A stretch of DNA of 64,000 bases from Xanthomonas sp. NCPPB 1128 (lineage in GTDB: Bacteria; Pseudomonadota; Gammaproteobacteria; Xanthomonadales; Xanthomonadaceae). This document shows positions 1 to 64,000 of the stretch, one piece after another. The stretch is from the NCBI RefSeq assembly GCF_001043115.1, contig NZ_LFME01000019.1, forward strand, positions 1 through 64,000, in the 5' to 3' direction. Below the pieces are notes generated by a model. That model ran no database searches, was not told where the DNA came from, and worked only from the letters and a program-made list of their open reading frames with translations. A program made the position numbers and the translations under genes. Position 1 is the first letter of the stretch. Each line of letters opens with the position of its first letter.

Positions 1-135
1 ATCGGATGAGCAGGCCCAACGGCCACCTCAGCCTCCCAACCACCATGATCCGACGCCTCTCTGGTGCCGTTGCGACAGAGGCTGCCCCCCTAGCTCCAGG
101 TCATGGCAGGTTGTTCGAGGTGCCCTTTAGCCGCC

Positions 136-320
136 GGGATTGGGGAGTCGGGATTGGGGATTCGAAGGTGTTCGCGAGCGCACAGTGCCGTAGGAGTGGC
201 TTCAGCCGCGACGCGTTACCGGTCAGGCGTCGCGGCTGAAGCCGCTCCTACGAAGAGCGATCGGCAGCACACGCTCGCGGTATTGCCACCAATCCCGAAT
301 CCCCACTCCCGAATCCCCAA
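136..320. repeat. REP hairpin pair flanked by GGGATT-type repeats
   Basis: The left-edge gap before dacA (1-364) holds no convincing gene. A GGGATT-type repeat lies at 136-164 and its inverted partner at 289-320. Between them, 190-251 carries a GTAG-type REP followed by its inverted copy around a short spacer, which would fold into a long hairpin. Positions 1-135 show nothing recognisable. Confidence 0.8.
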
Positions 321-350
321 GAAAAAAGCCGGCGTCAGCCGGCTTTTTTC
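321..350. terminator. Bidirectional rho-independent terminator after dacA
   Basis: A perfect 13-bp inverted repeat (GAAAAAAGCCGGC / GCCGGCTTTTTTC) with a GTCA loop. The T-run follows the GC stem on both strands. It lies 15 bp past the dacA stop and should end the mltB-rlpA-dacA transcript. Confidence 0.9.
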
Positions 351-364
351 GCGAGGAGAGGAAC

Positions 365-1576
365 TTATTCCGATTCCCACCACATCCAGAAGCTGTCCCA
401 CAGACGCTTGAAGAAGCCGGCCTCGTCGACCGCCTTCAGCGCCACCAGCGGGGCCTGCGCCACCACCTTGCCGTCCAGGGTCACCTTGACCATGCCGATC
501 GCCTGGCCCTGCTTGATCGGCGCCTCGAGGGTCTTGGGCACTTCGATCGAAGGCTTCAGTTCGTTGTAGCGGCCGCGCGGCACGCTGACCAGCAGCGGCT
601 GCGCCACGCCCAGCAACACCTGCTTCTCGGTGCCCTTCCACACGCGCTGCTGCGCGACCTGCTTGCCCGGCTCGTACAGGCTGTGGGTCTCGAAGAAGCG
701 GAAGCCCCAGTTCAGCAGCGCCAGGCTGTCCTCGGCGCGCTGCTTCTCGGAGCTGTCGCCCATCACCACCGCGATCAGGCGCTGGTCGCCGCGCTTGGCC
801 GAGCTGAGCAGGCAGTAGCCGGCCTCGGAGGTGTGGCCGGTCTTGATGCCGTCCACGCTGGGGTCACGCCACAGCAGCAGGTTGCGGTTCGGCTGGGTGA
901 TGTCGCCGACGCGGAATTCCTTGATCTTGTTGTACGCGTAGGTTTCCGGATAGTCGCGCACCATCGCCCGGCCCAGCAGCGCCAGATCGTAGGCGGTGGT
1001 GTAGTGGCCTTCGGCCGACAGGCCATGGGCGTTGACGAAGTGCGAGCCGGTCATGCCGATCTTCTTCGCGTACTCGTTCATCAGCGACGCGAAAGCTTCC
1101 TCGCTGCCGGCGGTATGTTCGGCCAGCGCGATCGCCGCGTCGTTGCCGGACTGGATCGCCATGCCCTTTTCCATGTCTTCCAGGCGCGCGGTCTTGTTGA
1201 CCGGGAACCCGCTGTAGCTGCCGTCGGTGCCGGCACCGCCCTCGCGCCACGCACGCTCGCTGAGCATGACCTGGTCGTCGCGGGTGATCTTGCCCAGCTT
1301 CAGTTCGGCTGCGATCACGTACGAGGTCATCACCTTGGTGATGCTGGCCGGGGCCACGCGTTCGTGTTCGTTCTCGCCGGCCAGCACCTGCCCGGTGGCG
1401 TAGTCCATCAGCACCCAGGACTTGGACACGGCCGGCTTGGGCGCGGGCGGGATCGCCACGGTGGCCGGAGCGGCGGCCGCGGCGGCAGGCGGCGCGGGAA
1501 CCGGGCCGGGCGTCTGCGCGGAAACCAGGCCGACGGCGAACGTGGCCACGGCAGCGACGGCGAAGCGGAATTTCAT
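365..1576 (-). CDS. dacA: D-alanyl-D-alanine carboxypeptidase (PBP5/6 family)
   Basis: Periplasmic serine carboxypeptidase that removes the terminal D-Ala from peptidoglycan pentapeptides. The 403-residue product has a signal peptide (about residues 1-20) and an Ala/Pro-rich spacer. The three penicillin-binding motifs are intact: S78-x-x-K81 (PASITK), S143-G-N and K245-T-G. The C-terminal beta domain and an amphipathic tail ending near FWMWWESE fit membrane anchoring. It is the last gene of the mltB-rlpA-dacA set, 149 bp after rlpA, and is followed by a strong terminator. The ATG start sits directly before the signal peptide. Length is normal for the family. Confidence 0.96.
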   Translation of the reverse strand: MKFRFAVAAVATFAVGLVSAQTPGPVPAPPAAAAAAPATVAIPPAPKPAVSKSWVLMDYATGQVLAGENEHERVAPASITKVMTSYVIAAELKLGKITRDDQVMLSERAWREGGAGTDGSYSGFPVNKTARLEDMEKGMAIQSGNDAAIALAEHTAGSEEAFASLMNEYAKKIGMTGSHFVNAHGLSAEGHYTTAYDLALLGRAMVRDYPETYAYNKIKEFRVGDITQPNRNLLLWRDPSVDGIKTGHTSEAGYCLLSSAKRGDQRLIAVVMGDSSEKQRAEDSLALLNWGFRFFETHSLYEPGKQVAQQRVWKGTEKQVLLGVAQPLLVSVPRGRYNELKPSIEVPKTLEAPIKQGQAIGMVKVTLDGKVVAQAPLVALKAVDEAGFFKRLWDSFWMWWESE

Positions 1577-1725
1577 CTAAAACGACTCCTGGCGGGCCCG
1601 AAGGCCGATGGAAAACGCGACATTGTAGGCCGAGCCGGCGCCCGGGCAGGCGCGGCGCGGACACGCGCGCCAACCGGCGTTAAGCCATCGGCGCACCGCG
1701 GCCCCCCGGTGGCGGGTGCGCCGCC

Positions 1726-3213
1726 TCAGTCCTTGACGATCTGCGGCCGACCGAAGCCGAGGCCGGCGATGCGGCTGGCCAGTTCCGCGGCGCGGCCATG
1801 ATCCTCGGCCGCCACCCGCAGCCGCCACAGGGTGCGGCCACCGGAAACGATGTCGCTGATGCTGGCGCCGACGATGCCGGCCGAGGCCAACTGCGACAGC
1901 GCGCGGTTGGCGTTCTCGCGACTGGCGAAGCTGGCCACCTGCAGCAGGATGCCGAGCGGCCCGCGCGCGCTGTCGGCGTCGGCCCGCGGCTCGGCGGGGG
2001 CGACCGCTCTGGCGGGAGTCGCCGGCGTCGGCGTGGTCACGGCAACGCTCGGCGCAGCCGCCGCAGGCGCGGCAGTGGACGTCGCGGTCGCGGTGCCGCG
2101 GGATCCGCGCACCGGGGTGCTCGCCGCGGCCACGCTGGGCGCGGGCGTGGTCGGCTTGCCGGTGGCCACGCGCACGCCGCGCGATTTCATCCAGGCGTCG
2201 AAACGATCGGCATCGCCGACCCGGCCCGGCGCGTCCTGCACGCGATAGCGCCAGCGCTCGCCTTCCGGCAGCGCCGCGGCCGTCGCGGTCGCCGCAGCGG
2301 CGGTCGGCGCGGCAACCGCAGCCACAGGAACCGCGCGCGCCGGCACGGTCGCGGCAGCGGCCACGGTGCCCCCGGCCGATCCACTCGATTTCGCCGGCAG
2401 GGTCTTCACCAGGTCGTCCATCTGCGCGGCGCGCCGCACCGCGGCGGGATCGCGCGTGGTGGCGTCGCTGCGCGCGCTGGCCAGCAGCGTCGCGGGCTGG
2501 CGGCCGGTACGGCGACGCGCCAGCAGATCACCGTTGTCGGCCGGGGTCAGTCCGCGCACTTCCACGCGGCCGGTGCCCTTGCCGGTGATGCCGAGCTTGA
2601 CCGCCGCCGCGTAGCTCAGGTCGATCAGCCGGTCGTCGTGGAACGGGCCGCGGTCGTTGATCCGCACCACCACCGATTCTCCGTTGTCCAGGTTGGTGAC
2701 CAGGGCGAAGCTGGGCAGCGGCAGGGTCTTGTGCGCGGCGGTGAACGCGTACATGTCGTAGACCTCGCGGTTGGAGGTCAGCCGACCATGGAACTTGCCG
2801 CCGTAGTAGGAGGCGGTGCCGCGCTCGACATAGCTGTGCGGATCGTCGATGACCACGTACTCGCGGCCCAGCACCGTGTACGGCGAGCGGTTGCCGATCG
2901 CCGAACGCGGTTCGTCGGTGACCAGCGGCTCGGGGATGCAGGCGACATTGGGCACGTAGTCCGGGGTGGTGTCGCGCACGCCGGGCGCGTAGAGGCCGCC
3001 GGCGGTGTAGTTGCCGCGCTTGGACGGGTCTTCCTTGGCCGGCGCGTAGGGCGAGGTCGACGGGCAGCCGGTGGCGACATGCGCCGGCCCCTTGCCCTCG
3101 ACCCGGATGCCGGGTCCGGCGCCGCCGGCGGTCTTCTTCGGGGCGCTGCTGCACGCGGCCAGCGCCAGCACAGCGACGACGGGAGCGATCCGGAGCAGCG
3201 CGTTCGGGTTCAT
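1726..3213 (-). CDS. rlpA: RlpA-family septal lytic transglycosylase, lipoprotein with SPOR domain
   Basis: Outer-membrane lipoprotein that cuts glycan strands lacking stem peptides at the division site. The lipobox is LALAAC (C21). The double-psi beta-barrel lies at about 128-215 (GTASYYGGKFHGRLTSNRE, then RINDRGPF). A long Ala/Pro/Thr-rich low-complexity linker follows, and a C-terminal SPOR domain (about 415-495) begins at LLQVASFASRENA. At 495 residues it is longer than many RlpA proteins, mostly because of the linker. Its ATG overlaps the mltB stop in an ATGA arrangement, so translation is probably coupled. Confidence 0.94.
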   Translation of the reverse strand: MNPNALLRIAPVVAVLALAACSSAPKKTAGGAGPGIRVEGKGPAHVATGCPSTSPYAPAKEDPSKRGNYTAGGLYAPGVRDTTPDYVPNVACIPEPLVTDEPRSAIGNRSPYTVLGREYVVIDDPHSYVERGTASYYGGKFHGRLTSNREVYDMYAFTAAHKTLPLPSFALVTNLDNGESVVVRINDRGPFHDDRLIDLSYAAAVKLGITGKGTGRVEVRGLTPADNGDLLARRRTGRQPATLLASARSDATTRDPAAVRRAAQMDDLVKTLPAKSSGSAGGTVAAAATVPARAVPVAAVAAPTAAAATATAAALPEGERWRYRVQDAPGRVGDADRFDAWMKSRGVRVATGKPTTPAPSVAAASTPVRGSRGTATATSTAAPAAAAPSVAVTTPTPATPARAVAPAEPRADADSARGPLGILLQVASFASRENANRALSQLASAGIVGASISDIVSGGRTLWRLRVAAEDHGRAAELASRIAGLGFGRPQIVKD

Positions 3214-4346
3214 GCCGGGGGTAACTCCTTGCCGGCGATGGCCTGGGACAGTTGGTAGACGGCCATCGCGTACATTTTGGAATTGTTGTAGCGGGTGATC
3301 GCGTAGTAGTTCTGGAAGCCCAGCCAGTACTGCTTGCCGGTGCTGCCGTCGAGGGTGATCGGCGTGGCGTTGCCGGCGGACGCCGGCACCGGCGCGGTCG
3401 GCGTGTAGCCGCGCGCGGCCAGGTCGGCCAGGGTGTAGGTCGGCGTCCAGTCGGTCGGATTGAATTCCTCCGCCCCCGGGCGCAGCGTCGCCGGCACCGC
3501 GACCACGCCGTCGCGCACCCAGCCGCCCTTCTTGACGAAGTAGTTGGCGATGGACGAGAACGCGTCGTCGTAGTCGGTGAATAGATTGCGCTTGCCGTCG
3601 CCGTCGCCATCGACCGCGAACTGGCGGTAGCTGGACGGCATGAACTGGCCCAGCCCCATCGCGCCGGCATAGCTGCCGGTCAGGCTGGTGATGTCCAGGT
3701 TCTCCTCGCGCGCCAGCGCGAACAGCTGGCCGAGCTCATCGCGGAAGAACAACTCGCGGCGCACCTCGCGCTCGAGCTTGGCCGGATCGCCGCTACGCGG
3801 ATAGCGGAACGCCAGCGTGTACAGCGCGTCCAGCACGCGATAGGAGCCGGCGTTCTTGCCGTAGCTGGTCTCCACGCCAATGATCGCGACGATGACGTCG
3901 GCCGGCACACCGGTGCGCGCCTGCACCCGCTGCAGTTCGTCGCGATGCGTGGCCAGGAACGCGCGGCCGCCGTCGATCCGCGCCTGGCTGATGAACATCG
4001 GCCGGTATTCGCTCCACGGCTTGACCCGCTCGGCCGGGCGCGACATCGCCGCGACGATCGCATCCTTGAACTGGGCCTGCGCCAGGGTCGCCTCGATCTG
4101 TGCCGGATCGATGCCGTACTTGGCCGCGGTGTCGCGGACGAAGTTGGCGCGAGCGACCTCGAACGGGACCGGGGTCAGGTCCACCGGCGGCGCCTGTACC
4201 GCCTCGGGTGCAGCTTCGACCGGTGGTGCCGGGCGTGGGGCCGGCGGCGGCGCACTGGCCTGCGGCGGCGACGGCGGCGCCTTGGGCTGGGTCGCGCATG
4301 CGACCAGGCCAAGCGTGAGCAGGCAAATCAGCGAGCGTCGGATCAT
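3210..4346 (-). CDS. mltB: Membrane-bound lytic murein transglycosylase B
   Basis: Cleaves peptidoglycan to 1,6-anhydromuropeptides in the periplasm. The 378-residue lipoprotein has a lipobox at LVAC (C16) and a Pro/Ala-rich stretch, then the SLT-like domain with the catalytic Glu in GVETSYGKNAGSYRV and the conserved GAMGLGQFMPSSYRQFAVDG block. First gene of mltB-rlpA-dacA. In related genomes this set commonly follows rodA directly; here two unrelated genes separate them. Confidence 0.95.
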   Translation of the reverse strand: MIRRSLICLLTLGLVACATQPKAPPSPPQASAPPPAPRPAPPVEAAPEAVQAPPVDLTPVPFEVARANFVRDTAAKYGIDPAQIEATLAQAQFKDAIVAAMSRPAERVKPWSEYRPMFISQARIDGGRAFLATHRDELQRVQARTGVPADVIVAIIGVETSYGKNAGSYRVLDALYTLAFRYPRSGDPAKLEREVRRELFFRDELGQLFALAREENLDITSLTGSYAGAMGLGQFMPSSYRQFAVDGDGDGKRNLFTDYDDAFSSIANYFVKKGGWVRDGVVAVPATLRPGAEEFNPTDWTPTYTLADLAARGYTPTAPVPASAGNATPITLDGSTGKQYWLGFQNYYAITRYNNSKMYAMAVYQLSQAIAGKELPPA

Positions 4347-4424
4347 GCCGGCAGACTAACAGATTCAAGATGAATTTCTACCAATAACGCCATGAAACAA
4401 AAGAACTTTGCTATAGGTCAAGTG

Positions 4425-4462
4425 CACCTGCAGCATTCGCTCTCCTGGGCTCCCTGCAGGTG
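4425..4462. repeat. 9-bp inverted repeat in the gap before mltB
   Basis: The 350-bp gap between the pectinase gene and mltB (4347-4696) is more AT-rich near mltB. CACCTGCAG at 4425-4433 is matched by CTGCAGGTG at 4454-4462, a perfect 9-bp stem around a 20-nt loop. It could end the upstream transcript or be an operator. No convincing -35/-10 pair for mltB was settled on. Confidence 0.5.
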
Positions 4463-4696
4463 ACGGGGAGCTCCCCGCTGCCTGAGCGCCAAACACCGCC
4501 CCGGATTGCCCCGCGGTGGTGGGAGGTTCTTGGCGTGATGGCTTTCGGAACGAGCGAACGGCAAGCGGCGGAACGGAATCGGCGCGCAGGCGACATCGGC
4601 ATGCCCCCCCAACGCGCACTCGCCCTGGCGGCGCCTCACGCAAGGCAGTCCCGACCGCGGACGTTTCGAGCGCGTCGGCGCGGGCCGCACAGCGGG

Positions 4697-6127
4697 CTAC
4701 AGCGCCGGAAACACCGGCGCATGGACGCAGGCCGGGACCGAGCCTGCGAGCGTGGTCGCATAGGTGGAGGCCGCGCTGCTGTCCTCGCTCACCTGCAGGT
4801 TGGAATGATCCACGCCGATGCGCGCATGGCTGGCATGCAGGGCGGTGACGTCGGCAGCCACGTGCGCCAGCACCAGGTCCAGCGGCGTCGCGGCGCTGTC
4901 GCCCTGCACCGTGCTGCCCTTGCCGGCGGGCGTATCCTGCGCGCGCAGTCCGTCGACCACGATCCCGGCAAAGGTCGGCACGCTGCCGTTGCGGCCGCCA
5001 CCGTGGTCGTGGCCGTACCGCGGCGTGATCACCAGCGGCTTGGCCACGCCGAACAGGCAGGTGTTGCGGTAGAGCACGTCGCGCACCGGGCCACCCTTGG
5101 CAGGACCGGTCTTGATGCGCAGGCCGTTGTTGTCGGTGGCGACGATGCCGTCGGCGTCGTGGCCGACCAGACTGTTGCCGTCCACCAGCACGTTGTCGAC
5201 GCCGTACATCACCTCGCTGCCGATGGAGATGCCGTGGGTGCCGTAGAAGCGCGAGTCGCGCACGGTGATGGCGGCCGAGTGCGCGGCGCTGGTCTTGATC
5301 GCGACGCCGTCGTCGCCGGCCATCACGTCGTTGTCGGCCAGGGTCGCATTGCGCACGCTGTCCAGATCCAGGCCGTCGGTGTTGGGACTATTGGCCGGCG
5401 CCCTGACCCGCACGCCCCACACGGTGACGCCATCGCCGCCGTGCACGAACAGGTGGAAGTACGGCGCATCGATCAGGTTGACGTGGTAGAGCTGCAGATC
5501 GGCGACGTCCTGCGCGCGGATCAGGTCGGGCGCGTTCTGGGTCAGCCCGGCGGCCTTGGCGCTGCGCGCGAACTGCCACCAGCTGTCGCTGCCGCCGAGC
5601 ATCGGCAGGTCGCCGCGGCCGTCGATGCTGCCCTGGTGGCCGGCGGTGTCGCGCACACCCATCACCCCCAGGCCGCGCCCCTGCAGGGCGATCAGCGCGC
5701 GGCAGCTGCCACTGCGATCCGCGGCCTGGCCGCAGGCGCTGCGGCCAGATACCTGGTAGTCGGCCGGCTGGCGCGAGGCGTACAGAGTCACGGCGCTGTC
5801 GATGACCAGCGTGGTGTTGCTGCGGATCGTCAACGGCCCGCTGAGGAAGGCGTTGCCGCTGCCGGCGCGCAGCAGCACCGCGCCGTGCGCGCCGTTGGCG
5901 CAGCGGTCGAGCGCGGCCTGGAGGCGCGCGGTGTCCGGCGCGCTGCGCTCCTGCGCGTCGGCGAAGCGGCGCTGCTGCGCCTGCAGGGTGGCATCCAGGG
6001 TCATGCATACCGGCGGCAGGTGCGGTTCGACGACGTGGCGGGAATCGCCGGTCGCCGCCGCGCTGGCGAACGCAGCGGCGGCGAGCAGGCCGCCGAGCAG
6101 CAGCGCCGCGCGTGCACATGAGGTCAT
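4697..6127 (-). CDS. Secreted glycoside hydrolase family 28 (polygalacturonase-like)
   Basis: Probable pectin depolymerase or exo-galacturonidase. The 476-residue product has a signal peptide (MTSCARAALLLGGLLAAAAF) and a right-handed beta-helix. All four GH28 catalytic blocks are present: NTDGLD, GDDGVAIK, a GTHGISIGS version of the GHG block, and RIKT. The start at 6127 is chosen because its ATG overlaps the stop of the upstream gene (ATGA) and the signal peptide begins there; a longer reading lacks one. The pair sits inside an otherwise standard cell-wall cluster. Exact substrate (homogalacturonan or rhamnogalacturonan) cannot be told from sequence alone. Confidence 0.9.
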   Translation of the reverse strand: MTSCARAALLLGGLLAAAAFASAAATGDSRHVVEPHLPPVCMTLDATLQAQQRRFADAQERSAPDTARLQAALDRCANGAHGAVLLRAGSGNAFLSGPLTIRSNTTLVIDSAVTLYASRQPADYQVSGRSACGQAADRSGSCRALIALQGRGLGVMGVRDTAGHQGSIDGRGDLPMLGGSDSWWQFARSAKAAGLTQNAPDLIRAQDVADLQLYHVNLIDAPYFHLFVHGGDGVTVWGVRVRAPANSPNTDGLDLDSVRNATLADNDVMAGDDGVAIKTSAAHSAAITVRDSRFYGTHGISIGSEVMYGVDNVLVDGNSLVGHDADGIVATDNNGLRIKTGPAKGGPVRDVLYRNTCLFGVAKPLVITPRYGHDHGGGRNGSVPTFAGIVVDGLRAQDTPAGKGSTVQGDSAATPLDLVLAHVAADVTALHASHARIGVDHSNLQVSEDSSAASTYATTLAGSVPACVHAPVFPAL

Positions 6128-7464
6128 TGCCGAAGTGCGCCCTGCGGTGGCTGCGGCGTGACCGAAGGCGATGCCGCGGCTGGTGCGTGGTGCGGCGGCG
6201 TCCGCAGTTCGGCGATGGGCTGTGCGCCGGAGGACAGTTGCTGCCAGCGGGTGTCCACGATCGTCGCCAGGCCGGCGGGGTGTTCGTCGAAATGGTGCCC
6301 ACCGTGCAACACCACGACCTCCGCACCACGCCCGCGCAATTGCGGGCAGAGCGTATCTTTTTCCTTGTCGCCGTACACGCACAGCAATTGCCCCGCGGGA
6401 ATCCGCGCCAGTTCCGGCTGCACCGGCAACGCATCGTCGTCATCGCCGAGGTTGAGCCAGCCGCGCACGCGGATCTGGAAATCGGCCTTGTGCTCCAGGC
6501 CCAGCAACGCCACCAAGCCGACCTGCTCGCGCTGCGCCGGCGGCAGCCGGTTGACCATGAACGGCAGCGTGGTGGCGCCGAAGGAATAGCCGACCAGCAG
6601 GATCTTCTGCGGACGCCAGCGTTGCTGGTAGTAGGCGATGACCCGACTCAGGTCGGCGCTGGCCCGCGCCGGCGGCTTGGCCCGCCAGAAGTAGCGCAGG
6701 CTGTCCCAGCCGACCACGGCGATGCCGCGCCGCTGCAGCGCTTCGGCCATGCCCTTGTCGATGTCGCGCCAGCCGCCGTCGCCGGACAGCACGATGGCCA
6801 GCGGTGCACCCGGCGTGGCCGATGGCAGTTCGGTCAGCGGCAGATCGTCCAGCGCGCCGCCACGGCCGCGCGCATGCAGGTGCGCGGCGACCCGCGCGGC
6901 CAGCGCGGCATCCACGCCGCCATCGGCCGGCGCCGCCACGGTGTCGACGAAGCCCTGTGCCGCGGTGGCCGCGGCGGTGCCGGCACAGACCTCGGTGGGT
7001 GCCGGGGCCACGCCGATGGCGCCGCCCAGGGTCGCGGAGGGCGCCGCGCCGACGATGCGCGCGGCCAGGGTCGCGGCGGTGCCGGTGCCGGCCAGGACCG
7101 GCAGGTAGTAGCTGTCACCGTGCAATTGCCGCTGCAGCCGCCGGCTCAACCGTTCGGCGTCGTGCCAGGCCTTGTCGCAACCATGTCCGCCACGGCGCAG
7201 ATGCTTCAGATAGCGCTGGCCGTCGACCACCGCGACCAGCGCGCCGCTGGCGGCGATGCGCTGCGCAGCGGCCTGCCGCTGTGCCGGGCTGCCGCTGGCC
7301 AGCAGGATCACCAGGCCCTGCGGCGCCCCCTGCGGATGCACCAGGGTCGTGCGGCCGTAGCCGCGGGCGTGCAGTGCCCCCGGCGGAAAGTAATAGTGCA
7401 GCAGTGCGTAGCCGCTCAGGCCCAGCACCACGCTCGTCAACAGCAACACACGCAGGAATTTCAT
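6124..7464 (-). CDS. AcvB/VirJ-family periplasmic hydrolase
   Basis: The 446-residue product has an N-terminal membrane or signal segment (MKFLRVLLLTSVVLGLSGYA) and a C-terminal VirJ-type alpha/beta hydrolase domain: nucleophile serine in VGYSFGA, a catalytic-type His in GGHHFDEH, and an oxyanion-region SGDGGW motif. AcvB proteins of Agrobacterium and Rhizobium hydrolyse lysyl-phosphatidylglycerol and are usually paired with lpiA/mprF. No such gene is in this window; the downstream overlapping neighbour is instead a GH28 pectinase. The start at 7464 was preferred over an earlier one at 7509 because it opens directly on the hydrophobic segment. The 325 bp between this gene and rodA shows no gene or clear signal. 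Confidence 0.85.
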   Translation of the reverse strand: MKFLRVLLLTSVVLGLSGYALLHYYFPPGALHARGYGRTTLVHPQGAPQGLVILLASGSPAQRQAAAQRIAASGALVAVVDGQRYLKHLRRGGHGCDKAWHDAERLSRRLQRQLHGDSYYLPVLAGTGTAATLAARIVGAAPSATLGGAIGVAPAPTEVCAGTAAATAAQGFVDTVAAPADGGVDAALAARVAAHLHARGRGGALDDLPLTELPSATPGAPLAIVLSGDGGWRDIDKGMAEALQRRGIAVVGWDSLRYFWRAKPPARASADLSRVIAYYQQRWRPQKILLVGYSFGATTLPFMVNRLPPAQREQVGLVALLGLEHKADFQIRVRGWLNLGDDDDALPVQPELARIPAGQLLCVYGDKEKDTLCPQLRGRGAEVVVLHGGHHFDEHPAGLATIVDTRWQQLSSGAQPIAELRTPPHHAPAAASPSVTPQPPQGALRQ

Positions 7465-7789
7465 CGACACGCATCCATCTCGGCCAAGGCCGAGCATCGG
7501 GACAACCACGGGATCGGCGAGGGAGCGGCGGACGACGCGGACGCACGGGCCAGGGCCCGGATCGGCGGATGCGCTGCGTGGGGTGCCTCGGCGGTGTGGG
7601 CGGGGGATGGAGCGCGGGGTCGCACCTGCCTGCCCGGAAGTTCCTGCACGCGTGTGGGCCGGGGGGAGCGGCGCGCGTCACGTGGCATCGGCGCAGATTG
7701 TGGCACGCGTGACACGCGCCGCAATCCTGCGACCATCGCCCTGCAAGGGCGCGGTTAAGCCAGCGTGCGGCGGCCGCCCTGCGGCTCGC

Positions 7790-8896
7790 TCAGTAGCCGT
7801 GCACCGGACGGTGCGCCTTCACCGCCATCACCAGGCCCAGCCCGGCCAGCAGCGACACCGCCGAGGTGCCGCCGTAGCTCATCAGCGGCATCGGCACGCC
7901 GACCACCGGCAGCAGCCCGGAGATCATGCCGCCGTTGACCAGCACGTAGACGAAGAACGCCAGGCCGGTGGCGCCGGCCAGCAGCCGCGAGAAGGTGTCG
8001 CGCGCCTGCGAGGCGATCCACAGGCAGCGCCCGATCACGATCAGGTACAGGGTCAGCACCGTGGCCACGCCGATCCAGCCGAACTCCTCGCTGAGCACGG
8101 AGAAGGCGAAGTCGGTGGTCTGCTCGGGGATGAAGTTCAGGTGCGACTGCGAACCCAGGCCCCAGCCCTTGCCGTGCAGGCCGCCGGAACCGATCGCGAT
8201 CTTGGACTGGATGATGTTCCAGCCGGCGCCGAGCGCGTCGTTCTCCGGGTTGAGGAACATCATGATGCGGTCCTTCTGGTACGGCCGCAGCAGCCACAGC
8301 CAGGCCACCGGCGCGGCCGCGGCGACGCCGCCGACCGCGATGCCCACCCACCACCACGGCAGGCCGGCCAGCAGCAGCACGAAGCCGCCGCTGGCGGCGA
8401 TCAGCACGCCGGTGCCGAAGTCCGGCTGCAGCATGATCAAGGCGGTGGGAATGCCGATGATCACCGCGCTGACCAGCACCGTGGGGATGCGCGGCGGCAG
8501 CGGCATGCGGTGCAGGTACCAGGCCACCATCATCGGCATGCTGATCTTCAGCAGTTCGGCCGGCTGCAGGTAGAACACCTTCAGGTCCAGCCACTGCCGC
8601 CCGTACTTGCCGGTGCCCAGCACGAACACCGCCAGCAGCGGCAGCATCGACAGCGCGTAGATCAGCGGCGTCCAGGCGCGCAGGCGCAGCGCCGACACCC
8701 GCGACAGGCTCCACATCGCCGCCGCGCCGATGGCGAAGCGCGCGCCCTGCGCCATCACCAGGTGCATGCCGCCGGCGCTCTTGAGCACCGCCAGCCCCAT
8801 CGCCATCAGCGCGCCCAGGGCCAGGCACAGCGGCCAGTCCAGGGTGCGGGTGAAGCGGCCGCCGATGTCGACCAGCCAGCGCAGGAAATCCTTCAT
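7790..8896 (-). CDS. rodA: Rod-shape peptidoglycan glycosyltransferase RodA
   Basis: SEDS-family integral membrane protein that polymerises glycan during lateral wall growth with PBP2. The 368-residue product has about ten hydrophobic segments beginning at LDWPLCLALGALMAMGLAVL, and the family region PEQTTDFAFSVLSEEFGWIG. Its ATG (8894-8896) overlaps the mrdA stop in ATGA form. The C-terminal PLMSYGGTSAVSLLAGLGLV segment is typical. An intact member of the elongasome. Confidence 0.95.
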   Translation of the reverse strand: MKDFLRWLVDIGGRFTRTLDWPLCLALGALMAMGLAVLKSAGGMHLVMAQGARFAIGAAAMWSLSRVSALRLRAWTPLIYALSMLPLLAVFVLGTGKYGRQWLDLKVFYLQPAELLKISMPMMVAWYLHRMPLPPRIPTVLVSAVIIGIPTALIMLQPDFGTGVLIAASGGFVLLLAGLPWWWVGIAVGGVAAAAPVAWLWLLRPYQKDRIMMFLNPENDALGAGWNIIQSKIAIGSGGLHGKGWGLGSQSHLNFIPEQTTDFAFSVLSEEFGWIGVATVLTLYLIVIGRCLWIASQARDTFSRLLAGATGLAFFVYVLVNGGMISGLLPVVGVPMPLMSYGGTSAVSLLAGLGLVMAVKAHRPVHGY

Positions 8897-10953
8897 CGCT
8901 CGTCCGGAATCTCGTCGGGAATCGCCGGCGTCGCCGCCTGCAGCGGCACCGCCGCGGCGTCCACCTCGGCCTGGCCGATCAGCACCGGGCGTTCGCCGGC
9001 GGCCAGTGCGACCGCATCGGCGGCAGCGCGCGAACCCGGGTCCTCGGCGTAATACAGGTGGCTGCCGAACGCCGTGGCGCCACGCAGGCTGTCCAGCGGC
9101 TCGACGCCGGGCGGCAACCGGCCGAGCAGCCAGGCATCGAAGATCTTGCGCGCGATCGGCGCGGCGGTGCTGGCGCCGTAGCCGCCGCCTTCCACCGCGA
9201 TCGCCAGAGCGATGGTCGGCCGCTCGGCCGGCGCAAAGCCTTCGAACAGCGAACGATGGCGCAAGTGCATCGGCAGGCTGCGCGGATCGACCGCGGCCAG
9301 CCCCTTGCGGCTGACCACCTGCGCGGTACCGGTCTTGCCGGCCATCTGGTACGGCGCGCCGACGGTGATGGCATAGCCGCTGCCGCCCGGGCGCATGGTG
9401 TCCATCATGCCTTCGCGCACCGCCTGCAGATTGCTGGGGTTGTCGCTGATCGGCTTGCTCGGCCCCGGCTGTACCGGTGCCCATGGCTGGTCGAAGGCCT
9501 GGCGCGTGGCCATCACCAGGTGCGGCGTGCGCAGTTGCCCATCGGCGAGGCCGGCGACCCCGCGCACCAGTTGCAGCGGCGTCACCTTCCAGTCGCCCTG
9601 GCCGATGGCGATGTTGACGGTGTCGCCGGGGTACCAGGCTTCCTTGCGGCTCTTGGCCTTGTACGCCGGCGACGGCACGATGCCGCCGGTCTCGCCGACC
9701 AGGTCGATGCCGGTGGGCACGCCGAAGCCGTAGCGGCTCATGTACTGGTCGACCTTGCTGATGCCCATGTCGATGGCCAGCTTGTAGTAGTAGGTGTTCA
9801 CCGACTGCGCGATCGACTTGCGCAGGTCGGTCCAGCCGTGGCCGCCGCGATGCGAGTCGCCCCAGCCGCGGCTGACCCCGGGCAGGTAGAACATGCCGGT
9901 GGAGAGGATCTTGTCCTCCGGGCGTCGGGTGCCGCTGTCCAGGCCGGCCAGGCCCATGAACGGCTTGATGGTGGAGCCGGGCGCCACGCCGCCCAGCACC
10001 AGGCGATTGAACTGCGGCCGCGACGGGTCGCTGTTGAGCGCCTGGAAATCGGCGTGGGAGATGCCGTTGACGAACAGGTTGGGGTCGTAGGACGGCAGGC
10101 TGACCATGGCCAGGATCTCGCCGGTGCGCGGATCGATGGCGATCGCCGAGCCCTGGTAGTCGCCGAAGGCGGCGACCATGGCACGCTGCAGGTCGGCGTC
10201 GATGGACAGGCGCAGGTCGGCGCCGGACTGCGCCGGCACCCGGCCGACGGTACGGATCGCGCGGCCCTGCACGTTGGTCTCGACCTGCTCGTAGCCGACC
10301 TTGCCGCGCAGTTCTTCCTCGTAATAGCGCTCCAGCCCGGACTTGCCGATGTGGGTCAGCGCGGCGTTGCCCTCGCCCAGCGTCTCCAGGTCCTTCTCGT
10401 CGATGCGGCCGACGTAGCCGATGATGTGCGCGAACAGGTCGCCGTAGGGATAGTGCCGGGTCAGGTAGGGTTCCAGCTCCACGCCGGGGAAGCGCCAGCG
10501 GTCCACCGCGAAGCGCGCCCGCTCCTCCTCGCTGACGCGCAGCTTCAGGGTGATCGGACGGAAGCTGCGGCTGGCCTTGCGCGCAGCCTGGAAGCGTTCG
10601 ATGTCTTCCGGCGACAGTGCGATGACCTTGCCCAGTTCGGCCAGCAGCGCGTCCATGTCGGCGACCTTGTCCGGGGTCACGTCGAGCCGGAACGCGGGCA
10701 CGTTCTCGGCCAGCAGGCGGCCGTTGCGGTCGTAGATCATGCCGCGCCCGGGCACCACCGGCCGCGGCTTGATGCGGTTGGCATCGGAGCGGGTGGCGTA
10801 GACGTCGTGGTCCAGCACCTGCAGCTTGAAGTACCAGCCGCCCAAGCCGAGCAACGCCAGCAGCACGCCGAGAAAGCCCAGCGCCGCGCGGCGCCGGAAC
10901 TGCTCGGCCTCGGCGTGCGGGTTCTTCTGCGCGCGGCGCGGGTGCAGGGCCAT
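8893..10953 (-). CDS. mrdA: Penicillin-binding protein 2
   Basis: Class B transpeptidase of the elongasome. The 686-residue product has one N-terminal transmembrane helix (about 27-45), a pedestal domain (VVPGRGMIYDRNGRLLAE), and a transpeptidase domain with S327-T-I-K, S-V-N in AQSVNTYYYKLA, and K-T-G in MAGKTGTAQ. It is separated from mreD by one base and overlaps rodA. The C-terminal tail after the transpeptidase domain (about 60 residues) is Ala-rich. Confidence 0.96.
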   Translation of the reverse strand: MALHPRRAQKNPHAEAEQFRRRAALGFLGVLLALLGLGGWYFKLQVLDHDVYATRSDANRIKPRPVVPGRGMIYDRNGRLLAENVPAFRLDVTPDKVADMDALLAELGKVIALSPEDIERFQAARKASRSFRPITLKLRVSEEERARFAVDRWRFPGVELEPYLTRHYPYGDLFAHIIGYVGRIDEKDLETLGEGNAALTHIGKSGLERYYEEELRGKVGYEQVETNVQGRAIRTVGRVPAQSGADLRLSIDADLQRAMVAAFGDYQGSAIAIDPRTGEILAMVSLPSYDPNLFVNGISHADFQALNSDPSRPQFNRLVLGGVAPGSTIKPFMGLAGLDSGTRRPEDKILSTGMFYLPGVSRGWGDSHRGGHGWTDLRKSIAQSVNTYYYKLAIDMGISKVDQYMSRYGFGVPTGIDLVGETGGIVPSPAYKAKSRKEAWYPGDTVNIAIGQGDWKVTPLQLVRGVAGLADGQLRTPHLVMATRQAFDQPWAPVQPGPSKPISDNPSNLQAVREGMMDTMRPGGSGYAITVGAPYQMAGKTGTAQVVSRKGLAAVDPRSLPMHLRHRSLFEGFAPAERPTIALAIAVEGGGYGASTAAPIARKIFDAWLLGRLPPGVEPLDSLRGATAFGSHLYYAEDPGSRAAADAVALAAGERPVLIGQAEVDAAAVPLQAATPAIPDEIPDER

Positions 10954-10954
10954 G

Positions 10955-11440
10955 CTACTTGCTCCGCCGGCCCAGCCGCAGCGCGTCCAGCAGCACGAAC
11001 AGCGGCGGCCACAGCGCCATGCCCAGCAGCGGCGCCCACCAGTAGTTCCACGGCAGCGTCGGCTCGCCGACGGCCAGGTGCACCGCCGCGGCGACGATGC
11101 GGTCGTTCACCAGCAGGCCGCCGATCGCCAGCGCCTGCTGCGACATCGGGAAGAAGCGGATGCGTGCGCGGAAGCGCTGCAGGATGAAGCTCAGGATCAC
11201 CAGGCGCAGCGCCTGCTCGCCCAGCACCCCGCCGTACAGCAGATCGGCGAGCACCCCGACCGCGAAGGCGAAGCCCAGCCCGACCTTGTCCGGGGTCTCG
11301 ATCACCCAGTACGCCACCACCAGCGCCAGCCAGTACGGCCGCAACGGCTGCACCGCCAGCGGCAACGGCATCAACCCCAGCAACAACGCCACGATCACGC
11401 TGACCGGGAGCACCCAGCCTTTGCTGCGCAGGCGGCTCAT
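10955..11440 (-). CDS. mreD: Rod-shape-determining protein MreD
   Basis: Small inner-membrane protein (161 residues, several hydrophobic segments such as VLPVSVIVALLLGLMPLPL) that links MreC to RodA/PBP2. Its ATG overlaps the mreC stop (ATGA), and one base separates its stop from mrdA. Identified mainly by position and hydropathy, as the family is weakly conserved; the HPLVSLLLG-type middle region is represented by GFAFAVGVLADLLYGGVLGE. Confidence 0.92.
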   Translation of the reverse strand: MSRLRSKGWVLPVSVIVALLLGLMPLPLAVQPLRPYWLALVVAYWVIETPDKVGLGFAFAVGVLADLLYGGVLGEQALRLVILSFILQRFRARIRFFPMSQQALAIGGLLVNDRIVAAAVHLAVGEPTLPWNYWWAPLLGMALWPPLFVLLDALRLGRRSK

Positions 11441-12543
11441 TGGCCCGTCTCCTTTGGAGCCGGGCGGGAATCGGGATTCGGGAATCGGGAATCGGATGTC
11501 GCGCGTGCCGGCTTGGTCGGCGACGGGGTGGCCGCGGTGCCGGACGGGTGCGCGCTCGGCGACGATGGGACGGCTGCTCCGGTTGCGTGGGCTGGGGCCG
11601 CGCCCTGCGCTGGCTTGGCGTCACCGCTCTGTGCTGCTCCAGCCACAGGCGAGGCCCCTTCCGCTGCCGCGGACGCGGGCTTCGCCAATTCCCGATTCCC
11701 GATTCCCCATTCCCGGCTCTTCAGCAACAGCACGTCCCTGCCCCGGTCCAGCTTCGCCGCCGGCTTCAGTTCGCCGACCAGGAAGGCGTGGGTGTCGTCC
11801 GGGCGCAGGGCGGAGATGGTGCCGACCGGGAAGCCGGCCGGGAAGCGGCCGCCCAGGCCGGAGGTGACGATCTCGTCGCCCACCTCGACGCCGGCGCTGA
11901 GCGGGATGTCGCGCAGTTCCAGGCTGCCGCCGCGGCCGTAGACGATCAGGCGCACGCCATTGCGCGCCACCGTCACCGGCACCGCATGGTCGGGGTCGGT
12001 CAGCAGCAGCACGGTGGAGTGCAGCGGGGTCACCGCGATCACCTGGCCCATCAGGCCGCCGGCGTCGATCACCGCCTGGCCCACGTGCACGCCGTCGCGG
12101 CCGCCGGCATCGAGCACCAGCCGCTGCCGGGTCGGGTCCAGGTCGATGTCCAGGATCGGCGCCAGCTGCACGTCCAGGCCGCGGCGCTCGGCCACGCCCA
12201 GCAGTTCGCGCAGCTGCGCGTTGTCCAGCGCCGCGGTCTGCAGCCGGGTCAGGCGCGCCTTGGCGATCAGCAGTTCGTTGCGCAACGCACGATTTTCCTT
12301 GACCAGCTGCGCGTGGCTGGCCGCGTTCTCCTGCACCTGCGATCCCAGCCGCCCCGGCAGGCCGGCCAGCGCCCAGATCGGCTGCACCAGCACCGTGGCC
12401 TGGCTGCGCAGGCGGGCCAGCCAGTCGGCCTGCGCGTCGAGCACGATCAGCACCAGCGCCAGCGCCAGGTAGGCCAGCAGGCGCGGCGTGCTGGCGGATT
12501 CGCCGGGGCGGGCGGTGACGGGAGGACCGGCGTAAGGAGGCAC
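11437..12543 (-). CDS. mreC: Rod-shape-determining protein MreC with repeat-derived tail
   Basis: Bitopic elongasome scaffold. The 368-residue product has one transmembrane helix (LLAYLALALVLIVLDAQAD), a coiled coil (ENAASHAQLVKENRALRNEL), then the MreC beta domains (about 110-270). From about residue 272 the protein is a Pro/Ala/Ser-rich tail that translates two copies of the chromosome's GGGATT-type repeat (SREWGIGNREL and SDSRFPNPDSRP). The start codon is GTG (12541-12543); no better ATG precedes the helix. A 170-bp gap to mreB contains two more copies of the same repeat (12555-12590 and 12677-12706). Confidence 0.92.
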   Translation of the reverse strand: MPPYAGPPVTARPGESASTPRLLAYLALALVLIVLDAQADWLARLRSQATVLVQPIWALAGLPGRLGSQVQENAASHAQLVKENRALRNELLIAKARLTRLQTAALDNAQLRELLGVAERRGLDVQLAPILDIDLDPTRQRLVLDAGGRDGVHVGQAVIDAGGLMGQVIAVTPLHSTVLLLTDPDHAVPVTVARNGVRLIVYGRGGSLELRDIPLSAGVEVGDEIVTSGLGGRFPAGFPVGTISALRPDDTHAFLVGELKPAAKLDRGRDVLLLKSREWGIGNRELAKPASAAAEGASPVAGAAQSGDAKPAQGAAPAHATGAAVPSSPSAHPSGTAATPSPTKPARATSDSRFPNPDSRPAPKETGQ

Positions 12544-12554
12544 GGGCTAAAGCC

Positions 12555-12706
12555 GGGATTGGGGAATCGGGAATGGGGAATCGGGAAGCAACAGCGCGTC
12601 CCCGGCGCGATCGGGCCGGAGTGCGTGCAAGGTGGCGGCTGCGGCGCCGGCAATGTCGGTGCGGAGGGGCCGTTCGATTCCCCATTCCCCACTCCCCATT
12701 CCCGGC
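12555..12706. repeat. Inverted pair of GGGATT-type repeats between mreB and mreC
   Basis: GGGATTGGGGAATCGGGAAT-type sequence at 12555-12590 faces its inverted partner at 12677-12706. Together they could fold into a large hairpin in the mreB-mreC intercistronic RNA. Confidence 0.7.
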
Positions 12707-12713
12707 TTCACGA

Positions 12714-13829
<1,116 letters not shown>

Positions 13830-14020
13830 CTAGCCTAGCAATCCGCCTGGGTGCGGGCAAGGAAAATTCTCGCTAAAACCACGCGTTGCGTGCTATCGGC
13901 GAGATCGCGATGGATCGTGGTTCTGGCCCTGCCGGGCCGCAGCCGTTACCCTTTGCGCCGCGGCGACCCCGCCCCTCGCCCGCCTGAATGCGGGCTCATT
14001 CCTCCGCCAAGGCCTGCCCG

Positions 14021-14953
14021 ATGTCTGCACTGATCTGTGGTTCTCTCGCTTACGACACCATCATGGTGTTCCCGGACCAGTTCAAGAACCACATCCTGCC
14101 GGACAAGGTGCACATCCTGAACGTGTCGTTCCTGGTGCCGCGGATGCGCCGCGAGTTCGGCGGCTGCGCCGGCAACATCGCCTACAACCTGCACCTGCTG
14201 GGCGGCGATCCGATCCCGATGGGCACCGTGGGCCAGGACTTCGGCCCCTACCGCGAGCATTTCCAGGCGCTGGGCATCGACCTGTCGCGGGTCAAGGTGA
14301 TCGAGGAACTGTTCACCCCACAGGCGTTCATCACCACCGACCACGACAACAACCAGATCACCGCCTTCCACCCCGGCGCGATGATGCGCAGCTACGAGAA
14401 CCACGTGAAGGACGTGCCGGGCGTGACCCTGGGCCTGGTCGGCCCGGACGGGCGCGAGGGCATGATCCAGAACGCCGAGGAGTTCAGCGCCGGCGGCGTG
14501 CCGTTCATCTTCGACCCGGGCCAGGCGATGCCGCTGTTCAACGGCCCGGAGCTGCGCCAGTTCATCGAGCAGGCCGACTACGTGGTGGTCAACGACTACG
14601 AGTCCAACCTGCTGCAGGAGCGCACCGGCTGGGACGAGAAGGACATCGTCTCGCGCGTGCAGGCCTACATCACCACCCAGGGCCCGAAGGGCGCGCTGGT
14701 GCACACCCCGGAAAAGACCTTCGACATCCCGCCGGCGCACGAGCGCCGCGTGGTCGACCCCACCGGCTGCGGCGACGCCTTCCGCGCCGGCCTGATCTTC
14801 GGCATCCAGCGCGGCTGCGACTGGCTGACCATCGGGCGCATGGGCAACCTGATGGGCGCCCTGAAGGTCGAGCACCCCGGCACCCAGAACCAGCGCTTCG
14901 ACTTCGACGAATTCAACGACCAGTTCAAGCAGCAGTTCGGCTATGCCTTGTAG
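14021..14953 (+). CDS. PfkB-family kinase, probable adenosine kinase
   Basis: Sugar or nucleoside kinase of the ribokinase fold. The 310-residue product has the N-terminal substrate-lid region (GGCAGNIAYNLHLLGG) and the C-terminal PfkB signature with the catalytic Asp (DPTGCGDAFRAGL). The G-A-G-D anion hole appears as GCGD. Similar proteins in xanthomonads are annotated as adenosine kinase, but substrate cannot be proven here. Start chosen at the ATG directly before SALICGSLAYDTI. It stands alone, divergent from mreB, and is followed by a repeat and a terminator. Confidence 0.88.
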   Translation: MSALICGSLAYDTIMVFPDQFKNHILPDKVHILNVSFLVPRMRREFGGCAGNIAYNLHLLGGDPIPMGTVGQDFGPYREHFQALGIDLSRVKVIEELFTPQAFITTDHDNNQITAFHPGAMMRSYENHVKDVPGVTLGLVGPDGREGMIQNAEEFSAGGVPFIFDPGQAMPLFNGPELRQFIEQADYVVVNDYESNLLQERTGWDEKDIVSRVQAYITTQGPKGALVHTPEKTFDIPPAHERRVVDPTGCGDAFRAGLIFGIQRGCDWLTIGRMGNLMGALKVEHPGTQNQRFDFDEFNDQFKQQFGYAL

Positions 14954-14956
14954 GGC

Positions 14957-15121
14957 GGGGATTGGGGAGTCGGGATTGGGGATTCGTAAAAGCTGGCCCC
15001 TGGCGCCTTGAGTCCACGAAGAACCGCGCGATCGCGCGGTTTTTTCGTTTGGCCTGAGCGGAAAAGAAGCCGCCCCAGCCAAGCCGCTTTTGCCAATCCC
15101 CAATCCCGACTCCCCACTCCC
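14957..15121. repeat. GGGATT-type repeats flanking the terminator
   Basis: A GGGATTGGGGAGTCGGGATT-type element at 14957-14986 has its inverted partner at 15092-15121. The rho-independent terminator lies between them. The remainder of the 254-bp gap before the activator gene shows nothing else. Confidence 0.7.
15022..15046 (+). terminator. Rho-independent terminator after the PfkB kinase
   Basis: AACCGCGCG / CGCGCGGTT form a 9-bp GC-rich stem with a two-base centre, followed by a run of six Ts. It lies 69 bp past the kinase stop. Confidence 0.88.
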
Positions 15122-15207
15122 TGCTTTTGTTGCACTGCGGGTTGAGCGCCGGTCCGGTTTGTGCGTCACTTGCTCCAGGGGCCCCCTGGGGGGACGAGAG
15201 CGCGCCC

Positions 15208-17190
<1,983 letters not shown>

Positions 17191-17330
17191 GTTGATGCGG
17201 TATCGCGATCTAAGGGATTTGCTGCATGTCGCAAGTGAAGTCTCGCCTATCGCAACTTGCTATTCGGTAGCGGCCTGAGTGCTGCCGGGTATTCGCATCC
17301 CAACCGCTGAGGCGGCTGGAGGATGTCTGG

Positions 17331-17641
17331 CTTCGATGTCGCGACTGAAGTCGCTCCCACAACAGCCAGTGTCTCGATGAGACCGCACAATCCGAAAGGA
17401 CCTCGATCTGGATTGCCATCGGAGCCAGAGATTTTCCGACTTCGATGTCGCGGATGAAGCCGCTCCTACGACAACAGCTCGCGGGTCGGTGGGACCGCAG
17501 ACTGTGGGAGGGACTTCAGTCCCGACTGCGGTCGAAACCAGATCCGCTGCGGCTTCGATGTCGCGGCTGAAGCCGCTCCTACAGGAAACGCGGCGCCGGT
17601 GACCAGGCGCGAGCCTAGGTAGGAGCGGCTTCAGCCGCGAC
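17331..17641. repeat. Cluster of five REP elements
   Basis: The 539-bp gap between the convergent activator and TonB-receptor genes holds five REP-like elements: 17331-17363, 17440-17475, 17503-17526, 17552-17582 and 17619-17641. They belong to two sequence classes (AGCGGCTTCAGCCGC and AGGGACTTCAGTCCC cores). Closer to the activator stop, GCAAGT at 17231-17236 and ACTTGC at 17255-17260 form a weak inverted repeat. The cluster probably separates two convergent transcripts. Confidence 0.8.
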
Positions 17642-17729
17642 AGTCGTCTGCGCCGCCTGGCGTCCAGTCGTGTGGAAACGAGGATGGCATGCGCCGATCG
17701 GTGCCACCACACACACCGCAAACCGCCCG

Positions 17730-20123
17730 CTAGAAACGCCAGCGCAAGCCGACCTGATACTGCCGCGGGGCGCCAGGCGCGACGAAGCGCGAAGGACCGT
17801 CTTCGACCGCGGCGTCCTGCGGGCGCGCCAGGGTGCCGCCCGGAAACAGGTCCTCGGCGATCGCTGCATACGTCTCGTAGCGACGATCGAACACGTTGTT
17901 GATCCGCAGGTACAACGACACCCCCTCGGCGAGTTCCCAGGTACCGTGCAGATCGAGCAAGGCATAGCCGCCGGTGGACAGGTCGTGGCGCGCCGGTGCC
18001 TCGCCTTCCTCGGGATCCTCGACCAGGCCGTCCTCGTTGCCGCTGGCCACGCGCCGCGACACCGCACGCAGGTCGGCGCCCAGCGACAATTGCGCCAGCG
18101 CCTGCCAGTCCACACCCAGCTTCAGCGTGTTGCGCGGCAGGCCGGCGATGCGCGTGCCCGGCCGCAGGGTCACCGTGCGCTCGCCCGAGAGCAGTTCGCC
18201 GGCGCTGCGGTAGGTGGCGTCCAGGTAGCTGTAGCCGGCGAACCAGCGCAGCGCGCCATGGCTGCCGCGGTAGCTGAGGTCGGCGCCCTGGTAGCGGGTG
18301 CGGTCGACGTTGTCGAAATAGCCCTGCTGGGAATTGGGCGCGCGCAGGAACAGGATGTCGTTGCGGTTGTCGGCGCGATACAGCGAAGCGTTCAGCGCCT
18401 GCGCCGGCGACGGGTTCCAACGCAGGCCGACTTCGTAGGTGCGCGAGACGATCTGCTCCAGGCGCGGATCGGCCTGCAACCCGGTCGGTAAGCGGCACGG
18501 CTGCTCCGGGTCGGCGCAACCGAGTTCGATCGCGGTCGGCGCGCGGCTGTTCTGCGAGGCCGACGCGAACGCGGTGACGCCGTCGCCCAGGCGCTGGGTG
18601 ATGCCCAGCGACGGATTGGCCTTGGCGAACACGAAGCGCTCGCGCGGCAGCACGCCGTCGTCGGCGGTGGCCAGGGTATTGGCGACGGCGACGCGGTTCC
18701 AGCGCAGCGCGCCGCTGAGGTGGGTGGCCTCGCTCAGTTCCCAGGTATCGGCGGCGAACAGCCCCAGGGTGCTGCTGCGGCCGTCGACGCCGGAGAAGAA
18801 TGCGCGGTCCTCGTCCGGATCGGCGACCACCGAGCGGTCGTCCTGCACGAACGCCTCCTGTTCGTACTGGCGGTAGCGCACGCGGTTGCGGTCGTAGGTG
18901 GCGCCGATGCTCAACGCGTGCGCGCCGGTTTGGCGGCTGAGGTTCAGCGCCACGCCCTCGGCATGCTGGCGCATCTGCGTGGTGTTGAGCACGCCGCTGT
19001 GCAGGGCGTCGGCATCGGCGCGCGAGACCGTGCAGCCGGCATCCAGCGGCGTGCCGTCGGCGGCGTAGCCGTCGGCGCAGTCGTCGACGAATGCCTCGTA
19101 GTCGTCGTTGATGTCGCCGTTGACGGTGTCGCGGCGACCCTGCCGGTAGTACGCCAGCAGGTGCAATGCGGTGCGCTCGTCGAAGCGGTGGTCGAACTGC
19201 CCGGTCAGCAGGGTATTGCGGTTGCGGGTCAGGTCCGGCGAGGTGTAGACCGCGGCGCGGTCGTCTTCGTACAACCCAGGTTCGGTGCCCTCGTCGGTGT
19301 AGCGATGGCTCGGCAGCAGGCCATTGCCGACCAGGCGGCTGCGCCCGTGCAGCAGCGACACGTCCCAGTCGGTGCGCTCGCCCTGCCGCCCAACCTTGCC
19401 GAACACGGTGCCCAGGCGGCCGGCGGAGGCATCGCGCCAGCCGTTCTCGTCGAATCCGGTGACCGCGACGAAGGCGTGCAGGCCGTCGGCACCAGCGTAG
19501 CCGTAGGACGCATCCAGGCGCTTGCGCGCACCGCTGCCCACCGACAGGTCGGCGCGCAGGCCCGGCGCGGTCAGGCCGGACTGGGTGGTGAAGGCCAGCG
19601 CACCGCCCAGCGTGTTGGGACCGAACAGCGGATTGGAACCCGGCATCAGCGCGACGCTGCGGATCGCCGCCTCCGGCATCATGTCCCAGCTGACGATGTC
19701 GGCGAACGGCTCGTTCATGCGCACACCGTCCAGGTATACCGACACGCCCTGCGAAGCGCCGGGCAGCGCCGAGGCGCGGAAACCGCGGAAGGTCAGATCG
19801 GTCTGGAACGGACTGCCCTGCACCTCGTTGGTGTCCACGCCATTCATTTCGCGCAGCAGGAAGTCGGTGAGGTTGCCGGCCTGGCTGCGCGCGATGTCGT
19901 CGGCGTTGGCGGTCTGCACTGTGTATGGCAGCAGATCGGCGTCGATCAGCGTGCCGGGAATGGGCGTGGCGGTGACCTCGACCCGATCCAGCGCGGTGAT
20001 CTGCGCGTCGTCGGCGTTGACCGTGGTCTGCGCGCGCGCCGGTGCGGCGAGCAGGCCGATGGCGGTGGTGACGGCCAACGCCAGCAGATTTGCCGACGGG
20101 ATGCGTCCGTGGATGCGGGTCAT
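17730..20123 (-). CDS. TonB-dependent outer-membrane receptor
   Basis: A 797-residue gated outer-membrane transporter. Signal peptide to about 33 (LLAAPARAQ), TonB-box-like DRVEVTATPI, plug domain (DFLLREMNGVDTN, then YLDGVRMNEPFADIV), a 22-strand-type barrel and a terminal aromatic residue (QYQVGLRWRF). The barrel contains an ELGCADPEQPCRLPTGLQAD loop with two cysteines. It is the last gene of the PQQ alcohol dehydrogenase set, 16 bp after the FrmA-like gene. Receptors beside lanthanide-dependent dehydrogenases import metal chelates in methylotrophs, and E. coli PqqU imports PQQ. Either cargo fits; neither is shown by the sequence. Start chosen at the ATG that opens the signal peptide. Confidence 0.9.
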   Translation of the reverse strand: MTRIHGRIPSANLLALAVTTAIGLLAAPARAQTTVNADDAQITALDRVEVTATPIPGTLIDADLLPYTVQTANADDIARSQAGNLTDFLLREMNGVDTNEVQGSPFQTDLTFRGFRASALPGASQGVSVYLDGVRMNEPFADIVSWDMMPEAAIRSVALMPGSNPLFGPNTLGGALAFTTQSGLTAPGLRADLSVGSGARKRLDASYGYAGADGLHAFVAVTGFDENGWRDASAGRLGTVFGKVGRQGERTDWDVSLLHGRSRLVGNGLLPSHRYTDEGTEPGLYEDDRAAVYTSPDLTRNRNTLLTGQFDHRFDERTALHLLAYYRQGRRDTVNGDINDDYEAFVDDCADGYAADGTPLDAGCTVSRADADALHSGVLNTTQMRQHAEGVALNLSRQTGAHALSIGATYDRNRVRYRQYEQEAFVQDDRSVVADPDEDRAFFSGVDGRSSTLGLFAADTWELSEATHLSGALRWNRVAVANTLATADDGVLPRERFVFAKANPSLGITQRLGDGVTAFASASQNSRAPTAIELGCADPEQPCRLPTGLQADPRLEQIVSRTYEVGLRWNPSPAQALNASLYRADNRNDILFLRAPNSQQGYFDNVDRTRYQGADLSYRGSHGALRWFAGYSYLDATYRSAGELLSGERTVTLRPGTRIAGLPRNTLKLGVDWQALAQLSLGADLRAVSRRVASGNEDGLVEDPEEGEAPARHDLSTGGYALLDLHGTWELAEGVSLYLRINNVFDRRYETYAAIAEDLFPGGTLARPQDAAVEDGPSRFVAPGAPRQYQVGLRWRF

Positions 20124-20139
20124 GCCAACTCCTTGCGTG

Positions 20140-21249
20140 TCAGTAAAGGACGATCGATTTGATGCCGCGGCCCGCACGCATCGTCTCGAAGCCGCGATTG
20201 ATGTGGTCCAGCGGCAGGGTTTCGCTGATCAGTTCGTCGATGCGGATCTCCCCTGCCAGGTAGCGCTCGGCATAGGCCGGCAGCTCGCTGCGGCCCTTGA
20301 CCCCGCCGAACGCGCTGCCGCGCCAGGCGCGGCCGGTGACGAGTTGCAGCGGCCGCGTGCTGATCTCCTGCGCGCTCGGTGCCACGCCGAGGATGATGCT
20401 TTCGCCCCAGCCCTTGTGGCAGCACTCCAGCGCTGCGCGCATCGCCCGCACGTCGCCGACGCAGGCGAAGCTGTGATCGGCGCCGCCGTCGGTGAGGTCG
20501 ACGATGACCTGCTGCACCGGCGCGCCGAAATCCTTCGGGTCCAGGCAATCGGTGGCGCCCAGCGCGCGCGCCAGCGGGAACTTGTCGCGGTTGATGTCGA
20601 CCACGATGATGCGTTCGGCGCGCGCCATCACCGCGCCCTGCACCACCGACAGGCCGATGCCGCCCAGCCCGAACACCGCCACGCTCTCGCCCGGACGCAC
20701 CCGCGCGGTGTTGAGCACCGCGCCGATGCCGGTGGTGACCGTGCAACCGAGCAGGCAGGCCTTGTCCAGCGGCGCGGACGGGTGGATCCTGGCCACCGCG
20801 ATTTCCGGCAGCACGGTGTATTCGGCGAAGGTGCTGGTGCCCATGTAGTGCAGCAGCGGGCGTCCGTGCAGCGAGAAGCGGCTGCTGCCGTCGGGCATCA
20901 GCCCGCGCTCCTGGCTGCTGCGGATCGCCTGGCACAGGTTGGTGCGATTGGAACGGCAGTACTTGCACACGCCGCACTCGGGCATGTACAGCGGGATCAC
21001 GTGATCGCCCGGGCGCACGCTGGTCACGCCGACGCCGACCTCCTCGACCACGCCGGCACCTTCCTGGCCCAGGATCACCGGAAACGCCGCCTCGGCGTCG
21101 ATGCCGGACAGGGCGATCTCGTCGCTGTGGCAGATGCCGCTGGCGACCATGCGCACCAGCACTTCGCCGGCCTTGGGCGGCTGCAGATCCACCTCCTCGA
21201 TGGCCAGCGGCTGGTTCGCCGCCCAAGCGACCGCGGCTCGCGTCTTCAT
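20140..21249 (-). CDS. FrmA-like (class III) zinc alcohol dehydrogenase with altered zinc ligand
   Basis: Medium-chain NAD-dependent dehydrogenase resembling glutathione-dependent formaldehyde dehydrogenase along its whole 369-residue length (ECGVCKYCRSNRTNLCQAIR, GLMPDGSSRFS, ALECCHKGWGES, GSAFGGVKGRSELP). Structural zinc cysteines are C92, C95, C98 and C106. Of the catalytic ligands, C40 and C169 are present, but the usual His is Gln (Q62, codon CAG, in ILGQEGAG), followed by the conserved Glu. NAD-binding VFGLGGIGLS is intact. In the operon it would oxidise S-hydroxymethylglutathione or an alcohol or aldehyde formed by the PQQ enzyme. The missing His makes exact activity uncertain. Confidence 0.87.
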   Translation of the reverse strand: MKTRAAVAWAANQPLAIEEVDLQPPKAGEVLVRMVASGICHSDEIALSGIDAEAAFPVILGQEGAGVVEEVGVGVTSVRPGDHVIPLYMPECGVCKYCRSNRTNLCQAIRSSQERGLMPDGSSRFSLHGRPLLHYMGTSTFAEYTVLPEIAVARIHPSAPLDKACLLGCTVTTGIGAVLNTARVRPGESVAVFGLGGIGLSVVQGAVMARAERIIVVDINRDKFPLARALGATDCLDPKDFGAPVQQVIVDLTDGGADHSFACVGDVRAMRAALECCHKGWGESIILGVAPSAQEISTRPLQLVTGRAWRGSAFGGVKGRSELPAYAERYLAGEIRIDELISETLPLDHINRGFETMRAGRGIKSIVLY

Positions 21250-21303
21250 TCCGGCTCTCCCCGCCTCCCCGTCGCGGCACCCGCTGGCGCCGCTCGCCTC
21301 ACG

Positions 21304-22323
21304 TCATTGCGCCACGACCACACCCCATGGCATCTCACCCACCGCGATCTGCTTGATCTCCTTCATCGCCGCCGTATCGATCACGCTGACGCTGTTGGAA
21401 CGGCCGTTGGCCACGTACAGCTTCTTGCCGTCCGCGCTCAGCGCCGGGTTCCACGGCCGTTGCCCGACCGGAATCTCGGCCAGGGTGCGGCGCGCGGCCG
21501 GGTCGATCACGCTGACCGTGCCGGCGCCGTTGGACGCATACACGCGGCTGCCGTCGCGGGCGATGGCGATGCCGGCGGTGCGCTGGCCGGCCGGGATGCT
21601 GGCCACGCGCTTGCGCGCCGCCAGATCGATCACGTCGACCACGTTGGCCGCCTCCTGCGCCACGTACGCCGTCTTGCCGTCGGGCGCGAACGCCATGCCG
21701 CGCGGATGTCCGCTGGTGGCGATGACGCCGGTGGACGTGCCCGCCTTCACGTCGATCACGTCCAGGTCGTTGGAGCCTTCGTTGCTGGTCAGCAACAGCG
21801 CGCCATCCGGGGTGTAGACGCAATGTTCCGGCGCCTGCCCGCGGGTGGCGATGTGCGCGCCGATCGCGAAGCTGGCCGGGTCGATCAGCATCACCTGGTT
21901 CTGCCCTTCCACGCACACCGCCAGTTGCCGGCCATCTGGCGCCACGGCGACACCTTCGGCGTTCTCGCCGATGTCGACGCTGCGCAGCACGCGGTCCTGC
22001 ACGGTATCCAGCTCCAGCAGGCGATGGCCCTGCGCGTCGATGACGTACAGATGCCCGGCCGGTCCCGGCACCACCTGTTGCAGGCGCTTGCCGAGCTGGC
22101 CCTGCGCCGACAGCGTGCGCACCACGCGGTCGCTGCCGGTGTCGATCACCGAGATGGTGCCGCTGCGCTGGTTCGGCACGTAGGCCAGCGCCGTGGCGGC
22201 GGCCGCCGGTGTCGGCACGGCGGCCGCGGCAGCGTCGCCCGCGGCGGGCGCGGACGCGCGCTGGCAGGCCGCGGCGAACAGCGACAGCGCGACCACGATG
22301 GACAGACGCCACGCGTTCCTCAT
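21304..22323 (-). CDS. YVTN beta-propeller lipoprotein linked to PQQ alcohol oxidation
   Basis: A 339-residue protein with a signal peptide and lipobox FAAAC (C20), then about seven YVTN/NHL-type blades (AYVPNQRSGTISVIDTGSD; KLYVANGRSNSVSVIDTAAM). Proteins of this family recur in PQQ-dependent alcohol catabolism clusters, for example in Pseudomonas; their biochemical role is unresolved. Its ATG overlaps the cytochrome gene's stop (ATGA). A 54-bp gap leads to the FrmA-like gene. Confidence 0.88.
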   Translation of the reverse strand: MRNAWRLSIVVALSLFAAACQRASAPAAGDAAAAAVPTPAAAATALAYVPNQRSGTISVIDTGSDRVVRTLSAQGQLGKRLQQVVPGPAGHLYVIDAQGHRLLELDTVQDRVLRSVDIGENAEGVAVAPDGRQLAVCVEGQNQVMLIDPASFAIGAHIATRGQAPEHCVYTPDGALLLTSNEGSNDLDVIDVKAGTSTGVIATSGHPRGMAFAPDGKTAYVAQEAANVVDVIDLAARKRVASIPAGQRTAGIAIARDGSRVYASNGAGTVSVIDPAARRTLAEIPVGQRPWNPALSADGKKLYVANGRSNSVSVIDTAAMKEIKQIAVGEMPWGVVVAQ

Positions 22324-22892
22324 TGCGCGGCGCCCGCCGTCTTGTTGATGGAGTGGATGAAGGCCAGCAGCTTTTCGGTATCGCCCGGCTTGAGCACCGG
22401 ACCGAACGGCGGCATCTGCCCGACCACCTTCTCGTGGCCGATCCGGGTCTTGCCGTGCGCCGTCATGCCAGCGGTGCCTTCGGTGATCAGGGTGCGCAAG
22501 GTGTCGTCGTCGCTGCCGTACACCCAGATGTCGTTGGTCAGCGGCGGGCACATGCCGCCGCCACCGGTGCCGCCGTGGCAGGCGGTGCAGCCGGCGGAGT
22601 TGAAGATCGCCTTGCCTTCGGCGACCAGCTCCGGAGTGACCTTGACCGGCGGCCCCTTCGGAATCGGCGTCACCGCCGCAGCGGGGGCCGGTGCGGCAGC
22701 CGCGGGCGTGGCCGCCGGCGCAGCGGCCGGTGCAGGCGCGGGCGCCGCGGCAGGGGTGGCCGGTGCTGGCGTGGCCGCCGGCGCTGGGGGCGTCTCCTGC
22801 TTGCCGCAAGCGGCCAGCAGCAGGAGCGAGGCAAACACGGACACAGGCAGCAGCACGGAGACGGCGCGACGACGGACGGAAGCAGGACGCAT
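22320..22892 (-). CDS. Lipid-anchored c-type cytochrome, probable electron acceptor of the PQQ dehydrogenase
   Basis: A 190-residue monohaem cytochrome. Lipobox LAAC (C29), a roughly 50-residue Ala/Pro linker (31-80), and one haem site C102-T-A-C105-H106; M160 in GQMPPFGP is the likely axial ligand. The GGMCPPLTNDIWVYGSDDD region resembles cytochrome cL (MxaG/XoxG), the acceptor of methanol dehydrogenases. Start at 22892 fits the signal peptide. It is preceded by a 77-bp gap after the binding-protein gene and overlaps the beta-propeller gene. The linker suggests a tethered haem domain reaching across the periplasm. Confidence 0.88.
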   Translation of the reverse strand: MRPASVRRRAVSVLLPVSVFASLLLLAACGKQETPPAPAATPAPATPAAAPAPAPAAAPAATPAAAAPAPAAAVTPIPKGPPVKVTPELVAEGKAIFNSAGCTACHGGTGGGGMCPPLTNDIWVYGSDDDTLRTLITEGTAGMTAHGKTRIGHEKVVGQMPPFGPVLKPGDTEKLLAFIHSINKTAGAAQ

Positions 22893-22969
22893 GGGGACAA
22901 CACCTTTGCGGAGTGCACGATGGGAAGAGCAGGCCGCGCGAGCGGCATGTGCGGGACGACAGGAAGCAG

Positions 22970-24718
22970 TCATTGCGTGCGTCGGTGCTGGGCCTCCGTC
23001 AACAGGTGGGCGAGTTCGGCATTGCCGCGTTGCTGGGCCAGCGCCGCGGGCGTCTTGCCGTCGGCATCGCGCGCATCGGCCCTGGCGCCGGCGGCGAGCA
23101 GGCGCCGGGCGCTGTCCTCGCGCCCGGCGGCAGCGGCCAGCATCAACGGGGTGACGCCGGCGCGGTTCGCGCGGTCGGCCTCGGCGCCGCGCTTGAGCAG
23201 CAGGTCCAGGATCTTCGGCTCGTTGCGCGCCACCGCGAACATCACCGGGGTGAAGCCGGCCGGGTTGGCGTGGCGCACGCTGGCGCCGGCGTCGAGCAGC
23301 GCCTGCACCACGTCGGCATCGGCGTAGGAGATCGCCAGGTCCAGCGGGGTCCAGCCGTCGGTGGATACCGCCTCGACCATGGCGCGATGCGCCAACAGTT
23401 GCGCGACGCTCTTGCCGTCGTTGGACCAGGCCGCCTTCATCAACGGCGTCCAGCCATTGCTGTCGCGGCGTTCGACCTTGGCACCGGCCGCCAGCAGTTC
23501 GCCAACCAGCAGCGGCGCCTGGTTGCGGATCGCCTGCTGCAGCGGCGGCTCGCCGAGCTGGTTGGGCTTGTCGGCGCTGGCGCCATGGCGCAGCAGCCAC
23601 GCCACGCGCACGCCATCGCCGGCGTCCAGCGCATGCGCCAGTTCCTCGTTGGGATCGGCACCGCCGGCAATGCGCAACTGCAGTTGCGCCAGCATGTCCG
23701 AGGAGGCCTGCGCGCTCGGCGTATCGTCTTGGTCGGCCGGCGGCGCATATGGGCCATGCGAGCGCAGGTCACCGGCGACGATGCAATCGGCGCAGGCCAC
23801 CAGCGGCACGTGGTAGTCGCGCAGGATCGCGTCGATCTTGCCGGCGCTGCGCTGCATCGCTGCGTTGAGCGCATCGCGCAGCGCGGCGTTCTTGCGCGAC
23901 ACCGCCCACGCCATCGAATACTCCAGCACCTCGTTGTCGATGACGTTCAGCGGCACCACGCCGAGGCCGCCATGCGCGGCGTAGTAGCCGGCCACCGCCC
24001 CCCAGGATTCGGCGGCATCGAGCTTGCCCGCAGCAACCTGCTCGGCGAGCTTGCCGGGATGCTCCTGCGGCGCGCTGGCCGAGTCGTAGAACAGATACTG
24101 CACCTCGCCCTGCACGCCATGGTCGAACAGCGCCTGCCGCGCCGGCGAACTCTGGAACACGCCGACCTTGAGTTTCTTCAGCGCCGGATCGTCCAGCGAC
24201 GCCGGCCGCAGGTCCAGGCCCTTGCGGGTGACCAGCACATAGCTGGAGCGATACAGCGGGCGCGTGGGCAGGCCCATCTCGAAGTCGCTGTTCATGTCCA
24301 TCAGCACGTCGCAACGCCCGGCGTTGATCGTGCTGCGCGCCAGGCCGCGCTGGTAGTAGCTGCGCCATTCGTACTCCAGGCGCCGGCCCATCTCCGCGGC
24401 CACCACCTGGGCGATCTTGTTCTGGAAGCCCTCGCCTGCACGATCGGACAACGGCATGTTGCCGGGATCGGCGCAGACCCGCAGCACCGGCGCATCGGCC
24501 GGCAGCGTGGCGGCGGGCGCGGCGGAGGCGGGTGCCGCAGCGGTGGGCGGGGCAGCAGGAGCGCGAGCCGTCGCGGACGACGGCTCGCGCGTACAGCCTG
24601 CGGCGACGAGTCCGAGGCTGCACAACAGCAACACGGCGCGCGCGCCCGCAGGCAGGCGCCGCGAGACGGGCGCCATGCGGCCCCCGCTTGCACCCTGGAC
24701 GCGGCGCCGCCGGCTCAT
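22970..24718 (-). CDS. XoxJ/MoxJ-like periplasmic binding protein fused to ankyrin repeats
   Basis: A 582-residue lipoprotein (lipobox LVAAGC, C42). Residues about 75-310 form a family-3 solute-binding fold of the type associated with quinoprotein dehydrogenases (LRVCADPGNMPLSDRAGEGF, NAGRCDVLMDM, KKLKVGVFQSSPARQALF); XoxJ is thought to help dehydrogenase maturation. A short CADC-containing hinge follows, then about seven ankyrin repeats (about 345-575) with units such as SNGWTPLMKAAWS and PAGFTPVMFAVAR. The start at 24718 was chosen because its ATG overlaps the dehydrogenase stop (ATGA); an in-frame ATG at 24676 is also possible. Confidence 0.88.
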   Translation of the reverse strand: MSRRRRVQGASGGRMAPVSRRLPAGARAVLLLCSLGLVAAGCTREPSSATARAPAAPPTAAAPASAAPAATLPADAPVLRVCADPGNMPLSDRAGEGFQNKIAQVVAAEMGRRLEYEWRSYYQRGLARSTINAGRCDVLMDMNSDFEMGLPTRPLYRSSYVLVTRKGLDLRPASLDDPALKKLKVGVFQSSPARQALFDHGVQGEVQYLFYDSASAPQEHPGKLAEQVAAGKLDAAESWGAVAGYYAAHGGLGVVPLNVIDNEVLEYSMAWAVSRKNAALRDALNAAMQRSAGKIDAILRDYHVPLVACADCIVAGDLRSHGPYAPPADQDDTPSAQASSDMLAQLQLRIAGGADPNEELAHALDAGDGVRVAWLLRHGASADKPNQLGEPPLQQAIRNQAPLLVGELLAAGAKVERRDSNGWTPLMKAAWSNDGKSVAQLLAHRAMVEAVSTDGWTPLDLAISYADADVVQALLDAGASVRHANPAGFTPVMFAVARNEPKILDLLLKRGAEADRANRAGVTPLMLAAAAGREDSARRLLAAGARADARDADGKTPAALAQQRGNAELAHLLTEAQHRRTQ

Positions 24719-26727
24719 CGCACCGTCTTGGCGGCGACCGCCGCGCTGCCGCCGCCCGCAGCCGCGGTGGCGGTCGCGGTGGGCGTGACGGTCTTGCCGG
24801 CGCCGTCGATGCGGAAGGTATGCACCATGCCGCCCAACGGGATCTTGTCGAAGCCGTTGCTGAAAGCCAGGCCGGCGGCACCCAGCGCGCCGTACGGGTC
24901 GCCCGGATCCAGGCCGGCGGCGACCGGCAGGCCGATCCAGCCGCCGATGCCCGAGAACACCGCCACATACTGGTGGCCGTTGGCCTTGTAGGCGATCGGG
25001 TTGCCGATGATGCCGGACGGCAACTTGGTCTCCCAGAGTTTCTTGCCGGTGTCCTTGTCCACGGCACGGAACCAGCCATCCAGCGTGCCGTAGAACACCA
25101 GCCCGCCGTCGGTGACAAGGGTGCCGCTCCACACCGGGAACTTCTCCTTGATCTCCCACTTGGACTTGCCTTCGACCACGTCGAACGCCTTGACGATGCC
25201 CAGCGCGCCCGGCTCGTTCGGCTTCATCAGCACGTTGGCGAACACGTACGGCAGGCCCATCATGGTGTTGCCGCGCTCCTGCGGATCCAGCTCCATGTGC
25301 CAGTTGTTGGTGCCGCAGAAGAACACCGCCGAGTTTGCCGGATCCACCGAGCACGGCTGCTGATCCTTGCCGCCCATCGCCGACGGGAACGCCTCGACCT
25401 TGCGGCCGCGCTCCAGCGGCGAATGCGCCGCGACCTTGACCGGGCGCCCGGTCTTCATGTCGATGCGCTCGGCCCAGTTGGCCGGCACGAACTTGTTGGC
25501 GCGCAGCAGCGTGCCGTCGCGGCGGTCGAGCACGTAGGCGAAGCCGTTGCGGTCGAACTGCACCACCGACGGGACCTGCTTGCCGTCGATGGTCAGGTCC
25601 ACCAGGATCGGCTCGTTGATGCCGTCGTAGTCCCACTGGTCGAACGGCGTCTTCTGGTAGCCCCACACCGCCTCGCCGGTGTCGATCTTGCGCGCGAACA
25701 GGGTCATCGACCACTTGTTGTCGTACTCGCCGGTATCGCATTCCTTCTGCGTGGTCTTGCCGCAGCGGTACGACGGGCTCCACAGGCCTGGATTGCCGGT
25801 GCCGTAGTAGACCAACTTGAGTTTCGGGTCGTAGCTGTACCAGCCCCACGCCGCACCGCCGCCGCGCTTCCAGCCTTCGTCGGGATAGGTCTTCTCGCCG
25901 AGGTCGCCGAGCTGGCCGTGCTGCGGATTGGCCTTGTTGAAGTCCGGGCCGAGGCAGATGTCCTTGTCGGTGCCGGTGGCTTCGCAGGACCAGGCCTGCT
26001 TGCCGTCGGCCAGCGCATACGCGGCGACGCGGCCGCGCACGCCGAACTCGTTGCCGCTGATACCGGCCACCACCTTGCCGTCGGCGATGATCGGGGCCAT
26101 GGTGATGGTCTCGCCCTTCTCGGGATAGGCGAGCTTCTGCTTCCACACTTCCTTGCCGGTCTTGGCATCGAGCGCGATCACATCGCCGCTGAGGCTGCCG
26201 AACACCAGCTTGCCGTCGGCGTAGGACGCACCACGGTTGACCGTGTCGCAGCAGGCCACCGCCACCGCACGCTCGTCCTGCTGCGGGGTGTACTTCCACA
26301 GCACCTTGCCGTTGTCTTCCTGCGACAGGTCGATCGCGAACACGTTGTTCGGGTAGGCGCTGACCATGTACATGGTGCTGCCGATCACCAGCGGCTGGCC
26401 TTCGTGGCCGCGGGTGGCATCGGTCTTCATCTCCCACGACATCTTCAGATTCTTGACGTTGTCGCGGTTGATCTCGGCCAGCGGGCTGTGCCGGTTCAGG
26501 CCGAAATCGCGTCCGATGCCGCCCCAGTTGTCGGGATTGGCGGCGTTGGTGGCGAACTCGCTGTCGGTATCGGCAACCGCGGCCGGCGCGGCGGCCGGCG
26601 GTTGCTGTGCGGCGGCCGGCGCGGCCGGTGCCGCGGCTTCTTCGTGCTTCTTGCAACCCGCCAGCGCCAACGCAGTGGCCAGCGCGAGCAACGTACAAGC
26701 CTGGGTACGACGTGAATGACTGTGCAT
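24715..26727 (-). CDS. PQQ-dependent alcohol dehydrogenase of lanthanide (XoxF-like) type, lipoprotein
   Basis: Oxidises methanol or another alcohol in the periplasm using PQQ. The 670-residue product has a lipobox LAGC (C25), an Ala-rich spacer and an eight-bladed propeller. The vicinal disulfide pair C159-C160 (VACCDTVNRG) lies over PQQ. Metal ligands match the family: E227 (GISGNEFGVRG), N312 (GTGNPGLW) and catalytic D366. D368, two residues on (QWDYDGIN), is the extra Asp that marks lanthanide-dependent enzymes; calcium-type MxaF has Ala there. There is no fused haem domain, consistent with the separate cytochrome gene. Start chosen at the ATG preceded by GAGGGGAG. A sigma-54 promoter match lies 84 bp upstream. 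Substrate range is not determined by these motifs. Confidence 0.93.
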   Translation of the reverse strand: MHSHSRRTQACTLLALATALALAGCKKHEEAAAPAAPAAAQQPPAAAPAAVADTDSEFATNAANPDNWGGIGRDFGLNRHSPLAEINRDNVKNLKMSWEMKTDATRGHEGQPLVIGSTMYMVSAYPNNVFAIDLSQEDNGKVLWKYTPQQDERAVAVACCDTVNRGASYADGKLVFGSLSGDVIALDAKTGKEVWKQKLAYPEKGETITMAPIIADGKVVAGISGNEFGVRGRVAAYALADGKQAWSCEATGTDKDICLGPDFNKANPQHGQLGDLGEKTYPDEGWKRGGGAAWGWYSYDPKLKLVYYGTGNPGLWSPSYRCGKTTQKECDTGEYDNKWSMTLFARKIDTGEAVWGYQKTPFDQWDYDGINEPILVDLTIDGKQVPSVVQFDRNGFAYVLDRRDGTLLRANKFVPANWAERIDMKTGRPVKVAAHSPLERGRKVEAFPSAMGGKDQQPCSVDPANSAVFFCGTNNWHMELDPQERGNTMMGLPYVFANVLMKPNEPGALGIVKAFDVVEGKSKWEIKEKFPVWSGTLVTDGGLVFYGTLDGWFRAVDKDTGKKLWETKLPSGIIGNPIAYKANGHQYVAVFSGIGGWIGLPVAAGLDPGDPYGALGAAGLAFSNGFDKIPLGGMVHTFRIDGAGKTVTPTATATAAAGGGSAAVAAKTVR

Positions 26728-26810
26728 CGTTCTACTCCCCTCGTTGAAGAGCCGCGACAGCTGCACCTGGGCCGGCGTGTGCCACGGAACCTGAAGCGTG
26801 GGTGTCTACG

Positions 26811-26826
26811 AGCAACGTCCATGCCA
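26811..26826 (-). promoter_or_regulatory. Sigma-54 (-24/-12) promoter for the PQQ dehydrogenase operon
   Basis: Read on the minus strand, TGGCATGGACGTTGCT matches the consensus TGGCACRNNNNTTGCW at all fixed positions but one (T for C at position 6). GG and GC are correctly spaced. The predicted RNA start lies roughly 70 bp before the dehydrogenase ATG. A sigma-54 activator gene lies at the other end of the region. Confidence 0.82.
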
Positions 26827-26925
26827 TCGCAGCGCTGCGATGCAACATCCCTTGACGTACGGATCACAACGTCGGTTGTCGTCCCAGAGACGCGCGCCAG
26901 CGCGGTCGAAGGCGTCTCGAGAACG

Positions 26926-26940
26926 TGACACTTTGTGCCA
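26926..26940. promoter_or_regulatory. Candidate activator site 1 (inverted repeat)
   Basis: TGACAC-TTT-GTGCCA, an imperfect inverted repeat (5 of 6 pairs) about 100 bp upstream of the -24 element, a usual distance for an enhancer-type site. Its half-site resembles that of the second repeat at 26984-27000. Confidence 0.5.
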
Positions 26941-26983
26941 TGCCGCTGCATCGCGATTGGCGCAGTGCGGGCACACGTGTCGA

Positions 26984-27000
26984 TGGCACAGCCTGCGCCA
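26984..27000. promoter_or_regulatory. Candidate activator site 2 (inverted repeat)
   Basis: TGGCAC-AGCCT-GCGCCA, 5 of 6 pairs, about 160 bp upstream of the -24 element. It shares the TGRCAC half-site with site 1 but has a different spacer. The rest of the 377-bp gap between the HAD gene and the dehydrogenase contains no gene. Confidence 0.4.
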
Positions 27001-27143
27001 TCGACGCGCATGCGACGCAAGCGCACACGGAGGCGCACGGCGGAACGCGCGACAGCAGCGCGCATTCGCCACGCATGCGCCGAGACGCGGTACTAGAGCT
27101 ACGTGTGGGGTGCGCGGCGGCCGTCAGCCGCCGCGGCACAGCA

Positions 27144-27782
27144 TCAGTGCGGCTGCGGTCCGACGCGGTCCTGCCACCACGCCAGCAGCGCGGCGCAGTC
27201 GGTGAAGTGCAGGTCGGCCAGCGCCGGCCAGGGATTGTCCGGATGCAGCAGCACGGTCGTGGCGCCGGCGTGGCGCCCGCACTGCAGGTCGTAGGCGTGA
27301 TCGCCGACCATCGCCAGCGCCTGCGGCGGCACGCCCCAATGCTCGGCCAGCTGCAGCAGACCGCCCGGATGCGGCTTGGGCGGGGCCTCGTCGCGGCCGA
27401 GGATGGTCACCTCCTCGAACAGGTCATCGACCTCGATCTCTTCCAGGGTCAGCTGCGCCAGCTCGCGCGCGTTGCGGGTGAGCACCGCCAGCCGGCAATC
27501 GGCCGCATGCAGGGTGCGCAGCAGCGCCGGGGCGCCGTTGGCCGCGGTGGCCTCCTGGGCCAGCACGCGCTCGTGCTCCAACAGCCAGGCGTGCTTGCTG
27601 GCGCGCTGCGCGTCCGGCAGCGCCGCCAGGTGCTGCAGGATGTCGGCCTGCGGTGGAATCTGCAGTTCGCGGCGGATCAGCGCGAAATCGTGCACGGCGC
27701 GGGTCAGGGTGCCGTCCATGTCGAACACCCAGTGGCGCACCTGGCACAGCGCCTCGGCCGGCGGCGGCGTGACGGCGTGCAT
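27144..27782 (-). CDS. HAD-superfamily phosphatase (phosphoglycolate phosphatase-like)
   Basis: A 212-residue HAD-IA hydrolase. Motif I VFDMDGTLT carries the nucleophile Asp; motif II LTRN, motif III lysine in PPKPHPGG, and motif IV MVGDHAYDL are all present. A small helical cap follows motif I. It is cytoplasmic with no signal peptide. Five bases separate it from the upstream lipoprotein gene, so it is likely the last gene of a cupin-hydrolase-lipoprotein-HAD operon. Substrate unknown. Confidence 0.88.
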   Translation of the reverse strand: MHAVTPPPAEALCQVRHWVFDMDGTLTRAVHDFALIRRELQIPPQADILQHLAALPDAQRASKHAWLLEHERVLAQEATAANGAPALLRTLHAADCRLAVLTRNARELAQLTLEEIEVDDLFEEVTILGRDEAPPKPHPGGLLQLAEHWGVPPQALAMVGDHAYDLQCGRHAGATTVLLHPDNPWPALADLHFTDCAALLAWWQDRVGPQPH

Positions 27783-27787
27783 CGCGC

Positions 27788-28507
27788 TCAATCCCAGCCC
27801 GGCATCTGCGCGCCGTCCAGGCCGCCGGTCTCGAACACCGCGGTGCGGGTGCCTCCTGCCTTCACCGGGAAGGTGATCTGCAGCACCGTGGTCTTGCGCG
27901 CCAGCTTCCACAGCGCCTTGTCGTCGCTGATGAACATGGCGATGGCCTCGTCGGTCTTGGGCCGCCAGGCCGCGGCCGCGTGCGGCGGCGCGTCGTCGGC
28001 CTTCAGTTCCACCTTGCAGCCGCCGGCGCAGCGGAAATCGCCGGACTGCAGCACCAGGTAGGCGCTGCGCTTCCATTCCGGATGGTCGCGGAACACCAGT
28101 TGCACCGGCTTGGGTCCGCTGCCGTCCACATCGACCTTGTCGCGGCTGTACAGCATCGCCGAGCGCTGCACGCCCTTGCCGGCCGGCACCTGCGAGTACT
28201 GCCAGGCCGCCTGCATGCGCCGCAGTTCGCGCGCCGCCTCGCCCTTGGCCTTGACCTCGGCGTAGCCGGGCTGGATGCGTTCGGCCGCGTCCGAGCCCGG
28301 ATACTGCTGCAGCAGCGCCGCGCCGTGGATCCGCGCCAGGTCCCAGTTGCCGGACTTCACCGCGGCGTCGTACTGCTTGGCCAGGTCGTCGGCGGCCTGC
28401 GCCTTGGCCTGCGCTTCGGCCGCGGCCTGCGCCTTGCGCTCGGCCTCGTGATCGCCGCAAGCGGCCAGGGCGACGGCGCACAGCGCGCCGAGCAGGATGC
28501 GTTTCAT
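27788..28507 (-). CDS. Predicted lipoprotein of unknown function
   Basis: A 239-residue protein with lipobox LAAC (C17) followed by a charged, Ala/Lys-rich helical stretch (about 20-60) that may form a coiled coil, then a mixed domain containing a C-AGG-C pair (FRCAGGCKVEL) and the segment SGDFRCAGG. No family recognised. Its ATG overlaps the stop of the upstream hydrolase gene (ATGA). Confidence 0.82.
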   Translation of the reverse strand: MKRILLGALCAVALAACGDHEAERKAQAAAEAQAKAQAADDLAKQYDAAVKSGNWDLARIHGAALLQQYPGSDAAERIQPGYAEVKAKGEAARELRRMQAAWQYSQVPAGKGVQRSAMLYSRDKVDVDGSGPKPVQLVFRDHPEWKRSAYLVLQSGDFRCAGGCKVELKADDAPPHAAAAWRPKTDEAIAMFISDDKALWKLARKTTVLQITFPVKAGGTRTAVFETGGLDGAQMPGWD

Positions 28508-29472
28508 CGTGGGGTTCCTCGTTGGATCAGGGTGTCGATGGCCTGCGCGACCTCGGCGGGCTTCTCGACGATGGACATATGGCCGCTGTCGTCCAGCAGC
28601 ACCTGGATCGCCTGCGGCAGGCGCTGCGCGTACAGCGCCAGCGCGCTGGCGTCGATCACCGCGTCCTGCACGCAGTTCAGCAGCAGCGCCGGCTGGCGGA
28701 TGCGCGCGGCCTCCTCGAACGGCAGGAACGCCTCCTCGCCGCGGCCGATACGCGCCAGCACCTGCTGTTCGAACGCGGCCTCGCGGCGGCGCCAGGCCAC
28801 CACCGCCGGCACCGCCCAGCGCGGGATGCGCGGCTTGGCGCGCTCGAGCAGGAACACGGTGTCGATATAGCGCTGCAACGACGCGGCATCGTGCACCGCG
28901 AACGGATTGTGCCCGTCCAGCACCGCCTGGCCGAACGCATTGTCAGCGAAGCGCACACCGGCGGCATTGAACAGGCCGACACGGTCGAACACCGTCGGAT
29001 GGCGCGCCGCGGCCAGCGCGGCGATGCCGCCGCCCATCGAGTGCCCGAGCAGCACGCATTCGCTGCCCGTACGGCGCGCGCACTGCAGTGCGAACGCGGC
29101 CACGCGCTCGGCCTGCGCGACGAAGCCGTAGTCCTGCCCGGCGATGCGTTGGCTCTCGGCCCAGCCGGGCAGATCCGGGATCACCAGGTGGTAGCGCGTG
29201 CCCAGCGCGCGCGCCAGCGGCAGCCAGTTCTCCTTGCTGCCGGTGAAGCCGTGCACCAGCAACAGCGTCGGCGCGGCGGGATCGGCCGCAGCGCGCACCA
29301 GATAGGTCCAGGTGTGTCCGGCGACCTGCGTCTGGCGCCGTTGCAGCCCGCTGCCGCGGCGCTGGCGCAGGCTCTCCAGCCGGACCAGCAGGAACGGATC
29401 GCGCAGCACCAGCACCACGCCGATCAGCGCCGCCACCATCAGCAGCACGCCGGCCAGCAACAGCCAGGCCAT
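28504..29472 (-). CDS. Membrane-anchored alpha/beta hydrolase
   Basis: A 322-residue hydrolase with an N-terminal transmembrane helix (MAWLLLAGVLLMVAALIGVV) and an alpha/beta fold: oxyanion HGFTGSKENW, nucleophile elbow GHSMGGG, and a catalytic-type His in SGHMSIVEKP. It resembles lipases or esterases that act at membranes. ATG at 29472 was preferred over an in-frame GTG at 29487; neither has a clear ribosome site. Overlaps the lipoprotein gene downstream. Confidence 0.87.
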   Translation of the reverse strand: MAWLLLAGVLLMVAALIGVVLVLRDPFLLVRLESLRQRRGSGLQRRQTQVAGHTWTYLVRAAADPAAPTLLLVHGFTGSKENWLPLARALGTRYHLVIPDLPGWAESQRIAGQDYGFVAQAERVAAFALQCARRTGSECVLLGHSMGGGIAALAAARHPTVFDRVGLFNAAGVRFADNAFGQAVLDGHNPFAVHDAASLQRYIDTVFLLERAKPRIPRWAVPAVVAWRRREAAFEQQVLARIGRGEEAFLPFEEAARIRQPALLLNCVQDAVIDASALALYAQRLPQAIQVLLDDSGHMSIVEKPAEVAQAIDTLIQRGTPR

Positions 29473-29520
29473 CGTCAACACCAGCACGGCGACACCGAAA
29501 GGCGGAGACGGGTCATGCGC

Positions 29521-29871
29521 TCACACCACCACGTCGGCTTCGCCGAGATGGATCGCCAGCCATACGGTCGGCTGCGCGGGATCGGTGAAGGTCACCCAAT
29601 GCGGCGTATCGGCCGGAATGAACAGATGATCGCCCGGTGCCAGCGCGACCTCGCGCTCGCACAGCGCCACCCGCGCGCTGCCGCGCAACAGCAGGACCCA
29701 TTCGTCGTGTGCCTGCTGGTAGGGCGTGTCCTGCGGCGTGGTCTGCCCGTGCGAGACGATGCGCTCCACGCGGCAACCGGAGCGCCGAAGCAGCTCGGTG
29801 AAGATTTCGCCACCACGCGCATCGGGCAGCGCGGCCAGCAAGGAACCGGAGAGGGCGTGCGCGTCGGTCAT
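29521..29871 (-). CDS. Small cupin-domain protein
   Basis: A 116-residue single-cupin protein with the two cupin motifs in reduced form (HDEWVLLLRGSARVAL and PGDHLFIPADTPHWV), consistent with a metal site using three His and a Glu. Similar small cupins are often annotated as phosphoribosylaminoimidazole carboxylase-like or simply cupin. First gene of the four-gene minus-strand set ending at the HAD phosphatase. Function unknown. The 363 bp from here to the terminator hold no convincing gene. Confidence 0.8.
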   Translation of the reverse strand: MTDAHALSGSLLAALPDARGGEIFTELLRRSGCRVERIVSHGQTTPQDTPYQQAHDEWVLLLRGSARVALCEREVALAPGDHLFIPADTPHWVTFTDPAQPTVWLAIHLGEADVVV

Positions 29872-30234
29872 CTCAGCACCGCCTCGACGGGCGCAGGTGA
29901 GTCCGCTCGCATCGGAATCGGCAGTGTCCTGCCATGGCGATGGCGCTTGCAGCGAAGACTGGAGCGGCGGTGGCGAACGGGGTCATGCACGCATGGGCCG
30001 AGGACCATCGGGACTGCCGAGGATATCGCGAATGCGTGGCAGCGGGTCGCTGCCCGCGAGCAGCGGCATGTGTGGAATTCGTTAACGCCGCGATGGACCG
30101 GCGCGCGTTTCGTGCAGGAAGCGCATATGACGCCGCGCGGCGCGACATTCTGCGGCACGTGCGCAACCATGCCGCCGCGACGATCGCGCCTGCCCCGCGC
30201 GACGCGATCGCGCAACAGGCCGGCCGCACAAACG

Positions 30235-30268
30235 CACACGGCGCCGGGATCGCTCCCGGCGCCGTGTG
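30235..30268. terminator. Strong hairpin after the M1 aminopeptidase gene
   Basis: Perfect 15-bp inverted repeat (CACACGGCGCCGGGA and its complement) around TCGC, 26 bp beyond the aminopeptidase stop. Only a short T-rich tract follows on the minus strand (CGTTTGTG), so termination may be partial. Confidence 0.75.
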
Positions 30269-30293
30269 CGCGGTCTTCAGCAGGCGGCGCGCG

Positions 30294-32234
30294 TCAGTGC
30301 GCGGTGCTGCCGGCCTTGGCCTTGTCCAGCATCTCCTGCACCGACACCGTGGTGATCGGGTGGTAGCCGGGCTTCGCCTTGGCGAACACGTCCTCGGCGA
30401 ACGCCAGCCCGTCCGGGGTCTTCACCAGTTCGGCGTAGATCGGCAGGATCAGCTTGCGGCGACCGACGCGGGCGATGAACTCGCCGGCGGCCGGACGCGC
30501 GTCCACGTAGCCGCTGCGGATCGCCAGCGGGTACCAGCGCATGGCGATCTCGCCGTTGGCGGTACCGGTGAAGTGGTAGGCGTCGTCGAGCTGCTTGAGC
30601 TGCGCCGGCGTCAGCTTCTCGCCCAGGCCGCTGAGGAAGCGCGTCCATTCCTGGGTGCTCCAGGCATCGGTCACCTGCTTGCCCGGCAGCGTGCCGCTGC
30701 CGGTCCAGGCGATGCGCGCGGTATCGACCATGGCGAAGTTGCGCGAGCGCGCCTTCTGCGCGAACGCCGGAATGCCCGGCTCGTCCAGCCACGCGTGCAG
30801 TTCCTGCGCGGTCACCGCATTCGGCTTCTTGGCCAGAAGATGCGTCTTGAGATACGCGACGAACTGATCGGTGTTGGCGCTCTGGAAGGCGTGGTCGTCG
30901 AACCAGCCGCGCAGGAACGGATCGAAGGTGTCGCGGCCGAAGCGCTGCTCCAGGAACTGCAGGAACCACGCGCCCTTGACGTAGGCGACCTGGCTCAGCG
31001 CCTCGTCCGGATCGCGCTCGGTCAGCGCCGGCAGCGCCAGCGCCTGGTCGGCCGGGCTCATGCCCTTCAGTTCGGCCAGCAGATCGGTCTGGTCGATCTC
31101 GCGCTCCATCTCCGCCGCTTCGGGGCCGTACAGCGCCTCGGTGATGCGTGCCTGCACGTAGGTGGTGAAACCTTCGTTGAGCCAGATGTCCTTCCAGCTG
31201 GCGTTGGTCACCAGGTTGCCGGACCAGCTATGCGCCAGCTCGTGCGCGATCAGCGACACCAGCGACTTGTCGCCGACGATCACCGTCGGCGTGGCGAAGG
31301 TCAGGCGCGGATTCTCCATGCCGCCGAACGGGAACGACGGCGGCAGCACCAGCATGTCGTAGCGGCCCCAGCGGTACGGACCGTACAGCGTCTCCGCGGC
31401 CACGATCATCTTCTCGGTGTCCTCGAACTCCTTGGCCGCCTTGTCGACCATCGCCGGCTCGGCCCACACGCCCGAGCGCGCCGAGATCGGCTTGAACACC
31501 AGGTCGCCGGCAGCGATCGCCAGCAGGTAGGACGGGATCGGCTGCGGCATCTTGAAGCGGTAGTCGCCGTTGCGCACCGCCTTGGGATCGTTGTCGGCGC
31601 TCATCAGCACCATCACGTCCGGGCGCGAGACCACGTGCGCGCTGTAGGTGAAGCGCACGCTCGGCGTGTCCTGCAGCGGCACCCACGAACGCGCGTGGAT
31701 CGCCTGCGACTGGCTGAACATGAAGGGCAGCTTCTTGCCCTCGGTCATCGACGGCTCCAGCCACTGCAGGCCCGAGGCGGTCGGCGCGGTGTGGTAGGTG
31801 ATGCTGATCTTCTGCGGCTGCGTCGGCGCCTCGATGGTCAGCTTGCTGCCGTAGATCTTGTCCGCGGGCGCCAGCGCGTACTGCAGCGGCGCCTGCTGGC
31901 CCTTGCCGTCGTCGGCCTGCACCTTCTCGATGGTCAGGTCGCGCGTGTCCAGCACCAGTTGCTTGGCGCTCTTGTCCTTCCAGTCCAGCGTGTAGGTGGC
32001 GGTACCGCCGATCTGCTTGCTGTCGAAATCCAGCTTCAGATCCAGCGCCAGATCCTTGATCACGACCTTGGACGGCTCGGCGTAGGAGGTCTCGTCGTGG
32101 CTGCGGTCGGCCGGCTTGGCCGCGGCGGGTGCCGGCTTGGCGGCAGGTGCGGCCGCATCGGGCGCGGACGCTTCACGGGAACACCCGGACGCGACCATCG
32201 CGGCCAGGGACAACAACAGGAACGGGGAACGCAT
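30294..32234 (-). CDS. M1-family metallo-aminopeptidase, lipoprotein
   Basis: Zinc aminopeptidase of the aminopeptidase N/LTA4 hydrolase family. The 646-residue product has a lipobox (VASGC) and an Ala/Pro spacer, an N-terminal beta domain, a GGMENPRLTF version of the GxMEN substrate motif, and the zinc site HELAH (331-335) with its Glu in WLNEGFTTY 19 residues on. A C-terminal helical domain follows. An export signal indicates periplasmic or outer-membrane placement, unlike E. coli PepN. ATG at 32234 was preferred to a GTG at 32246. Monocistronic, with repeats upstream. Confidence 0.93.
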   Translation of the reverse strand: MRSPFLLLSLAAMVASGCSREASAPDAAAPAAKPAPAAAKPADRSHDETSYAEPSKVVIKDLALDLKLDFDSKQIGGTATYTLDWKDKSAKQLVLDTRDLTIEKVQADDGKGQQAPLQYALAPADKIYGSKLTIEAPTQPQKISITYHTAPTASGLQWLEPSMTEGKKLPFMFSQSQAIHARSWVPLQDTPSVRFTYSAHVVSRPDVMVLMSADNDPKAVRNGDYRFKMPQPIPSYLLAIAAGDLVFKPISARSGVWAEPAMVDKAAKEFEDTEKMIVAAETLYGPYRWGRYDMLVLPPSFPFGGMENPRLTFATPTVIVGDKSLVSLIAHELAHSWSGNLVTNASWKDIWLNEGFTTYVQARITEALYGPEAAEMEREIDQTDLLAELKGMSPADQALALPALTERDPDEALSQVAYVKGAWFLQFLEQRFGRDTFDPFLRGWFDDHAFQSANTDQFVAYLKTHLLAKKPNAVTAQELHAWLDEPGIPAFAQKARSRNFAMVDTARIAWTGSGTLPGKQVTDAWSTQEWTRFLSGLGEKLTPAQLKQLDDAYHFTGTANGEIAMRWYPLAIRSGYVDARPAAGEFIARVGRRKLILPIYAELVKTPDGLAFAEDVFAKAKPGYHPITTVSVQEMLDKAKAGSTAH

Positions 32235-32275
32235 GGCAGACAGCACCGGTTCGGGGAAACCGGAAGTTTACCGGA

Positions 32276-32440
32276 AGGCGGGGATTGGGGATTCGGGAGT
32301 GGGGATTCGCAACGGCAACGCGGCGCGCGCACTTTTACGAATCCCGAATCTCCAATCGAAGCGGGGATTGGGGATTGGGGATTCGCAGCAGCGAACAGCC
32401 GGCGCGCTTCCGAATCCCGAATCTTCAATCTCCAATCCCT
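32276..32440. repeat. GGGATT-type repeat array upstream of the aminopeptidase gene
   Basis: At least three alternating-orientation copies of the GGGATTGGGGATTCGGGAGT-type motif occupy the gap between the aminopeptidase start and the decayed ubiE copy. No gene is seen here. Confidence 0.7.
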
Positions 32441-32447
32441 GCTCCAC

Positions 32448-32568
32448 TCAGATCTTGTAGCCGAGTGGATCGCCACGATGCCGCCGGCAAGGTTCTTGTA
32501 GTGGCTGCGGGCGAAGCCGGCTTCTTCCATCCTTGCCTTCGCGTCCTGCGGCGGATACTTGCGCCGGC
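32448..32568 (-). pseudogene. Decayed copy of the 3' end of ubiE
   Basis: About 120 bp matches the last 40 codons of the intact ubiE next door: it encodes KYPPQDAKARMEEAGFARSH, then a [11 protein letters not shown] segment, where ubiE has [21 protein letters not shown] and [11 protein letters not shown]. It carries an in-frame 3-base loss and, near the end, a single-base deletion that shifts the final codons away from GYKI-stop. No start or catalytic portion is present. Confidence 0.85.
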
Positions 32569-32980
32569 ACCGCCGGACCGCGCGTCGGGACTGAAGTCCC
32601 TCCCACAAGGACTACCCAGCGTGCGCGATCGGTCAGCAACCGATCGCCCGCTCTTGCGATTCCCCAATCCCGATTCCCGAATACCGGCCTCCTGCGGCCG
32701 ATGCTTGCACCAGCACCGCCGGACCGCGCGTCGGGACTGAAGTCCCTCCCACAAGGACAGCCCAGCACCGCGATCGGTCAGCAACCGATCGCCCGCTCTT
32801 GCGATTCCCGAATCCCGATTCCCGAATCCCGGCTTTCTGTGGCAGATGCTTGCACCGGCACCGCCGGACCCCGCGTCGGGACTGAAGTCCCTCCCACAAA
32901 GACGGCACAGGCCCCGCGATCGGTCAGCACCGATCGCCTGCTCTTACGATTCCCGAATCCCGATTCCCCAATCCCGGCTT
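32554..32980. repeat. Three tandem units of about 146 bp
   Basis: Units begin at 32554, 32700 and 32845, each opening with GATGCTTGC-like sequence also found in ubiE. Each unit holds a GC-rich block, a REP core (GGGACTGAAGTCCC), a CGATCGGT/ACCGATCG hairpin (slightly altered in unit 3), and a GGGATT-type repeat. The array runs to the ubiE stop. No gene is seen in it. Confidence 0.85.
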
Positions 32981-33742
32981 CTAAATCTTATAGCCCGAAT
33001 GGATCGCCACGATCCCGCCGGTGAGATTCTTGTAGTGGCTGCGGGCGAAGCCGGCTGCTTCCATCATCGCCTTCAGCGCGTCCTGCGGCGGATGCTTGCG
33101 GATGCTCTCGGCCAGGTACTGGTAGCTGTCGGCGTCCTTGGCGAACAGTTGGCCCAGGCGCGGCAGCACCTTGAACGAATGGAAGTCGTACAGCGGCTTG
33201 AACCAGTCGGCGGTGACTTCGGAGAACTCCAGCACCCGCGCCTGGCCGCCGACCTTGAGCACGCGGTACATCTCGCGCAGCGCGGCGTCCTTGTCGGTGA
33301 CGTTGCGCAGGCCGAAGGCGATGGTCACCAGGTCGAAGCTCTGGTCCGGGAACGGCAGCGCCTCGGCGTTGCATTGCACGTAGTCCAGGCCCGCGACCAG
33401 GCCGCGGTTGGTGAGGCGGTCGCGGCCCACTGAGAGCATGCCGGCGTTGATGTCGCCCAGCACGATCTCGCCGTCGGCGCCGACCCGGTCCTTCAGCAGC
33501 GCGGCGATGTCGCCGGTGCCGCCGGCCAGGTCGAGCACGCGGTCGCCCGGCTTGACCTGCGCGGTGGCGACGAAATAGCGCTTCCAGACCCGATGGATGC
33601 CCATGCTCATCAGGTCGTTCATCAGGTCGTAGTTGCCGGCGACCGAGGTGAAGACCTCGCCGACCAGCTTCTGCTTGTCCTTGGCGGCGACGTCGCGGAA
33701 GCCGAAATGGGTGGTGCCGGTCTTGTAGGGGGATTCGCTCAT
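32981..33742 (-). CDS. ubiE: Ubiquinone/menaquinone biosynthesis C-methyltransferase
   Basis: SAM-dependent methyltransferase of quinone biosynthesis. The 253-residue product has the class I SAM motif ([15 protein letters not shown]), the UbiE signatures [18 protein letters not shown] and [17 protein letters not shown], and the normal C-terminus VAIHSGYKI. It is divergent from the deaminase gene. Its 3' end abuts the tandem repeat tract, and a decayed copy of that end lies just beyond. Confidence 0.97.
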
Positions 33743-33854
33743 GCCGGGATTATCGCACTGCCGGCCGCTGCGTGCCGGTGAAGCGCGGCCCGGGATGACA
33801 GCCGCCGGCCGCCTGGGCCAGACTGCCGGCCATTCCCTTTCCCCCGGCCCTCCC

Positions 33855-34310
33855 ATGCTGACCACGCCCGACTACCGCGCCCTGCTCGACACCGCCATCG
33901 CCGAAGCCCGCCAGGGCCTGGCCGAGGGCGGCATCCCGATCGGCGCCGCCCTGTACCACCGCGACGGCCGCCTGCTCGGCTGCGGCCACAACCGCCGCGT
34001 GCAGGAAGGCGACCCGTCCGTGCACGGCGAGACCGACGCGTTCCGCAAGGCCGGACGCCAGCGCCGCTACAAGGACACCATCATGGTCACCACCCTGGCG
34101 CCGTGCTGGTACTGCAGCGGCCTGGTGCGGCAGTTCAACATCGGCACCGTGGTGGTCGGCGAATCGGTGACCTTCCAGGGCGGTATCGATTGGCTGCGCG
34201 AGAGCGGCGTGGAGGTCATCGACCTGCACAGCCAGGAGTGCATCGACCTGCTCGGTGGCTTCATCGCCGCGCACCCGGACGTGTGGAACGAGGATATCGG
34301 CGAGGACTGA
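33855..34310 (+). CDS. Cytosine deaminase-like nucleoside deaminase (yeast Fcy1 type)
   Basis: A 151-residue zinc deaminase. Zinc and catalytic residues H57-G-E59 and P83-C84-W-Y-C87 are intact. The sequence follows yeast cytosine deaminase closely, including GGIPIG near the start, [11 protein letters not shown], and the acidic end WNEDIGED, more than it follows TadA or guanine deaminases. It probably converts cytosine to uracil for pyrimidine salvage. Start at the ATG after a pyrimidine-rich leader. Single gene, divergent from ubiE. Confidence 0.85.
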
Positions 34311-34484
34311 ACCTCGCGTCGCCGCGCCGGTCCAGGCGCGGCGGCCCTGACGACGCGGTTCGGGCGACAGCGTTGCCCAGTTGCCCCCCCGTCACGCCCT
34401 GCCGGCACGCGTGCTGCCGGCACGACGGGTCATTGCCCCGGAATCACCCGAGCCGCCACGGCGCCCACGGCCGGTACCTGACAC

Positions 34485-34510
34485 GCAAGTGTTATATTAT
34501 TTCAATATTC
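34485..34510. promoter_or_regulatory. AT-rich element, possible promoter or Zur-like operator
   Basis: In very GC-rich DNA, TGTTATATTAT (34490-34500) and the following TTCAATATTC stand out, 18-38 bp before the ATG of the next gene. The first part equals one half of the gammaproteobacterial Zur consensus (TGTTATANTATAACA), but the second half is degenerate. It could simply be the -10 region. Confidence 0.4.
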
Positions 34511-34527
34511 GACACCGACCGTCACGC

Positions 34528-35727
34528 ATGCCGCCCGCTGCTTCCGTTTCCGCTGCGCCCGCGTCCCTCACCCTGCCCGCCACCGCCTCGGCCAGCGCGC
34601 GCCTGGCCTCGATCGACTTGCTGCGCGGCACGGTGATGCTGCTGATGCTGCTCGACCACGTGCGCGAGACCTTTCACTACCATCACCCGGTGGGCGACCC
34701 GATGGACGTGGAGAACACCGCGCCGGCGCTGTTCGTCGCGCGCACGCTGGCGCACCTGTGCGCGCCGGTGTTCGTGTTCCTCACCGGGCTGTCGGCCTGG
34801 CTGTACGCGGCGCGGCAGGCCGACGGCCGCGCGGCGGCGGCCAGCTTCCTGCTCAAGCGCGGCCTGTTCCTGATCGTGCTGGAGCTGACCCTGGTCAACC
34901 TGGCCTGGAGCGGCGCCTTTCCGCCGCAGGCGCTGTACCTGCAGGTGATCTGGGCGATCGGCCTGAGCATGCTCGCCCTGGCCGCGCTGCTGTGGCTGCC
35001 GCGGCCGGCACTGGCCCTGCTGGGCGCGGCGCTGGTCGCCGGCCACCACCTGCTGGACGATGTGCAGGTGCAGGGCGACGGCCCGCTCGCGGCGGTCTGG
35101 GCGGTGCTGCACGACCGGCGCTGGCTGGAGCTGGGCGACCTGCGCCTGCGCACCTCCTACCCGGTGCTGCCGTGGATCGGGGTGATCGCGCTCGGCTACG
35201 CCGCCGGCCCCTGGTACGGCGCCGCCACCGACCCGGCGCAACGCCAGCAGCGCCTGCTGGCCTGGGGGCTGGGCGCACTGGCTGCCTTCCATCTGCTGCG
35301 CTGGCACAACGGCTACGGCGACGCGCCCTGGCAGCTCCAGGACGATCTCGCGCATACCGCGATGAGCTTCTTCAACGTTACCAAGTACCCGCCGTCGCTG
35401 CAGTTCCTGCTGCTGACCCTGGGCGTGGGCCTGCTGTTGCTGCGCCTGTACGAACACCCCGCCGTGGCCCGCGCGCTGGCGCCGCTGGCGGCGATCGGCG
35501 CGGCGCCGATGTTCTTCTACCTGCTGCACCTGTACGTACTGAAGCTCGCCTACCTGGCCACGCTGGCGCTGTGGGGCGCCAACCAGGGCGATCTGTTCGG
35601 CGTGGACAGCGTGGCCGCGCTGTGGGCGATCGCCGCCTTGCTGGGCCTGGCCCTGTACTGGCCCACCGCCGCGTTCGCGCGGCTGAAGGCACGGCGCCGC
35701 GACCTGGCCTGGCTGCGCTACTTCTAG
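34528..35727 (+). CDS. Polytopic membrane protein, DUF1624/heparan acetyltransferase-like
   Basis: A 399-residue protein with about ten membrane segments. It opens with the family signature RLASIDLLRGTVMLLMLLDH, followed by HLCAPVFVFLTGLSAWLY. Members resemble the transmembrane acyltransferase domain of heparan-alpha-glucosaminide N-acetyltransferase, so a role in acylating a cell-surface or periplasmic sugar is plausible but unproven. Start at 34528 lies just downstream of the AT-rich element; longer in-frame starts lack any membrane signature. Confidence 0.85.
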   Translation: MPPAASVSAAPASLTLPATASASARLASIDLLRGTVMLLMLLDHVRETFHYHHPVGDPMDVENTAPALFVARTLAHLCAPVFVFLTGLSAWLYAARQADGRAAAASFLLKRGLFLIVLELTLVNLAWSGAFPPQALYLQVIWAIGLSMLALAALLWLPRPALALLGAALVAGHHLLDDVQVQGDGPLAAVWAVLHDRRWLELGDLRLRTSYPVLPWIGVIALGYAAGPWYGAATDPAQRQQRLLAWGLGALAAFHLLRWHNGYGDAPWQLQDDLAHTAMSFFNVTKYPPSLQFLLLTLGVGLLLLRLYEHPAVARALAPLAAIGAAPMFFYLLHLYVLKLAYLATLALWGANQGDLFGVDSVAALWAIAALLGLALYWPTAAFARLKARRRDLAWLRYF

Positions 35728-35801
35728 GGCGCCGCGGTTCATCTGCATGCAATGCAGGCGTGGTCGACTGCCGGTTCCCTTGCCGCGCCTGGAGACCTGC
35801 G

Positions 35802-37166
35802 ATGTCCACCCGCCTGCCGCAGTTGCTGCTGATCGGCCTGACCCTTGCCGCCTGCGCCGGATGCGCGACCGCGGCGAGCAAGCGCGACGCCTGGGTGGTG
35901 CAGCAGATCCACGACTACAACCATCCCTACGCCGCGCAGCGCGCCGAACTGGACACCAAGATGGCGACCATGGCCGGCAGCGCCTACGCCTTCTACCGCG
36001 GCACCGACCACATCTTCTATAAGGACATGACCACCCTGCCGGACTCGCTGTGGACCTCGCCGCAGACCGGCTATACCTGGCTCGGCGGCGACACCCACAT
36101 CGGCAACTTCGATGCGGCGCGCGACAGCAGCGGCAAGGCGGTGTTCAAGGTCGCCGACTTCGACGAAGGCCACCTCGGCCAGTACGTGTGGGACCTGCGC
36201 CGGCTGGCCGCGAGCATGGTCCTGGCCGGCCGCGACAACGGCCTGTCCGACAGCGACATCGGCGACGCCATCGACACCATGGTCGGCGCCTACCTGGACA
36301 AGATCGCCGATTTCCGCGGCAGCGACGCCGAAGCGAGCTTCCAGCTGAGCAAGCGCAACACCAGCGGCGCCGTGGCCAAGATCATCGACAGCGCCGACGG
36401 CAAGAGCCGCAGCAACCTGCTGTCCAAGTACACCGTGGTCAACGGCGGCAAGCGCCAGTTCCAGGACCTGGACAACCTGGTCGCGGTGGACGCCAGCACC
36501 ACCTCGGCGGTGGCCGCGGCGATGAACGGCTACATCGGCTCGATCGCCGCGTCCAAGCGCTATGCGTCCAGCTACTACACCATCAAGGACGTGCGCCAGA
36601 AGCTGGGCTCGGGCACCGGCAGCCTCGGCCGCCTGCGCCTGTACGTGCTGATCGAAGGCCCGAGCACGTCGACCAGCGACGACGTGATCCTGGAATGGAA
36701 GCAGGAAGCGGCCAGCGTGGTCGCGGTGGCCGCGCCGTCGCAGATGCCGGCCTCCACCTACGACAACAACGAGGGCGCGCGGGTCGCGCGCACCGCCAAG
36801 GCGCAGACCATCGACGCCGACGTGCTGGTCGGCTACGCCAGCGTCAACGGCACCCCGTTCTACGTGCACGAGAAGTCGCCGTTCCAGCAGGACCTGGACC
36901 CGACTGCGCTGGACAGCGCCGGCAAGCTCGCCACCGCCGCCACCTACCTGGGCCAGGCCCTGGCCTCGGCGCACGCGCTGGCCGACCAGGACTACGACCC
37001 GAACGTGGTGCCCTATAGCATCGACAAGCAGATCGACCAGGCGGTCACCAGCAAGAGCGGCCTGAAATCGGAACTGCGCCAGTTCGCGTTCGACTACGCC
37101 GCGCAGGTGCAACTGGACTGGCAGTCGTTCGTGGCCGCGTACAAGGCGGGTACGCCGCTGTATTGA
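35802..37166 (+). CDS. Exported DUF2252-family protein
   Basis: A 454-residue protein with a signal peptide and lipobox-like LTLAAC/CAGC. The body has the kinase-like DUF2252 pattern: YAFYRGTDHIFYKDM, WLGGDTHIGNFDA (resembling the H-G-D-x-H-x-x-N catalytic loop of aminoglycoside kinases), and KVADFDEGHLGQYVWDL (resembling the metal-binding DFD/DFG loop). Many family members are cytoplasmic; this one should be exported. Function and substrate unknown. A 74-bp gap separates it from the membrane protein gene upstream. Confidence 0.83.
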   Translation: MSTRLPQLLLIGLTLAACAGCATAASKRDAWVVQQIHDYNHPYAAQRAELDTKMATMAGSAYAFYRGTDHIFYKDMTTLPDSLWTSPQTGYTWLGGDTHIGNFDAARDSSGKAVFKVADFDEGHLGQYVWDLRRLAASMVLAGRDNGLSDSDIGDAIDTMVGAYLDKIADFRGSDAEASFQLSKRNTSGAVAKIIDSADGKSRSNLLSKYTVVNGGKRQFQDLDNLVAVDASTTSAVAAAMNGYIGSIAASKRYASSYYTIKDVRQKLGSGTGSLGRLRLYVLIEGPSTSTSDDVILEWKQEAASVVAVAAPSQMPASTYDNNEGARVARTAKAQTIDADVLVGYASVNGTPFYVHEKSPFQQDLDPTALDSAGKLATAATYLGQALASAHALADQDYDPNVVPYSIDKQIDQAVTSKSGLKSELRQFAFDYAAQVQLDWQSFVAAYKAGTPLY

Positions 37167-37229
37167 ACGCGGCGGGGGTGGCCGGGATCGCCCACGCCGT
37201 CTTGGCGCTGCGGGAAACATACCCCGGCC

Positions 37230-37870
37230 TGCGGCACGCTCTCCTGTCGGAGCGACTCGTCCCCATTTGTGGGATCAGTCGCGACGAGGCGTTACCGGCA
37301 AGTCCCGTCACGACGGAAGTCGCTCCTTGTATCTGGACATGGAGCCCTGATGGCGTTATGTCTACGGTTCTTCTTTTCGTCCGGCACGCAAATCTCAAGC
37401 GAAAGCAAAGGCTTTCGCCCTTACGGGCGAGTTACTTTTCTTTGCTCGCGCAAAGAAAAGGTAACCAAAAGAAAGCGCGCCCTGCCTCGCGCCCTCCGCG
37501 CTAACGCGCTCCGGGTCCGCGTCCATCACGGGGATCCGCGGAAGAAGGGGCATCCTGCCCCTGCCGCGGACGGCGCACATCCCTGTGCGCCGCCCTTCGG
37601 GTTTCTCCCCGCGATGGCCGCCGCTTCGGAAGGGAACCCAGTAAGTCAAAAGCAAGGGCAAGGACAAGAGCCAAAGCTAAGCGACCGCGACTCGCACAGG
37701 GACTCGTGGTGATCGCTGTCCGGGCGCGATGTGGGAGGGACCTGCGTCCCCTTTTGTGGGATCAGGCACGACGGCTTCCGAGGTCAGATCGTCCGCCTAC
37801 TCAGCTCGTCGTGGTTGCATGACAGTTGACTCCCACAAAGGGGAACGCATCGCGGGCGTGCGTCGACCCG
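37230..37870. repeat. Intergenic mosaic of structured repeats
   Basis: The 707-bp gap before hslU holds REP-like variants at both ends and, at 37400-37680, a different element. It includes GAAAG..CTTTC, CGCCCTTACGGGCG and a near-perfect hairpin TTACTTTTCTTTGC/GCAAAGAAAAGGTAA (37432-37464), then CCAAAAGAAAGCGCGCC. I recall closely similar sequence from intergenic regions of many Xanthomonas and Pseudomonas genomes, often mis-annotated as short proteins. The reading frames across it look like shadows. Confidence 0.7.
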
Positions 37871-37873
37871 GAA

Positions 37874-39241
37874 CTACAGGATGTACCGGCTCAGATCCGG
37901 ATCCTGCACCAGCTCGCCCAGGTGCGCATCGACGTAGGCCGCGTCCACGGTGACGCTTTGCCCGTCGCGGTCCGGGGCTTCGTAGCTCAGCGTGTCGAGC
38001 AGGCGCTCGAGCACGGTGTGCAGGCGCCGCGCACCGATGTTTTCCTGGCGCTCGTTGACCAGGAACGCGATCTCCGCCAGGCGCGCGATGGCGTCGTCGG
38101 TGAAGCGCAGGCTCACGCCTTCGGTCAGCAACAGCGCCTCGTACTGCTTGGTCAGCGCGGCCTTCGGTTCGGTGAGGATGCGGATGAAATCGTCCTTCGA
38201 CAGCGCCGACAGCTCCACGCGGATCGGGAAGCGGCCCTGCAGCTCCGGGATCAGGTCGCTGGGCTTGGCCAGGTGGAATGCGCCGGACGCGATGAACAAG
38301 ATGTGGTCGGTCTTGACCGTGCCGTACTTGGTGCTGACGTTGGAGCCTTCCACCAACGGCAGCAGATCGCGCTGCACGCCTTCGCGCGAGACATCGCCAC
38401 CGGTGGCGCCGGCCTCGCTGCGCTTGGCCACCTTGTCGATCTCGTCGATGAACACGATGCCGTGCTGTTCGCAGGCCTCGATCGCCGCCGCGCGCACATC
38501 GTCCTCGTTGACCAGCTTGCCGGCCTCTTCCTCGATCAGCAGCGGGCGCGCGGCCTTGATGGTCAGCTTGCGCGACTGCGACTTGCCGCCGCCCAGGTTG
38601 GAGAACATCTGCCGCAGCTGCTGGCCCATTTCCTCCATGCCCGGCGGGGTCATGATGTCCATGCTGACGTTGACCGCGACGTCCAGTTCGATCTCGCGCT
38701 CGTCCAGCTCGCCGGCGCGCAGCATGCGCCGGAACTTGCTGCGGGTGTCGTTGTCCTGCGCCGACGGCTCGTTGCGCGCGGCTTCGGGATCGAAGCCGAT
38801 GCCGGCGCTGCGCCGCGGCAGCAGCGCATCGAGGATGCGGTCCTCGGCGCGCTCTTCGGCCTGCGTGCGCACGCGGGTCTTGGCCTGCTCGCGGTACAGC
38901 TTGACCGCGGTATCCGCCAGGTCGCGCACGATCTGCTCCACGTCCTTGCCGACGTAGCCGACCTCGGTGAAGCGGGTCGCTTCGACCTTGACGAAGGGCG
39001 CATTGGCCAGCGTCGCCAGGCGCCGCGCGATCTCGGTCTTGCCGACGCCGGTGGGGCCGATCATCAGGATGTTCTTCGGCATCACTTCGTTGCGCAGCGC
39101 GTCGGGCAACTGCATGCGCCGCCAGCGGTTGCGCAGCGCGATCGCCACCGCGCGCTTGGCCTCGTGCTGGCCGACGATGTGGCGGTCCAGCTCCTGCACG
39201 ATCTCGCGCGGGGTCATGGTGGAGGTATCGGGATTTGGCAT
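37874..39241 (-). CDS. hslU: ATP-dependent protease ATPase subunit HslU
   Basis: AAA+ unfoldase that feeds substrates to HslV. The 455-residue product has Walker A at 62-69 (GPTGVGKT), Walker B ([14 protein letters not shown]), an intermediate I-domain, and the C-terminal tail ending RYIL that docks into HslV. The first eight residues (MPNPDTST) are read from a GGGATT-type repeat, so the true start may be the ATG at 39217 ([10 protein letters not shown]). Follows hslV after 99 bp that contain two copies of that repeat. Confidence 0.96.
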
Positions 39242-39340
39242 TGGGGATTGGGGATTCGTAAGAGCGGAGGAGGAGAGATCGATGCGTGGCCGGATACCGG
39301 GAGGGAGTCGCTCAGCGAATCCCCACTCCCGACTCCCGAA

Positions 39341-39892
39341 TCACAGCTCTTCGACCACCACGTTGCGATTGGTGTAGATGCAGATGTCGCCGGCGATGTT
39401 CAGCGCTTCGGTGGCGATGGTGCGTGCGTCCAGCGTGGTGTGGCCGAGCAGCGCGCGTGCCGCCGACAGGGCATAGGAACCGCCGGAGCCGATGGCGATG
39501 ATGCCGTCCTCCGGCTCGATCACATCGCCGGTGCCGCTGATGATCAGCGAGGTCTCTTTGTCGGCCACCGCCAGCAGCGCCTCGAGCTTGCCGAGGCGGC
39601 GTTCGGTGCGCCAATCCTTGGCCAGCTCCACCGCGGCGCGGGTCAGCTGGCCGTGCTTCTCCAGCTTGGCCTCGAACAGTTCGAACAGGGTGAACGCATC
39701 GGCGGCGGCGCCGGCAAACCCGGCCAGCACCTGGCCCTCGCGGCCGAGCCGGCGCACCTTGCGCGCATTGCCCTTCATCACGGTGTGGCCCAGGGTCACC
39801 TGGCCGTCGCCGGCCACGGCGACACGGCCATCGCGGCGCACCGACAGGATCGTGGTGGCGTGGAAAACATTGGGGTTCTGACTGGGATCCAT
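39341..39892 (-). CDS. hslV: ATP-dependent protease proteolytic subunit HslV
   Basis: Proteasome-like threonine peptidase. In this 183-residue form the mature N-terminal Thr (in [10 protein letters not shown]) is preceded by about 12 residues ([12 protein letters not shown]), a propeptide-like extension that I recall as common in Xanthomonas HslV. GDGQVTLG and [14 protein letters not shown] are conserved. Pairs with hslU downstream. The 48-bp gap to the DUF3079 gene upstream suggests possible cotranscription. Confidence 0.96.
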
Positions 39893-39940
39893 GCGGCCTC
39901 CGGAGCGATGACTCAGGTGTGGGGGCTGGCGGCGCGCGGT

Positions 39941-40171
39941 TCAAGCGTCGCCGGTCGTGGAGGGGGCGTCGCCGAGCCGGGCGTGCGCCGGCCGTGCCGG
40001 ATCGGCGGCGATGCCCCAAGCGACGAACCAGTCATCGCCCTCGGTCTCGATCGGATGCAGCGTGCGCCCGGCGCCGTTGCCGCAGGCCAGGTCGTGTGCG
40101 GCGCAATAGCGGTCGCAGCCCCAGCACAGGCGTTCGGGGTGACGCGGCGCCAGCGGAAAGGGTTTGGCCAT
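39941..40171 (-). CDS. DUF3079-family small protein
   Basis: A 76-residue protein with four cysteines in the N-terminal half (RLCWGCDRYCAAHDLACGNG), spaced as in a zinc or iron-sulfur site. It matches the DUF3079 pattern beginning MAKPFPLAPRHPE. Function unknown. Lies between xerC and hslV in the same direction. Confidence 0.8.
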   Translation of the reverse strand: MAKPFPLAPRHPERLCWGCDRYCAAHDLACGNGAGRTLHPIETEGDDWFVAWGIAADPARPAHARLGDAPSTTGDA

Positions 40172-40266
40172 CGGTACGCCCTCGCGACGTGGGAGGGCAG
40201 TGTCGTCGCGCCTTGATCCAGAACAAGCGCGGAGCGACAGCGGCCGTGTCGGCCGCGATCACCCAG

Positions 40267-41139
40267 TCAGGACTTGCGCTTGGCGCGCGGGTGCGCCGCG
40301 TCGTAGACCTTGGCCAGGTGCTGGAAGTCCAGGTGGGTGTAGATCTGCGTGGTGGCGATGTCGGCATGGCCCAGCAATTCCTGCACGCCGCGCAGATCGC
40401 CCGAGGATTCCAGGATGTGACTGGCGAAACTGTGCCGCAGCATGTGCGGATGCACGTGCTTGAACAGGCCCTGGCGCCCGGCCAATTGCTTGATCCGGAT
40501 CTGCACCGCACGCGCGCCGATCGGCGCCCCGCCCCGCCCCGGGAACACCGGCGCGGCGGCCTCGCCCCGGCTTTCCTCGCGCCACGCCAGCAGCGCGGTG
40601 CGCGCATGCGAGCCGACCGGCACCAGCCGCTGCTTGTTGCCCTTGCCCAGCACGCTGACCATGCCGGCGACGAAATCCAGATCGCGCCAGCGCAGCGCGC
40701 ACAACTCGCTCAGGCGCAGGCCGGAGGAATAGAACAGCTCCAGCAGCGCGCGGTCGCGCAGGCCCAGCGGCGCATCGGTCGGCACTTCGACCAGGCGCAC
40801 CGCCTCGTCGGCGTCGAGCACCTGCGGCAGCTTGCGTGGCGCCTTCGGCGCGCGCAACGCCGCGGCCGGGCTGGTGGCGATGCGGCCGTGCTTGAGCAAC
40901 CACGCATAGAAGCTGCGGCACGCCGACAACCGCCGCTGCAGGCTCTTGGGCGACAGCCCGCGACGGTGTTCGGCGGCGATGAAGTTGCGCAGTTGCGCGG
41001 CATCGAGCGCGGCGGGTTCGCCGAGCAGGTTGGCCGCGGCCCACGCCTCCAGCGCCGCCAGGTCGCGCCGGTACGCGTCCAGGGTATGCGCGGACATGCG
41101 CCGCTCGACCTGCAGGTAGGCGAGGAAGGCGGGGATCAT
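40267..41139 (-). CDS. xerC: Site-specific tyrosine recombinase XerC
   Basis: Resolves chromosome dimers at dif with XerD. The 290-residue product has a SAM-like N-terminal core-binding domain and the catalytic residues of the family: Arg in [12 protein letters not shown], His-x-x-Arg in [10 protein letters not shown], His in [10 protein letters not shown] and the nucleophile Tyr in QIYTH. The dapF-DUF484-xerC order is the same as in E. coli, which supports XerC rather than XerD. A 223-bp gap precedes it. Confidence 0.95.
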
Positions 41140-41362
41140 GAGCAGCAGCCGGCGCCTGCCAGGTCTCGGGCCATTGGCCTCGCGCGGTGCAGCGACCGCG
41201 CTGCGGTGGAGTCTTGCCGCCTTGCATGCCGCGACATGGCGACAGCGGTGGCGACACGACGCGCGGGGCGGGCAATGACGAGCGCGCAGCGCTGGCGCAC
41301 GAGGCCAGCGGCTGCGATGTCGTCCCGGGCCGCGGGTCCCGGGTCCCGGGTCCCGGCCGCCC

Positions 41363-42028
41363 TCATCGCTGCAACGCCACCGCCAGCGCCTCGCCCATCA
41401 TGCGCAGGAACAAGGTGCCCATGCCGGGATAGAACCGGTTCGGGTCGCGGCTGCCGACCGCGATCAGGCCCAGGCCCGGCAGCGGCAGCAGCGCGGTGGA
41501 CTGCACCTCGTCCACGCGCTCGCCGTACAGCAGCGCCTGCTTCTCCGGTTGCAGGCGGCCGCAGATCGGCTCGCCGTCCTTCAGGCAATCGCGGAACGGC
41601 GCCAGCCGCGCATCGTCGGCCGCCAGCACCTGCAGCCACGGCGCCTGCTCCAGGCCGGGCAAGGGCTGCAGCAGCACGATGCTGACCAGGTCGCCCTGGA
41701 AATCCTCCTGCAGCGAGGCGGCCATCGCGCGCACGCTGTCGGCGGCGCTGCGCTGGCGCATCAGCGCCAGGGTCAACTGATGGGTGCGCACCGCCAGCCG
41801 TTCGTTGACCTGCGCGTTGGCGGCCAGGTCGGCCAGCCGCCGCGACAGTTCGCGGTTCTTGTCGCGCAGCACTTCCAGCTGGTAGCTGGCCAGCGACGCG
41901 GTGGGGCCGTCGTCGCGCGGCACCACCAGGGTCAGCGCCAGATCGGGAAACTGTTTCAGGAAGCCGGGATGGCGCCGCAGCCATGCTGCCACCTCGTGCG
42001 CGCCGAGCTTGTCGTGGCTGTCGCTCAT
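41363..42028 (-). CDS. DUF484-family protein
   Basis: A 221-residue cytoplasmic protein, the homologue of E. coli YigA, which lies between dapF and xerC. It opens with the family pattern [20 protein letters not shown], continues into a heptad-rich helix (about 50-90), and ends in a GAF-like domain. Its ATG overlaps the dapF stop (ATGA). Role unknown, although the conserved placement is strong. Confidence 0.93.
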
Positions 42029-42879
42029 CGGATCCATTCTCCATCGAAGACGAACGTCGCCGGCCCGGACATCACCACCGGCGCGGTATCGTCCGGCCAC
42101 TGCACCCGCAGTTCGCCGCCGGGCAGGGTGACGCGCACGTCGCGCTCGACCCGGCCGCGCTGCATCATCACCGCGGCCGCCGCGCAGGCGCCACTGCCGC
42201 AGGCCAGGGTCTCGCCGACGCCGCGCTCGTACACGCGCAGGCGCAGGTGGCCGCGGTCGATCACCTGCACGAAGCCGACGTTGACCGAATCCGGGAACGA
42301 GGCGTGCTGCTGCAGCAACGGGCCCAGGCGCTCCACCGGCGCCGCATCGACCAGGCCCACTTCCAGCACCGCGTGCGGGTTGCCCATCGACACCGCGCCG
42401 AAGCGCACGCTGCCGCCCTGCAGCGGCAGCACGTACTCGTCGCGCGCGCGCGGGAAACCGACCAGCGGCACGTCCTCCGGCGCGAAGCGCGGCACGCCCA
42501 TCGCCACGGCGAATGCGCCGTCGGCACCGCGCGTGATGTGGTGGCTGCCGGCGGGGCTTTCGATCACGAAGTCCGTGCCGCTCGCACTGCCGTCGCGCAC
42601 CAGCCAGGCGGCGACGCAGCGCGCGCCGTTGCCGCATTGCCCGGCGGCGCTGCCGTCGGTGTTCCAGATGCGGTAGCTGGCGACCGCCGCAGCATCGCGC
42701 GGCGGTTCGATGGTCAGGATCTGGTCGCAGCCGACGCCGAAGTGGCGGTCGGCCAGGCGCACCGCCAATGCGGCGTCCGGCGGCGGGGTGCCGTCGCGCA
42801 GGTCGAGCACCACGAAATCGTTGCCCGCGCCCTGCATCTTGCTGAAACGCAGGCGCGCGTCGTGGCGGGCCTCACTCAT
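42025..42879 (-). CDS. dapF: Diaminopimelate epimerase
   Basis: Converts LL- to meso-diaminopimelate for lysine and peptidoglycan. The 284-residue product has the two catalytic cysteine regions, GQCGNGARC and ACGSGACA, and the opening [14 protein letters not shown]. Start chosen at the ATG before [13 protein letters not shown]; an ATG six bases upstream is possible. The first bases overlap the 3' end of the lptM gene by 8 nt. Confidence 0.97.
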
Positions 42880-43123
42880 TCCCATTGGTGGGCATGGTGG
42901 TGTCGTTGGCCGGCGGGCGCTGCCCGTCCACCGGCTGCGCCTGTCCGGCGGGATCGGTGGTCGCCGGCGGCGTCGCATCCGGTGAGGGCGTGGCGGGCGC
43001 GGCTTCCACCGGCACCGGCTTCTGCGGCATCACCAGCGGCCCCTTGTTGCCGCAGCCGGCCAGGGCCAGCAGTGCAGCGGCGGAAAGAACGAGACGGATC
43101 GGAGAAGAGGACGATGTGCTCAT
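42872..43123 (-). CDS. lptM: LptM-like small lipoprotein
   Basis: An 83-residue lipoprotein with lipobox LAGC immediately followed by the family core [10 protein letters not shown] and a Pro/Ala/Thr-rich tail. In E. coli, LptM (YifL) stabilises disulfide maturation of LptD and lies directly beside dapF. The gene placement and core motif match. Start chosen at the ATG that opens the signal peptide. Confidence 0.88.
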
Positions 43124-43184
43124 GCGCCGAGTATAGCCACACCGGCATGAACCGGCTGTGCCGCGGTCGCGCAATGCGCCGCGC

Positions 43185-43565
43185 TCACTCGCGCGGCGGT
43201 TCGGGCCGCCACCACAGCCACAGCGCCACCGCACTCATGCAGCCGATCGCCAGTACCTGCACCCACAACCGGTGCACGAACAGCAGCAGCACCAGCGCGC
43301 ATGCGGCCATGGTCAGTGTCGCCATCCATTTGCCGCGCCGGCTGACCGCGCCATGCCGTTCCCAGTCGCGGATGCTGCGGCCGAAACGCGGATCGCGCAG
43401 CAGGCGCCGGCGCAGCCGCGGCGAACCGCGCGCGGCGGCATAGGCGGCGATCAACACGAACACCGTGGTCGGCAAGCCCGGCACGAAGATGCCGACGATG
43501 CCGGTCGCCAGGCTGGCATAGGCCAGAAGCCACCAGGCCCAGCGGAAACGGGAGTGCGTGCGCAT
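43185..43565 (-). CDS. DUF454-family membrane protein (YbaN-like)
   Basis: A 126-residue inner-membrane protein with three to four hydrophobic segments and the family pattern GIVGIFVPGLPTTVFVLIAA, followed by RRLLRDPRFGRSIRDWERHGAV. Function unknown; the homologue YbaN is upregulated in some iron and haem contexts. Upstream lies a REP pair (43648-43712). Confidence 0.88.
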   Translation of the reverse strand: MRTHSRFRWAWWLLAYASLATGIVGIFVPGLPTTVFVLIAAYAAARGSPRLRRRLLRDPRFGRSIRDWERHGAVSRRGKWMATLTMAACALVLLLFVHRLWVQVLAIGCMSAVALWLWWRPEPPRE

Positions 43566-43647
43566 CGCGCCATCATAAGCCCGCGTCGGCGCGCACTGGC
43601 GTCGACCCGACGACTGACGCGACCGCCGGACGCGTGCAGCAACGGCT

Positions 43648-43712
43648 GTAGGAGCGGCTTCAGCCGCGACGGGCGTTACCGATAACGCCGTCGCGGCTGA
43701 AGCCGCTCCTAC
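43648..43712. repeat. REP inverted pair
   Basis: GTAG-type REP at 43648-43670 and its inverted copy at 43690-43712 around a 19-bp spacer. It lies between two minus-strand genes and would form a long hairpin in the prolyl oligopeptidase transcript. It may also separate that transcript from the DUF454 gene. Confidence 0.85.
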
Positions 43713-43865
43713 GACCGCAGTCTTTCGTGGTCGCTGGAGCACACCGTTGGTCGCGAAGAAAGACGTCACCGGCCAATCGGACTTCGGCGCAGCCGGGACC
43801 GGCGCCCATCCCGCACAACATCAGCGCCATCGGCCAGCCCGCAGGCCAGCCGATGCGCACCCCAC

Positions 43866-45995
43866 TCACTTGGCCGGCGACTCCACGCCCAGCTGGTCCA
43901 GCATGAAGGCATAGGACTCGGCCATTTCGCGGTAACGGCGGAAGCGGCCGGACTTGCCGCCGTGGCCGGCTTCCATGTTGACGCGGAACACGATCGGCTG
44001 GCTGCCGGTGTCGTTCTCGCGCAGCTTGGCCACCCACTTGGCCGGCTCCCAGTACTGCACCTGCGAGTCCCACAGGCCGGTGCCGACGTACATCGCCGGG
44101 TAGGCCTGGCGGGTGACGTTGTCGTAGGGCGAGTAGCTGAGCATGTAGTCGTAGTACACCTTCTGCTCCGGATTGCCCCACTCGTCGTACTCGTTGGTGG
44201 TCAGCGGGATGCTCGGGTCGAGCATGGTGGTGACCACGTCCACGAACGGCACCTGCGCCACCAGCACGCGGTAGTCCTTGGGCGCCATGTTCGCCACCGC
44301 ACCCATCAGCAGGCCGCCAGCGCTGCCGCCGGCCGCGGCCACGCGGTCCGGGGCGGCGTAACCCTGCTGCACCAGCCCGCGGGTGACGTCGATGAAGTCG
44401 GTGAAGGTGTTCTTCTTGTGCAGCAGCTTGCCCTGGTCGTACCAGTCGCGCCCCATCTCCTGGCCGCCGCGGATGTGCGCGATGGCGTAGACCACGCCGC
44501 GGTCGAGCAGGCTCACCACCGGCAGGTTGAACGCCGGATCGGTGGACATGCCGTAGCTGCCGTAGGCGTACTGGTACAGCGCGGCGCTGCCGTCCTTCTT
44601 GAAGCCTTTCTTGTAGACCAGCGACACCGGCACCTTGACCCCGTCGCGCGCGGTCACCCAGACGCGCTCGGTCTGGTACTTGCTGGCGTCGTAACCGATC
44701 ACCGGCTGCTGCTTGAGCAGCTTGCGCTCGCCGGTACGGGTGTTGAGTTCGTAGGTGGTGGCCGGGGTGGTCAGCGAGGTGTAGCTGTAGCGCAGCCACG
44801 GCGTGTCCGGCTCGGCGTTGATCGACAGGCCCATCGAGTACGCCGGCTCGTCGGCCTTGACGTATTCCTCCTTGCCGTCGGCGAAGTGCAGGCGGATCCG
44901 TTCCAGGCCGTCGGAGCGCTCGGCGATGGCGGTGAAGCCGTCGAACAGCTCGAAGCCGTCGATGAACACCTTCTCGTCGTAGGGCAGCCAGCTCTGCCAC
45001 TGGCTGCGCGAGGTAGCGCCATCTGGTGCAGTCATCAGCGCGTAGTTCTTGGCCTTCCAGTTGGTGCGGATCACCCAGCGGCCGTCGAAGTGGTCGGCGT
45101 GGTACTCGACGTCGCGCTCGCGCGGCGCCAGCACGGTGAAGCGCTGCGGATCGGCGGCCGGCGCATAGCGCTGCTCGGAAGACACGGTGCTTTCGACACC
45201 GATGACGATGTACTTGTCGTCGCGGGTGCGGCCCACCCCCATGTAGAAGCTGTCGTCCTTTTCCTCGTAGACCAGTACGTCCTGCGCGGCCGGCGTGCCC
45301 AGCACGTGCTTCTTGACCCGCACCGTCAGCAGCGTCTCCGGATCGTTCTCGACGTAGAACAGGGTCTTGTTGTCGTCGGCCCAGACCACGTCCGGCGACA
45401 CGCCGGGAATGCGGTCGCCGTAGACCTCGCCGGTGTCCAGGTTCTTGAAGCGCACCACGTACTGGCGGCGGCCCACGTCGTCCTCGGTCCAGGCCAGAAT
45501 GCGGTTGTCCTGGCTGACCGCTGCGTCGCCCACGCTGAAGTAGCCCTTGCCGGCGGCCATAGTGTTGACGTCGAGCAGGATCTCCTCCGGCGCCTCCATG
45601 CTGCCCTTGCGGCGCGCCTGGATCGGATAGTCCTTGCCGCTCTCGTAGCGGGTGTAATACCAGTAGCCGCGCTCGCCGTACGGCACGCTGCTGTCGTCCT
45701 GCTTGATGCGGCCGACGATCTCCTCGTACAGCCGGTCTTCCAGCGGCTGCAGCGGCTTCAGCACCTGGTCCGCGTAGGCGTTCTCGGCATTGAGATAAGC
45801 CAGCATCTGCGGATTCTTGCGCGCATCGTCGCGCAGCCAGTAATAAGCGTCCTGGCGGACGGCGCCGAACGGCGCCTTGACCGCATGCGGCTGCTTGGCC
45901 GGATGCGGCGGGGTCGCCGCAGCGGCGGAGGCGGAGGAAGCGAAGGAGGCGGTCATGAGCAGGACAAGGCTCGCTAGCAAGGGGCGGTGAGGCAT
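43866..45995 (-). CDS. Exported S9 family peptidase (oligopeptidase B-like)
   Basis: A 709-residue serine peptidase with a cleavable signal peptide (LLASLVLLMTASFASSASA), a beta-propeller that restricts access, and a C-terminal alpha/beta hydrolase domain: Ser in GGSAGGLLMG, Asp in the VGTGLWDSQV region, His in EAGHGGKSGR. The RGGQEMGRDWYDQGK block is typical of oligopeptidase B, which cleaves after Arg or Lys. The signal peptide implies a periplasmic enzyme. The 431 bp upstream, divergent to the aminotransferase gene, shows no gene. Confidence 0.93.
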   Translation of the reverse strand: MPHRPLLASLVLLMTASFASSASAAAATPPHPAKQPHAVKAPFGAVRQDAYYWLRDDARKNPQMLAYLNAENAYADQVLKPLQPLEDRLYEEIVGRIKQDDSSVPYGERGYWYYTRYESGKDYPIQARRKGSMEAPEEILLDVNTMAAGKGYFSVGDAAVSQDNRILAWTEDDVGRRQYVVRFKNLDTGEVYGDRIPGVSPDVVWADDNKTLFYVENDPETLLTVRVKKHVLGTPAAQDVLVYEEKDDSFYMGVGRTRDDKYIVIGVESTVSSEQRYAPAADPQRFTVLAPRERDVEYHADHFDGRWVIRTNWKAKNYALMTAPDGATSRSQWQSWLPYDEKVFIDGFELFDGFTAIAERSDGLERIRLHFADGKEEYVKADEPAYSMGLSINAEPDTPWLRYSYTSLTTPATTYELNTRTGERKLLKQQPVIGYDASKYQTERVWVTARDGVKVPVSLVYKKGFKKDGSAALYQYAYGSYGMSTDPAFNLPVVSLLDRGVVYAIAHIRGGQEMGRDWYDQGKLLHKKNTFTDFIDVTRGLVQQGYAAPDRVAAAGGSAGGLLMGAVANMAPKDYRVLVAQVPFVDVVTTMLDPSIPLTTNEYDEWGNPEQKVYYDYMLSYSPYDNVTRQAYPAMYVGTGLWDSQVQYWEPAKWVAKLRENDTGSQPIVFRVNMEAGHGGKSGRFRRYREMAESYAFMLDQLGVESPAK

Positions 45996-46426
45996 CTAAT
46001 GGGGCTCCGGCGGCGGTAACGCAACGGGACGCGCCGCCCTCGACGGGCGGCGGCAGCGGGCGGGCGCCGCGCAGTGCCGGCCGAGTCTCCCTGCAACGCC
46101 GCGCCGTGGCAAGCGCGTTGCCATGGCGGAGCCGGCGATATGCCGGGACGTGAGGTGTGGACGCGGCGTGCGCCACTGCCTGCGGCGCCGCGCCGATGGC
46201 GTGTGGCGTGGCCTTGGCCGGGGCCAATGCGACGCGTGCGGCGTCGCGCAGCATGGCGAACGGCAGCCGGCGCGCAGTCGACCTGGCTAGCGAGCAACGA
46301 CAACGCGTGTCGCGTCATCCGACGCCAGTCGGTGACACGCCCGACCCGGCCGGGACGCAGTCAAGCGCGTCGTCCCCGCTCACGCCCATAACACCCGATG
46401 CGGCGCGCTCCACTATCATCGGCGGC

Positions 46427-47638
46427 ATGGCTTCCCTTCCCGGCGACACTTCCCGCGTCTCGCCCGCCGCGCCCGGCTACAGCCAGCGCAGCCGCGAGAT
46501 CGAGCCCTTCCACGTGATGGCGCTGCTGGCCCGCGCCAACGAACTGGAGCACGCCGGCCACGACGTGATCCACCTGGAGATCGGCGAACCGGACTTCACC
46601 ACCGCCGCGCCGATCGTCGCCGCCGGCCAGGCTGCGCTGGGTGCCGGCCACACCCGTTACACCGCCGCGCGCGGCCTGCCCGCCCTGCGCCAGGCGCTGG
46701 CGGACTTCTACCGGCAGCGCCACGACGTCGACCTGGATCCGGCACGCATCCTGATCACCCCCGGCGGCTCCGGGGCCCTGCTGCTGGCCAGCGCGCTGCT
46801 GGTCGATCCCGGTCGCCACTGGCTGATGGCCGACCCCGGCTATCCGTGCAACCGCCACTTCCTGCGCCTGGTCGAAGGGTCGGCGCAGTTGGTGCCGGTC
46901 GGCCCGGACAGCCGCTACCAGCTGACCCCGGACCTGCTGCAGCGGCACTGGAACGCGGACAGCGTCGGCGCGCTGGTGGCCTCGCCGGCCAACCCCACCG
47001 GCACCGTGCTGTCGCGCGCCGAACTGGCCGCACTGTCGCAGACGCTGCACGCCCGCGGCGGACACCTGGTGGTGGACGAGATCTACCACGGCCTGAGCTA
47101 CGGCATCGACGCGCCCAGCGTGCTGGAGGTCGACGACGCCGCCTACGTGCTCAACAGCTTCTCCAAGTACTTCGGCATGACCGGCTGGCGCCTGGGCTGG
47201 CTGGTGGCGCCGCGCGCGGCGGTGCCGTCGCTGGAGAAGCTGGCGCAGAACCTGTACATCAGCGCGCCCAGCATTGCCCAGCACGCGGCGCTGGCCTGTT
47301 TCCTGCCGGAGACGCTGCATATCCTGGAAGCGCGCCGCGCCGAATTCGCGCAGCGCCGCGACTACCTGCTGCCGGCGCTGCGCGCGCTCGGCTTCCGCAT
47401 CGAGGTCGAGCCGGAGGGCGCGTTCTACCTGTACGCCGACGTCTCCGATTTCACCGACGATGCGCAGGCGTTCTGCGCGCACTTCCTGGAGACCGAGCAC
47501 GTCGCCTTTACCCCCGGCGTGGATTTCGGTCGCCACCGCGCCCGCCAGCATGTGCGCATCGCCTATACCCAGAGTCTTCCGCGGCTGCAGGAAGCGGTGG
47601 CGCGGATCGCGCGCGGGCTGTCACGCTGGGCGCGCTGA
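46427..47638 (+). CDS. PLP-dependent class I aminotransferase
   Basis: A 403-residue fold-type I aminotransferase. The PLP lysine lies in NSFSKYFGMTGWRLGW; other conserved blocks are IHLEIGEPDFTT, SPANPTG and the carboxylate-binding Arg near the C-terminus (VRIAYT). It most resembles aspartate/alanine-type enzymes annotated AlaA or AspC; substrate not resolved. The start at 46427 follows the GGCGGC leader. A GNAT gene follows after 38 bp in the same direction. Confidence 0.9.
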   Translation: MASLPGDTSRVSPAAPGYSQRSREIEPFHVMALLARANELEHAGHDVIHLEIGEPDFTTAAPIVAAGQAALGAGHTRYTAARGLPALRQALADFYRQRHDVDLDPARILITPGGSGALLLASALLVDPGRHWLMADPGYPCNRHFLRLVEGSAQLVPVGPDSRYQLTPDLLQRHWNADSVGALVASPANPTGTVLSRAELAALSQTLHARGGHLVVDEIYHGLSYGIDAPSVLEVDDAAYVLNSFSKYFGMTGWRLGWLVAPRAAVPSLEKLAQNLYISAPSIAQHAALACFLPETLHILEARRAEFAQRRDYLLPALRALGFRIEVEPEGAFYLYADVSDFTDDAQAFCAHFLETEHVAFTPGVDFGRHRARQHVRIAYTQSLPRLQEAVARIARGLSRWAR

Positions 47639-47676
47639 GACGACCCGCCACACTGCAAAGCGCATTGAGCCTTCTC

Positions 47677-48159
47677 ATGCTCACCTATCGCGACGCCATC
47701 GCATCCGATCTCCCGGCGATCTGCGCACTCGGCGAAGAGGTCAATGCACTCCACCATGCGGCGTTTCCCCACATCTTCGCCGGCGCAGGCGCCACGGACC
47801 GCGACGCGGCGCACTGGATGCGCAGCATCGGCCGGGACGATGCCACCACCTTCGTCGCCGATGCGCAGGGCGTCCTGGTCGGCTTCGTCACGGTCGGCAT
47901 CGTTGAGGAATCGCACTCGCTGCTGCAGCCCATGCGCTTCGGCCGGGTGGGCAGCGTGGGCATCACCCGCAGCCATCGCGGCCGGGGCATCGGCCCGGCG
48001 CTGATGCAGCATGCGCACGACTGGGTGACGCGACGCGGCGGTGTCGAAATGCGCCTGAACGTCTGGGCCTTCAACACGCACGCACTGCACGTGTACGAAG
48101 AACTGGGCTATGACGTCCGTTCGCTGACCTTGGTCAAACCGTTGGCCGACGGCGCCTGA
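47677..48159 (+). CDS. GNAT-family N-acetyltransferase
   Basis: A 160-residue acetyltransferase. Motif A, which binds acetyl-CoA, is SVGITRSHRGRGIGPALMQH (R/Q-x-x-G-x-G/A type); motif B follows at LNVWAFNTHALHVYEELGY. Substrate unknown; the close link to an aminotransferase suggests an amine or amino acid. Start at 47677, the ATG directly before LTYRDAIASD. Confidence 0.87.
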   Translation: MLTYRDAIASDLPAICALGEEVNALHHAAFPHIFAGAGATDRDAAHWMRSIGRDDATTFVADAQGVLVGFVTVGIVEESHSLLQPMRFGRVGSVGITRSHRGRGIGPALMQHAHDWVTRRGGVEMRLNVWAFNTHALHVYEELGYDVRSLTLVKPLADGA

Positions 48160-48295
48160 GCACCCGCTGCGGCCAACGCGGACAGTACCGGCGCGATCGT
48201 GACGCCGTGCGTTGCGCGCCGGCTCGACCAGTCACTGGGTAACGCGCCAGACCAGGCGATGGTCCGAGTCCCGACCGGGACGCGGACCGCACCAC

Positions 48296-50401
48296 TCACT
48301 TGGACAGCCGCTCCCACAGGAAGCTATACGCCAGCGCCTGCATGTGCGCCGCCTGCGCGTTGTTGGCCGCACCGCCATGACCGCCTTCGATGTTCTCGTA
48401 GTAGGTCACGTCCTTGCCGGCGTCGATCATCTTCGCCGCCATCTTCCGCGCATGGCCCGGGTGCACGCGGTCGTCGCGGGTGGAGGTCAGGAAGATCACC
48501 GGCGGATAGGTCTTCTTCGGGTCGAACAGGTGGTACGGCGAGAAGGTCTGGATGAACTTCCAGTCGTCGGTGTCCGGGTTGCCGTACTCGGCCATCCACG
48601 AGGCGCCGGCCAGCAGGTGGCTGTAGCGCTTCATGTCCAGCAGCGGCACCTGCACCACCACCGCGCCGAACAGCTGCGGGTACTGCATCAGCATGTTGCC
48701 GGCCATCAGCCCGCCGTTGCTGCCGCCCTGTACGCCCAGGTGCTTGGCCGAGGTGATCTTGCGCGCGACCAGGTCCTGCGCCACCGCCGCCATGTCCTCG
48801 TAGGCCTTGTGCCGGTTCTGCTTCAGCGCCGCCTGGTGCCAGCGCGGGCCGTACTCGCCGCCGCCGCGGATGTTGGCCAGCGCGTACACGCCGCCCTGGT
48901 CGAGCCAGGCGCGGCCCAGGCTGCCGGAGTAGAACGGGGTCATCGAGATCTCGAAGCCGCCGTAGGCGTACAGCAGGGTCGGCGCGCTGCCGTCGGCCTT
49001 GAGCTGCTTGGGCCGGACCAGGAAGTACGGCACCTTGGTGCCGTCCTTGGACACCGCGAAGTGCTGCTCGATCGCATCCTTGGACGCGTCGAAGAAGCTC
49101 GGCATCGCCTTCAGCGTCTCGATGCTCTTCGGCCCGCGCTGCACGTCGGCCAGCATCAGCGTGGTCGGGGTCAGGAAGTCGGTGGAGGTCAGCCACACCT
49201 GGTCGTTCTCGTCGGCATCGACCGCATCGACGCTGGTGCTGCCGAAGGCCAGGTCGCCGACCGGGAACGCCGTGCGCGCCCACTCGCCCTCGCCCGGGGT
49301 CAGCACCCACAGCCGGCTCTTGACGTCGTCGAGCACGTTCAGCACCAGCCGCGACTTGGTCCAGGCGAAGGACGCCAGCGACGCGGTCTCGGTCGGCGTG
49401 AACAGCACCTGGAAGTCGCGCTTGCCGGCCATGAAGTCGTCGAACTTGGTCGCCAGCAGCGCACCGGCCGGGTAGGTCGTGCCGCCCACCATCCACGGAT
49501 CGCGCAGTTCCAGGGTCAGCCACTGGCGGTGCACGCCCTTGTTGGCCGAATTGGGCACGTCGATCTTGGTCAGGCGGCCGTCGGCGCCGCGCAGGTACAT
49601 CTCGTCGTTGTAGAAGGCCAGCGTGCGGCTGACGAAATCGCGCTCGTAGCCGGGCGTGTCGTCGTGCATCGCGGCGATGTACATGTCGTCCGGCTTGCCC
49701 TCGTAGACCAGCGTGGCGCTGCTCATCGGGGTGCCGCGCTTCCACTGCTTGACGATGCGCGGGTAGCCGGAGCTGGTCAGCGAGCCGGGGCCGAAGTCGG
49801 TGTACAGGTAAACGGTATCGGCATCGATCCAGCTCAGCCCGCCCTTGGCCTCGGGACGGAAGAAGCCGTCCTTGATCCATTGCTTGTTGCCCAGGTCGAA
49901 CTCACGGGTGACGTCGGCGTCGGCGCCGCCGCGCGACAGCGCGATCAGGCAACGCGTGTACTCCGGGCGCAGGCAGTTGGCGCCATGCCACACCCAGTTC
50001 TCGCCCTCGGCCTTGTTCAGCGCGTCCAGGTCCAGCACCGTCTCCCACTTCGGCTCGGGCTTGCGGTACTCGTCCAGGGTGGTACGGCGCCACAGGCCGC
50101 GCTCGTGCGCGCGGTCCTTCCACAGGTTGTAGTAGTACGGGCCGATCTTCTGCACGGCCGGGATCTTGGCGTCGGAATCCAGCACCTCGCGGATGCCGGC
50201 CTCGCGGGCCTTGAAGGCGGGGGTGTCGGCCAGGCGTGCCTCGGTCTTGGCGTTCTGCGCCTTGACCCAGTCCAGCGCCTTGGTGCCGGTAACGTCTTCG
50301 AGCCAGGCGTAGGGGTCTTGGGGCATCGCGGTTTCCTTTGCCGCGGCGGTGCCGGCGGCGAGCAGGCCGGCGAGCAGGCAGGCGTGTGCGAGTGAGGACA
50401 T
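48296..50401 (-). CDS. Exported prolyl oligopeptidase (S9A)
   Basis: A 701-residue serine peptidase with a signal peptide (ACLLAGLLAAGTAAA), a seven-bladed propeller, and a C-terminal catalytic domain: Ser in QGGSNGGLMAGNM, Asp in TSTRDDRVHPGHARK, His in GGHGGAANN. The N-terminus MPQDPYAWLEDVTG is the typical prolyl oligopeptidase opening. It cleaves short peptides after Pro. Two S9 enzymes lie within 5 kb, separated by the aminotransferase-GNAT pair. A decayed copy of this gene's 5' end lies at 51337-51452. Confidence 0.94.
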   Translation of the reverse strand: MSSLAHACLLAGLLAAGTAAAKETAMPQDPYAWLEDVTGTKALDWVKAQNAKTEARLADTPAFKAREAGIREVLDSDAKIPAVQKIGPYYYNLWKDRAHERGLWRRTTLDEYRKPEPKWETVLDLDALNKAEGENWVWHGANCLRPEYTRCLIALSRGGADADVTREFDLGNKQWIKDGFFRPEAKGGLSWIDADTVYLYTDFGPGSLTSSGYPRIVKQWKRGTPMSSATLVYEGKPDDMYIAAMHDDTPGYERDFVSRTLAFYNDEMYLRGADGRLTKIDVPNSANKGVHRQWLTLELRDPWMVGGTTYPAGALLATKFDDFMAGKRDFQVLFTPTETASLASFAWTKSRLVLNVLDDVKSRLWVLTPGEGEWARTAFPVGDLAFGSTSVDAVDADENDQVWLTSTDFLTPTTLMLADVQRGPKSIETLKAMPSFFDASKDAIEQHFAVSKDGTKVPYFLVRPKQLKADGSAPTLLYAYGGFEISMTPFYSGSLGRAWLDQGGVYALANIRGGGEYGPRWHQAALKQNRHKAYEDMAAVAQDLVARKITSAKHLGVQGGSNGGLMAGNMLMQYPQLFGAVVVQVPLLDMKRYSHLLAGASWMAEYGNPDTDDWKFIQTFSPYHLFDPKKTYPPVIFLTSTRDDRVHPGHARKMAAKMIDAGKDVTYYENIEGGHGGAANNAQAAHMQALAYSFLWERLSK

Positions 50402-50554
50402 TGGTTCGGATCCGGGAAGGACAGCGCCGCACCGTAGCACGCAGCATCGCCGGCCTCCCCTGCCGAAGGTCAGGCTGGACGCATCTCAGCCAAGCGCCCG
50501 CCGTGGCCACAGCGCGCCTTTGCGCACACTCTCCATGCCCCCTGGAACGCGGGA

Positions 50555-50890
50555 TCAATCCGCCTGCATGATCGCCAGCTCAAGCCCGTTGGGATCGCGG
50601 AAGTGCAAGCGTCGCCCGCCCGGAAAGGCGAAGATCGGCTTGCTGATGATCCCGCCGGCCGCCTCGACAGCCACTTGCGCAGCGTCGAGGTCGTCCACCA
50701 GCACCACTGGCAGAGGCGCTGCCGGCGCCTCGCTCATGTCGCCCTGCAATCCCAGGTCGACTTGGCCCGTCATGGTGCATGCGTAGCTGGGGCCGAAACT
50801 GGTCAGTTCCCACCCGAACGCTGCCGCGTAGAAGGTCCGTGCCGCGCTGAGATCGCGTGCGGGAAGTTCGACGAAACTGATGCGGGGCAT
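50555..50890 (-). CDS. Glyoxalase/VOC-fold protein
   Basis: A 111-residue single-module vicinal oxygen chelate protein (ISFVELPARDLSAARTFYAA, then LHFRDPNGLELAIMQ). The usual metal His is replaced in the opening (FVELPARD). Function unknown. A ten-base gap joins it to the TfoX-domain gene upstream, so the two are probably cotranscribed. Confidence 0.85.
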   Translation of the reverse strand: MPRISFVELPARDLSAARTFYAAAFGWELTSFGPSYACTMTGQVDLGLQGDMSEAPAAPLPVVLVDDLDAAQVAVEAAGGIISKPIFAFPGGRRLHFRDPNGLELAIMQAD

Positions 50891-50900
50891 GCGCAATCTC

Positions 50901-51248
50901 CTAGGCTTGTTTTCGAACGCGTTTGGTCGGGAGGCCGGACACACTGCGCATCACCCACGGCCTCAGTTCGGCCGGCTCGGACAGCATGGTCTCGGGGACG
51001 ACGACGTAGGACTTGCTGGCCGGCTGATCCGGTTCGTAGCGAAGCGGTGCGGCCCCCGGCACGGCGAGGAGTGCGTCACGCTCGCTGCCGGCGAACTTCA
51101 AGGCCAGTCCGACGTCGGAAAGGGAAGCGAACGGCTTGCCGTCCGCGTAGGCGAAGCGTCCGCCGAACATGGGACGAAACGCCACCTCCAGCCCGGGCGG
51201 CGCCGCATCGGCCAAGATCGACTGCAACAGCATGGGATCGTGCTTCAT
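50901..51248 (-). CDS. TfoX N-terminal domain protein
   Basis: A 115-residue protein with the TfoX/Sxy N-terminal pattern: VAFRPMFGGRFAYADGKPFA and LRYEPDQPASKSYVVVPE. It lacks the C-terminal domain of the competence regulator Sxy, so it is a stand-alone N-domain member, common in proteobacteria and of unknown role. Start at 51248, the ATG before KHDPMLLQ. Followed by the VOC-fold gene. Confidence 0.86.
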   Translation of the reverse strand: MKHDPMLLQSILADAAPPGLEVAFRPMFGGRFAYADGKPFASLSDVGLALKFAGSERDALLAVPGAAPLRYEPDQPASKSYVVVPETMLSEPAELRPWVMRSVSGLPTKRVRKQA

Positions 51249-51336
51249 GCGGGCTCCTCCTGGGCCGACTTCCCATAGCATGCCCCGTAGCGGGCGTCAT
51301 GGCGCGGCTGTTCTGCCCTGCCGCGCGCAGAACGGG

Positions 51337-51452
51337 TTCGAGCCAGGCATGGAGATCCTGTGGCATTGCGGTTTCCTTGACCGCGGCGAGGCCGACGGTG
51401 AACAGGTACGGGTAGGGACACGGCTCGGATCCGGGAAGGGCCGCGCCGCATC
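51337..51452 (-). pseudogene. Decayed 5' fragment of a prolyl oligopeptidase gene
   Basis: This stretch follows 50297-50440, the signal peptide and first codons of the intact prolyl oligopeptidase, including the shared blocks TTCGAGCCAGGC, GCGGTTTCCTT and CGGATCCGGGAAGG. On the minus strand it still encodes MPQDLHAWLEPV, where the intact gene has MPQDPYAWLEDV, and then diverges. Only the 5' end remains and it is internally shortened. Confidence 0.83.
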
Positions 51453-51488
51453 AGGGGACGCGCCCTTCCCACTTCCCCCTGCCGACGG

Positions 51489-51785
51489 TCAGGCCGGGCG
51501 CGCGGTTCGCAGCGCCGGCCGGCGCCGCCGCGCCTGCGCCCGCGGCCTTGCCCGCCACTGCCCCCACAGACGCCGCAGCGGCGGCAGCGGGAAGCGATGC
51601 AAGGCCCACCAGGCGCTCAGCGGCATGCCCAGCAGCCACAGCGGCCGCCAGCCCAGCCATTCGCTGTGGCCGCGCGCGGCCGGCCACACCAGGACCAGGG
51701 CCAGCCCGGCCAGGATCGCCTGACGCAGCAGACGGCGCAGGCCCGGATGCGGGACGTGGGTGCGCGGGGACGACGCGTTCGGCAT
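51489..51785 (-). CDS. Small predicted membrane protein
   Basis: A 98-residue protein with two hydrophobic segments (AILAGLALVLVWPAA and LWLLGMPLSAWWALHRF) and a strongly basic Arg-rich C-terminus. No family recognised. Start at 51785, the ATG before PNASSPRTH. It lies divergent to the lipocalin gene, so the two could share a regulatory region. Confidence 0.6.
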   Translation of the reverse strand: MPNASSPRTHVPHPGLRRLLRQAILAGLALVLVWPAARGHSEWLGWRPLWLLGMPLSAWWALHRFPLPPLRRLWGQWRARPRAQARRRRPALRTARPA

Positions 51786-51910
51786 GACGGCAGCTCCTGG
51801 AAGTCGAGGCGCGCAGGTTGCCGCCGCCACATCTCAGGGGCTGCGACGCACCATTGACATGGCGCACGCGCATACTTCACCGGCGTTCGCCCTTCGCCCC
51901 GGAATCTCCT

Positions 51911-52498
51911 ATGCGCCTGCTTTCCCTGTTCGCTTCCGTGCTGCTGCTGGGCATGGCCGTCCCGTTGCCGACGGCCCGCGCCAAGGCGCCGGACCCGGAG
52001 CAGGAGCCTGCGCAGCCGCCGATCGACCTGCAGCGCTTCATGGGCCGCTGGTACGTGATCGCCCACATCCCGTACTTCGCCGAGCGCGGCCACGTCGCCA
52101 GCAGCGACGAGTACACCCTCAAGGAAGACGGCAAGATCGCGGTGCGCTACGAGTACCGCAACGGCTTCGACGAACCGGTCAAGGAGCTCAACTCGCGCGC
52201 CACGGTCAAGGAAGGCACCGGCAACCGCCGCTGGACCACCTGGTTCTTCAGGATGGTGCCCACCAAGTACCGCATCCTGGAAGTGGCGCCGGACTATTCC
52301 TGGGCGCTGATCGACTACCCCGGCCGCGATCTGGCGTGGGTGTTCGCGCGCTCGCCGAACATGAGCCACAAGCAGTACCGCGAGCTGGTCGACAAGCTGG
52401 ACCACCAGTACGGGGTCAACATCGACAAGCTCAAGCGCGTGGCGCAGCGCCGCGACCAGGTCGGCAAGCTCGGCTTCGAAGTGCCGAACAAGCCCTGA
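51911..52498 (+). CDS. Bacterial lipocalin (Blc-like)
   Basis: A 195-residue exported lipocalin. Signal peptide about residues 1-24. Conserved blocks are the N-terminal GxW motif (FMGRWYVIAHIPYF) and the C-terminal A-L-I-D-Y...W-V-F-A-R-S-P block (YSWALIDYPGRDLAWVFARSP). E. coli Blc is an outer-membrane lipoprotein that binds lysophospholipids; here no clear lipobox is seen, so it may be soluble. Start at 51911. Confidence 0.9.
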   Translation: MRLLSLFASVLLLGMAVPLPTARAKAPDPEQEPAQPPIDLQRFMGRWYVIAHIPYFAERGHVASSDEYTLKEDGKIAVRYEYRNGFDEPVKELNSRATVKEGTGNRRWTTWFFRMVPTKYRILEVAPDYSWALIDYPGRDLAWVFARSPNMSHKQYRELVDKLDHQYGVNIDKLKRVAQRRDQVGKLGFEVPNKP

Positions 52499-52704
52499 CG
52501 CGGCTCCCGACCACCGGCGGCCGCGACGCGGGCGACGCCCGCGCTGCGCCGAGCCGGCGCAGTCCGGGCTGCCGAGACGCCATGCGGGCTGCATTGCGCC
52601 GCGGCACTGCGAGCAGCCAGCGCCACAAGCGGCATGGCACCCGGCACGGCCTGCCCCGGACCATCGATCATCCTTCGCTCAGCGAAGCACCCGGCGCCGC
52701 CCGT

Positions 52705-53160
52705 ATGATCGGGGCGCCCTCCCCCCACAGACAGGTGCACCGCTTGGCCAGCGTCCTCTCCGACCCCCTCGACGAAGCACCGCGCGGCTGCGCGGATGCG
52801 ACGATGTTGCGCGGCCAGGTGTTCGCGCAGAACTGCCCGTCCCGCGCCGTGCTCAGCCATGTCACCAGCCGTTGGGGCGTGCTGGTGCTGGTGGCCCTGC
52901 GCAAGGGCACCCACCGCTTCGGCGACCTGCGCCGCAGCCTGGAAGGCGTCAGCGAAAAGATGCTGTCGCAGACCCTGCAGGCGCTGGAGGCAGACGGTCT
53001 CGTGCAACGCACCGCCTACCCGGTGGTGCCGCCGCACGTGGAATACGATCTGACCCCGCTCGGCGAGGAAGCATCCGCGCACGTGCATGCCTTGGTGGAC
53101 TGGATCGAGCGCAACATCGGCGCGATCCTCGGCGGCGGCGCGCCGCTGGACGCAGACTAG
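52705..53160 (+). CDS. HxlR-family transcriptional regulator
   Basis: A winged-helix regulator (151 residues from the ATG). The family pattern is complete: QNCPSRAVLSHVTSRWGVLV, LRRSLEGVSEKMLSQTLQAL, and a wing at VVPPHVEYDLTPLG. The Cys in NCPSR is conserved in redox- or aldehyde-sensing members. The start is uncertain: in-frame GTG (52735) and TTG (52744) codons are alternatives. The 206 bp before it show no gene. Target unknown. Confidence 0.86.
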   Translation: MIGAPSPHRQVHRLASVLSDPLDEAPRGCADATMLRGQVFAQNCPSRAVLSHVTSRWGVLVLVALRKGTHRFGDLRRSLEGVSEKMLSQTLQALEADGLVQRTAYPVVPPHVEYDLTPLGEEASAHVHALVDWIERNIGAILGGGAPLDAD

Positions 53161-53205
53161 GGCGTCCGTATCCAGGCCACGCCGGGCGTCGGCGGCACTG
53201 CCCCG

Positions 53206-53368
53206 GTCGCGGCTGAAGCCGCTCCTACGACGGCCGCTGCGTTGCGCCACAGGGACTGCATCCCGCACCACACAGTACGCCTCGGCGACGACGCAGGTTC
53301 CCGCGTAGGAGCGGCTTCAGCCGCGACGCTTTCCCGGTCATGCCCAGCGCGGCCGAAGCCGCTCCTAC
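53206..53368. repeat. Three REP elements
   Basis: GTAG-type REPs at 53206-53228 (inverted), 53305-53327 (direct) and 53348-53368 (inverted). The last two form a hairpin. They fill the gap between the convergent HxlR and WYL regulator genes. Confidence 0.85.
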
Positions 53369-53398
53369 GCAGACCATCGCACCGGGCGCGGCGGGGTC

Positions 53399-54370
53399 TC
53401 AGTCGTCGCTGTAGTTGCTCAGCGCCAGCGACAGCAGCGCCTTGGCTTGCTCACGCAGCGAACGCGGCTCGACGATCTCCGCATCCGAGCCGTAGTGCAG
53501 CACGTCCATCAGCAGCTCGCGCGAGACGCTGTAGGGCACCTTCAGTTCGTAGCGGCCGTCGGCCAGGAAGCGGCCCTGCTGCTTGGAATGCCAGTGCTCG
53601 TCGGCCACCCAGCGCGCCGCCTTGGGGCTGAACACGATGGTGGCCCAGCCCTTCGGCGCGCCGGAGAAGATGCCGTAGCTGGCGGCCAGCTGCGAATCCA
53701 GCTCGGCGTCGGCCACATCCTGCGCCGGCTGGTCGAGCAGCCGCGCATGGTTGATGCGATCCACCGCGAAGCTGCGCACCGCGTCGCGGCCATGGTCCCA
53801 AGCGTCCAGGTACCAGTTGTCGCGGTAGTGGGTGATGCGCTGCGGCGACACCGTGCGCTTGGTCGATTCATCGGTGGAGCGGGCGCGGTAGTCGAAGGAC
53901 AGGCGCTTGCGCTCCAGCACCGCCGAGGCGACGGTACGGAAACTGGCTTCGTCGAGCTTGCGGCCGCGGTGCGGGATCACCCGCACCCGCTCCACCGGCC
54001 AATGGGTCGCCCCGGCCTGGGCGGCGAGCAGGCTTTCGATGCGCTGCTGCAGCGGCGCCAGCACCGAGGACAGCACCCCGCCGCCGGTGCGGGCCAGCAG
54101 TTGCTGCGAGGCCAGCAGCGCGTGCAGTTCTTCCGAACTCAGCCACAGCCCCGGCAACTCGAAACGGTCGCTCTCCCCGGACTCGTAGCGGAAGCCGGCC
54201 TCGCCATCGCCCTCCACCGGCGCCATCAGCGCATCGCGCAGGAAGGCCAGATCGCGGTAGACGGTGGCGCGGGAGCAGCCCAGTTCGTCCTGCAGCCGCG
54301 CCACCGTCACCGGATAGCGCGCGGACTTGAGCAGGCGGTGCAGTGCGTTGATGCGTTCGTAGCGGTCCAT
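53399..54370 (-). CDS. YafY-type WYL-domain transcriptional regulator
   Basis: A 323-residue regulator with an N-terminal DeoR-like helix-turn-helix (ALHRLLKSARYPVTVARLQD, ELGCSRATVYRDLAFL), a WYL domain (about 150-240) including NWYLDAWDHGRDAVRSFAVD, and a C-terminal WCX-type extension. WYL regulators sense nucleotides or nucleic-acid fragments and often control stress or defence genes. No neighbour suggests a target. ATG at 54368-54370, divergent to the DUF481 gene. Confidence 0.9.
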   Translation of the reverse strand: MDRYERINALHRLLKSARYPVTVARLQDELGCSRATVYRDLAFLRDALMAPVEGDGEAGFRYESGESDRFELPGLWLSSEELHALLASQQLLARTGGGVLSSVLAPLQQRIESLLAAQAGATHWPVERVRVIPHRGRKLDEASFRTVASAVLERKRLSFDYRARSTDESTKRTVSPQRITHYRDNWYLDAWDHGRDAVRSFAVDRINHARLLDQPAQDVADAELDSQLAASYGIFSGAPKGWATIVFSPKAARWVADEHWHSKQQGRFLADGRYELKVPYSVSRELLMDVLHYGSDAEIVEPRSLREQAKALLSLALSNYSDD

Positions 54371-54550
54371 GGCCCCGATTATGTCTGAGTCGCGGGCGGA
54401 AAACGCCTGCCCGGTGCGGCCGCCGGCAGGGCGCCCGAACCGTCGATGAAGCCGGCGCCCGGGGCCGGCCAGGGTGTCATGTGGATCCGGTATGATGAAA
54501 TCGTTTCCATTTCGTTAGCCGAAGGCTGCGTCCTCATCTCCGGAGAAGCC

Positions 54551-55345
54551 ATGTCCCGCCGCGCCACCCCCGTATCCGCCATCGCTTTGTTGCTGCTGAG
54601 CACGTCACCGGCCTGGGCCGCCGACGTCGCCACCTCACCGACAGCCACGGACCCGGCCAGTTCGCCGTGGAGCGGATCGGGCGAACTGGGCTTCGCCTCC
54701 TCGCACGGCAACAGCAGCAACGAAAGCCTCAACGGCCGCCTCAAGGGCCAGTACGTGGATGGCGACTGGATCCACAGCCTGGACCTGCTGGCCCTGCACG
54801 CCAGCGCCGAGTACGTCGACACCAATCCCGACGGCACCACCACGCGCAAGCGCCAGACCACCTCCAACCGCTACACCGGCAGCGCCGGCAGCGCGCTGCA
54901 GCTCGGCGAGCACCGCCAGCTGACCGCCTCGCTGCGCTACGAGCGCGACGACTTCGCCACCTACGACCGCCTGGCCACGATCGGCATCGGCTACGGCACC
55001 CGGATCATGGACGGCGACCGCCGCAGCATCGACGTGCAGATCGGTCCCGGCGTGCGCCGCGCGCACGACGTGGTCGAGAACCGCACCGAGACCGGCCTGA
55101 TCGGCCGCGGCCTGGTCGACTTCAAGTATGGCCTGACCAGCAACACCGAACTGGGCAACACCCTGCTGGTCGAATCCGGCGCGTACAACACCTTCGCGCA
55201 GAACGACCTGGGCATCTCGGTGAGCATGAACGAGCGCCTGGCGCTGAAGGCCGGCTGGCAGGCGCGCTACAACAGCGACGTCAGCGACGACAAGAAGAAG
55301 ACCGATACCCTAGCCACGATGAACCTGGTCTACAAGTTCAAGTGA
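54551..55345 (+). CDS. DUF481-family outer-membrane beta-barrel protein
   Basis: A 264-residue protein with a signal peptide (SAIALLLLSTSPAWAAD) and a repeated alternating pattern typical of salt-induced DUF481 barrels: GSGELGFASSHGNSSNESLN near the start and a barrel end NLVYKFK. Homologues such as YdiY are found in many proteobacteria; role unclear. Start at the ATG before SRRATPVSA. Upstream TATGAT could be a -10 element. Confidence 0.87.
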   Translation: MSRRATPVSAIALLLLSTSPAWAADVATSPTATDPASSPWSGSGELGFASSHGNSSNESLNGRLKGQYVDGDWIHSLDLLALHASAEYVDTNPDGTTTRKRQTTSNRYTGSAGSALQLGEHRQLTASLRYERDDFATYDRLATIGIGYGTRIMDGDRRSIDVQIGPGVRRAHDVVENRTETGLIGRGLVDFKYGLTSNTELGNTLLVESGAYNTFAQNDLGISVSMNERLALKAGWQARYNSDVSDDKKKTDTLATMNLVYKFK

Positions 55346-55504
55346 GCGGGGAGTGGGGAGTGGGGGTTCGGGATTGGCTCACGGCGGCGCGGCCAGCCGC
55401 CGCGTTGCGGGACTGACCCATTGATTCGCTGCTCGCAGGAGCGGGTGCAGCCGCGCCCCGCCGCACGCAATGGCGGTGGCGTGCAAAGGCCAAGCACCTC
55501 ACCT

Positions 55505-55623
55505 GTAGGAGCGGCTTCAGCCGCGACAGGCTTTCCCGGTAACGCCCATCGCGGCTGAAGCCGCTCCTACACCGCAACCGGCACTGTCGGGATCTGCACT
55601 GTGGGAGGGACTTCAGTCCCGAC
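55505..55623. repeat. REP pair plus a second REP variant
   Basis: The 366-bp gap between the DUF481 and hemC genes holds a GGGATT-type repeat at about 55349-55376, a REP at 55505-55527, its inverted copy at 55549-55570, and the AGGGACTTCAGTCCC-core variant at 55601-55623. The two convergent genes may share these as terminators. Confidence 0.8.
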
Positions 55624-55711
55624 GACGGAGGGTGTCAGTCTGCTTCGGCTTCGCTTGTCGCGGCTGCATGACAGGTGCCCCCACCGTCGCTGGCGCGGAC
55701 TGCGCACGCCA

Positions 55712-56635
55712 TCAGGCCGGCAGATCGACATCCAGCAATTCCCGCGCGCCGGCGCCCAGCAGGGCCTCGGCCACGGCCTGGCCCAGCGCCTGCGGATCCC
55801 GCGCACTGCGCTGCAGGTCGGCGCGCACCAGGCGACCATCGGCGACGCCGCCGACCAGGCCTTGCAGCAGCAGGTCGCCGCCGCGCCATTGCGCGAAGGC
55901 CGCCACCGGCACGTGGCAACTGCCGTGCAGGGCGCGGTTCATCGCCCGCTCGGCCTCCACGCAGGTGCGGGTCGGCGCATCGTCGAGCGCGGCGAACAGC
56001 GCCAGCGCGGCGCTGGCATCCTCGCGGCATTCCACCGCGATCGCGCCCTGCGCCGGGGCCGGCAGCCAATCCGGCGCCTGCAGGCGCTGGGTGATGCGTC
56101 CGTCCAGGCCCAGCCGCTGCAGGCCGGCGCAGGCCAGCACGATGCCGTCGTAGCCGCCGTTGTCGAGCTTGGCCAGGCGCGTGTTGACGTTGCCGCGCAG
56201 GTCCAGCAGCTCCAGGTCCGGGCGCCGCGCGCGCAGTTGCGCCTGCCGCCGCAGCGAGGAGGTGCCGACGCGCGCGCCCAGCGGCAGCGCGTCCAGCGAG
56301 GCGTAGAGGTTGGAGATCAACGCATCGGCCGGATCGGCGCGCGGCAGGATCGCCGGCAGCACGAACGGCGGGTCCAGCTCCATCGGCACGTCCTTGAGCG
56401 AATGCACCGCGCAATCGGCCTCGCCGCGCAGCATCGCCAGCTCCAGTTCCTTCAGGAACAGGCCCTTGCCGCCGATCGCCGCCAGCGAGCGGTCCAGGAC
56501 TTCGTCGCCGCGGGTGCTCATCGGCACCAGCACCACGTCCAGGTGCGGGTGCGCGCGGCGCAGGCAGGCGGCGACATGCTCGCTCTGCCACAGGGCGAGC
56601 GGACTCTTGCGGGTAGCGATGCGCAGGATCTTCAT
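55712..56635 (-). CDS. hemC: Hydroxymethylbilane synthase (porphobilinogen deaminase)
   Basis: Polymerises four porphobilinogens in haem biosynthesis. The 307-residue product opens [19 protein letters not shown] and contains the substrate-arginine regions [18 protein letters not shown] and LRGNVNTRL. The dipyrromethane cofactor Cys is in [13 protein letters not shown]. Start chosen at the ATG before KILRIATR. It follows the AlgR-like gene in the same direction after 58 bp, as in Pseudomonas. Confidence 0.96.
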
Positions 56636-56693
56636 GCGCGCATTATCGCGGAAAGCCGCCGTCCGCCGCTGCACGCGCGCGGTCCGGGCGGCA

Positions 56694-57425
56694 TCAGCGC
56701 TGGTGGATCTCCTTGCGCAGCTGCGCCACGCAGCGCCGGCTGACCTCCAGCGGCTGCTTGCCATGGCGCAACACCGCCTGCACCTGGCCCTCGCCGAGCC
56801 GGCGCAGCTCCACCAGTTCGTGGCGCGCGACCAGGCAGTTGCGGTGGATGCGCACAAAGCGCTCGGCGAACTCCTCCTCCAGCGCGCGCAGCGATTCCTC
56901 GATCAAATCTTCGCCACGGGCGTGGTGCACCACCACGTACTTTTCCTCGGCCTGCAGGTAGTGGATGTCGTCGACCGGGATCAGCCGCAGGCTGCCGCGC
57001 AGGCGCGCACACAGATGGGTGCGCCGCTGCGGCGCCGGCGTTGCGGCATCGCCGCTGCCGCGTCCGGCCATGAAGGTGCGGGCGCGCTGCAGGGCCGCGG
57101 CCAGGCGCTCGGCGCGCACCGGCTTCATCAGGTAGTCGATCGCCGCCGCCTCGAATGCGGATAGCGCATGCGCATCGTAGGCGGTGCAGAACACCACCGC
57201 CGGGCGCGGTTCGAAGGTCGCCAGGTGGCGCGCCGCCTCCAGCCCGTCGAGACCCGGCATGGCGATGTCCAGCAACACCAGGTCCGGCTGCGCGGCGGCG
57301 CAGGCGTGCAGCGCGTCCATGCCGTTGTCGGCTTCGGCCACCACTTCCACGCCGGCATGCGCGGCCAGCAGCGTGCGCAGGCGTTCGCGCGCCAGGGGTT
57401 CGTCGTCGGCGATCAGTACCTTCAC
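56694..57425 (-). CDS. AlgR-like LytTR response regulator
   Basis: A 243-residue response regulator with a receiver domain (acidic pair D7-D8, phosphoacceptor D53 in [10 protein letters not shown], Lys in [11 protein letters not shown]) and a C-terminal LytTR DNA-binding domain (about 140-240; [27 protein letters not shown]). The start is GTG (57423-57425), directly before [12 protein letters not shown]. Gene order beside hemC matches Pseudomonas algR-hemC, but the partner kinase AlgZ is not next to it; a carboxylesterase gene is. Confidence 0.92.
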
Positions 57426-57527
57426 CCAGGTCTCCCCGCTCGGCTGGCGTGCGCTGCGGCCGATACTAGCCCCGGTTCCGGGCGCCCGCCACGGGTATCG
57501 CACCATGCCGCCACGCGGCTGCCGTCC

Positions 57528-58193
57528 TCAGTTGCCGGTGATGCAGGCGTCCATCCAGTCGCCCAGGTCGGCGATTTCCTCGGCGCAGACCTGGTGCGCC
57601 ATCGGGTAGCGTCGCCACTGCACCGGCATGCCCAGCGCCTGCAGGGTCTGCGCGGTGCGCTCGGCGTAGGGCTGCGGGATGACCGGGTCGCCCTGGCCGT
57701 GGGCCATGAACAGCGGTTGCCGCAGGGCCGCCGGGGCGTGCCAGCGGGCCACGCTCTCCAGTTCCGGCAGATAGGTGGACAGGCCGATCAGGCCTGCCAG
57801 CGGCCGTTCGCGGCGCAGGCCGGCGGCGAGGGTGATCGCCCCGCCCTGGGAAAAGCGGGCCAGCAGCAGGCGCTCGGCCGGCACGCCGCGCGCGTCCTCG
57901 CGCGCGATCAGTTCCTCGACCTGGGCCACCGATTCGGCGACGCCGGCGCTGTCGGCACGGTTGGAGAAATCCATGCTGACGATGTCGTACCAGGCGCGCA
58001 TGCGCACACCGTTGTTGATCGTCACCGCCCGCACCGGCGCGTGCGGGAACACGAAGCGCAGCGCCGGCCAGTGCGGCCGCAGCAGTTCCGGCACCAGCGG
58101 CGCGAAGTCGTTGCCGTCGGCACCCAGGCCGTGCAGCCACAGGACCGTCCAGCGCGGCGCGGCGCCGGTTTCGTGTTCCACTGTCTCCAGCAT
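57528..58193 (-). CDS. Carboxylesterase/phospholipase-type alpha/beta hydrolase
   Basis: A 221-residue cytoplasmic hydrolase of the phospholipase/carboxylesterase family: oxyanion LWLHGLGADGNDFAP, Ser in ARFSQGGAIT (S115), Asp in GQGDPVIP, His in PMAHQVCAEEI. The nucleophile motif is normally GFSQGG; here the first Gly is Arg (R113), an unusual change close to the catalytic serine. Probably a short-chain ester hydrolase. Lies between opgH and the AlgR-like gene, in the same direction. Confidence 0.9.
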   Translation of the reverse strand: MLETVEHETGAAPRWTVLWLHGLGADGNDFAPLVPELLRPHWPALRFVFPHAPVRAVTINNGVRMRAWYDIVSMDFSNRADSAGVAESVAQVEELIAREDARGVPAERLLLARFSQGGAITLAAGLRRERPLAGLIGLSTYLPELESVARWHAPAALRQPLFMAHGQGDPVIPQPYAERTAQTLQALGMPVQWRRYPMAHQVCAEEIADLGDWMDACITGN

Positions 58194-58232
58194 GTCGGTT
58201 CCCGATGAATGAGGCCGGATAGTATGCCGGCC

Positions 58233-60182
58233 TCAGCCCTGGGCCTGCGCCTCGGCCTCGGCACGACGTGCAGCCGCTTCGCGGCGCAGCTCCGCCGCGC
58301 GCAGCAGCACCGCCGGCGGCTGCGACTCCTCGGGAATGGCGAGGATGCGCAGCTTGCGCAGCCACAGGCCGGCGGCGCGCGAGGAACTGATCGCCACCAC
58401 CGGCACCGCCAGCGCCATGCCGATCACCACCGGTGCCATCCACGCCGCCAGCGACGGCGACACGGCATAGGCCATGCCGCCCATCAGCAGGCCGAACGCG
58501 CTCAGTCCGCCGTAGCTGCGCAACAGCGCCGCCCACGAGATCCGGCCGTCGTCGCGCTGCTGCGCGTCCCAGCCCGAGTCCTTGCCGGCCAGCACCTCGG
58601 CGACGCCGCGCGACTGCACGTACATCACCACCGGCGCCATCAGCGCGGCCAGCAGGGTTTCCAGCAGCATGCTGACGAAGGCGCGCAGCCCGCCGCCGCA
58701 GCCGCGGCGTTCGCCGGGCTTGAGCAGCATCGCGAAGTAGCCCATCACCTTGGGCGCCAGCAGCACGAACATGGTCACCGCGAACACCCAGGCCACCCGC
58801 GTGGAATCCTGCTGGTGCCAGTAGCGCGCCGGCGAGAACGGCGAGATCACCGAGGCGACCAGGTCGAAACCGCCGTTCTGCAGCGGAATGGCGATGCCGA
58901 TCAACATCAGCATGCCCCACATCGGCGCGGTGAAGTAATGGCCGATGCCGATCAGCATGTGCATGCGGCTGACCCAGTGCAGGCCGCGCGCGCGCACCAC
59001 CTTGGAGTGCTGCAGGTTGCCCTGGCACCAGCGGCGATCGCGCACCAGCAGGTCGGTCAGCGTCGGCGGGCCTTCCTCGTAGCTGCCCTGCAGGTACGGC
59101 ACCATGTGCATGGCCCAGCCGCCACGGCGCATCAGCGCCGCTTCGACGAAGTCGTGGCTGAGCACGTGGCCGCAGAACGGCTTACGCCCGGGCAGCGACG
59201 GCAGGCCGGCCTGCGCGGCGAAGGCCTCGGTGCGGATCATCGCGTTGTGCCCCCAGTAGTTGCTCTCCGCGCCGTGCCACCAGGCCACGCCGAAGGCGAT
59301 CACCGGGCCATAGACGCGGCCGCCGAACTGCTGCATGCGTGCGAACAAGGTGTTGCCGTTGACCACTTCCGGCAGGGTCTGGATCAGGCCGACGTCGGGG
59401 TTGGCCTCCATGCCGGCGGCCAGGCGCACGATGCTGTCGCCGGTCATCAGGCTGTCGGCGTCCAGGATCAGCATCTGCGGATAGGCGCCGCCGAAACGGC
59501 GCACCCAGTCGGCGATGTTGCCGGCCTTGCGCCCGGCATTGCTGGCACGGCGCCGGTAGAACAGCCGGCCCTGGCCGCCGACGCGCTCCACCAGTTCGGC
59601 GTACACCTTTTCTTCTTCCGCGCCGATCGCCGGACGCGTGGTGTCGCTGAGAATGAAGAAATCGAAGCGCTCGATCTGGCCGGTGGCCTCCACCGACTCG
59701 TAGATCGCCTGCAGCCCAGCCATAAGCCGGTGCGGATCCTCGTTGTAGGTGGGCATCAGCAGCGCGGTGCGGTTGCGCACGATCGGTAGCGGCGCATCCG
59801 GATCGATGCCGAGCTTGCGGCCCTTGCCGAACACCAGGGTGAAGAAGCCGGCCAGCGCACTGACGAAGGACAGCGCGATCCAGGCGAACAACGGGATGAA
59901 CAGCACCATCAGGCAGGCTTCGAGCACGCTCACGCCGCCGATCAGCAGGACCTTGGCGATCAGCCAACTGGCATAGGCGGTCATCGCCGCGGTGGTGCCG
60001 AACACGTAGAACCGCCGCCAGCCGATCCCGATCGGGGTGCTGGGCAGGCGCGTGTTGCGCAGCTTGCCTTCCTGCAGCGACTGCAGCGGCATGGACAGCG
60101 GCGCTTCGGGCGGCAGGACCGCCTGGCCGGCATCCAAGGGGGCATCGACGGGCACGGCCGGTGTGGGGGCGACCGCGCTCAT
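58233..60182 (-). CDS. opgH: Glucans biosynthesis glucosyltransferase OpgH (MdoH/HrpM)
   Basis: Inner-membrane glycosyltransferase that builds the beta-1,2-linked backbone of osmoregulated periplasmic glucans from UDP-glucose. The 649-residue product has about eight membrane segments and a GT2 core: [13 protein letters not shown], the DADSLMTG metal motif, and RDRRWCQGN. Homologues (hrpM) affect plant infection in Pseudomonas and Xanthomonas. Start at the ATG before SAVAPTPAV. No opgG is adjacent. AT-rich sequence around 60335-60352 upstream may hold the promoter. Confidence 0.95.
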
Positions 60183-60455
60183 GCGATCTGCCGATCGCGT
60201 CCGGCGCCGCAGCGCCATCGGGAAGTGCCGCGGGCGGACGGCACGGCGGATGCCGCCGCGGCCACGCGCGTCTCGTTATGTTCGCCAGTTGGTACCACGT
60301 GCTCTCCTGTCGACGGGCAAAGACGCCCGTCAATGTAAACCTTAAATAGTAAGCTTTCGCGAAGGCGACCACCGGCGCGGTGGCGGCACTGGCCGCCGAT
60401 CCGTTCAGTCACGTCTTCACTCGCGCTCACCCTGGTTTCACCGCGCGCGCCGACC

Positions 60456-61118
60456 ATGAAGCCCTGTCCGGCAATGGAGGATCGGCGCATGCGGCACCCG
60501 GCCCGGCGACGTACCGACACCCCTGGCGAGCAGCCGCGGCCATCGACAGCGGCGCAGGCACCGACCCAGCCCGGGCAACCGGCCTTGCTGATCGTGGACA
60601 TGATCAGCCGCTTCGATTTCCCAGGCGGCGCGCACCTGGCGGCTGCCGCGCTGCCGGTGGCCGCGCGCATCGCCCAGGTCCGCGCGCGCTTCCATCGCCG
60701 CGGTTGGCCGGTGCTGTTCGCCAACGACAACTTCGCCGACTGGCGGACCGATTTCGAGGGCCTGTGGACGCTGTGTGCCGATCCTGCACAACGCGGCGCG
60801 CAGATCGCGGCGTGCCTGGCCCCGCGCCCGCAGGATTACTACGTGCTCAAGCCCAAGCACTCCGCCTTTCTCGGCTCGGCCCTGGCGCTGCTGCTGGCGC
60901 GGCTGCAGACCACCCACCTGCTGGTCACCGGTATCGCCACCGACGCCTGCGTGCTGGCCACCGCGATCGACGCACGCATGCGCGACTTCCAGGTGCAGGT
61001 GCCGCCGTCGTGCTGCGCGGCGCTGGATGCCGGGCGCCAGCAAAGGGCGCTGCGGCTGCTGCGCGAGGCCTTCGCGGTCCGCGTCAGCGAGCGGCTGCCG
61101 GCCCGCGCAGGCGGATGA
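60456..61118 (+). CDS. Isochorismatase-family cysteine hydrolase
   Basis: A 220-residue hydrolase. Catalytic triad regions are D in LLIVDMISRFDF, K in YYVLKPKHSAFLGS, and Cys in TGIATDACVLATAI. Most members of this type act as amidases on nicotinamide-like or carbamoyl substrates; substrate unknown. The first 35 residues are Arg/Pro-rich and may not be translated; an in-frame ATG at 60489 shortens them. Divergent from opgH, convergent with the histidine kinase gene. Confidence 0.86.
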   Translation: MKPCPAMEDRRMRHPARRRTDTPGEQPRPSTAAQAPTQPGQPALLIVDMISRFDFPGGAHLAAAALPVAARIAQVRARFHRRGWPVLFANDNFADWRTDFEGLWTLCADPAQRGAQIAACLAPRPQDYYVLKPKHSAFLGSALALLLARLQTTHLLVTGIATDACVLATAIDARMRDFQVQVPPSCCAALDAGRQQRALRLLREAFAVRVSERLPARAGG

Positions 61119-61124
61119 GCGGGG

Positions 61125-62426
61125 CTATTCCGCCGCCGGCACCGGGCCTACGTCGCCATCCTCCTCGCCGAGGGGCCGCGGCACGAACGGAAACGCCAGG
61201 GTGATGGTGGTGCCCCGGCCCAGTTCCGATTCGACGTCGACGAAGCCGCCGGCCTGGCGCACCAGGCCGTAGACCTGGGCCAGTCCCAGTCCGGTGCCCT
61301 TGCCCTCGGGCTTGGTGGTGAAGTACGCCTCGAACAGGCGCGACTTGACCTCCTCGGACATGCCTTCGCCCTGGTCGCCGACCGCCAGGGTCACGTAGCG
61401 GCCGGGCTGGCGCATCGCTGCCGCACGCGACGGCGGCACCTCCAGCGCGCCGCAGCGGATCGTCACCGCATCGCCAGGGCGGCTGGCGTCGCGCGCGTTC
61501 AGTGCCAGGTTGAGTACCGCCTGCTCGACCGCGTTGCGATCGGCATAGGTCGTGGCCACCTCGGCGCATGCAAGCAATTGCAGGCGCATCTCGCCGCCCA
61601 ACGCCTGCGCCAGCAGCGGCTGCATCTGTGTCACCAACGCGTTCAGGTCCAGCCAGGCCGGCTTGACCGGATGCGCGCGGGCGAAGCCGAGCAGGCGCCG
61701 GGTCATGCTTGCGCCGTGCTGCAAAGCCTCGTTGGCGATGCCGAGCAGGCGGCGCTGGTCCGGCTGCAGGCGCTGCGGGTGCTCGGCGACCATGCTCACC
61801 GAGGTCATCGCGGTATGCAGCATGTTGTTGAAGTCGTGGACCACGCCGGCGAGCATCTGCCCGACCGCTTCACCCTTCTGCGCCTGGGTCATCGCACGCT
61901 CGGCCACGCGCTGCGCCGCCAGGGCGATGTCTAGCTGCCCGCGCAACTGCGACTGCTCGGCCTGCCAATGGCGGCCCAACGCCGCAGCATCGGCTGGCCC
62001 CAGCGGCGCCTCCTCGGCAGCGATCGGCGCCAGATCGCCCAACGAGCGCAGTGCCTGCTCGATCTGATACTGCTGGGTGACGTCGCGGCTGATCACCAGC
62101 ACGCTCTCGACCCGCGCCGACGCGTTGGCCAGCGGACTGACCATCACGTGCCACCAGCGCTGCCGCCCATCCAGCGACGGCCGCTCCGCCCAGAATTCGC
62201 GCTGCTCGTTGCCCAGCGCCGCGGCGAAGGCGCCCTGGGTCAGCGAGCGCATGTCTTCGGGCCACAGCTCCGCCCAGGGGTGGCCGACGATGTCGGCGGG
62301 GTTGGACACCCCGAGCAGGACCAGCCCGTGGGGATTGATCGAGCGCACAATGCCGTCGCGGCCGACTTCCTTGATGCAGTCGTGTGAGAGCTCGACGATC
62401 TGCCGATAGTGGGCGTGCGTGGTCAA
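61125..62426 (-). CDS. PAS-domain sensor histidine kinase
   Basis: A 433-residue soluble-type kinase with no membrane segment. An N-terminal PAS domain (about 7-118; DGIVRSINPHGLVLLGVSNP) is followed by a phosphoacceptor His at H197 in AGVVHDFNNML and an HATPase domain with the N box (NLALNARDA), G1 (GDQGEGM) and G2 (GKGTGLGLAQVYG). The start codon appears to be TTG (62426), with no clear ribosome site; the PAS domain begins within 10 residues, so an ATG inside would destroy it. Divergent from a receiver-only gene 113 bp away, which is its likely partner. Confidence 0.85.
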   Translation of the reverse strand: MTTHAHYRQIVELSHDCIKEVGRDGIVRSINPHGLVLLGVSNPADIVGHPWAELWPEDMRSLTQGAFAAALGNEQREFWAERPSLDGRQRWWHVMVSPLANASARVESVLVISRDVTQQYQIEQALRSLGDLAPIAAEEAPLGPADAAALGRHWQAEQSQLRGQLDIALAAQRVAERAMTQAQKGEAVGQMLAGVVHDFNNMLHTAMTSVSMVAEHPQRLQPDQRRLLGIANEALQHGASMTRRLLGFARAHPVKPAWLDLNALVTQMQPLLAQALGGEMRLQLLACAEVATTYADRNAVEQAVLNLALNARDASRPGDAVTIRCGALEVPPSRAAAMRQPGRYVTLAVGDQGEGMSEEVKSRLFEAYFTTKPEGKGTGLGLAQVYGLVRQAGGFVDVESELGRGTTITLAFPFVPRPLGEEDGDVGPVPAAE

Positions 62427-62539
62427 GCTGCGTCTCGCAGTAAGTAAGGTCGAGAATATCGGGATTTATGCGACGTCACCAGCGCTTCACTGCCGAATCG
62501 TGAATCTGACAGCGATCACTCACGGGGCGATACGGCATT

Positions 62540-62914
62540 ATGCGCGCGACATCCGTCTCCACCGCCATTCTTCTGGTGGAGGACGACCAAACCATTCGGG
62601 AACTGGCGGCGGCCATGCTCGCCGCCGACGGATACCGGGTGCTGTCGGCGGCGACCGCGCAGGAAGCGCTGGAGGTGCTGGAGCGGCATCCGGAGGTGGA
62701 GCTGATCTTCAGCGACGTGCAGATACCCCGCTGCGACGGCCTGAGCATGGTGCGCCAGTTGCGCCGCCGCGGCATCGCCACTCCCGCCCTGCTGACCTCG
62801 GCCATGCATGCGCCGGAGCATTGGACGCTGCCGGCGCAGACCGGTTTCCTGCCCAAGCCGTACCGGCGTGCCGATCTGCTGGCGGCGTTGGACCGCCTGC
62901 AGACCGGGAGCTGA
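62540..62914 (+). CDS. Stand-alone receiver-domain response regulator
   Basis: A 124-residue single receiver. Acidic pair in LLVEDDQ, phosphoacceptor D59 in IFSDVQIPRCDG, switch Thr/Ser in LLTSAMHAPE, and Lys in FLPKPYRRADLL. No output domain. Divergent from the PAS kinase; together they probably form a two-component pair. Such receivers pass phosphoryl groups onward or act by protein contact. Confidence 0.88.
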   Translation: MRATSVSTAILLVEDDQTIRELAAAMLAADGYRVLSAATAQEALEVLERHPEVELIFSDVQIPRCDGLSMVRQLRRRGIATPALLTSAMHAPEHWTLPAQTGFLPKPYRRADLLAALDRLQTGS

Positions 62915-62970
62915 GCAGCGATCGGCCACGGCGCGTCGCCGCAGCGATCGCGCAGGAGATGCGCGCGGAT

Positions 62971-63216
62971 TCAGGTGAAGACCAGTTTTCCGTACCGTGC
63001 CGAACGGATCGCCGCCAGGCGCTCGGCGACGAAATAGGCACCCGCATGGGCGTCGCGGAAATACACGCCGTCGAACGCGTGCCGGCCGAGCACCGCGCCA
63101 TCGTTGCCGCTGATGCGGATCTGCGGCTCCAGCATGCCGTCGGAGCGCGGACGCAACAGCGCGTCGAGGACGAAGCCATCCAATTCGCGGCGCATCTGCG
63201 GTTTTAAGACTGTCAT
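62971..63216 (-). CDS. Small protein of unknown function
   Basis: An 81-residue basic protein, MTVLKPQMRRELDGFVLDAL at its start, with no signal peptide or known motif. Start chosen at the ATG at 63216; codon use resembles its neighbours. It converges with the receiver gene. The 378 bp from here to the glgA start are comparatively AT-rich and probably hold its promoter, but no signal was fixed. Confidence 0.55.
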   Translation of the reverse strand: MTVLKPQMRRELDGFVLDALLRPRSDGMLEPQIRISGNDGAVLGRHAFDGVYFRDAHAGAYFVAERLAAIRSARYGKLVFT

Positions 63217-63594
63217 GAGCACACTGCACCATAGACCGCATGAAGCTCGCACAACGGAGGTGGCCACCCGGTCGCAGGGAAGCGCGACACGTCTGCAGCA
63301 ACGAAAGCTAAACGATTCATTGGCGCCTGTTCCGCGATTCACCCCTGCGGCGTCTGCCGTTCGGCGAATCCACTATGCGCCGCACTCGCCATTTCGCCGT
63401 AGACAAGCGCGCGCTTCACGCCTCTTTTATCGCCTCATTCGTACTTTGCTCCTGCATTATCGCATTGCAACAAAGTCGTTTCGTTTCGACGCTGCTGTGC
63501 CTCTTCCTTTGCTTCATGTCGCGCGCCCGCCAGGACGCGCGGCGGCAGTCGCTTTCCGTATACCCCGTCCTCCCCCCTTTCCGACGGAACCGCC

Positions 63595-64000
63595 ATGTCG
63601 CCCCCCAGCCCCGCCGACCTGACCGACAGACAACGCGATACCCATCCTGTGCTGCATGCGCCGCGCCGCCGCTATCGCGATGCGCGCGGCCGCTTCGTGC
63701 GCAACGCCGAGGTGACCGTCAAGCTGCAGCCGGCGCCGCGCCGGACCAGCCTGTTCGTGACCTCCGAGATGGCCGACTTCATCAAGGCCGGCGGCCTGGG
63801 CGACGTGGCCGCGGCCTTGCCGCGTGCGCTGCGCGGTAGCTGCGACATCCGCGTGTTGATCCCGGGCTACCCGGCGGTGCTGCGCAAAACCGGGCCGTTG
63901 GAGATCGTCGGCCGCATCGCCGCGCACGCCGGGCTGCCGGATTGCGCGCTGGGTCGGGCCGAGCGTCCCGACGGTCTGTGCATCTATGTGCTGCTGTGCC
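63595..64000 (+). CDS. glgA: Glycogen synthase, 5' portion (runs off the right edge)
   Basis: ADP-glucose-dependent alpha-1,4-glucan synthase; only the first 135 codons are visible. After an N-terminal extension of about 50 residues rich in Arg, the protein shows the GT5 opening SLFVTSEMADFIKAGGLGDV, in which the Lys-x-Gly-Gly loop binds ADP-glucose, and DIRVLIPGYPAVL. E. coli GlgA begins close to that loop, so this form carries an extra N-terminal segment. Start taken as the ATG at 63595. Confidence 0.9.
   Translation, partial: MSPPSPADLTDRQRDTHPVLHAPRRRYRDARGRFVRNAEVTVKLQPAPRRTSLFVTSEMADFIKAGGLGDVAAALPRALRGSCDIRVLIPGYPAVLRKTGPLEIVGRIAAHAGLPDCALGRAERPDGLCIYVLLC

What the first reader, a model, noticed from the sequence alone, without database searches (positions are those of the whole stretch)
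20140..26727. Lanthanide-type PQQ alcohol dehydrogenase module
Seen: the dehydrogenase has E227, N312, D366 and the extra D368 in WDYDG, the residue that separates lanthanide-dependent XoxF-like enzymes from calcium-type MxaF (Ala there). It is followed by XoxJ-like, cytochrome cL-like, beta-propeller and FrmA-like genes. Known: XoxF oxidises methanol to formaldehyde or formate, and FrmA handles the glutathione adduct. Inference: this plant-associated genus, not known to me as methylotrophic, carries an alcohol-oxidation module that may use plant methanol released from pectin. A pectin-degrading GH28 gene lies in the same window.
Basis: partly seen in the sequence, partly recalled or inferred. 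Interest (0 to 1): 0.85.

Follow-up and report, generated by a model that had tools for sequence, protein, structure and literature searches.

The report
Membrane-tethered lanthanide methanol oxidation operon
A plant-associated Xanthomonas carries a gene set that looks made for oxidising methanol with a rare-earth-metal enzyme, in an unusual form in which the enzyme and three partner proteins all appear to be anchored to a membrane by lipid tails, so these plant bacteria may draw energy from plant methanol.

Summary
The enzyme at 24715-26727 (-) has E227, N312, D366 and D368 and falls in the XoxF1 clade with the crystallised neodymium enzyme of Methylacidimicrobium thermophilum (902 bits; support 100/100). 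That Xanthomonadaceae carry xoxF1 is already in print.

Beyond the finding: (1) The operon is longer: xoxF, xoxJ, cytochrome c, propeller, frmA and a TonB receptor, with a sigma-54 activator behind it. (2) A -24/-12-like element and an upstream palindrome are conserved before xoxF. (3) XoxJ is fused to ankyrin repeats, in 45 of 46 XoxJ matches of XoxF1 loci. (4) XoxF, XoxJ, cytochrome and propeller all carry lipoprotein signals, conserved in Xanthomonas and rare outside the family. (5) The Asp called diagnostic for XoxF1 is Asn in 31 of 31 family rows. (6) FrmA is a second copy.

Best reading: a sigma-54-controlled, lipid-anchored, lanthanide-dependent methanol oxidation module yielding electrons and formate. 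No RuBisCO was found and no hexulose-phosphate synthase passed its cut-off, so full methylotrophy is unproven. Metal, substrate and lipidation were not measured. New variant of a known kind.

The parts
24715..26727 (-). xoxF1-type PQQ methanol dehydrogenase, 670 aa, predicted lipoprotein (Cys25, Ala/Pro-rich tether to about residue 50); metal-site residues E227, N312, D366, D368; N226 where other XoxF1 mostly have Asp
22970..24718 (-). xoxJ (TIGR03871 periplasmic binding domain, residues 79-307) fused to an ankyrin array (about residues 340-581), 582 aa, predicted lipoprotein (Cys42); overlaps xoxF by 4 nt
22320..22892 (-). mono-haem cytochrome c (CTACH at 102), 190 aa, predicted lipoprotein (Cys29) with a long Ala/Pro-rich tether; likely electron acceptor (XoxG role, inferred from position)
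21304..22323 (-). YVTN/YncE-type beta-propeller, 339 aa, predicted lipoprotein (Cys20); overlaps the cytochrome gene by 4 nt
20140..21249 (-). frmA, S-(hydroxymethyl)glutathione dehydrogenase, 369 aa; second copy in the genome (63% identical to the one at G000:C17:59747-60847)
17730..20123 (-). TonB-dependent outer-membrane receptor, 797 aa, 16 nt after frmA; candidate lanthanide, metallophore or PQQ importer (substrate inferred)
15127..17190 (+). sigma-54-dependent (Fis-type) transcriptional activator, 687 aa, convergent with the operon; likely regulator of xoxF (inferred)
26811..26826 (-). -24/-12 sigma-54 promoter-like element TGGCATGGACGTTGCT, 84-99 nt before the xoxF ATG
26924..26940 (-). 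upstream palindrome TGGCACAAAGTGTCACG, candidate activator binding site
26984..27000 (-). upstream palindrome TGGCGCAGGCTGTGCCA, candidate activator binding site

Best explanation
This is a sigma-54-controlled operon for lanthanide-dependent methanol oxidation of the XoxF1 type, in a lipoprotein form. Shown from sequence: XoxF1 membership, the Ln-type metal site, PQQ synthesis genes, the gene row, the promoter-like element, the lipoboxes and the XoxJ-ankyrin fusion. Inferred: the TonB receptor brings a lanthanide (alone or chelated) across the outer membrane. XoxF1, anchored by its lipid tail, binds it with PQQ and oxidises methanol (or another small alcohol) to formaldehyde. XoxJ-ankyrin binds and activates XoxF and may hold the tethered proteins together. 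The tethered cytochrome passes electrons to the respiratory chain. FrmA with the S-formylglutathione hydrolase encoded elsewhere turns formaldehyde into formate. The gain would be energy and formaldehyde detoxification rather than carbon assimilation.
For: Best solved relative is the Nd-XoxF1 7o6z (902 bits, against 631 for XoxF2 and 516 for MxaF); XoxF1 clade of 51 rows at 100/100. E, N, D, D invariant in 54 rows. pqqB, C, D, E over cut-off. All six genes in the same order in 23 of 24 Xanthomonas-type loci that reach the receptor; genes overlapping or closely spaced. Lipobox in Lysobacteraceae against all other loci (strict rule): XoxF 27 of 32 against 0 of 23; XoxJ 29 of 30 against 1 of 18; cytochrome 26 of 28 against 1 of 16; propeller 28 of 28 against 0 of 18. 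A sigma-54 site scoring 9 or 10 of 10 close to xoxF in 28 of 29 Xanthomonas-type rows and an upstream palindrome in 28 of 29 against a 2.2% background. A second frmA stands beside frmR, gfa and fghA.
Against: Nothing was measured: metal, substrate, lipidation and the receptor's ligand are inferred. Coralloluteibacterium (L055) has plain signal peptides on XoxF, XoxJ and cytochrome, so anchoring is not essential to the type. The cytochrome misses the cytochrome cL cut-off and the propeller misses its own. The receptor has no PDB sequence match better than E 0.068. No formate dehydrogenase alpha model passed its cut-off; an FdhF/YdeP-type oxidoreductase with FdhD was found. Some species lack the operon or carry it broken. 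The sigma-54 rule at score 8 or more hits 14% of random stretches, and the three Lysobacteraceae outside the Xanthomonas group (L032, L034, L055) have neither site.
Confidence: 0.75

Rival explanations
1. An ordinary soluble XoxF1 module: the lipobox matches are coincidental or the proteins are released, and the system differs in no functional way from other XoxF1 operons.
For: Coralloluteibacterium keeps the operon genes with plain signals on three of the four proteins. Lipidation rests on a motif rule, not on an experiment.
Against: Four proteins of one operon carry conserved lipoboxes, in the window followed by Ala/Pro-rich stretches, while the same strict rule hits 2 of 75 homologous proteins outside the family.
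Confidence: 0.15
2. The enzyme's natural substrate is not methanol but another plant alcohol or an aldehyde, as with ExaF/PedH; FrmA then acts as a general class III alcohol dehydrogenase.
For: No RuBisCO match and no RuMP synthase over cut-off, so methanol is probably not assimilated by those routes. Class III dehydrogenases also act on longer alcohols (recalled).
Against: It groups with XoxF1: 902 bits to XoxF1, 307-314 to the two chains named quinoprotein ethanol dehydrogenase, 6zcv and 6zcw. A dedicated FrmA copy fits formaldehyde.
Confidence: 0.2
3. The TonB receptor serves PQQ or an iron chelate and is a passenger with no role in lanthanide supply.
For: Its ligand is unknown, and its best NCBIfam matches are siderophore and haem receptor families, below their cut-offs.
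Against: It is downstream of frmA in 24 of 24 Xanthomonas-type loci that reach it and present in exactly the 16 of 20 genus members that have full-length XoxF, though this is expected of any gene in the operon. No sequence match to a solved PQQ receptor appeared.
Confidence: 0.4
4. The operon is silent or decaying in Xanthomonas and has no present role.
For: No full-length match in 4 of 20 and no match in 7 of 35 genus members; broken in 2 of 35; xoxJ is missing in L021.
Against: Open over the full length in 16 of 20 and over at least 635 residues in 26 of 35, with metal residues and promoter-like sites conserved.
Confidence: 0.08

Closest known systems
XoxF1-type methanol dehydrogenase of Methylacidimicrobium thermophilum AP8 (PDB 7o6z; PMC8546591)
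   Same: Same clade (100/100), same metal ligands, Gly at the Gly259 position, a small residue at the Cys240 position (Ala here)
   Different: Asn in place of Asp172, reported there as diagnostic of XoxF1; a lipobox and tether on the enzyme. The related Methylacidimicrobium loci L037 and L039 have no lipobox on any of the four proteins and no frmA or TonB receptor match, within 13 and 9 kb of DNA
XoxF system of Methylorubrum extorquens AM1 (XoxF, XoxG, XoxJ; lut genes; PMC7391723, passages read)
   Same: XoxF with XoxJ and a cytochrome; a TonB receptor used for lanthanide uptake
   Different: There the receptor gene lutH is one of the lut genes of a lanthanide transport cluster; another XoxF clade (XoxF5 by PMC8546591 passages). 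Outside XoxF1, the XoxJ of the 2 loci examined here (L057, L058) matched without ankyrin repeats
XoxF3 gene clusters of soil bacteria with XoxG, XoxJ, YncE-type propeller and TonB receptor (PMC10875860, passages read)
   Same: Much the same set of partner genes
   Different: Different XoxF clade; lipoboxes, ankyrin XoxJ, frmA and sigma-54 control not mentioned in the passages read
PedE/PedH and ExaF ethanol dehydrogenases
   Same: PQQ-dependent; ExaF/PedH are listed as rare-earth-dependent in an abstract seen in a listing (PMC11845868)
   Different: Far lower similarity (307-314 bits to 6zcv and 6zcw against 902 to XoxF1)

Membership tests
XoxF (lanthanide-dependent methanol dehydrogenase) | Extra Asp two residues after the metal-binding Asp (WDYDG; Ala in MxaF) | tested here: met
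   D366 and D368
XoxF (lanthanide-dependent methanol dehydrogenase) | PQQ-dependent methanol/ethanol dehydrogenase family over the curated cut-off | tested here: met
   TIGR03075, 596 over 480 bits
XoxF (lanthanide-dependent methanol dehydrogenase) | Activity with Ln3+ on methanol | not testable with these tools
   needs enzyme assay
XoxF1 clade | Groups with 7o6z apart from XoxF2, XoxF5 and MxaF | tested here: met
   51-row clade 100/100; XoxF3 and XoxF4 references were not in the tree
XoxF1 clade | Asp before the metal-binding Glu (Asp172 in AP8), called diagnostic in PMC8546591 | tested here: not met
   Asn226 in the window and in 31 of 31 Lysobacteraceae rows; Asp in 18 of 20 other XoxF1 rows. 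The tree puts it inside XoxF1, so the residue is not a perfect marker; I file the enzyme by the tree, as a variant
XoxG / cytochrome cL | TIGR03872 over cut-off | tested here: not met
   26.8 against 147.8 bits; the role is inferred from position
XoxJ | MoxJ/XoxJ-type binding-protein domain | tested here: met
   TIGR03871 249 over 212; profile hits PDB 6onp XoxJ at 203 bits
Lipoprotein | Lipobox Cys after a basic n-region and hydrophobic stretch | tested here: met
   four proteins, by a rule of my own
Lipoprotein | Covalent lipid | not testable with these tools
   needs labelling
Complete methylotrophy | A C1 assimilation route | tested here: inconclusive
   No RuBisCO match; no HPS over cut-off; serine cycle and H4MPT route not searched
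Lanthanide TonB receptor (LutH type) | Similarity to, or ligand shared with, a proven Ln receptor | not tested
   no LutH sequence was on hand; position in the operon only

The most novel reading that the evidence does not exclude
Xanthomonas has an outer-membrane-tethered rare-earth enzyme complex: XoxF1, XoxJ-ankyrin, cytochrome and propeller hang by lipid tails next to the TonB receptor that imports the metal, the ankyrin arm acts as the scaffold, and Asn226 retunes the metal site. Methanol oxidation would then be organised at the outer membrane rather than free in the periplasm.
Probability: 0.2. Interest if true: 0.78.

Novelty: new variant of a known kind. Interest (0 to 1): 0.5.

Why it matters
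Xanthomonas is a large genus of plant-associated bacteria, many of them crop pathogens, and plants release methanol. A conserved lanthanide methanol oxidation operon would make rare earths useful metals for these bacteria and methanol a possible energy source on leaves. The lipid-anchored form, if confirmed, would be an unusual layout for a PQQ methanol dehydrogenase. The ankyrin-XoxJ fusion gives a handle on the poorly understood role of XoxJ. The natural Asp/Asn split next to the metal-binding Glu, including an Asp and an Asn form in one strain (Methyloceanibacter methanicus R-67174, L041 and L049), makes the role of that residue testable without engineering.

Tried and rejected
Rejected: (1) chance, or an Asp outside the metal site (D368 aligns with the second Asp of WDYDG/WDFDG in four XoxF structures). 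(2) ExaF/PedH-type enzyme (scores). (3) The Fdh-alpha-like hit at G000:C19:78496 (501 bits, under its cut-off) as the formate dehydrogenase: by my reading of the first residues of its neighbours it lies among nitrate assimilation genes; no family search was made on it. (4) A known RNA element near the operon: no Rfam match at gathering thresholds in 14000-30000. (5) PDB sequence relatives of the TonB receptor: none up to 1e-5, one at E 0.068. (6) Structure search of the XoxJ-ankyrin model: the machine was busy twice and I did not pursue it; the second structure job was not used. (7) An alignment of 18 receptors (A2) gave only the general TonB receptor domains, plus one weak barrel match in one member.

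Led nowhere: the paper cited by PMC9258066 for Xanthomonas xoxF1 (PMC3927605) holds none of the words methanol, PQQ, dehydrogenase, xoxF or quinone in its main text. PMC5606694 names Xanthomonas and XoxF1 only in its reference list. The review doi 10.1007/s00253-014-5766-8 is not held. The first lipobox script cut the sequence too early and missed most sites; one search replaced it and one search gave the counts.
Full report
What is there. The window lies on contig C19 of a 4.95-Mb genome. The closest named relatives among the fetched loci are Xanthomonas sp. F10 (98% XoxF identity; 93.3% of DNA over 21.8 kb) and X. bonasiae FX4 (95%; 89.4% over 8.2 kb). On the minus strand six genes follow one another: xoxF 26727-24715, xoxJ 24718-22970, cytochrome c 22892-22320, propeller 22323-21304, frmA 21249-20140, TonB receptor 20123-17730. 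Spacings are -4, 77, -4, 54 and 16 nt, which fits one transcript. A sigma-54 activator (15127-17190, +) points towards the operon from beyond the receptor. Of 27 Xanthomonas-type loci (L009-L031, L033, L035, L036, L047), 3 end before the receptor; of the other 24, 23 have all six genes in this order and one (L021) lacks xoxJ; in L033 xoxF itself is split. Among 32 Lysobacteraceae rows the receptor is present at 50% identity or more in 27, frmA in 26 and the activator in 20; many loci end before these genes.

The enzyme. The tree of 59 rows puts the window in a clade of 51 with the Nd-XoxF1 structure 7o6z (100/100), and within it in a Lysobacteraceae clade of 31 (100/100). Rows left out of the tree: L033, L060, L062 (short) and L063 (the window itself). 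References were one XoxF1, one XoxF2, two XoxF5 (6dam and 6oc5; clade names partly recalled) and one MxaF; XoxF3 and XoxF4 were absent, and the tool warned of long branches. PMC8546591 (results section part 1 and passages read) reports that Asp172, just before the Ln-binding Glu, is diagnostic for XoxF1. Here that residue is Asn226. It is Asn in 31 of 31 Lysobacteraceae rows (the window and 30 loci; the fragment L062 was left out, as were L063, the window itself, and L064, a near-duplicate). It is Asp in 18 and Asn in 2 of 20 other XoxF1 rows, and Ala (2) or Gly (1) in 3 non-XoxF1 rows. The two other Asn cases (L048, L049, Methyloceanibacter) had no xoxJ match in their loci. The residue at the place of Cys240 in AP8 is Ala in 30 and Ser in 1 of 31.

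Lipid anchors. XoxF (Cys25), XoxJ (Cys42), cytochrome (Cys29) and propeller (Cys20) each have a basic start, a hydrophobic stretch and a lipobox, followed in the window by an Ala/Pro-rich stretch. By a strict rule of my own the counts, Lysobacteraceae against all other loci, are: XoxF 27 of 32 against 0 of 23; XoxJ 29 of 30 against 1 of 18; cytochrome 26 of 28 against 1 of 16; propeller 28 of 28 against 0 of 18. With a looser rule XoxF is 30 of 32 against 1 of 23. Misses under the strict rule: L055 (plain signals on XoxF, XoxJ and cytochrome), L029 (XoxF N-terminus not found in frame), L021 (cytochrome, where xoxJ is missing), and L032, L034 and L062 (XoxF, recovered by the looser rule). In the printed rows no protein has Asp right after the Cys, which by the E. 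coli sorting rule (recalled) would mean the outer membrane; whether that rule holds in Xanthomonas I do not know.

XoxJ-ankyrin. The XoxJ domain (79-307) is followed by ankyrin repeats to near the C-terminus. Counting a match that reaches residue 480 or beyond, 30 of 30 Lysobacteraceae and 15 of 16 other XoxF1 loci that have a xoxJ match pass (the exception, L042, is a short match), and 0 of 2 non-XoxF1 loci. Seven loci had no xoxJ match (L021, L048, L049, L059, L060, L061, L062). The profile hits solved XoxJ (6onp, 203 bits) and many ankyrin proteins (60 of 585 matches shown). The predicted structure (mean pLDDT 78.7, pTM 0.49) shows a low-confidence first 70 residues, a binding-protein domain, a low-confidence linker (323-337) and a helical repeat array from 340 to 581; the low pTM leaves the relative placing of the two domains open. 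'Ankyrin' with 'xoxJ' gave 0 papers; 'ankyrin' with 'methanol dehydrogenase' and 'xoxF' gave 2, one of which I read in passages (unrelated) and one I saw as a listing only.

Regulation. A site of the form TGGCAC-N5-TTGC scoring 9 or 10 of 10 lies 57-133 nt before the inferred xoxF start in 28 of 29 Xanthomonas-type rows (the 29th, L010, scores 8; the rows are the window, L009-L031, L033, L035, L036, L047, L062), in 0 of 3 other Lysobacteraceae (L032, L034, L055) and in 4 of 21 other loci (L044, L045, L050, L051) (L046 and L060 start too near the gene). The rule at score 8 or more hits 14% of random stretches, so the weight lies in the conserved position. A palindrome near TGGCACA-N3-TGTGCCA (11 or more of 14) lies further upstream in 28 of 29 of the same rows (not in L012), in 0 of 3 and in none of the 21 others apart from a hit in L044 on the promoter itself, against a background of 2.2%. 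With the linked activator this makes sigma-54 control likely.

Cofactor and C1 fate. pqqB, pqqC, pqqD and pqqE are present; pqqE is over its cut-off in 19 of 20 genomes of the genus. A second frmA (63% identical) sits with frmR, gfa and fghA on C17 (the FrmR score, 130.6, is just under its cut-off of 133), so the module's frmA is an extra copy. No RuBisCO match was found and no HPS match over cut-off. The plausible formate enzyme seen is an FdhF/YdeP-type oxidoreductase next to fdhD. The serine cycle was not searched.

Distribution. Full-length XoxF at 90% identity or more: 16 of 20 genomes in the window's genus, its own included, and the receptor is in the same 16. In the second Xanthomonas genus group: 28 of 35 have a match, 26 of them over at least 635 residues in one frame, 1 split in two frames, 1 broken, 7 without. 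In a spread of 159 family genomes: 17 match at E 1e-120, 14 of them at 76% identity or more and 3 at 45-48%.

What is known. PMC9258066 (passages read) lists Xanthomonadaceae among 13C-methanol-labelled taxa and says that xoxF1 suggests methylotrophic potential. The family's xoxF1 is therefore not new. Searches for Xanthomonas or Xanthomonadaceae with xoxF, xoxF1, methanol dehydrogenase or PQQ-dependent dehydrogenase showed in titles and abstract starts no study of this operon; of the papers listed I opened only PMC9258066 and PMC5606694, in passages. 'Lipoprotein' with 'xoxF' and 'methanol dehydrogenase' gave 9 papers, seen as a listing apart from passages of PMC7589939, in which the word concerned gliding motility. 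So I cannot say that a lipid-anchored XoxF is unreported. XoxJ interacting with and perhaps activating XoxF, and a TonB receptor (LutH) acting in lanthanide uptake, are from PMC7391723 (passages read). XoxF3 clusters with XoxG, XoxJ, YncE-type propeller and a TonB receptor are from PMC10875860 (passages read).

Verdict. The finding is real and its core is a known kind. The lipid-anchor signals, Asn226 and the sigma-54 signals are conserved and, in the loci examined, largely confined to this family or genus; the ankyrin-XoxJ fusion is a trait of XoxF1 operons at large.

Noticed in passing
L071:7077-8909 (-) (G018:C1, about 3.085 Mb): One genome of the genus carries a second, distant PQQ dehydrogenase (45% in the match, which counted one TAG inside its stretch; open frame of 610 aa) with LFDYDAINE at the metal site, beside genes that by my reading encode a cytochrome c, cytochrome oxidase parts and a XoxJ-like protein.
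   Followed up: partly
L048 and L049: Methyloceanibacter XoxF1 paralogues with Asn at the Asp172 position and no xoxJ, cytochrome, propeller or frmA match in their loci; M. methanicus also has an Asp-type copy (L041).
   Followed up: partly
L021: In this X. arboricola pv. juglandis locus xoxJ is missing between xoxF and the cytochrome gene, and the cytochrome lacks a lipobox in the stretch examined.
   Followed up: partly
L062, L033 and genomes G184, G200; genomes without a full-length match: Broken or partial xoxF copies in some species. Of the 11 genomes with no full-length match or no match at all (4 of 20 and 7 of 35), 8 are 4.6 Mb or smaller.
   Followed up: no
window 4940-5635 (-): The only GH28 (pectin-degrading type) match reported in the genome lies in the window, about 12 kb from the TonB receptor; one pectinesterase match is at G000:C1:5626-6234.
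   Followed up: partly
L074:1163-4344 (G000:C31): fdhD followed by an FdhF/YdeP-type oxidoreductase, with what reads like a transporter gene upstream; a candidate for formate handling.
   Followed up: partly
L038, L054, L045, L050: TonB receptors (27-32% identical) and sigma-54 activators (37-55%) also occur near XoxF1 operons in Verrucomicrobia and other Gammaproteobacteria.
   Followed up: no
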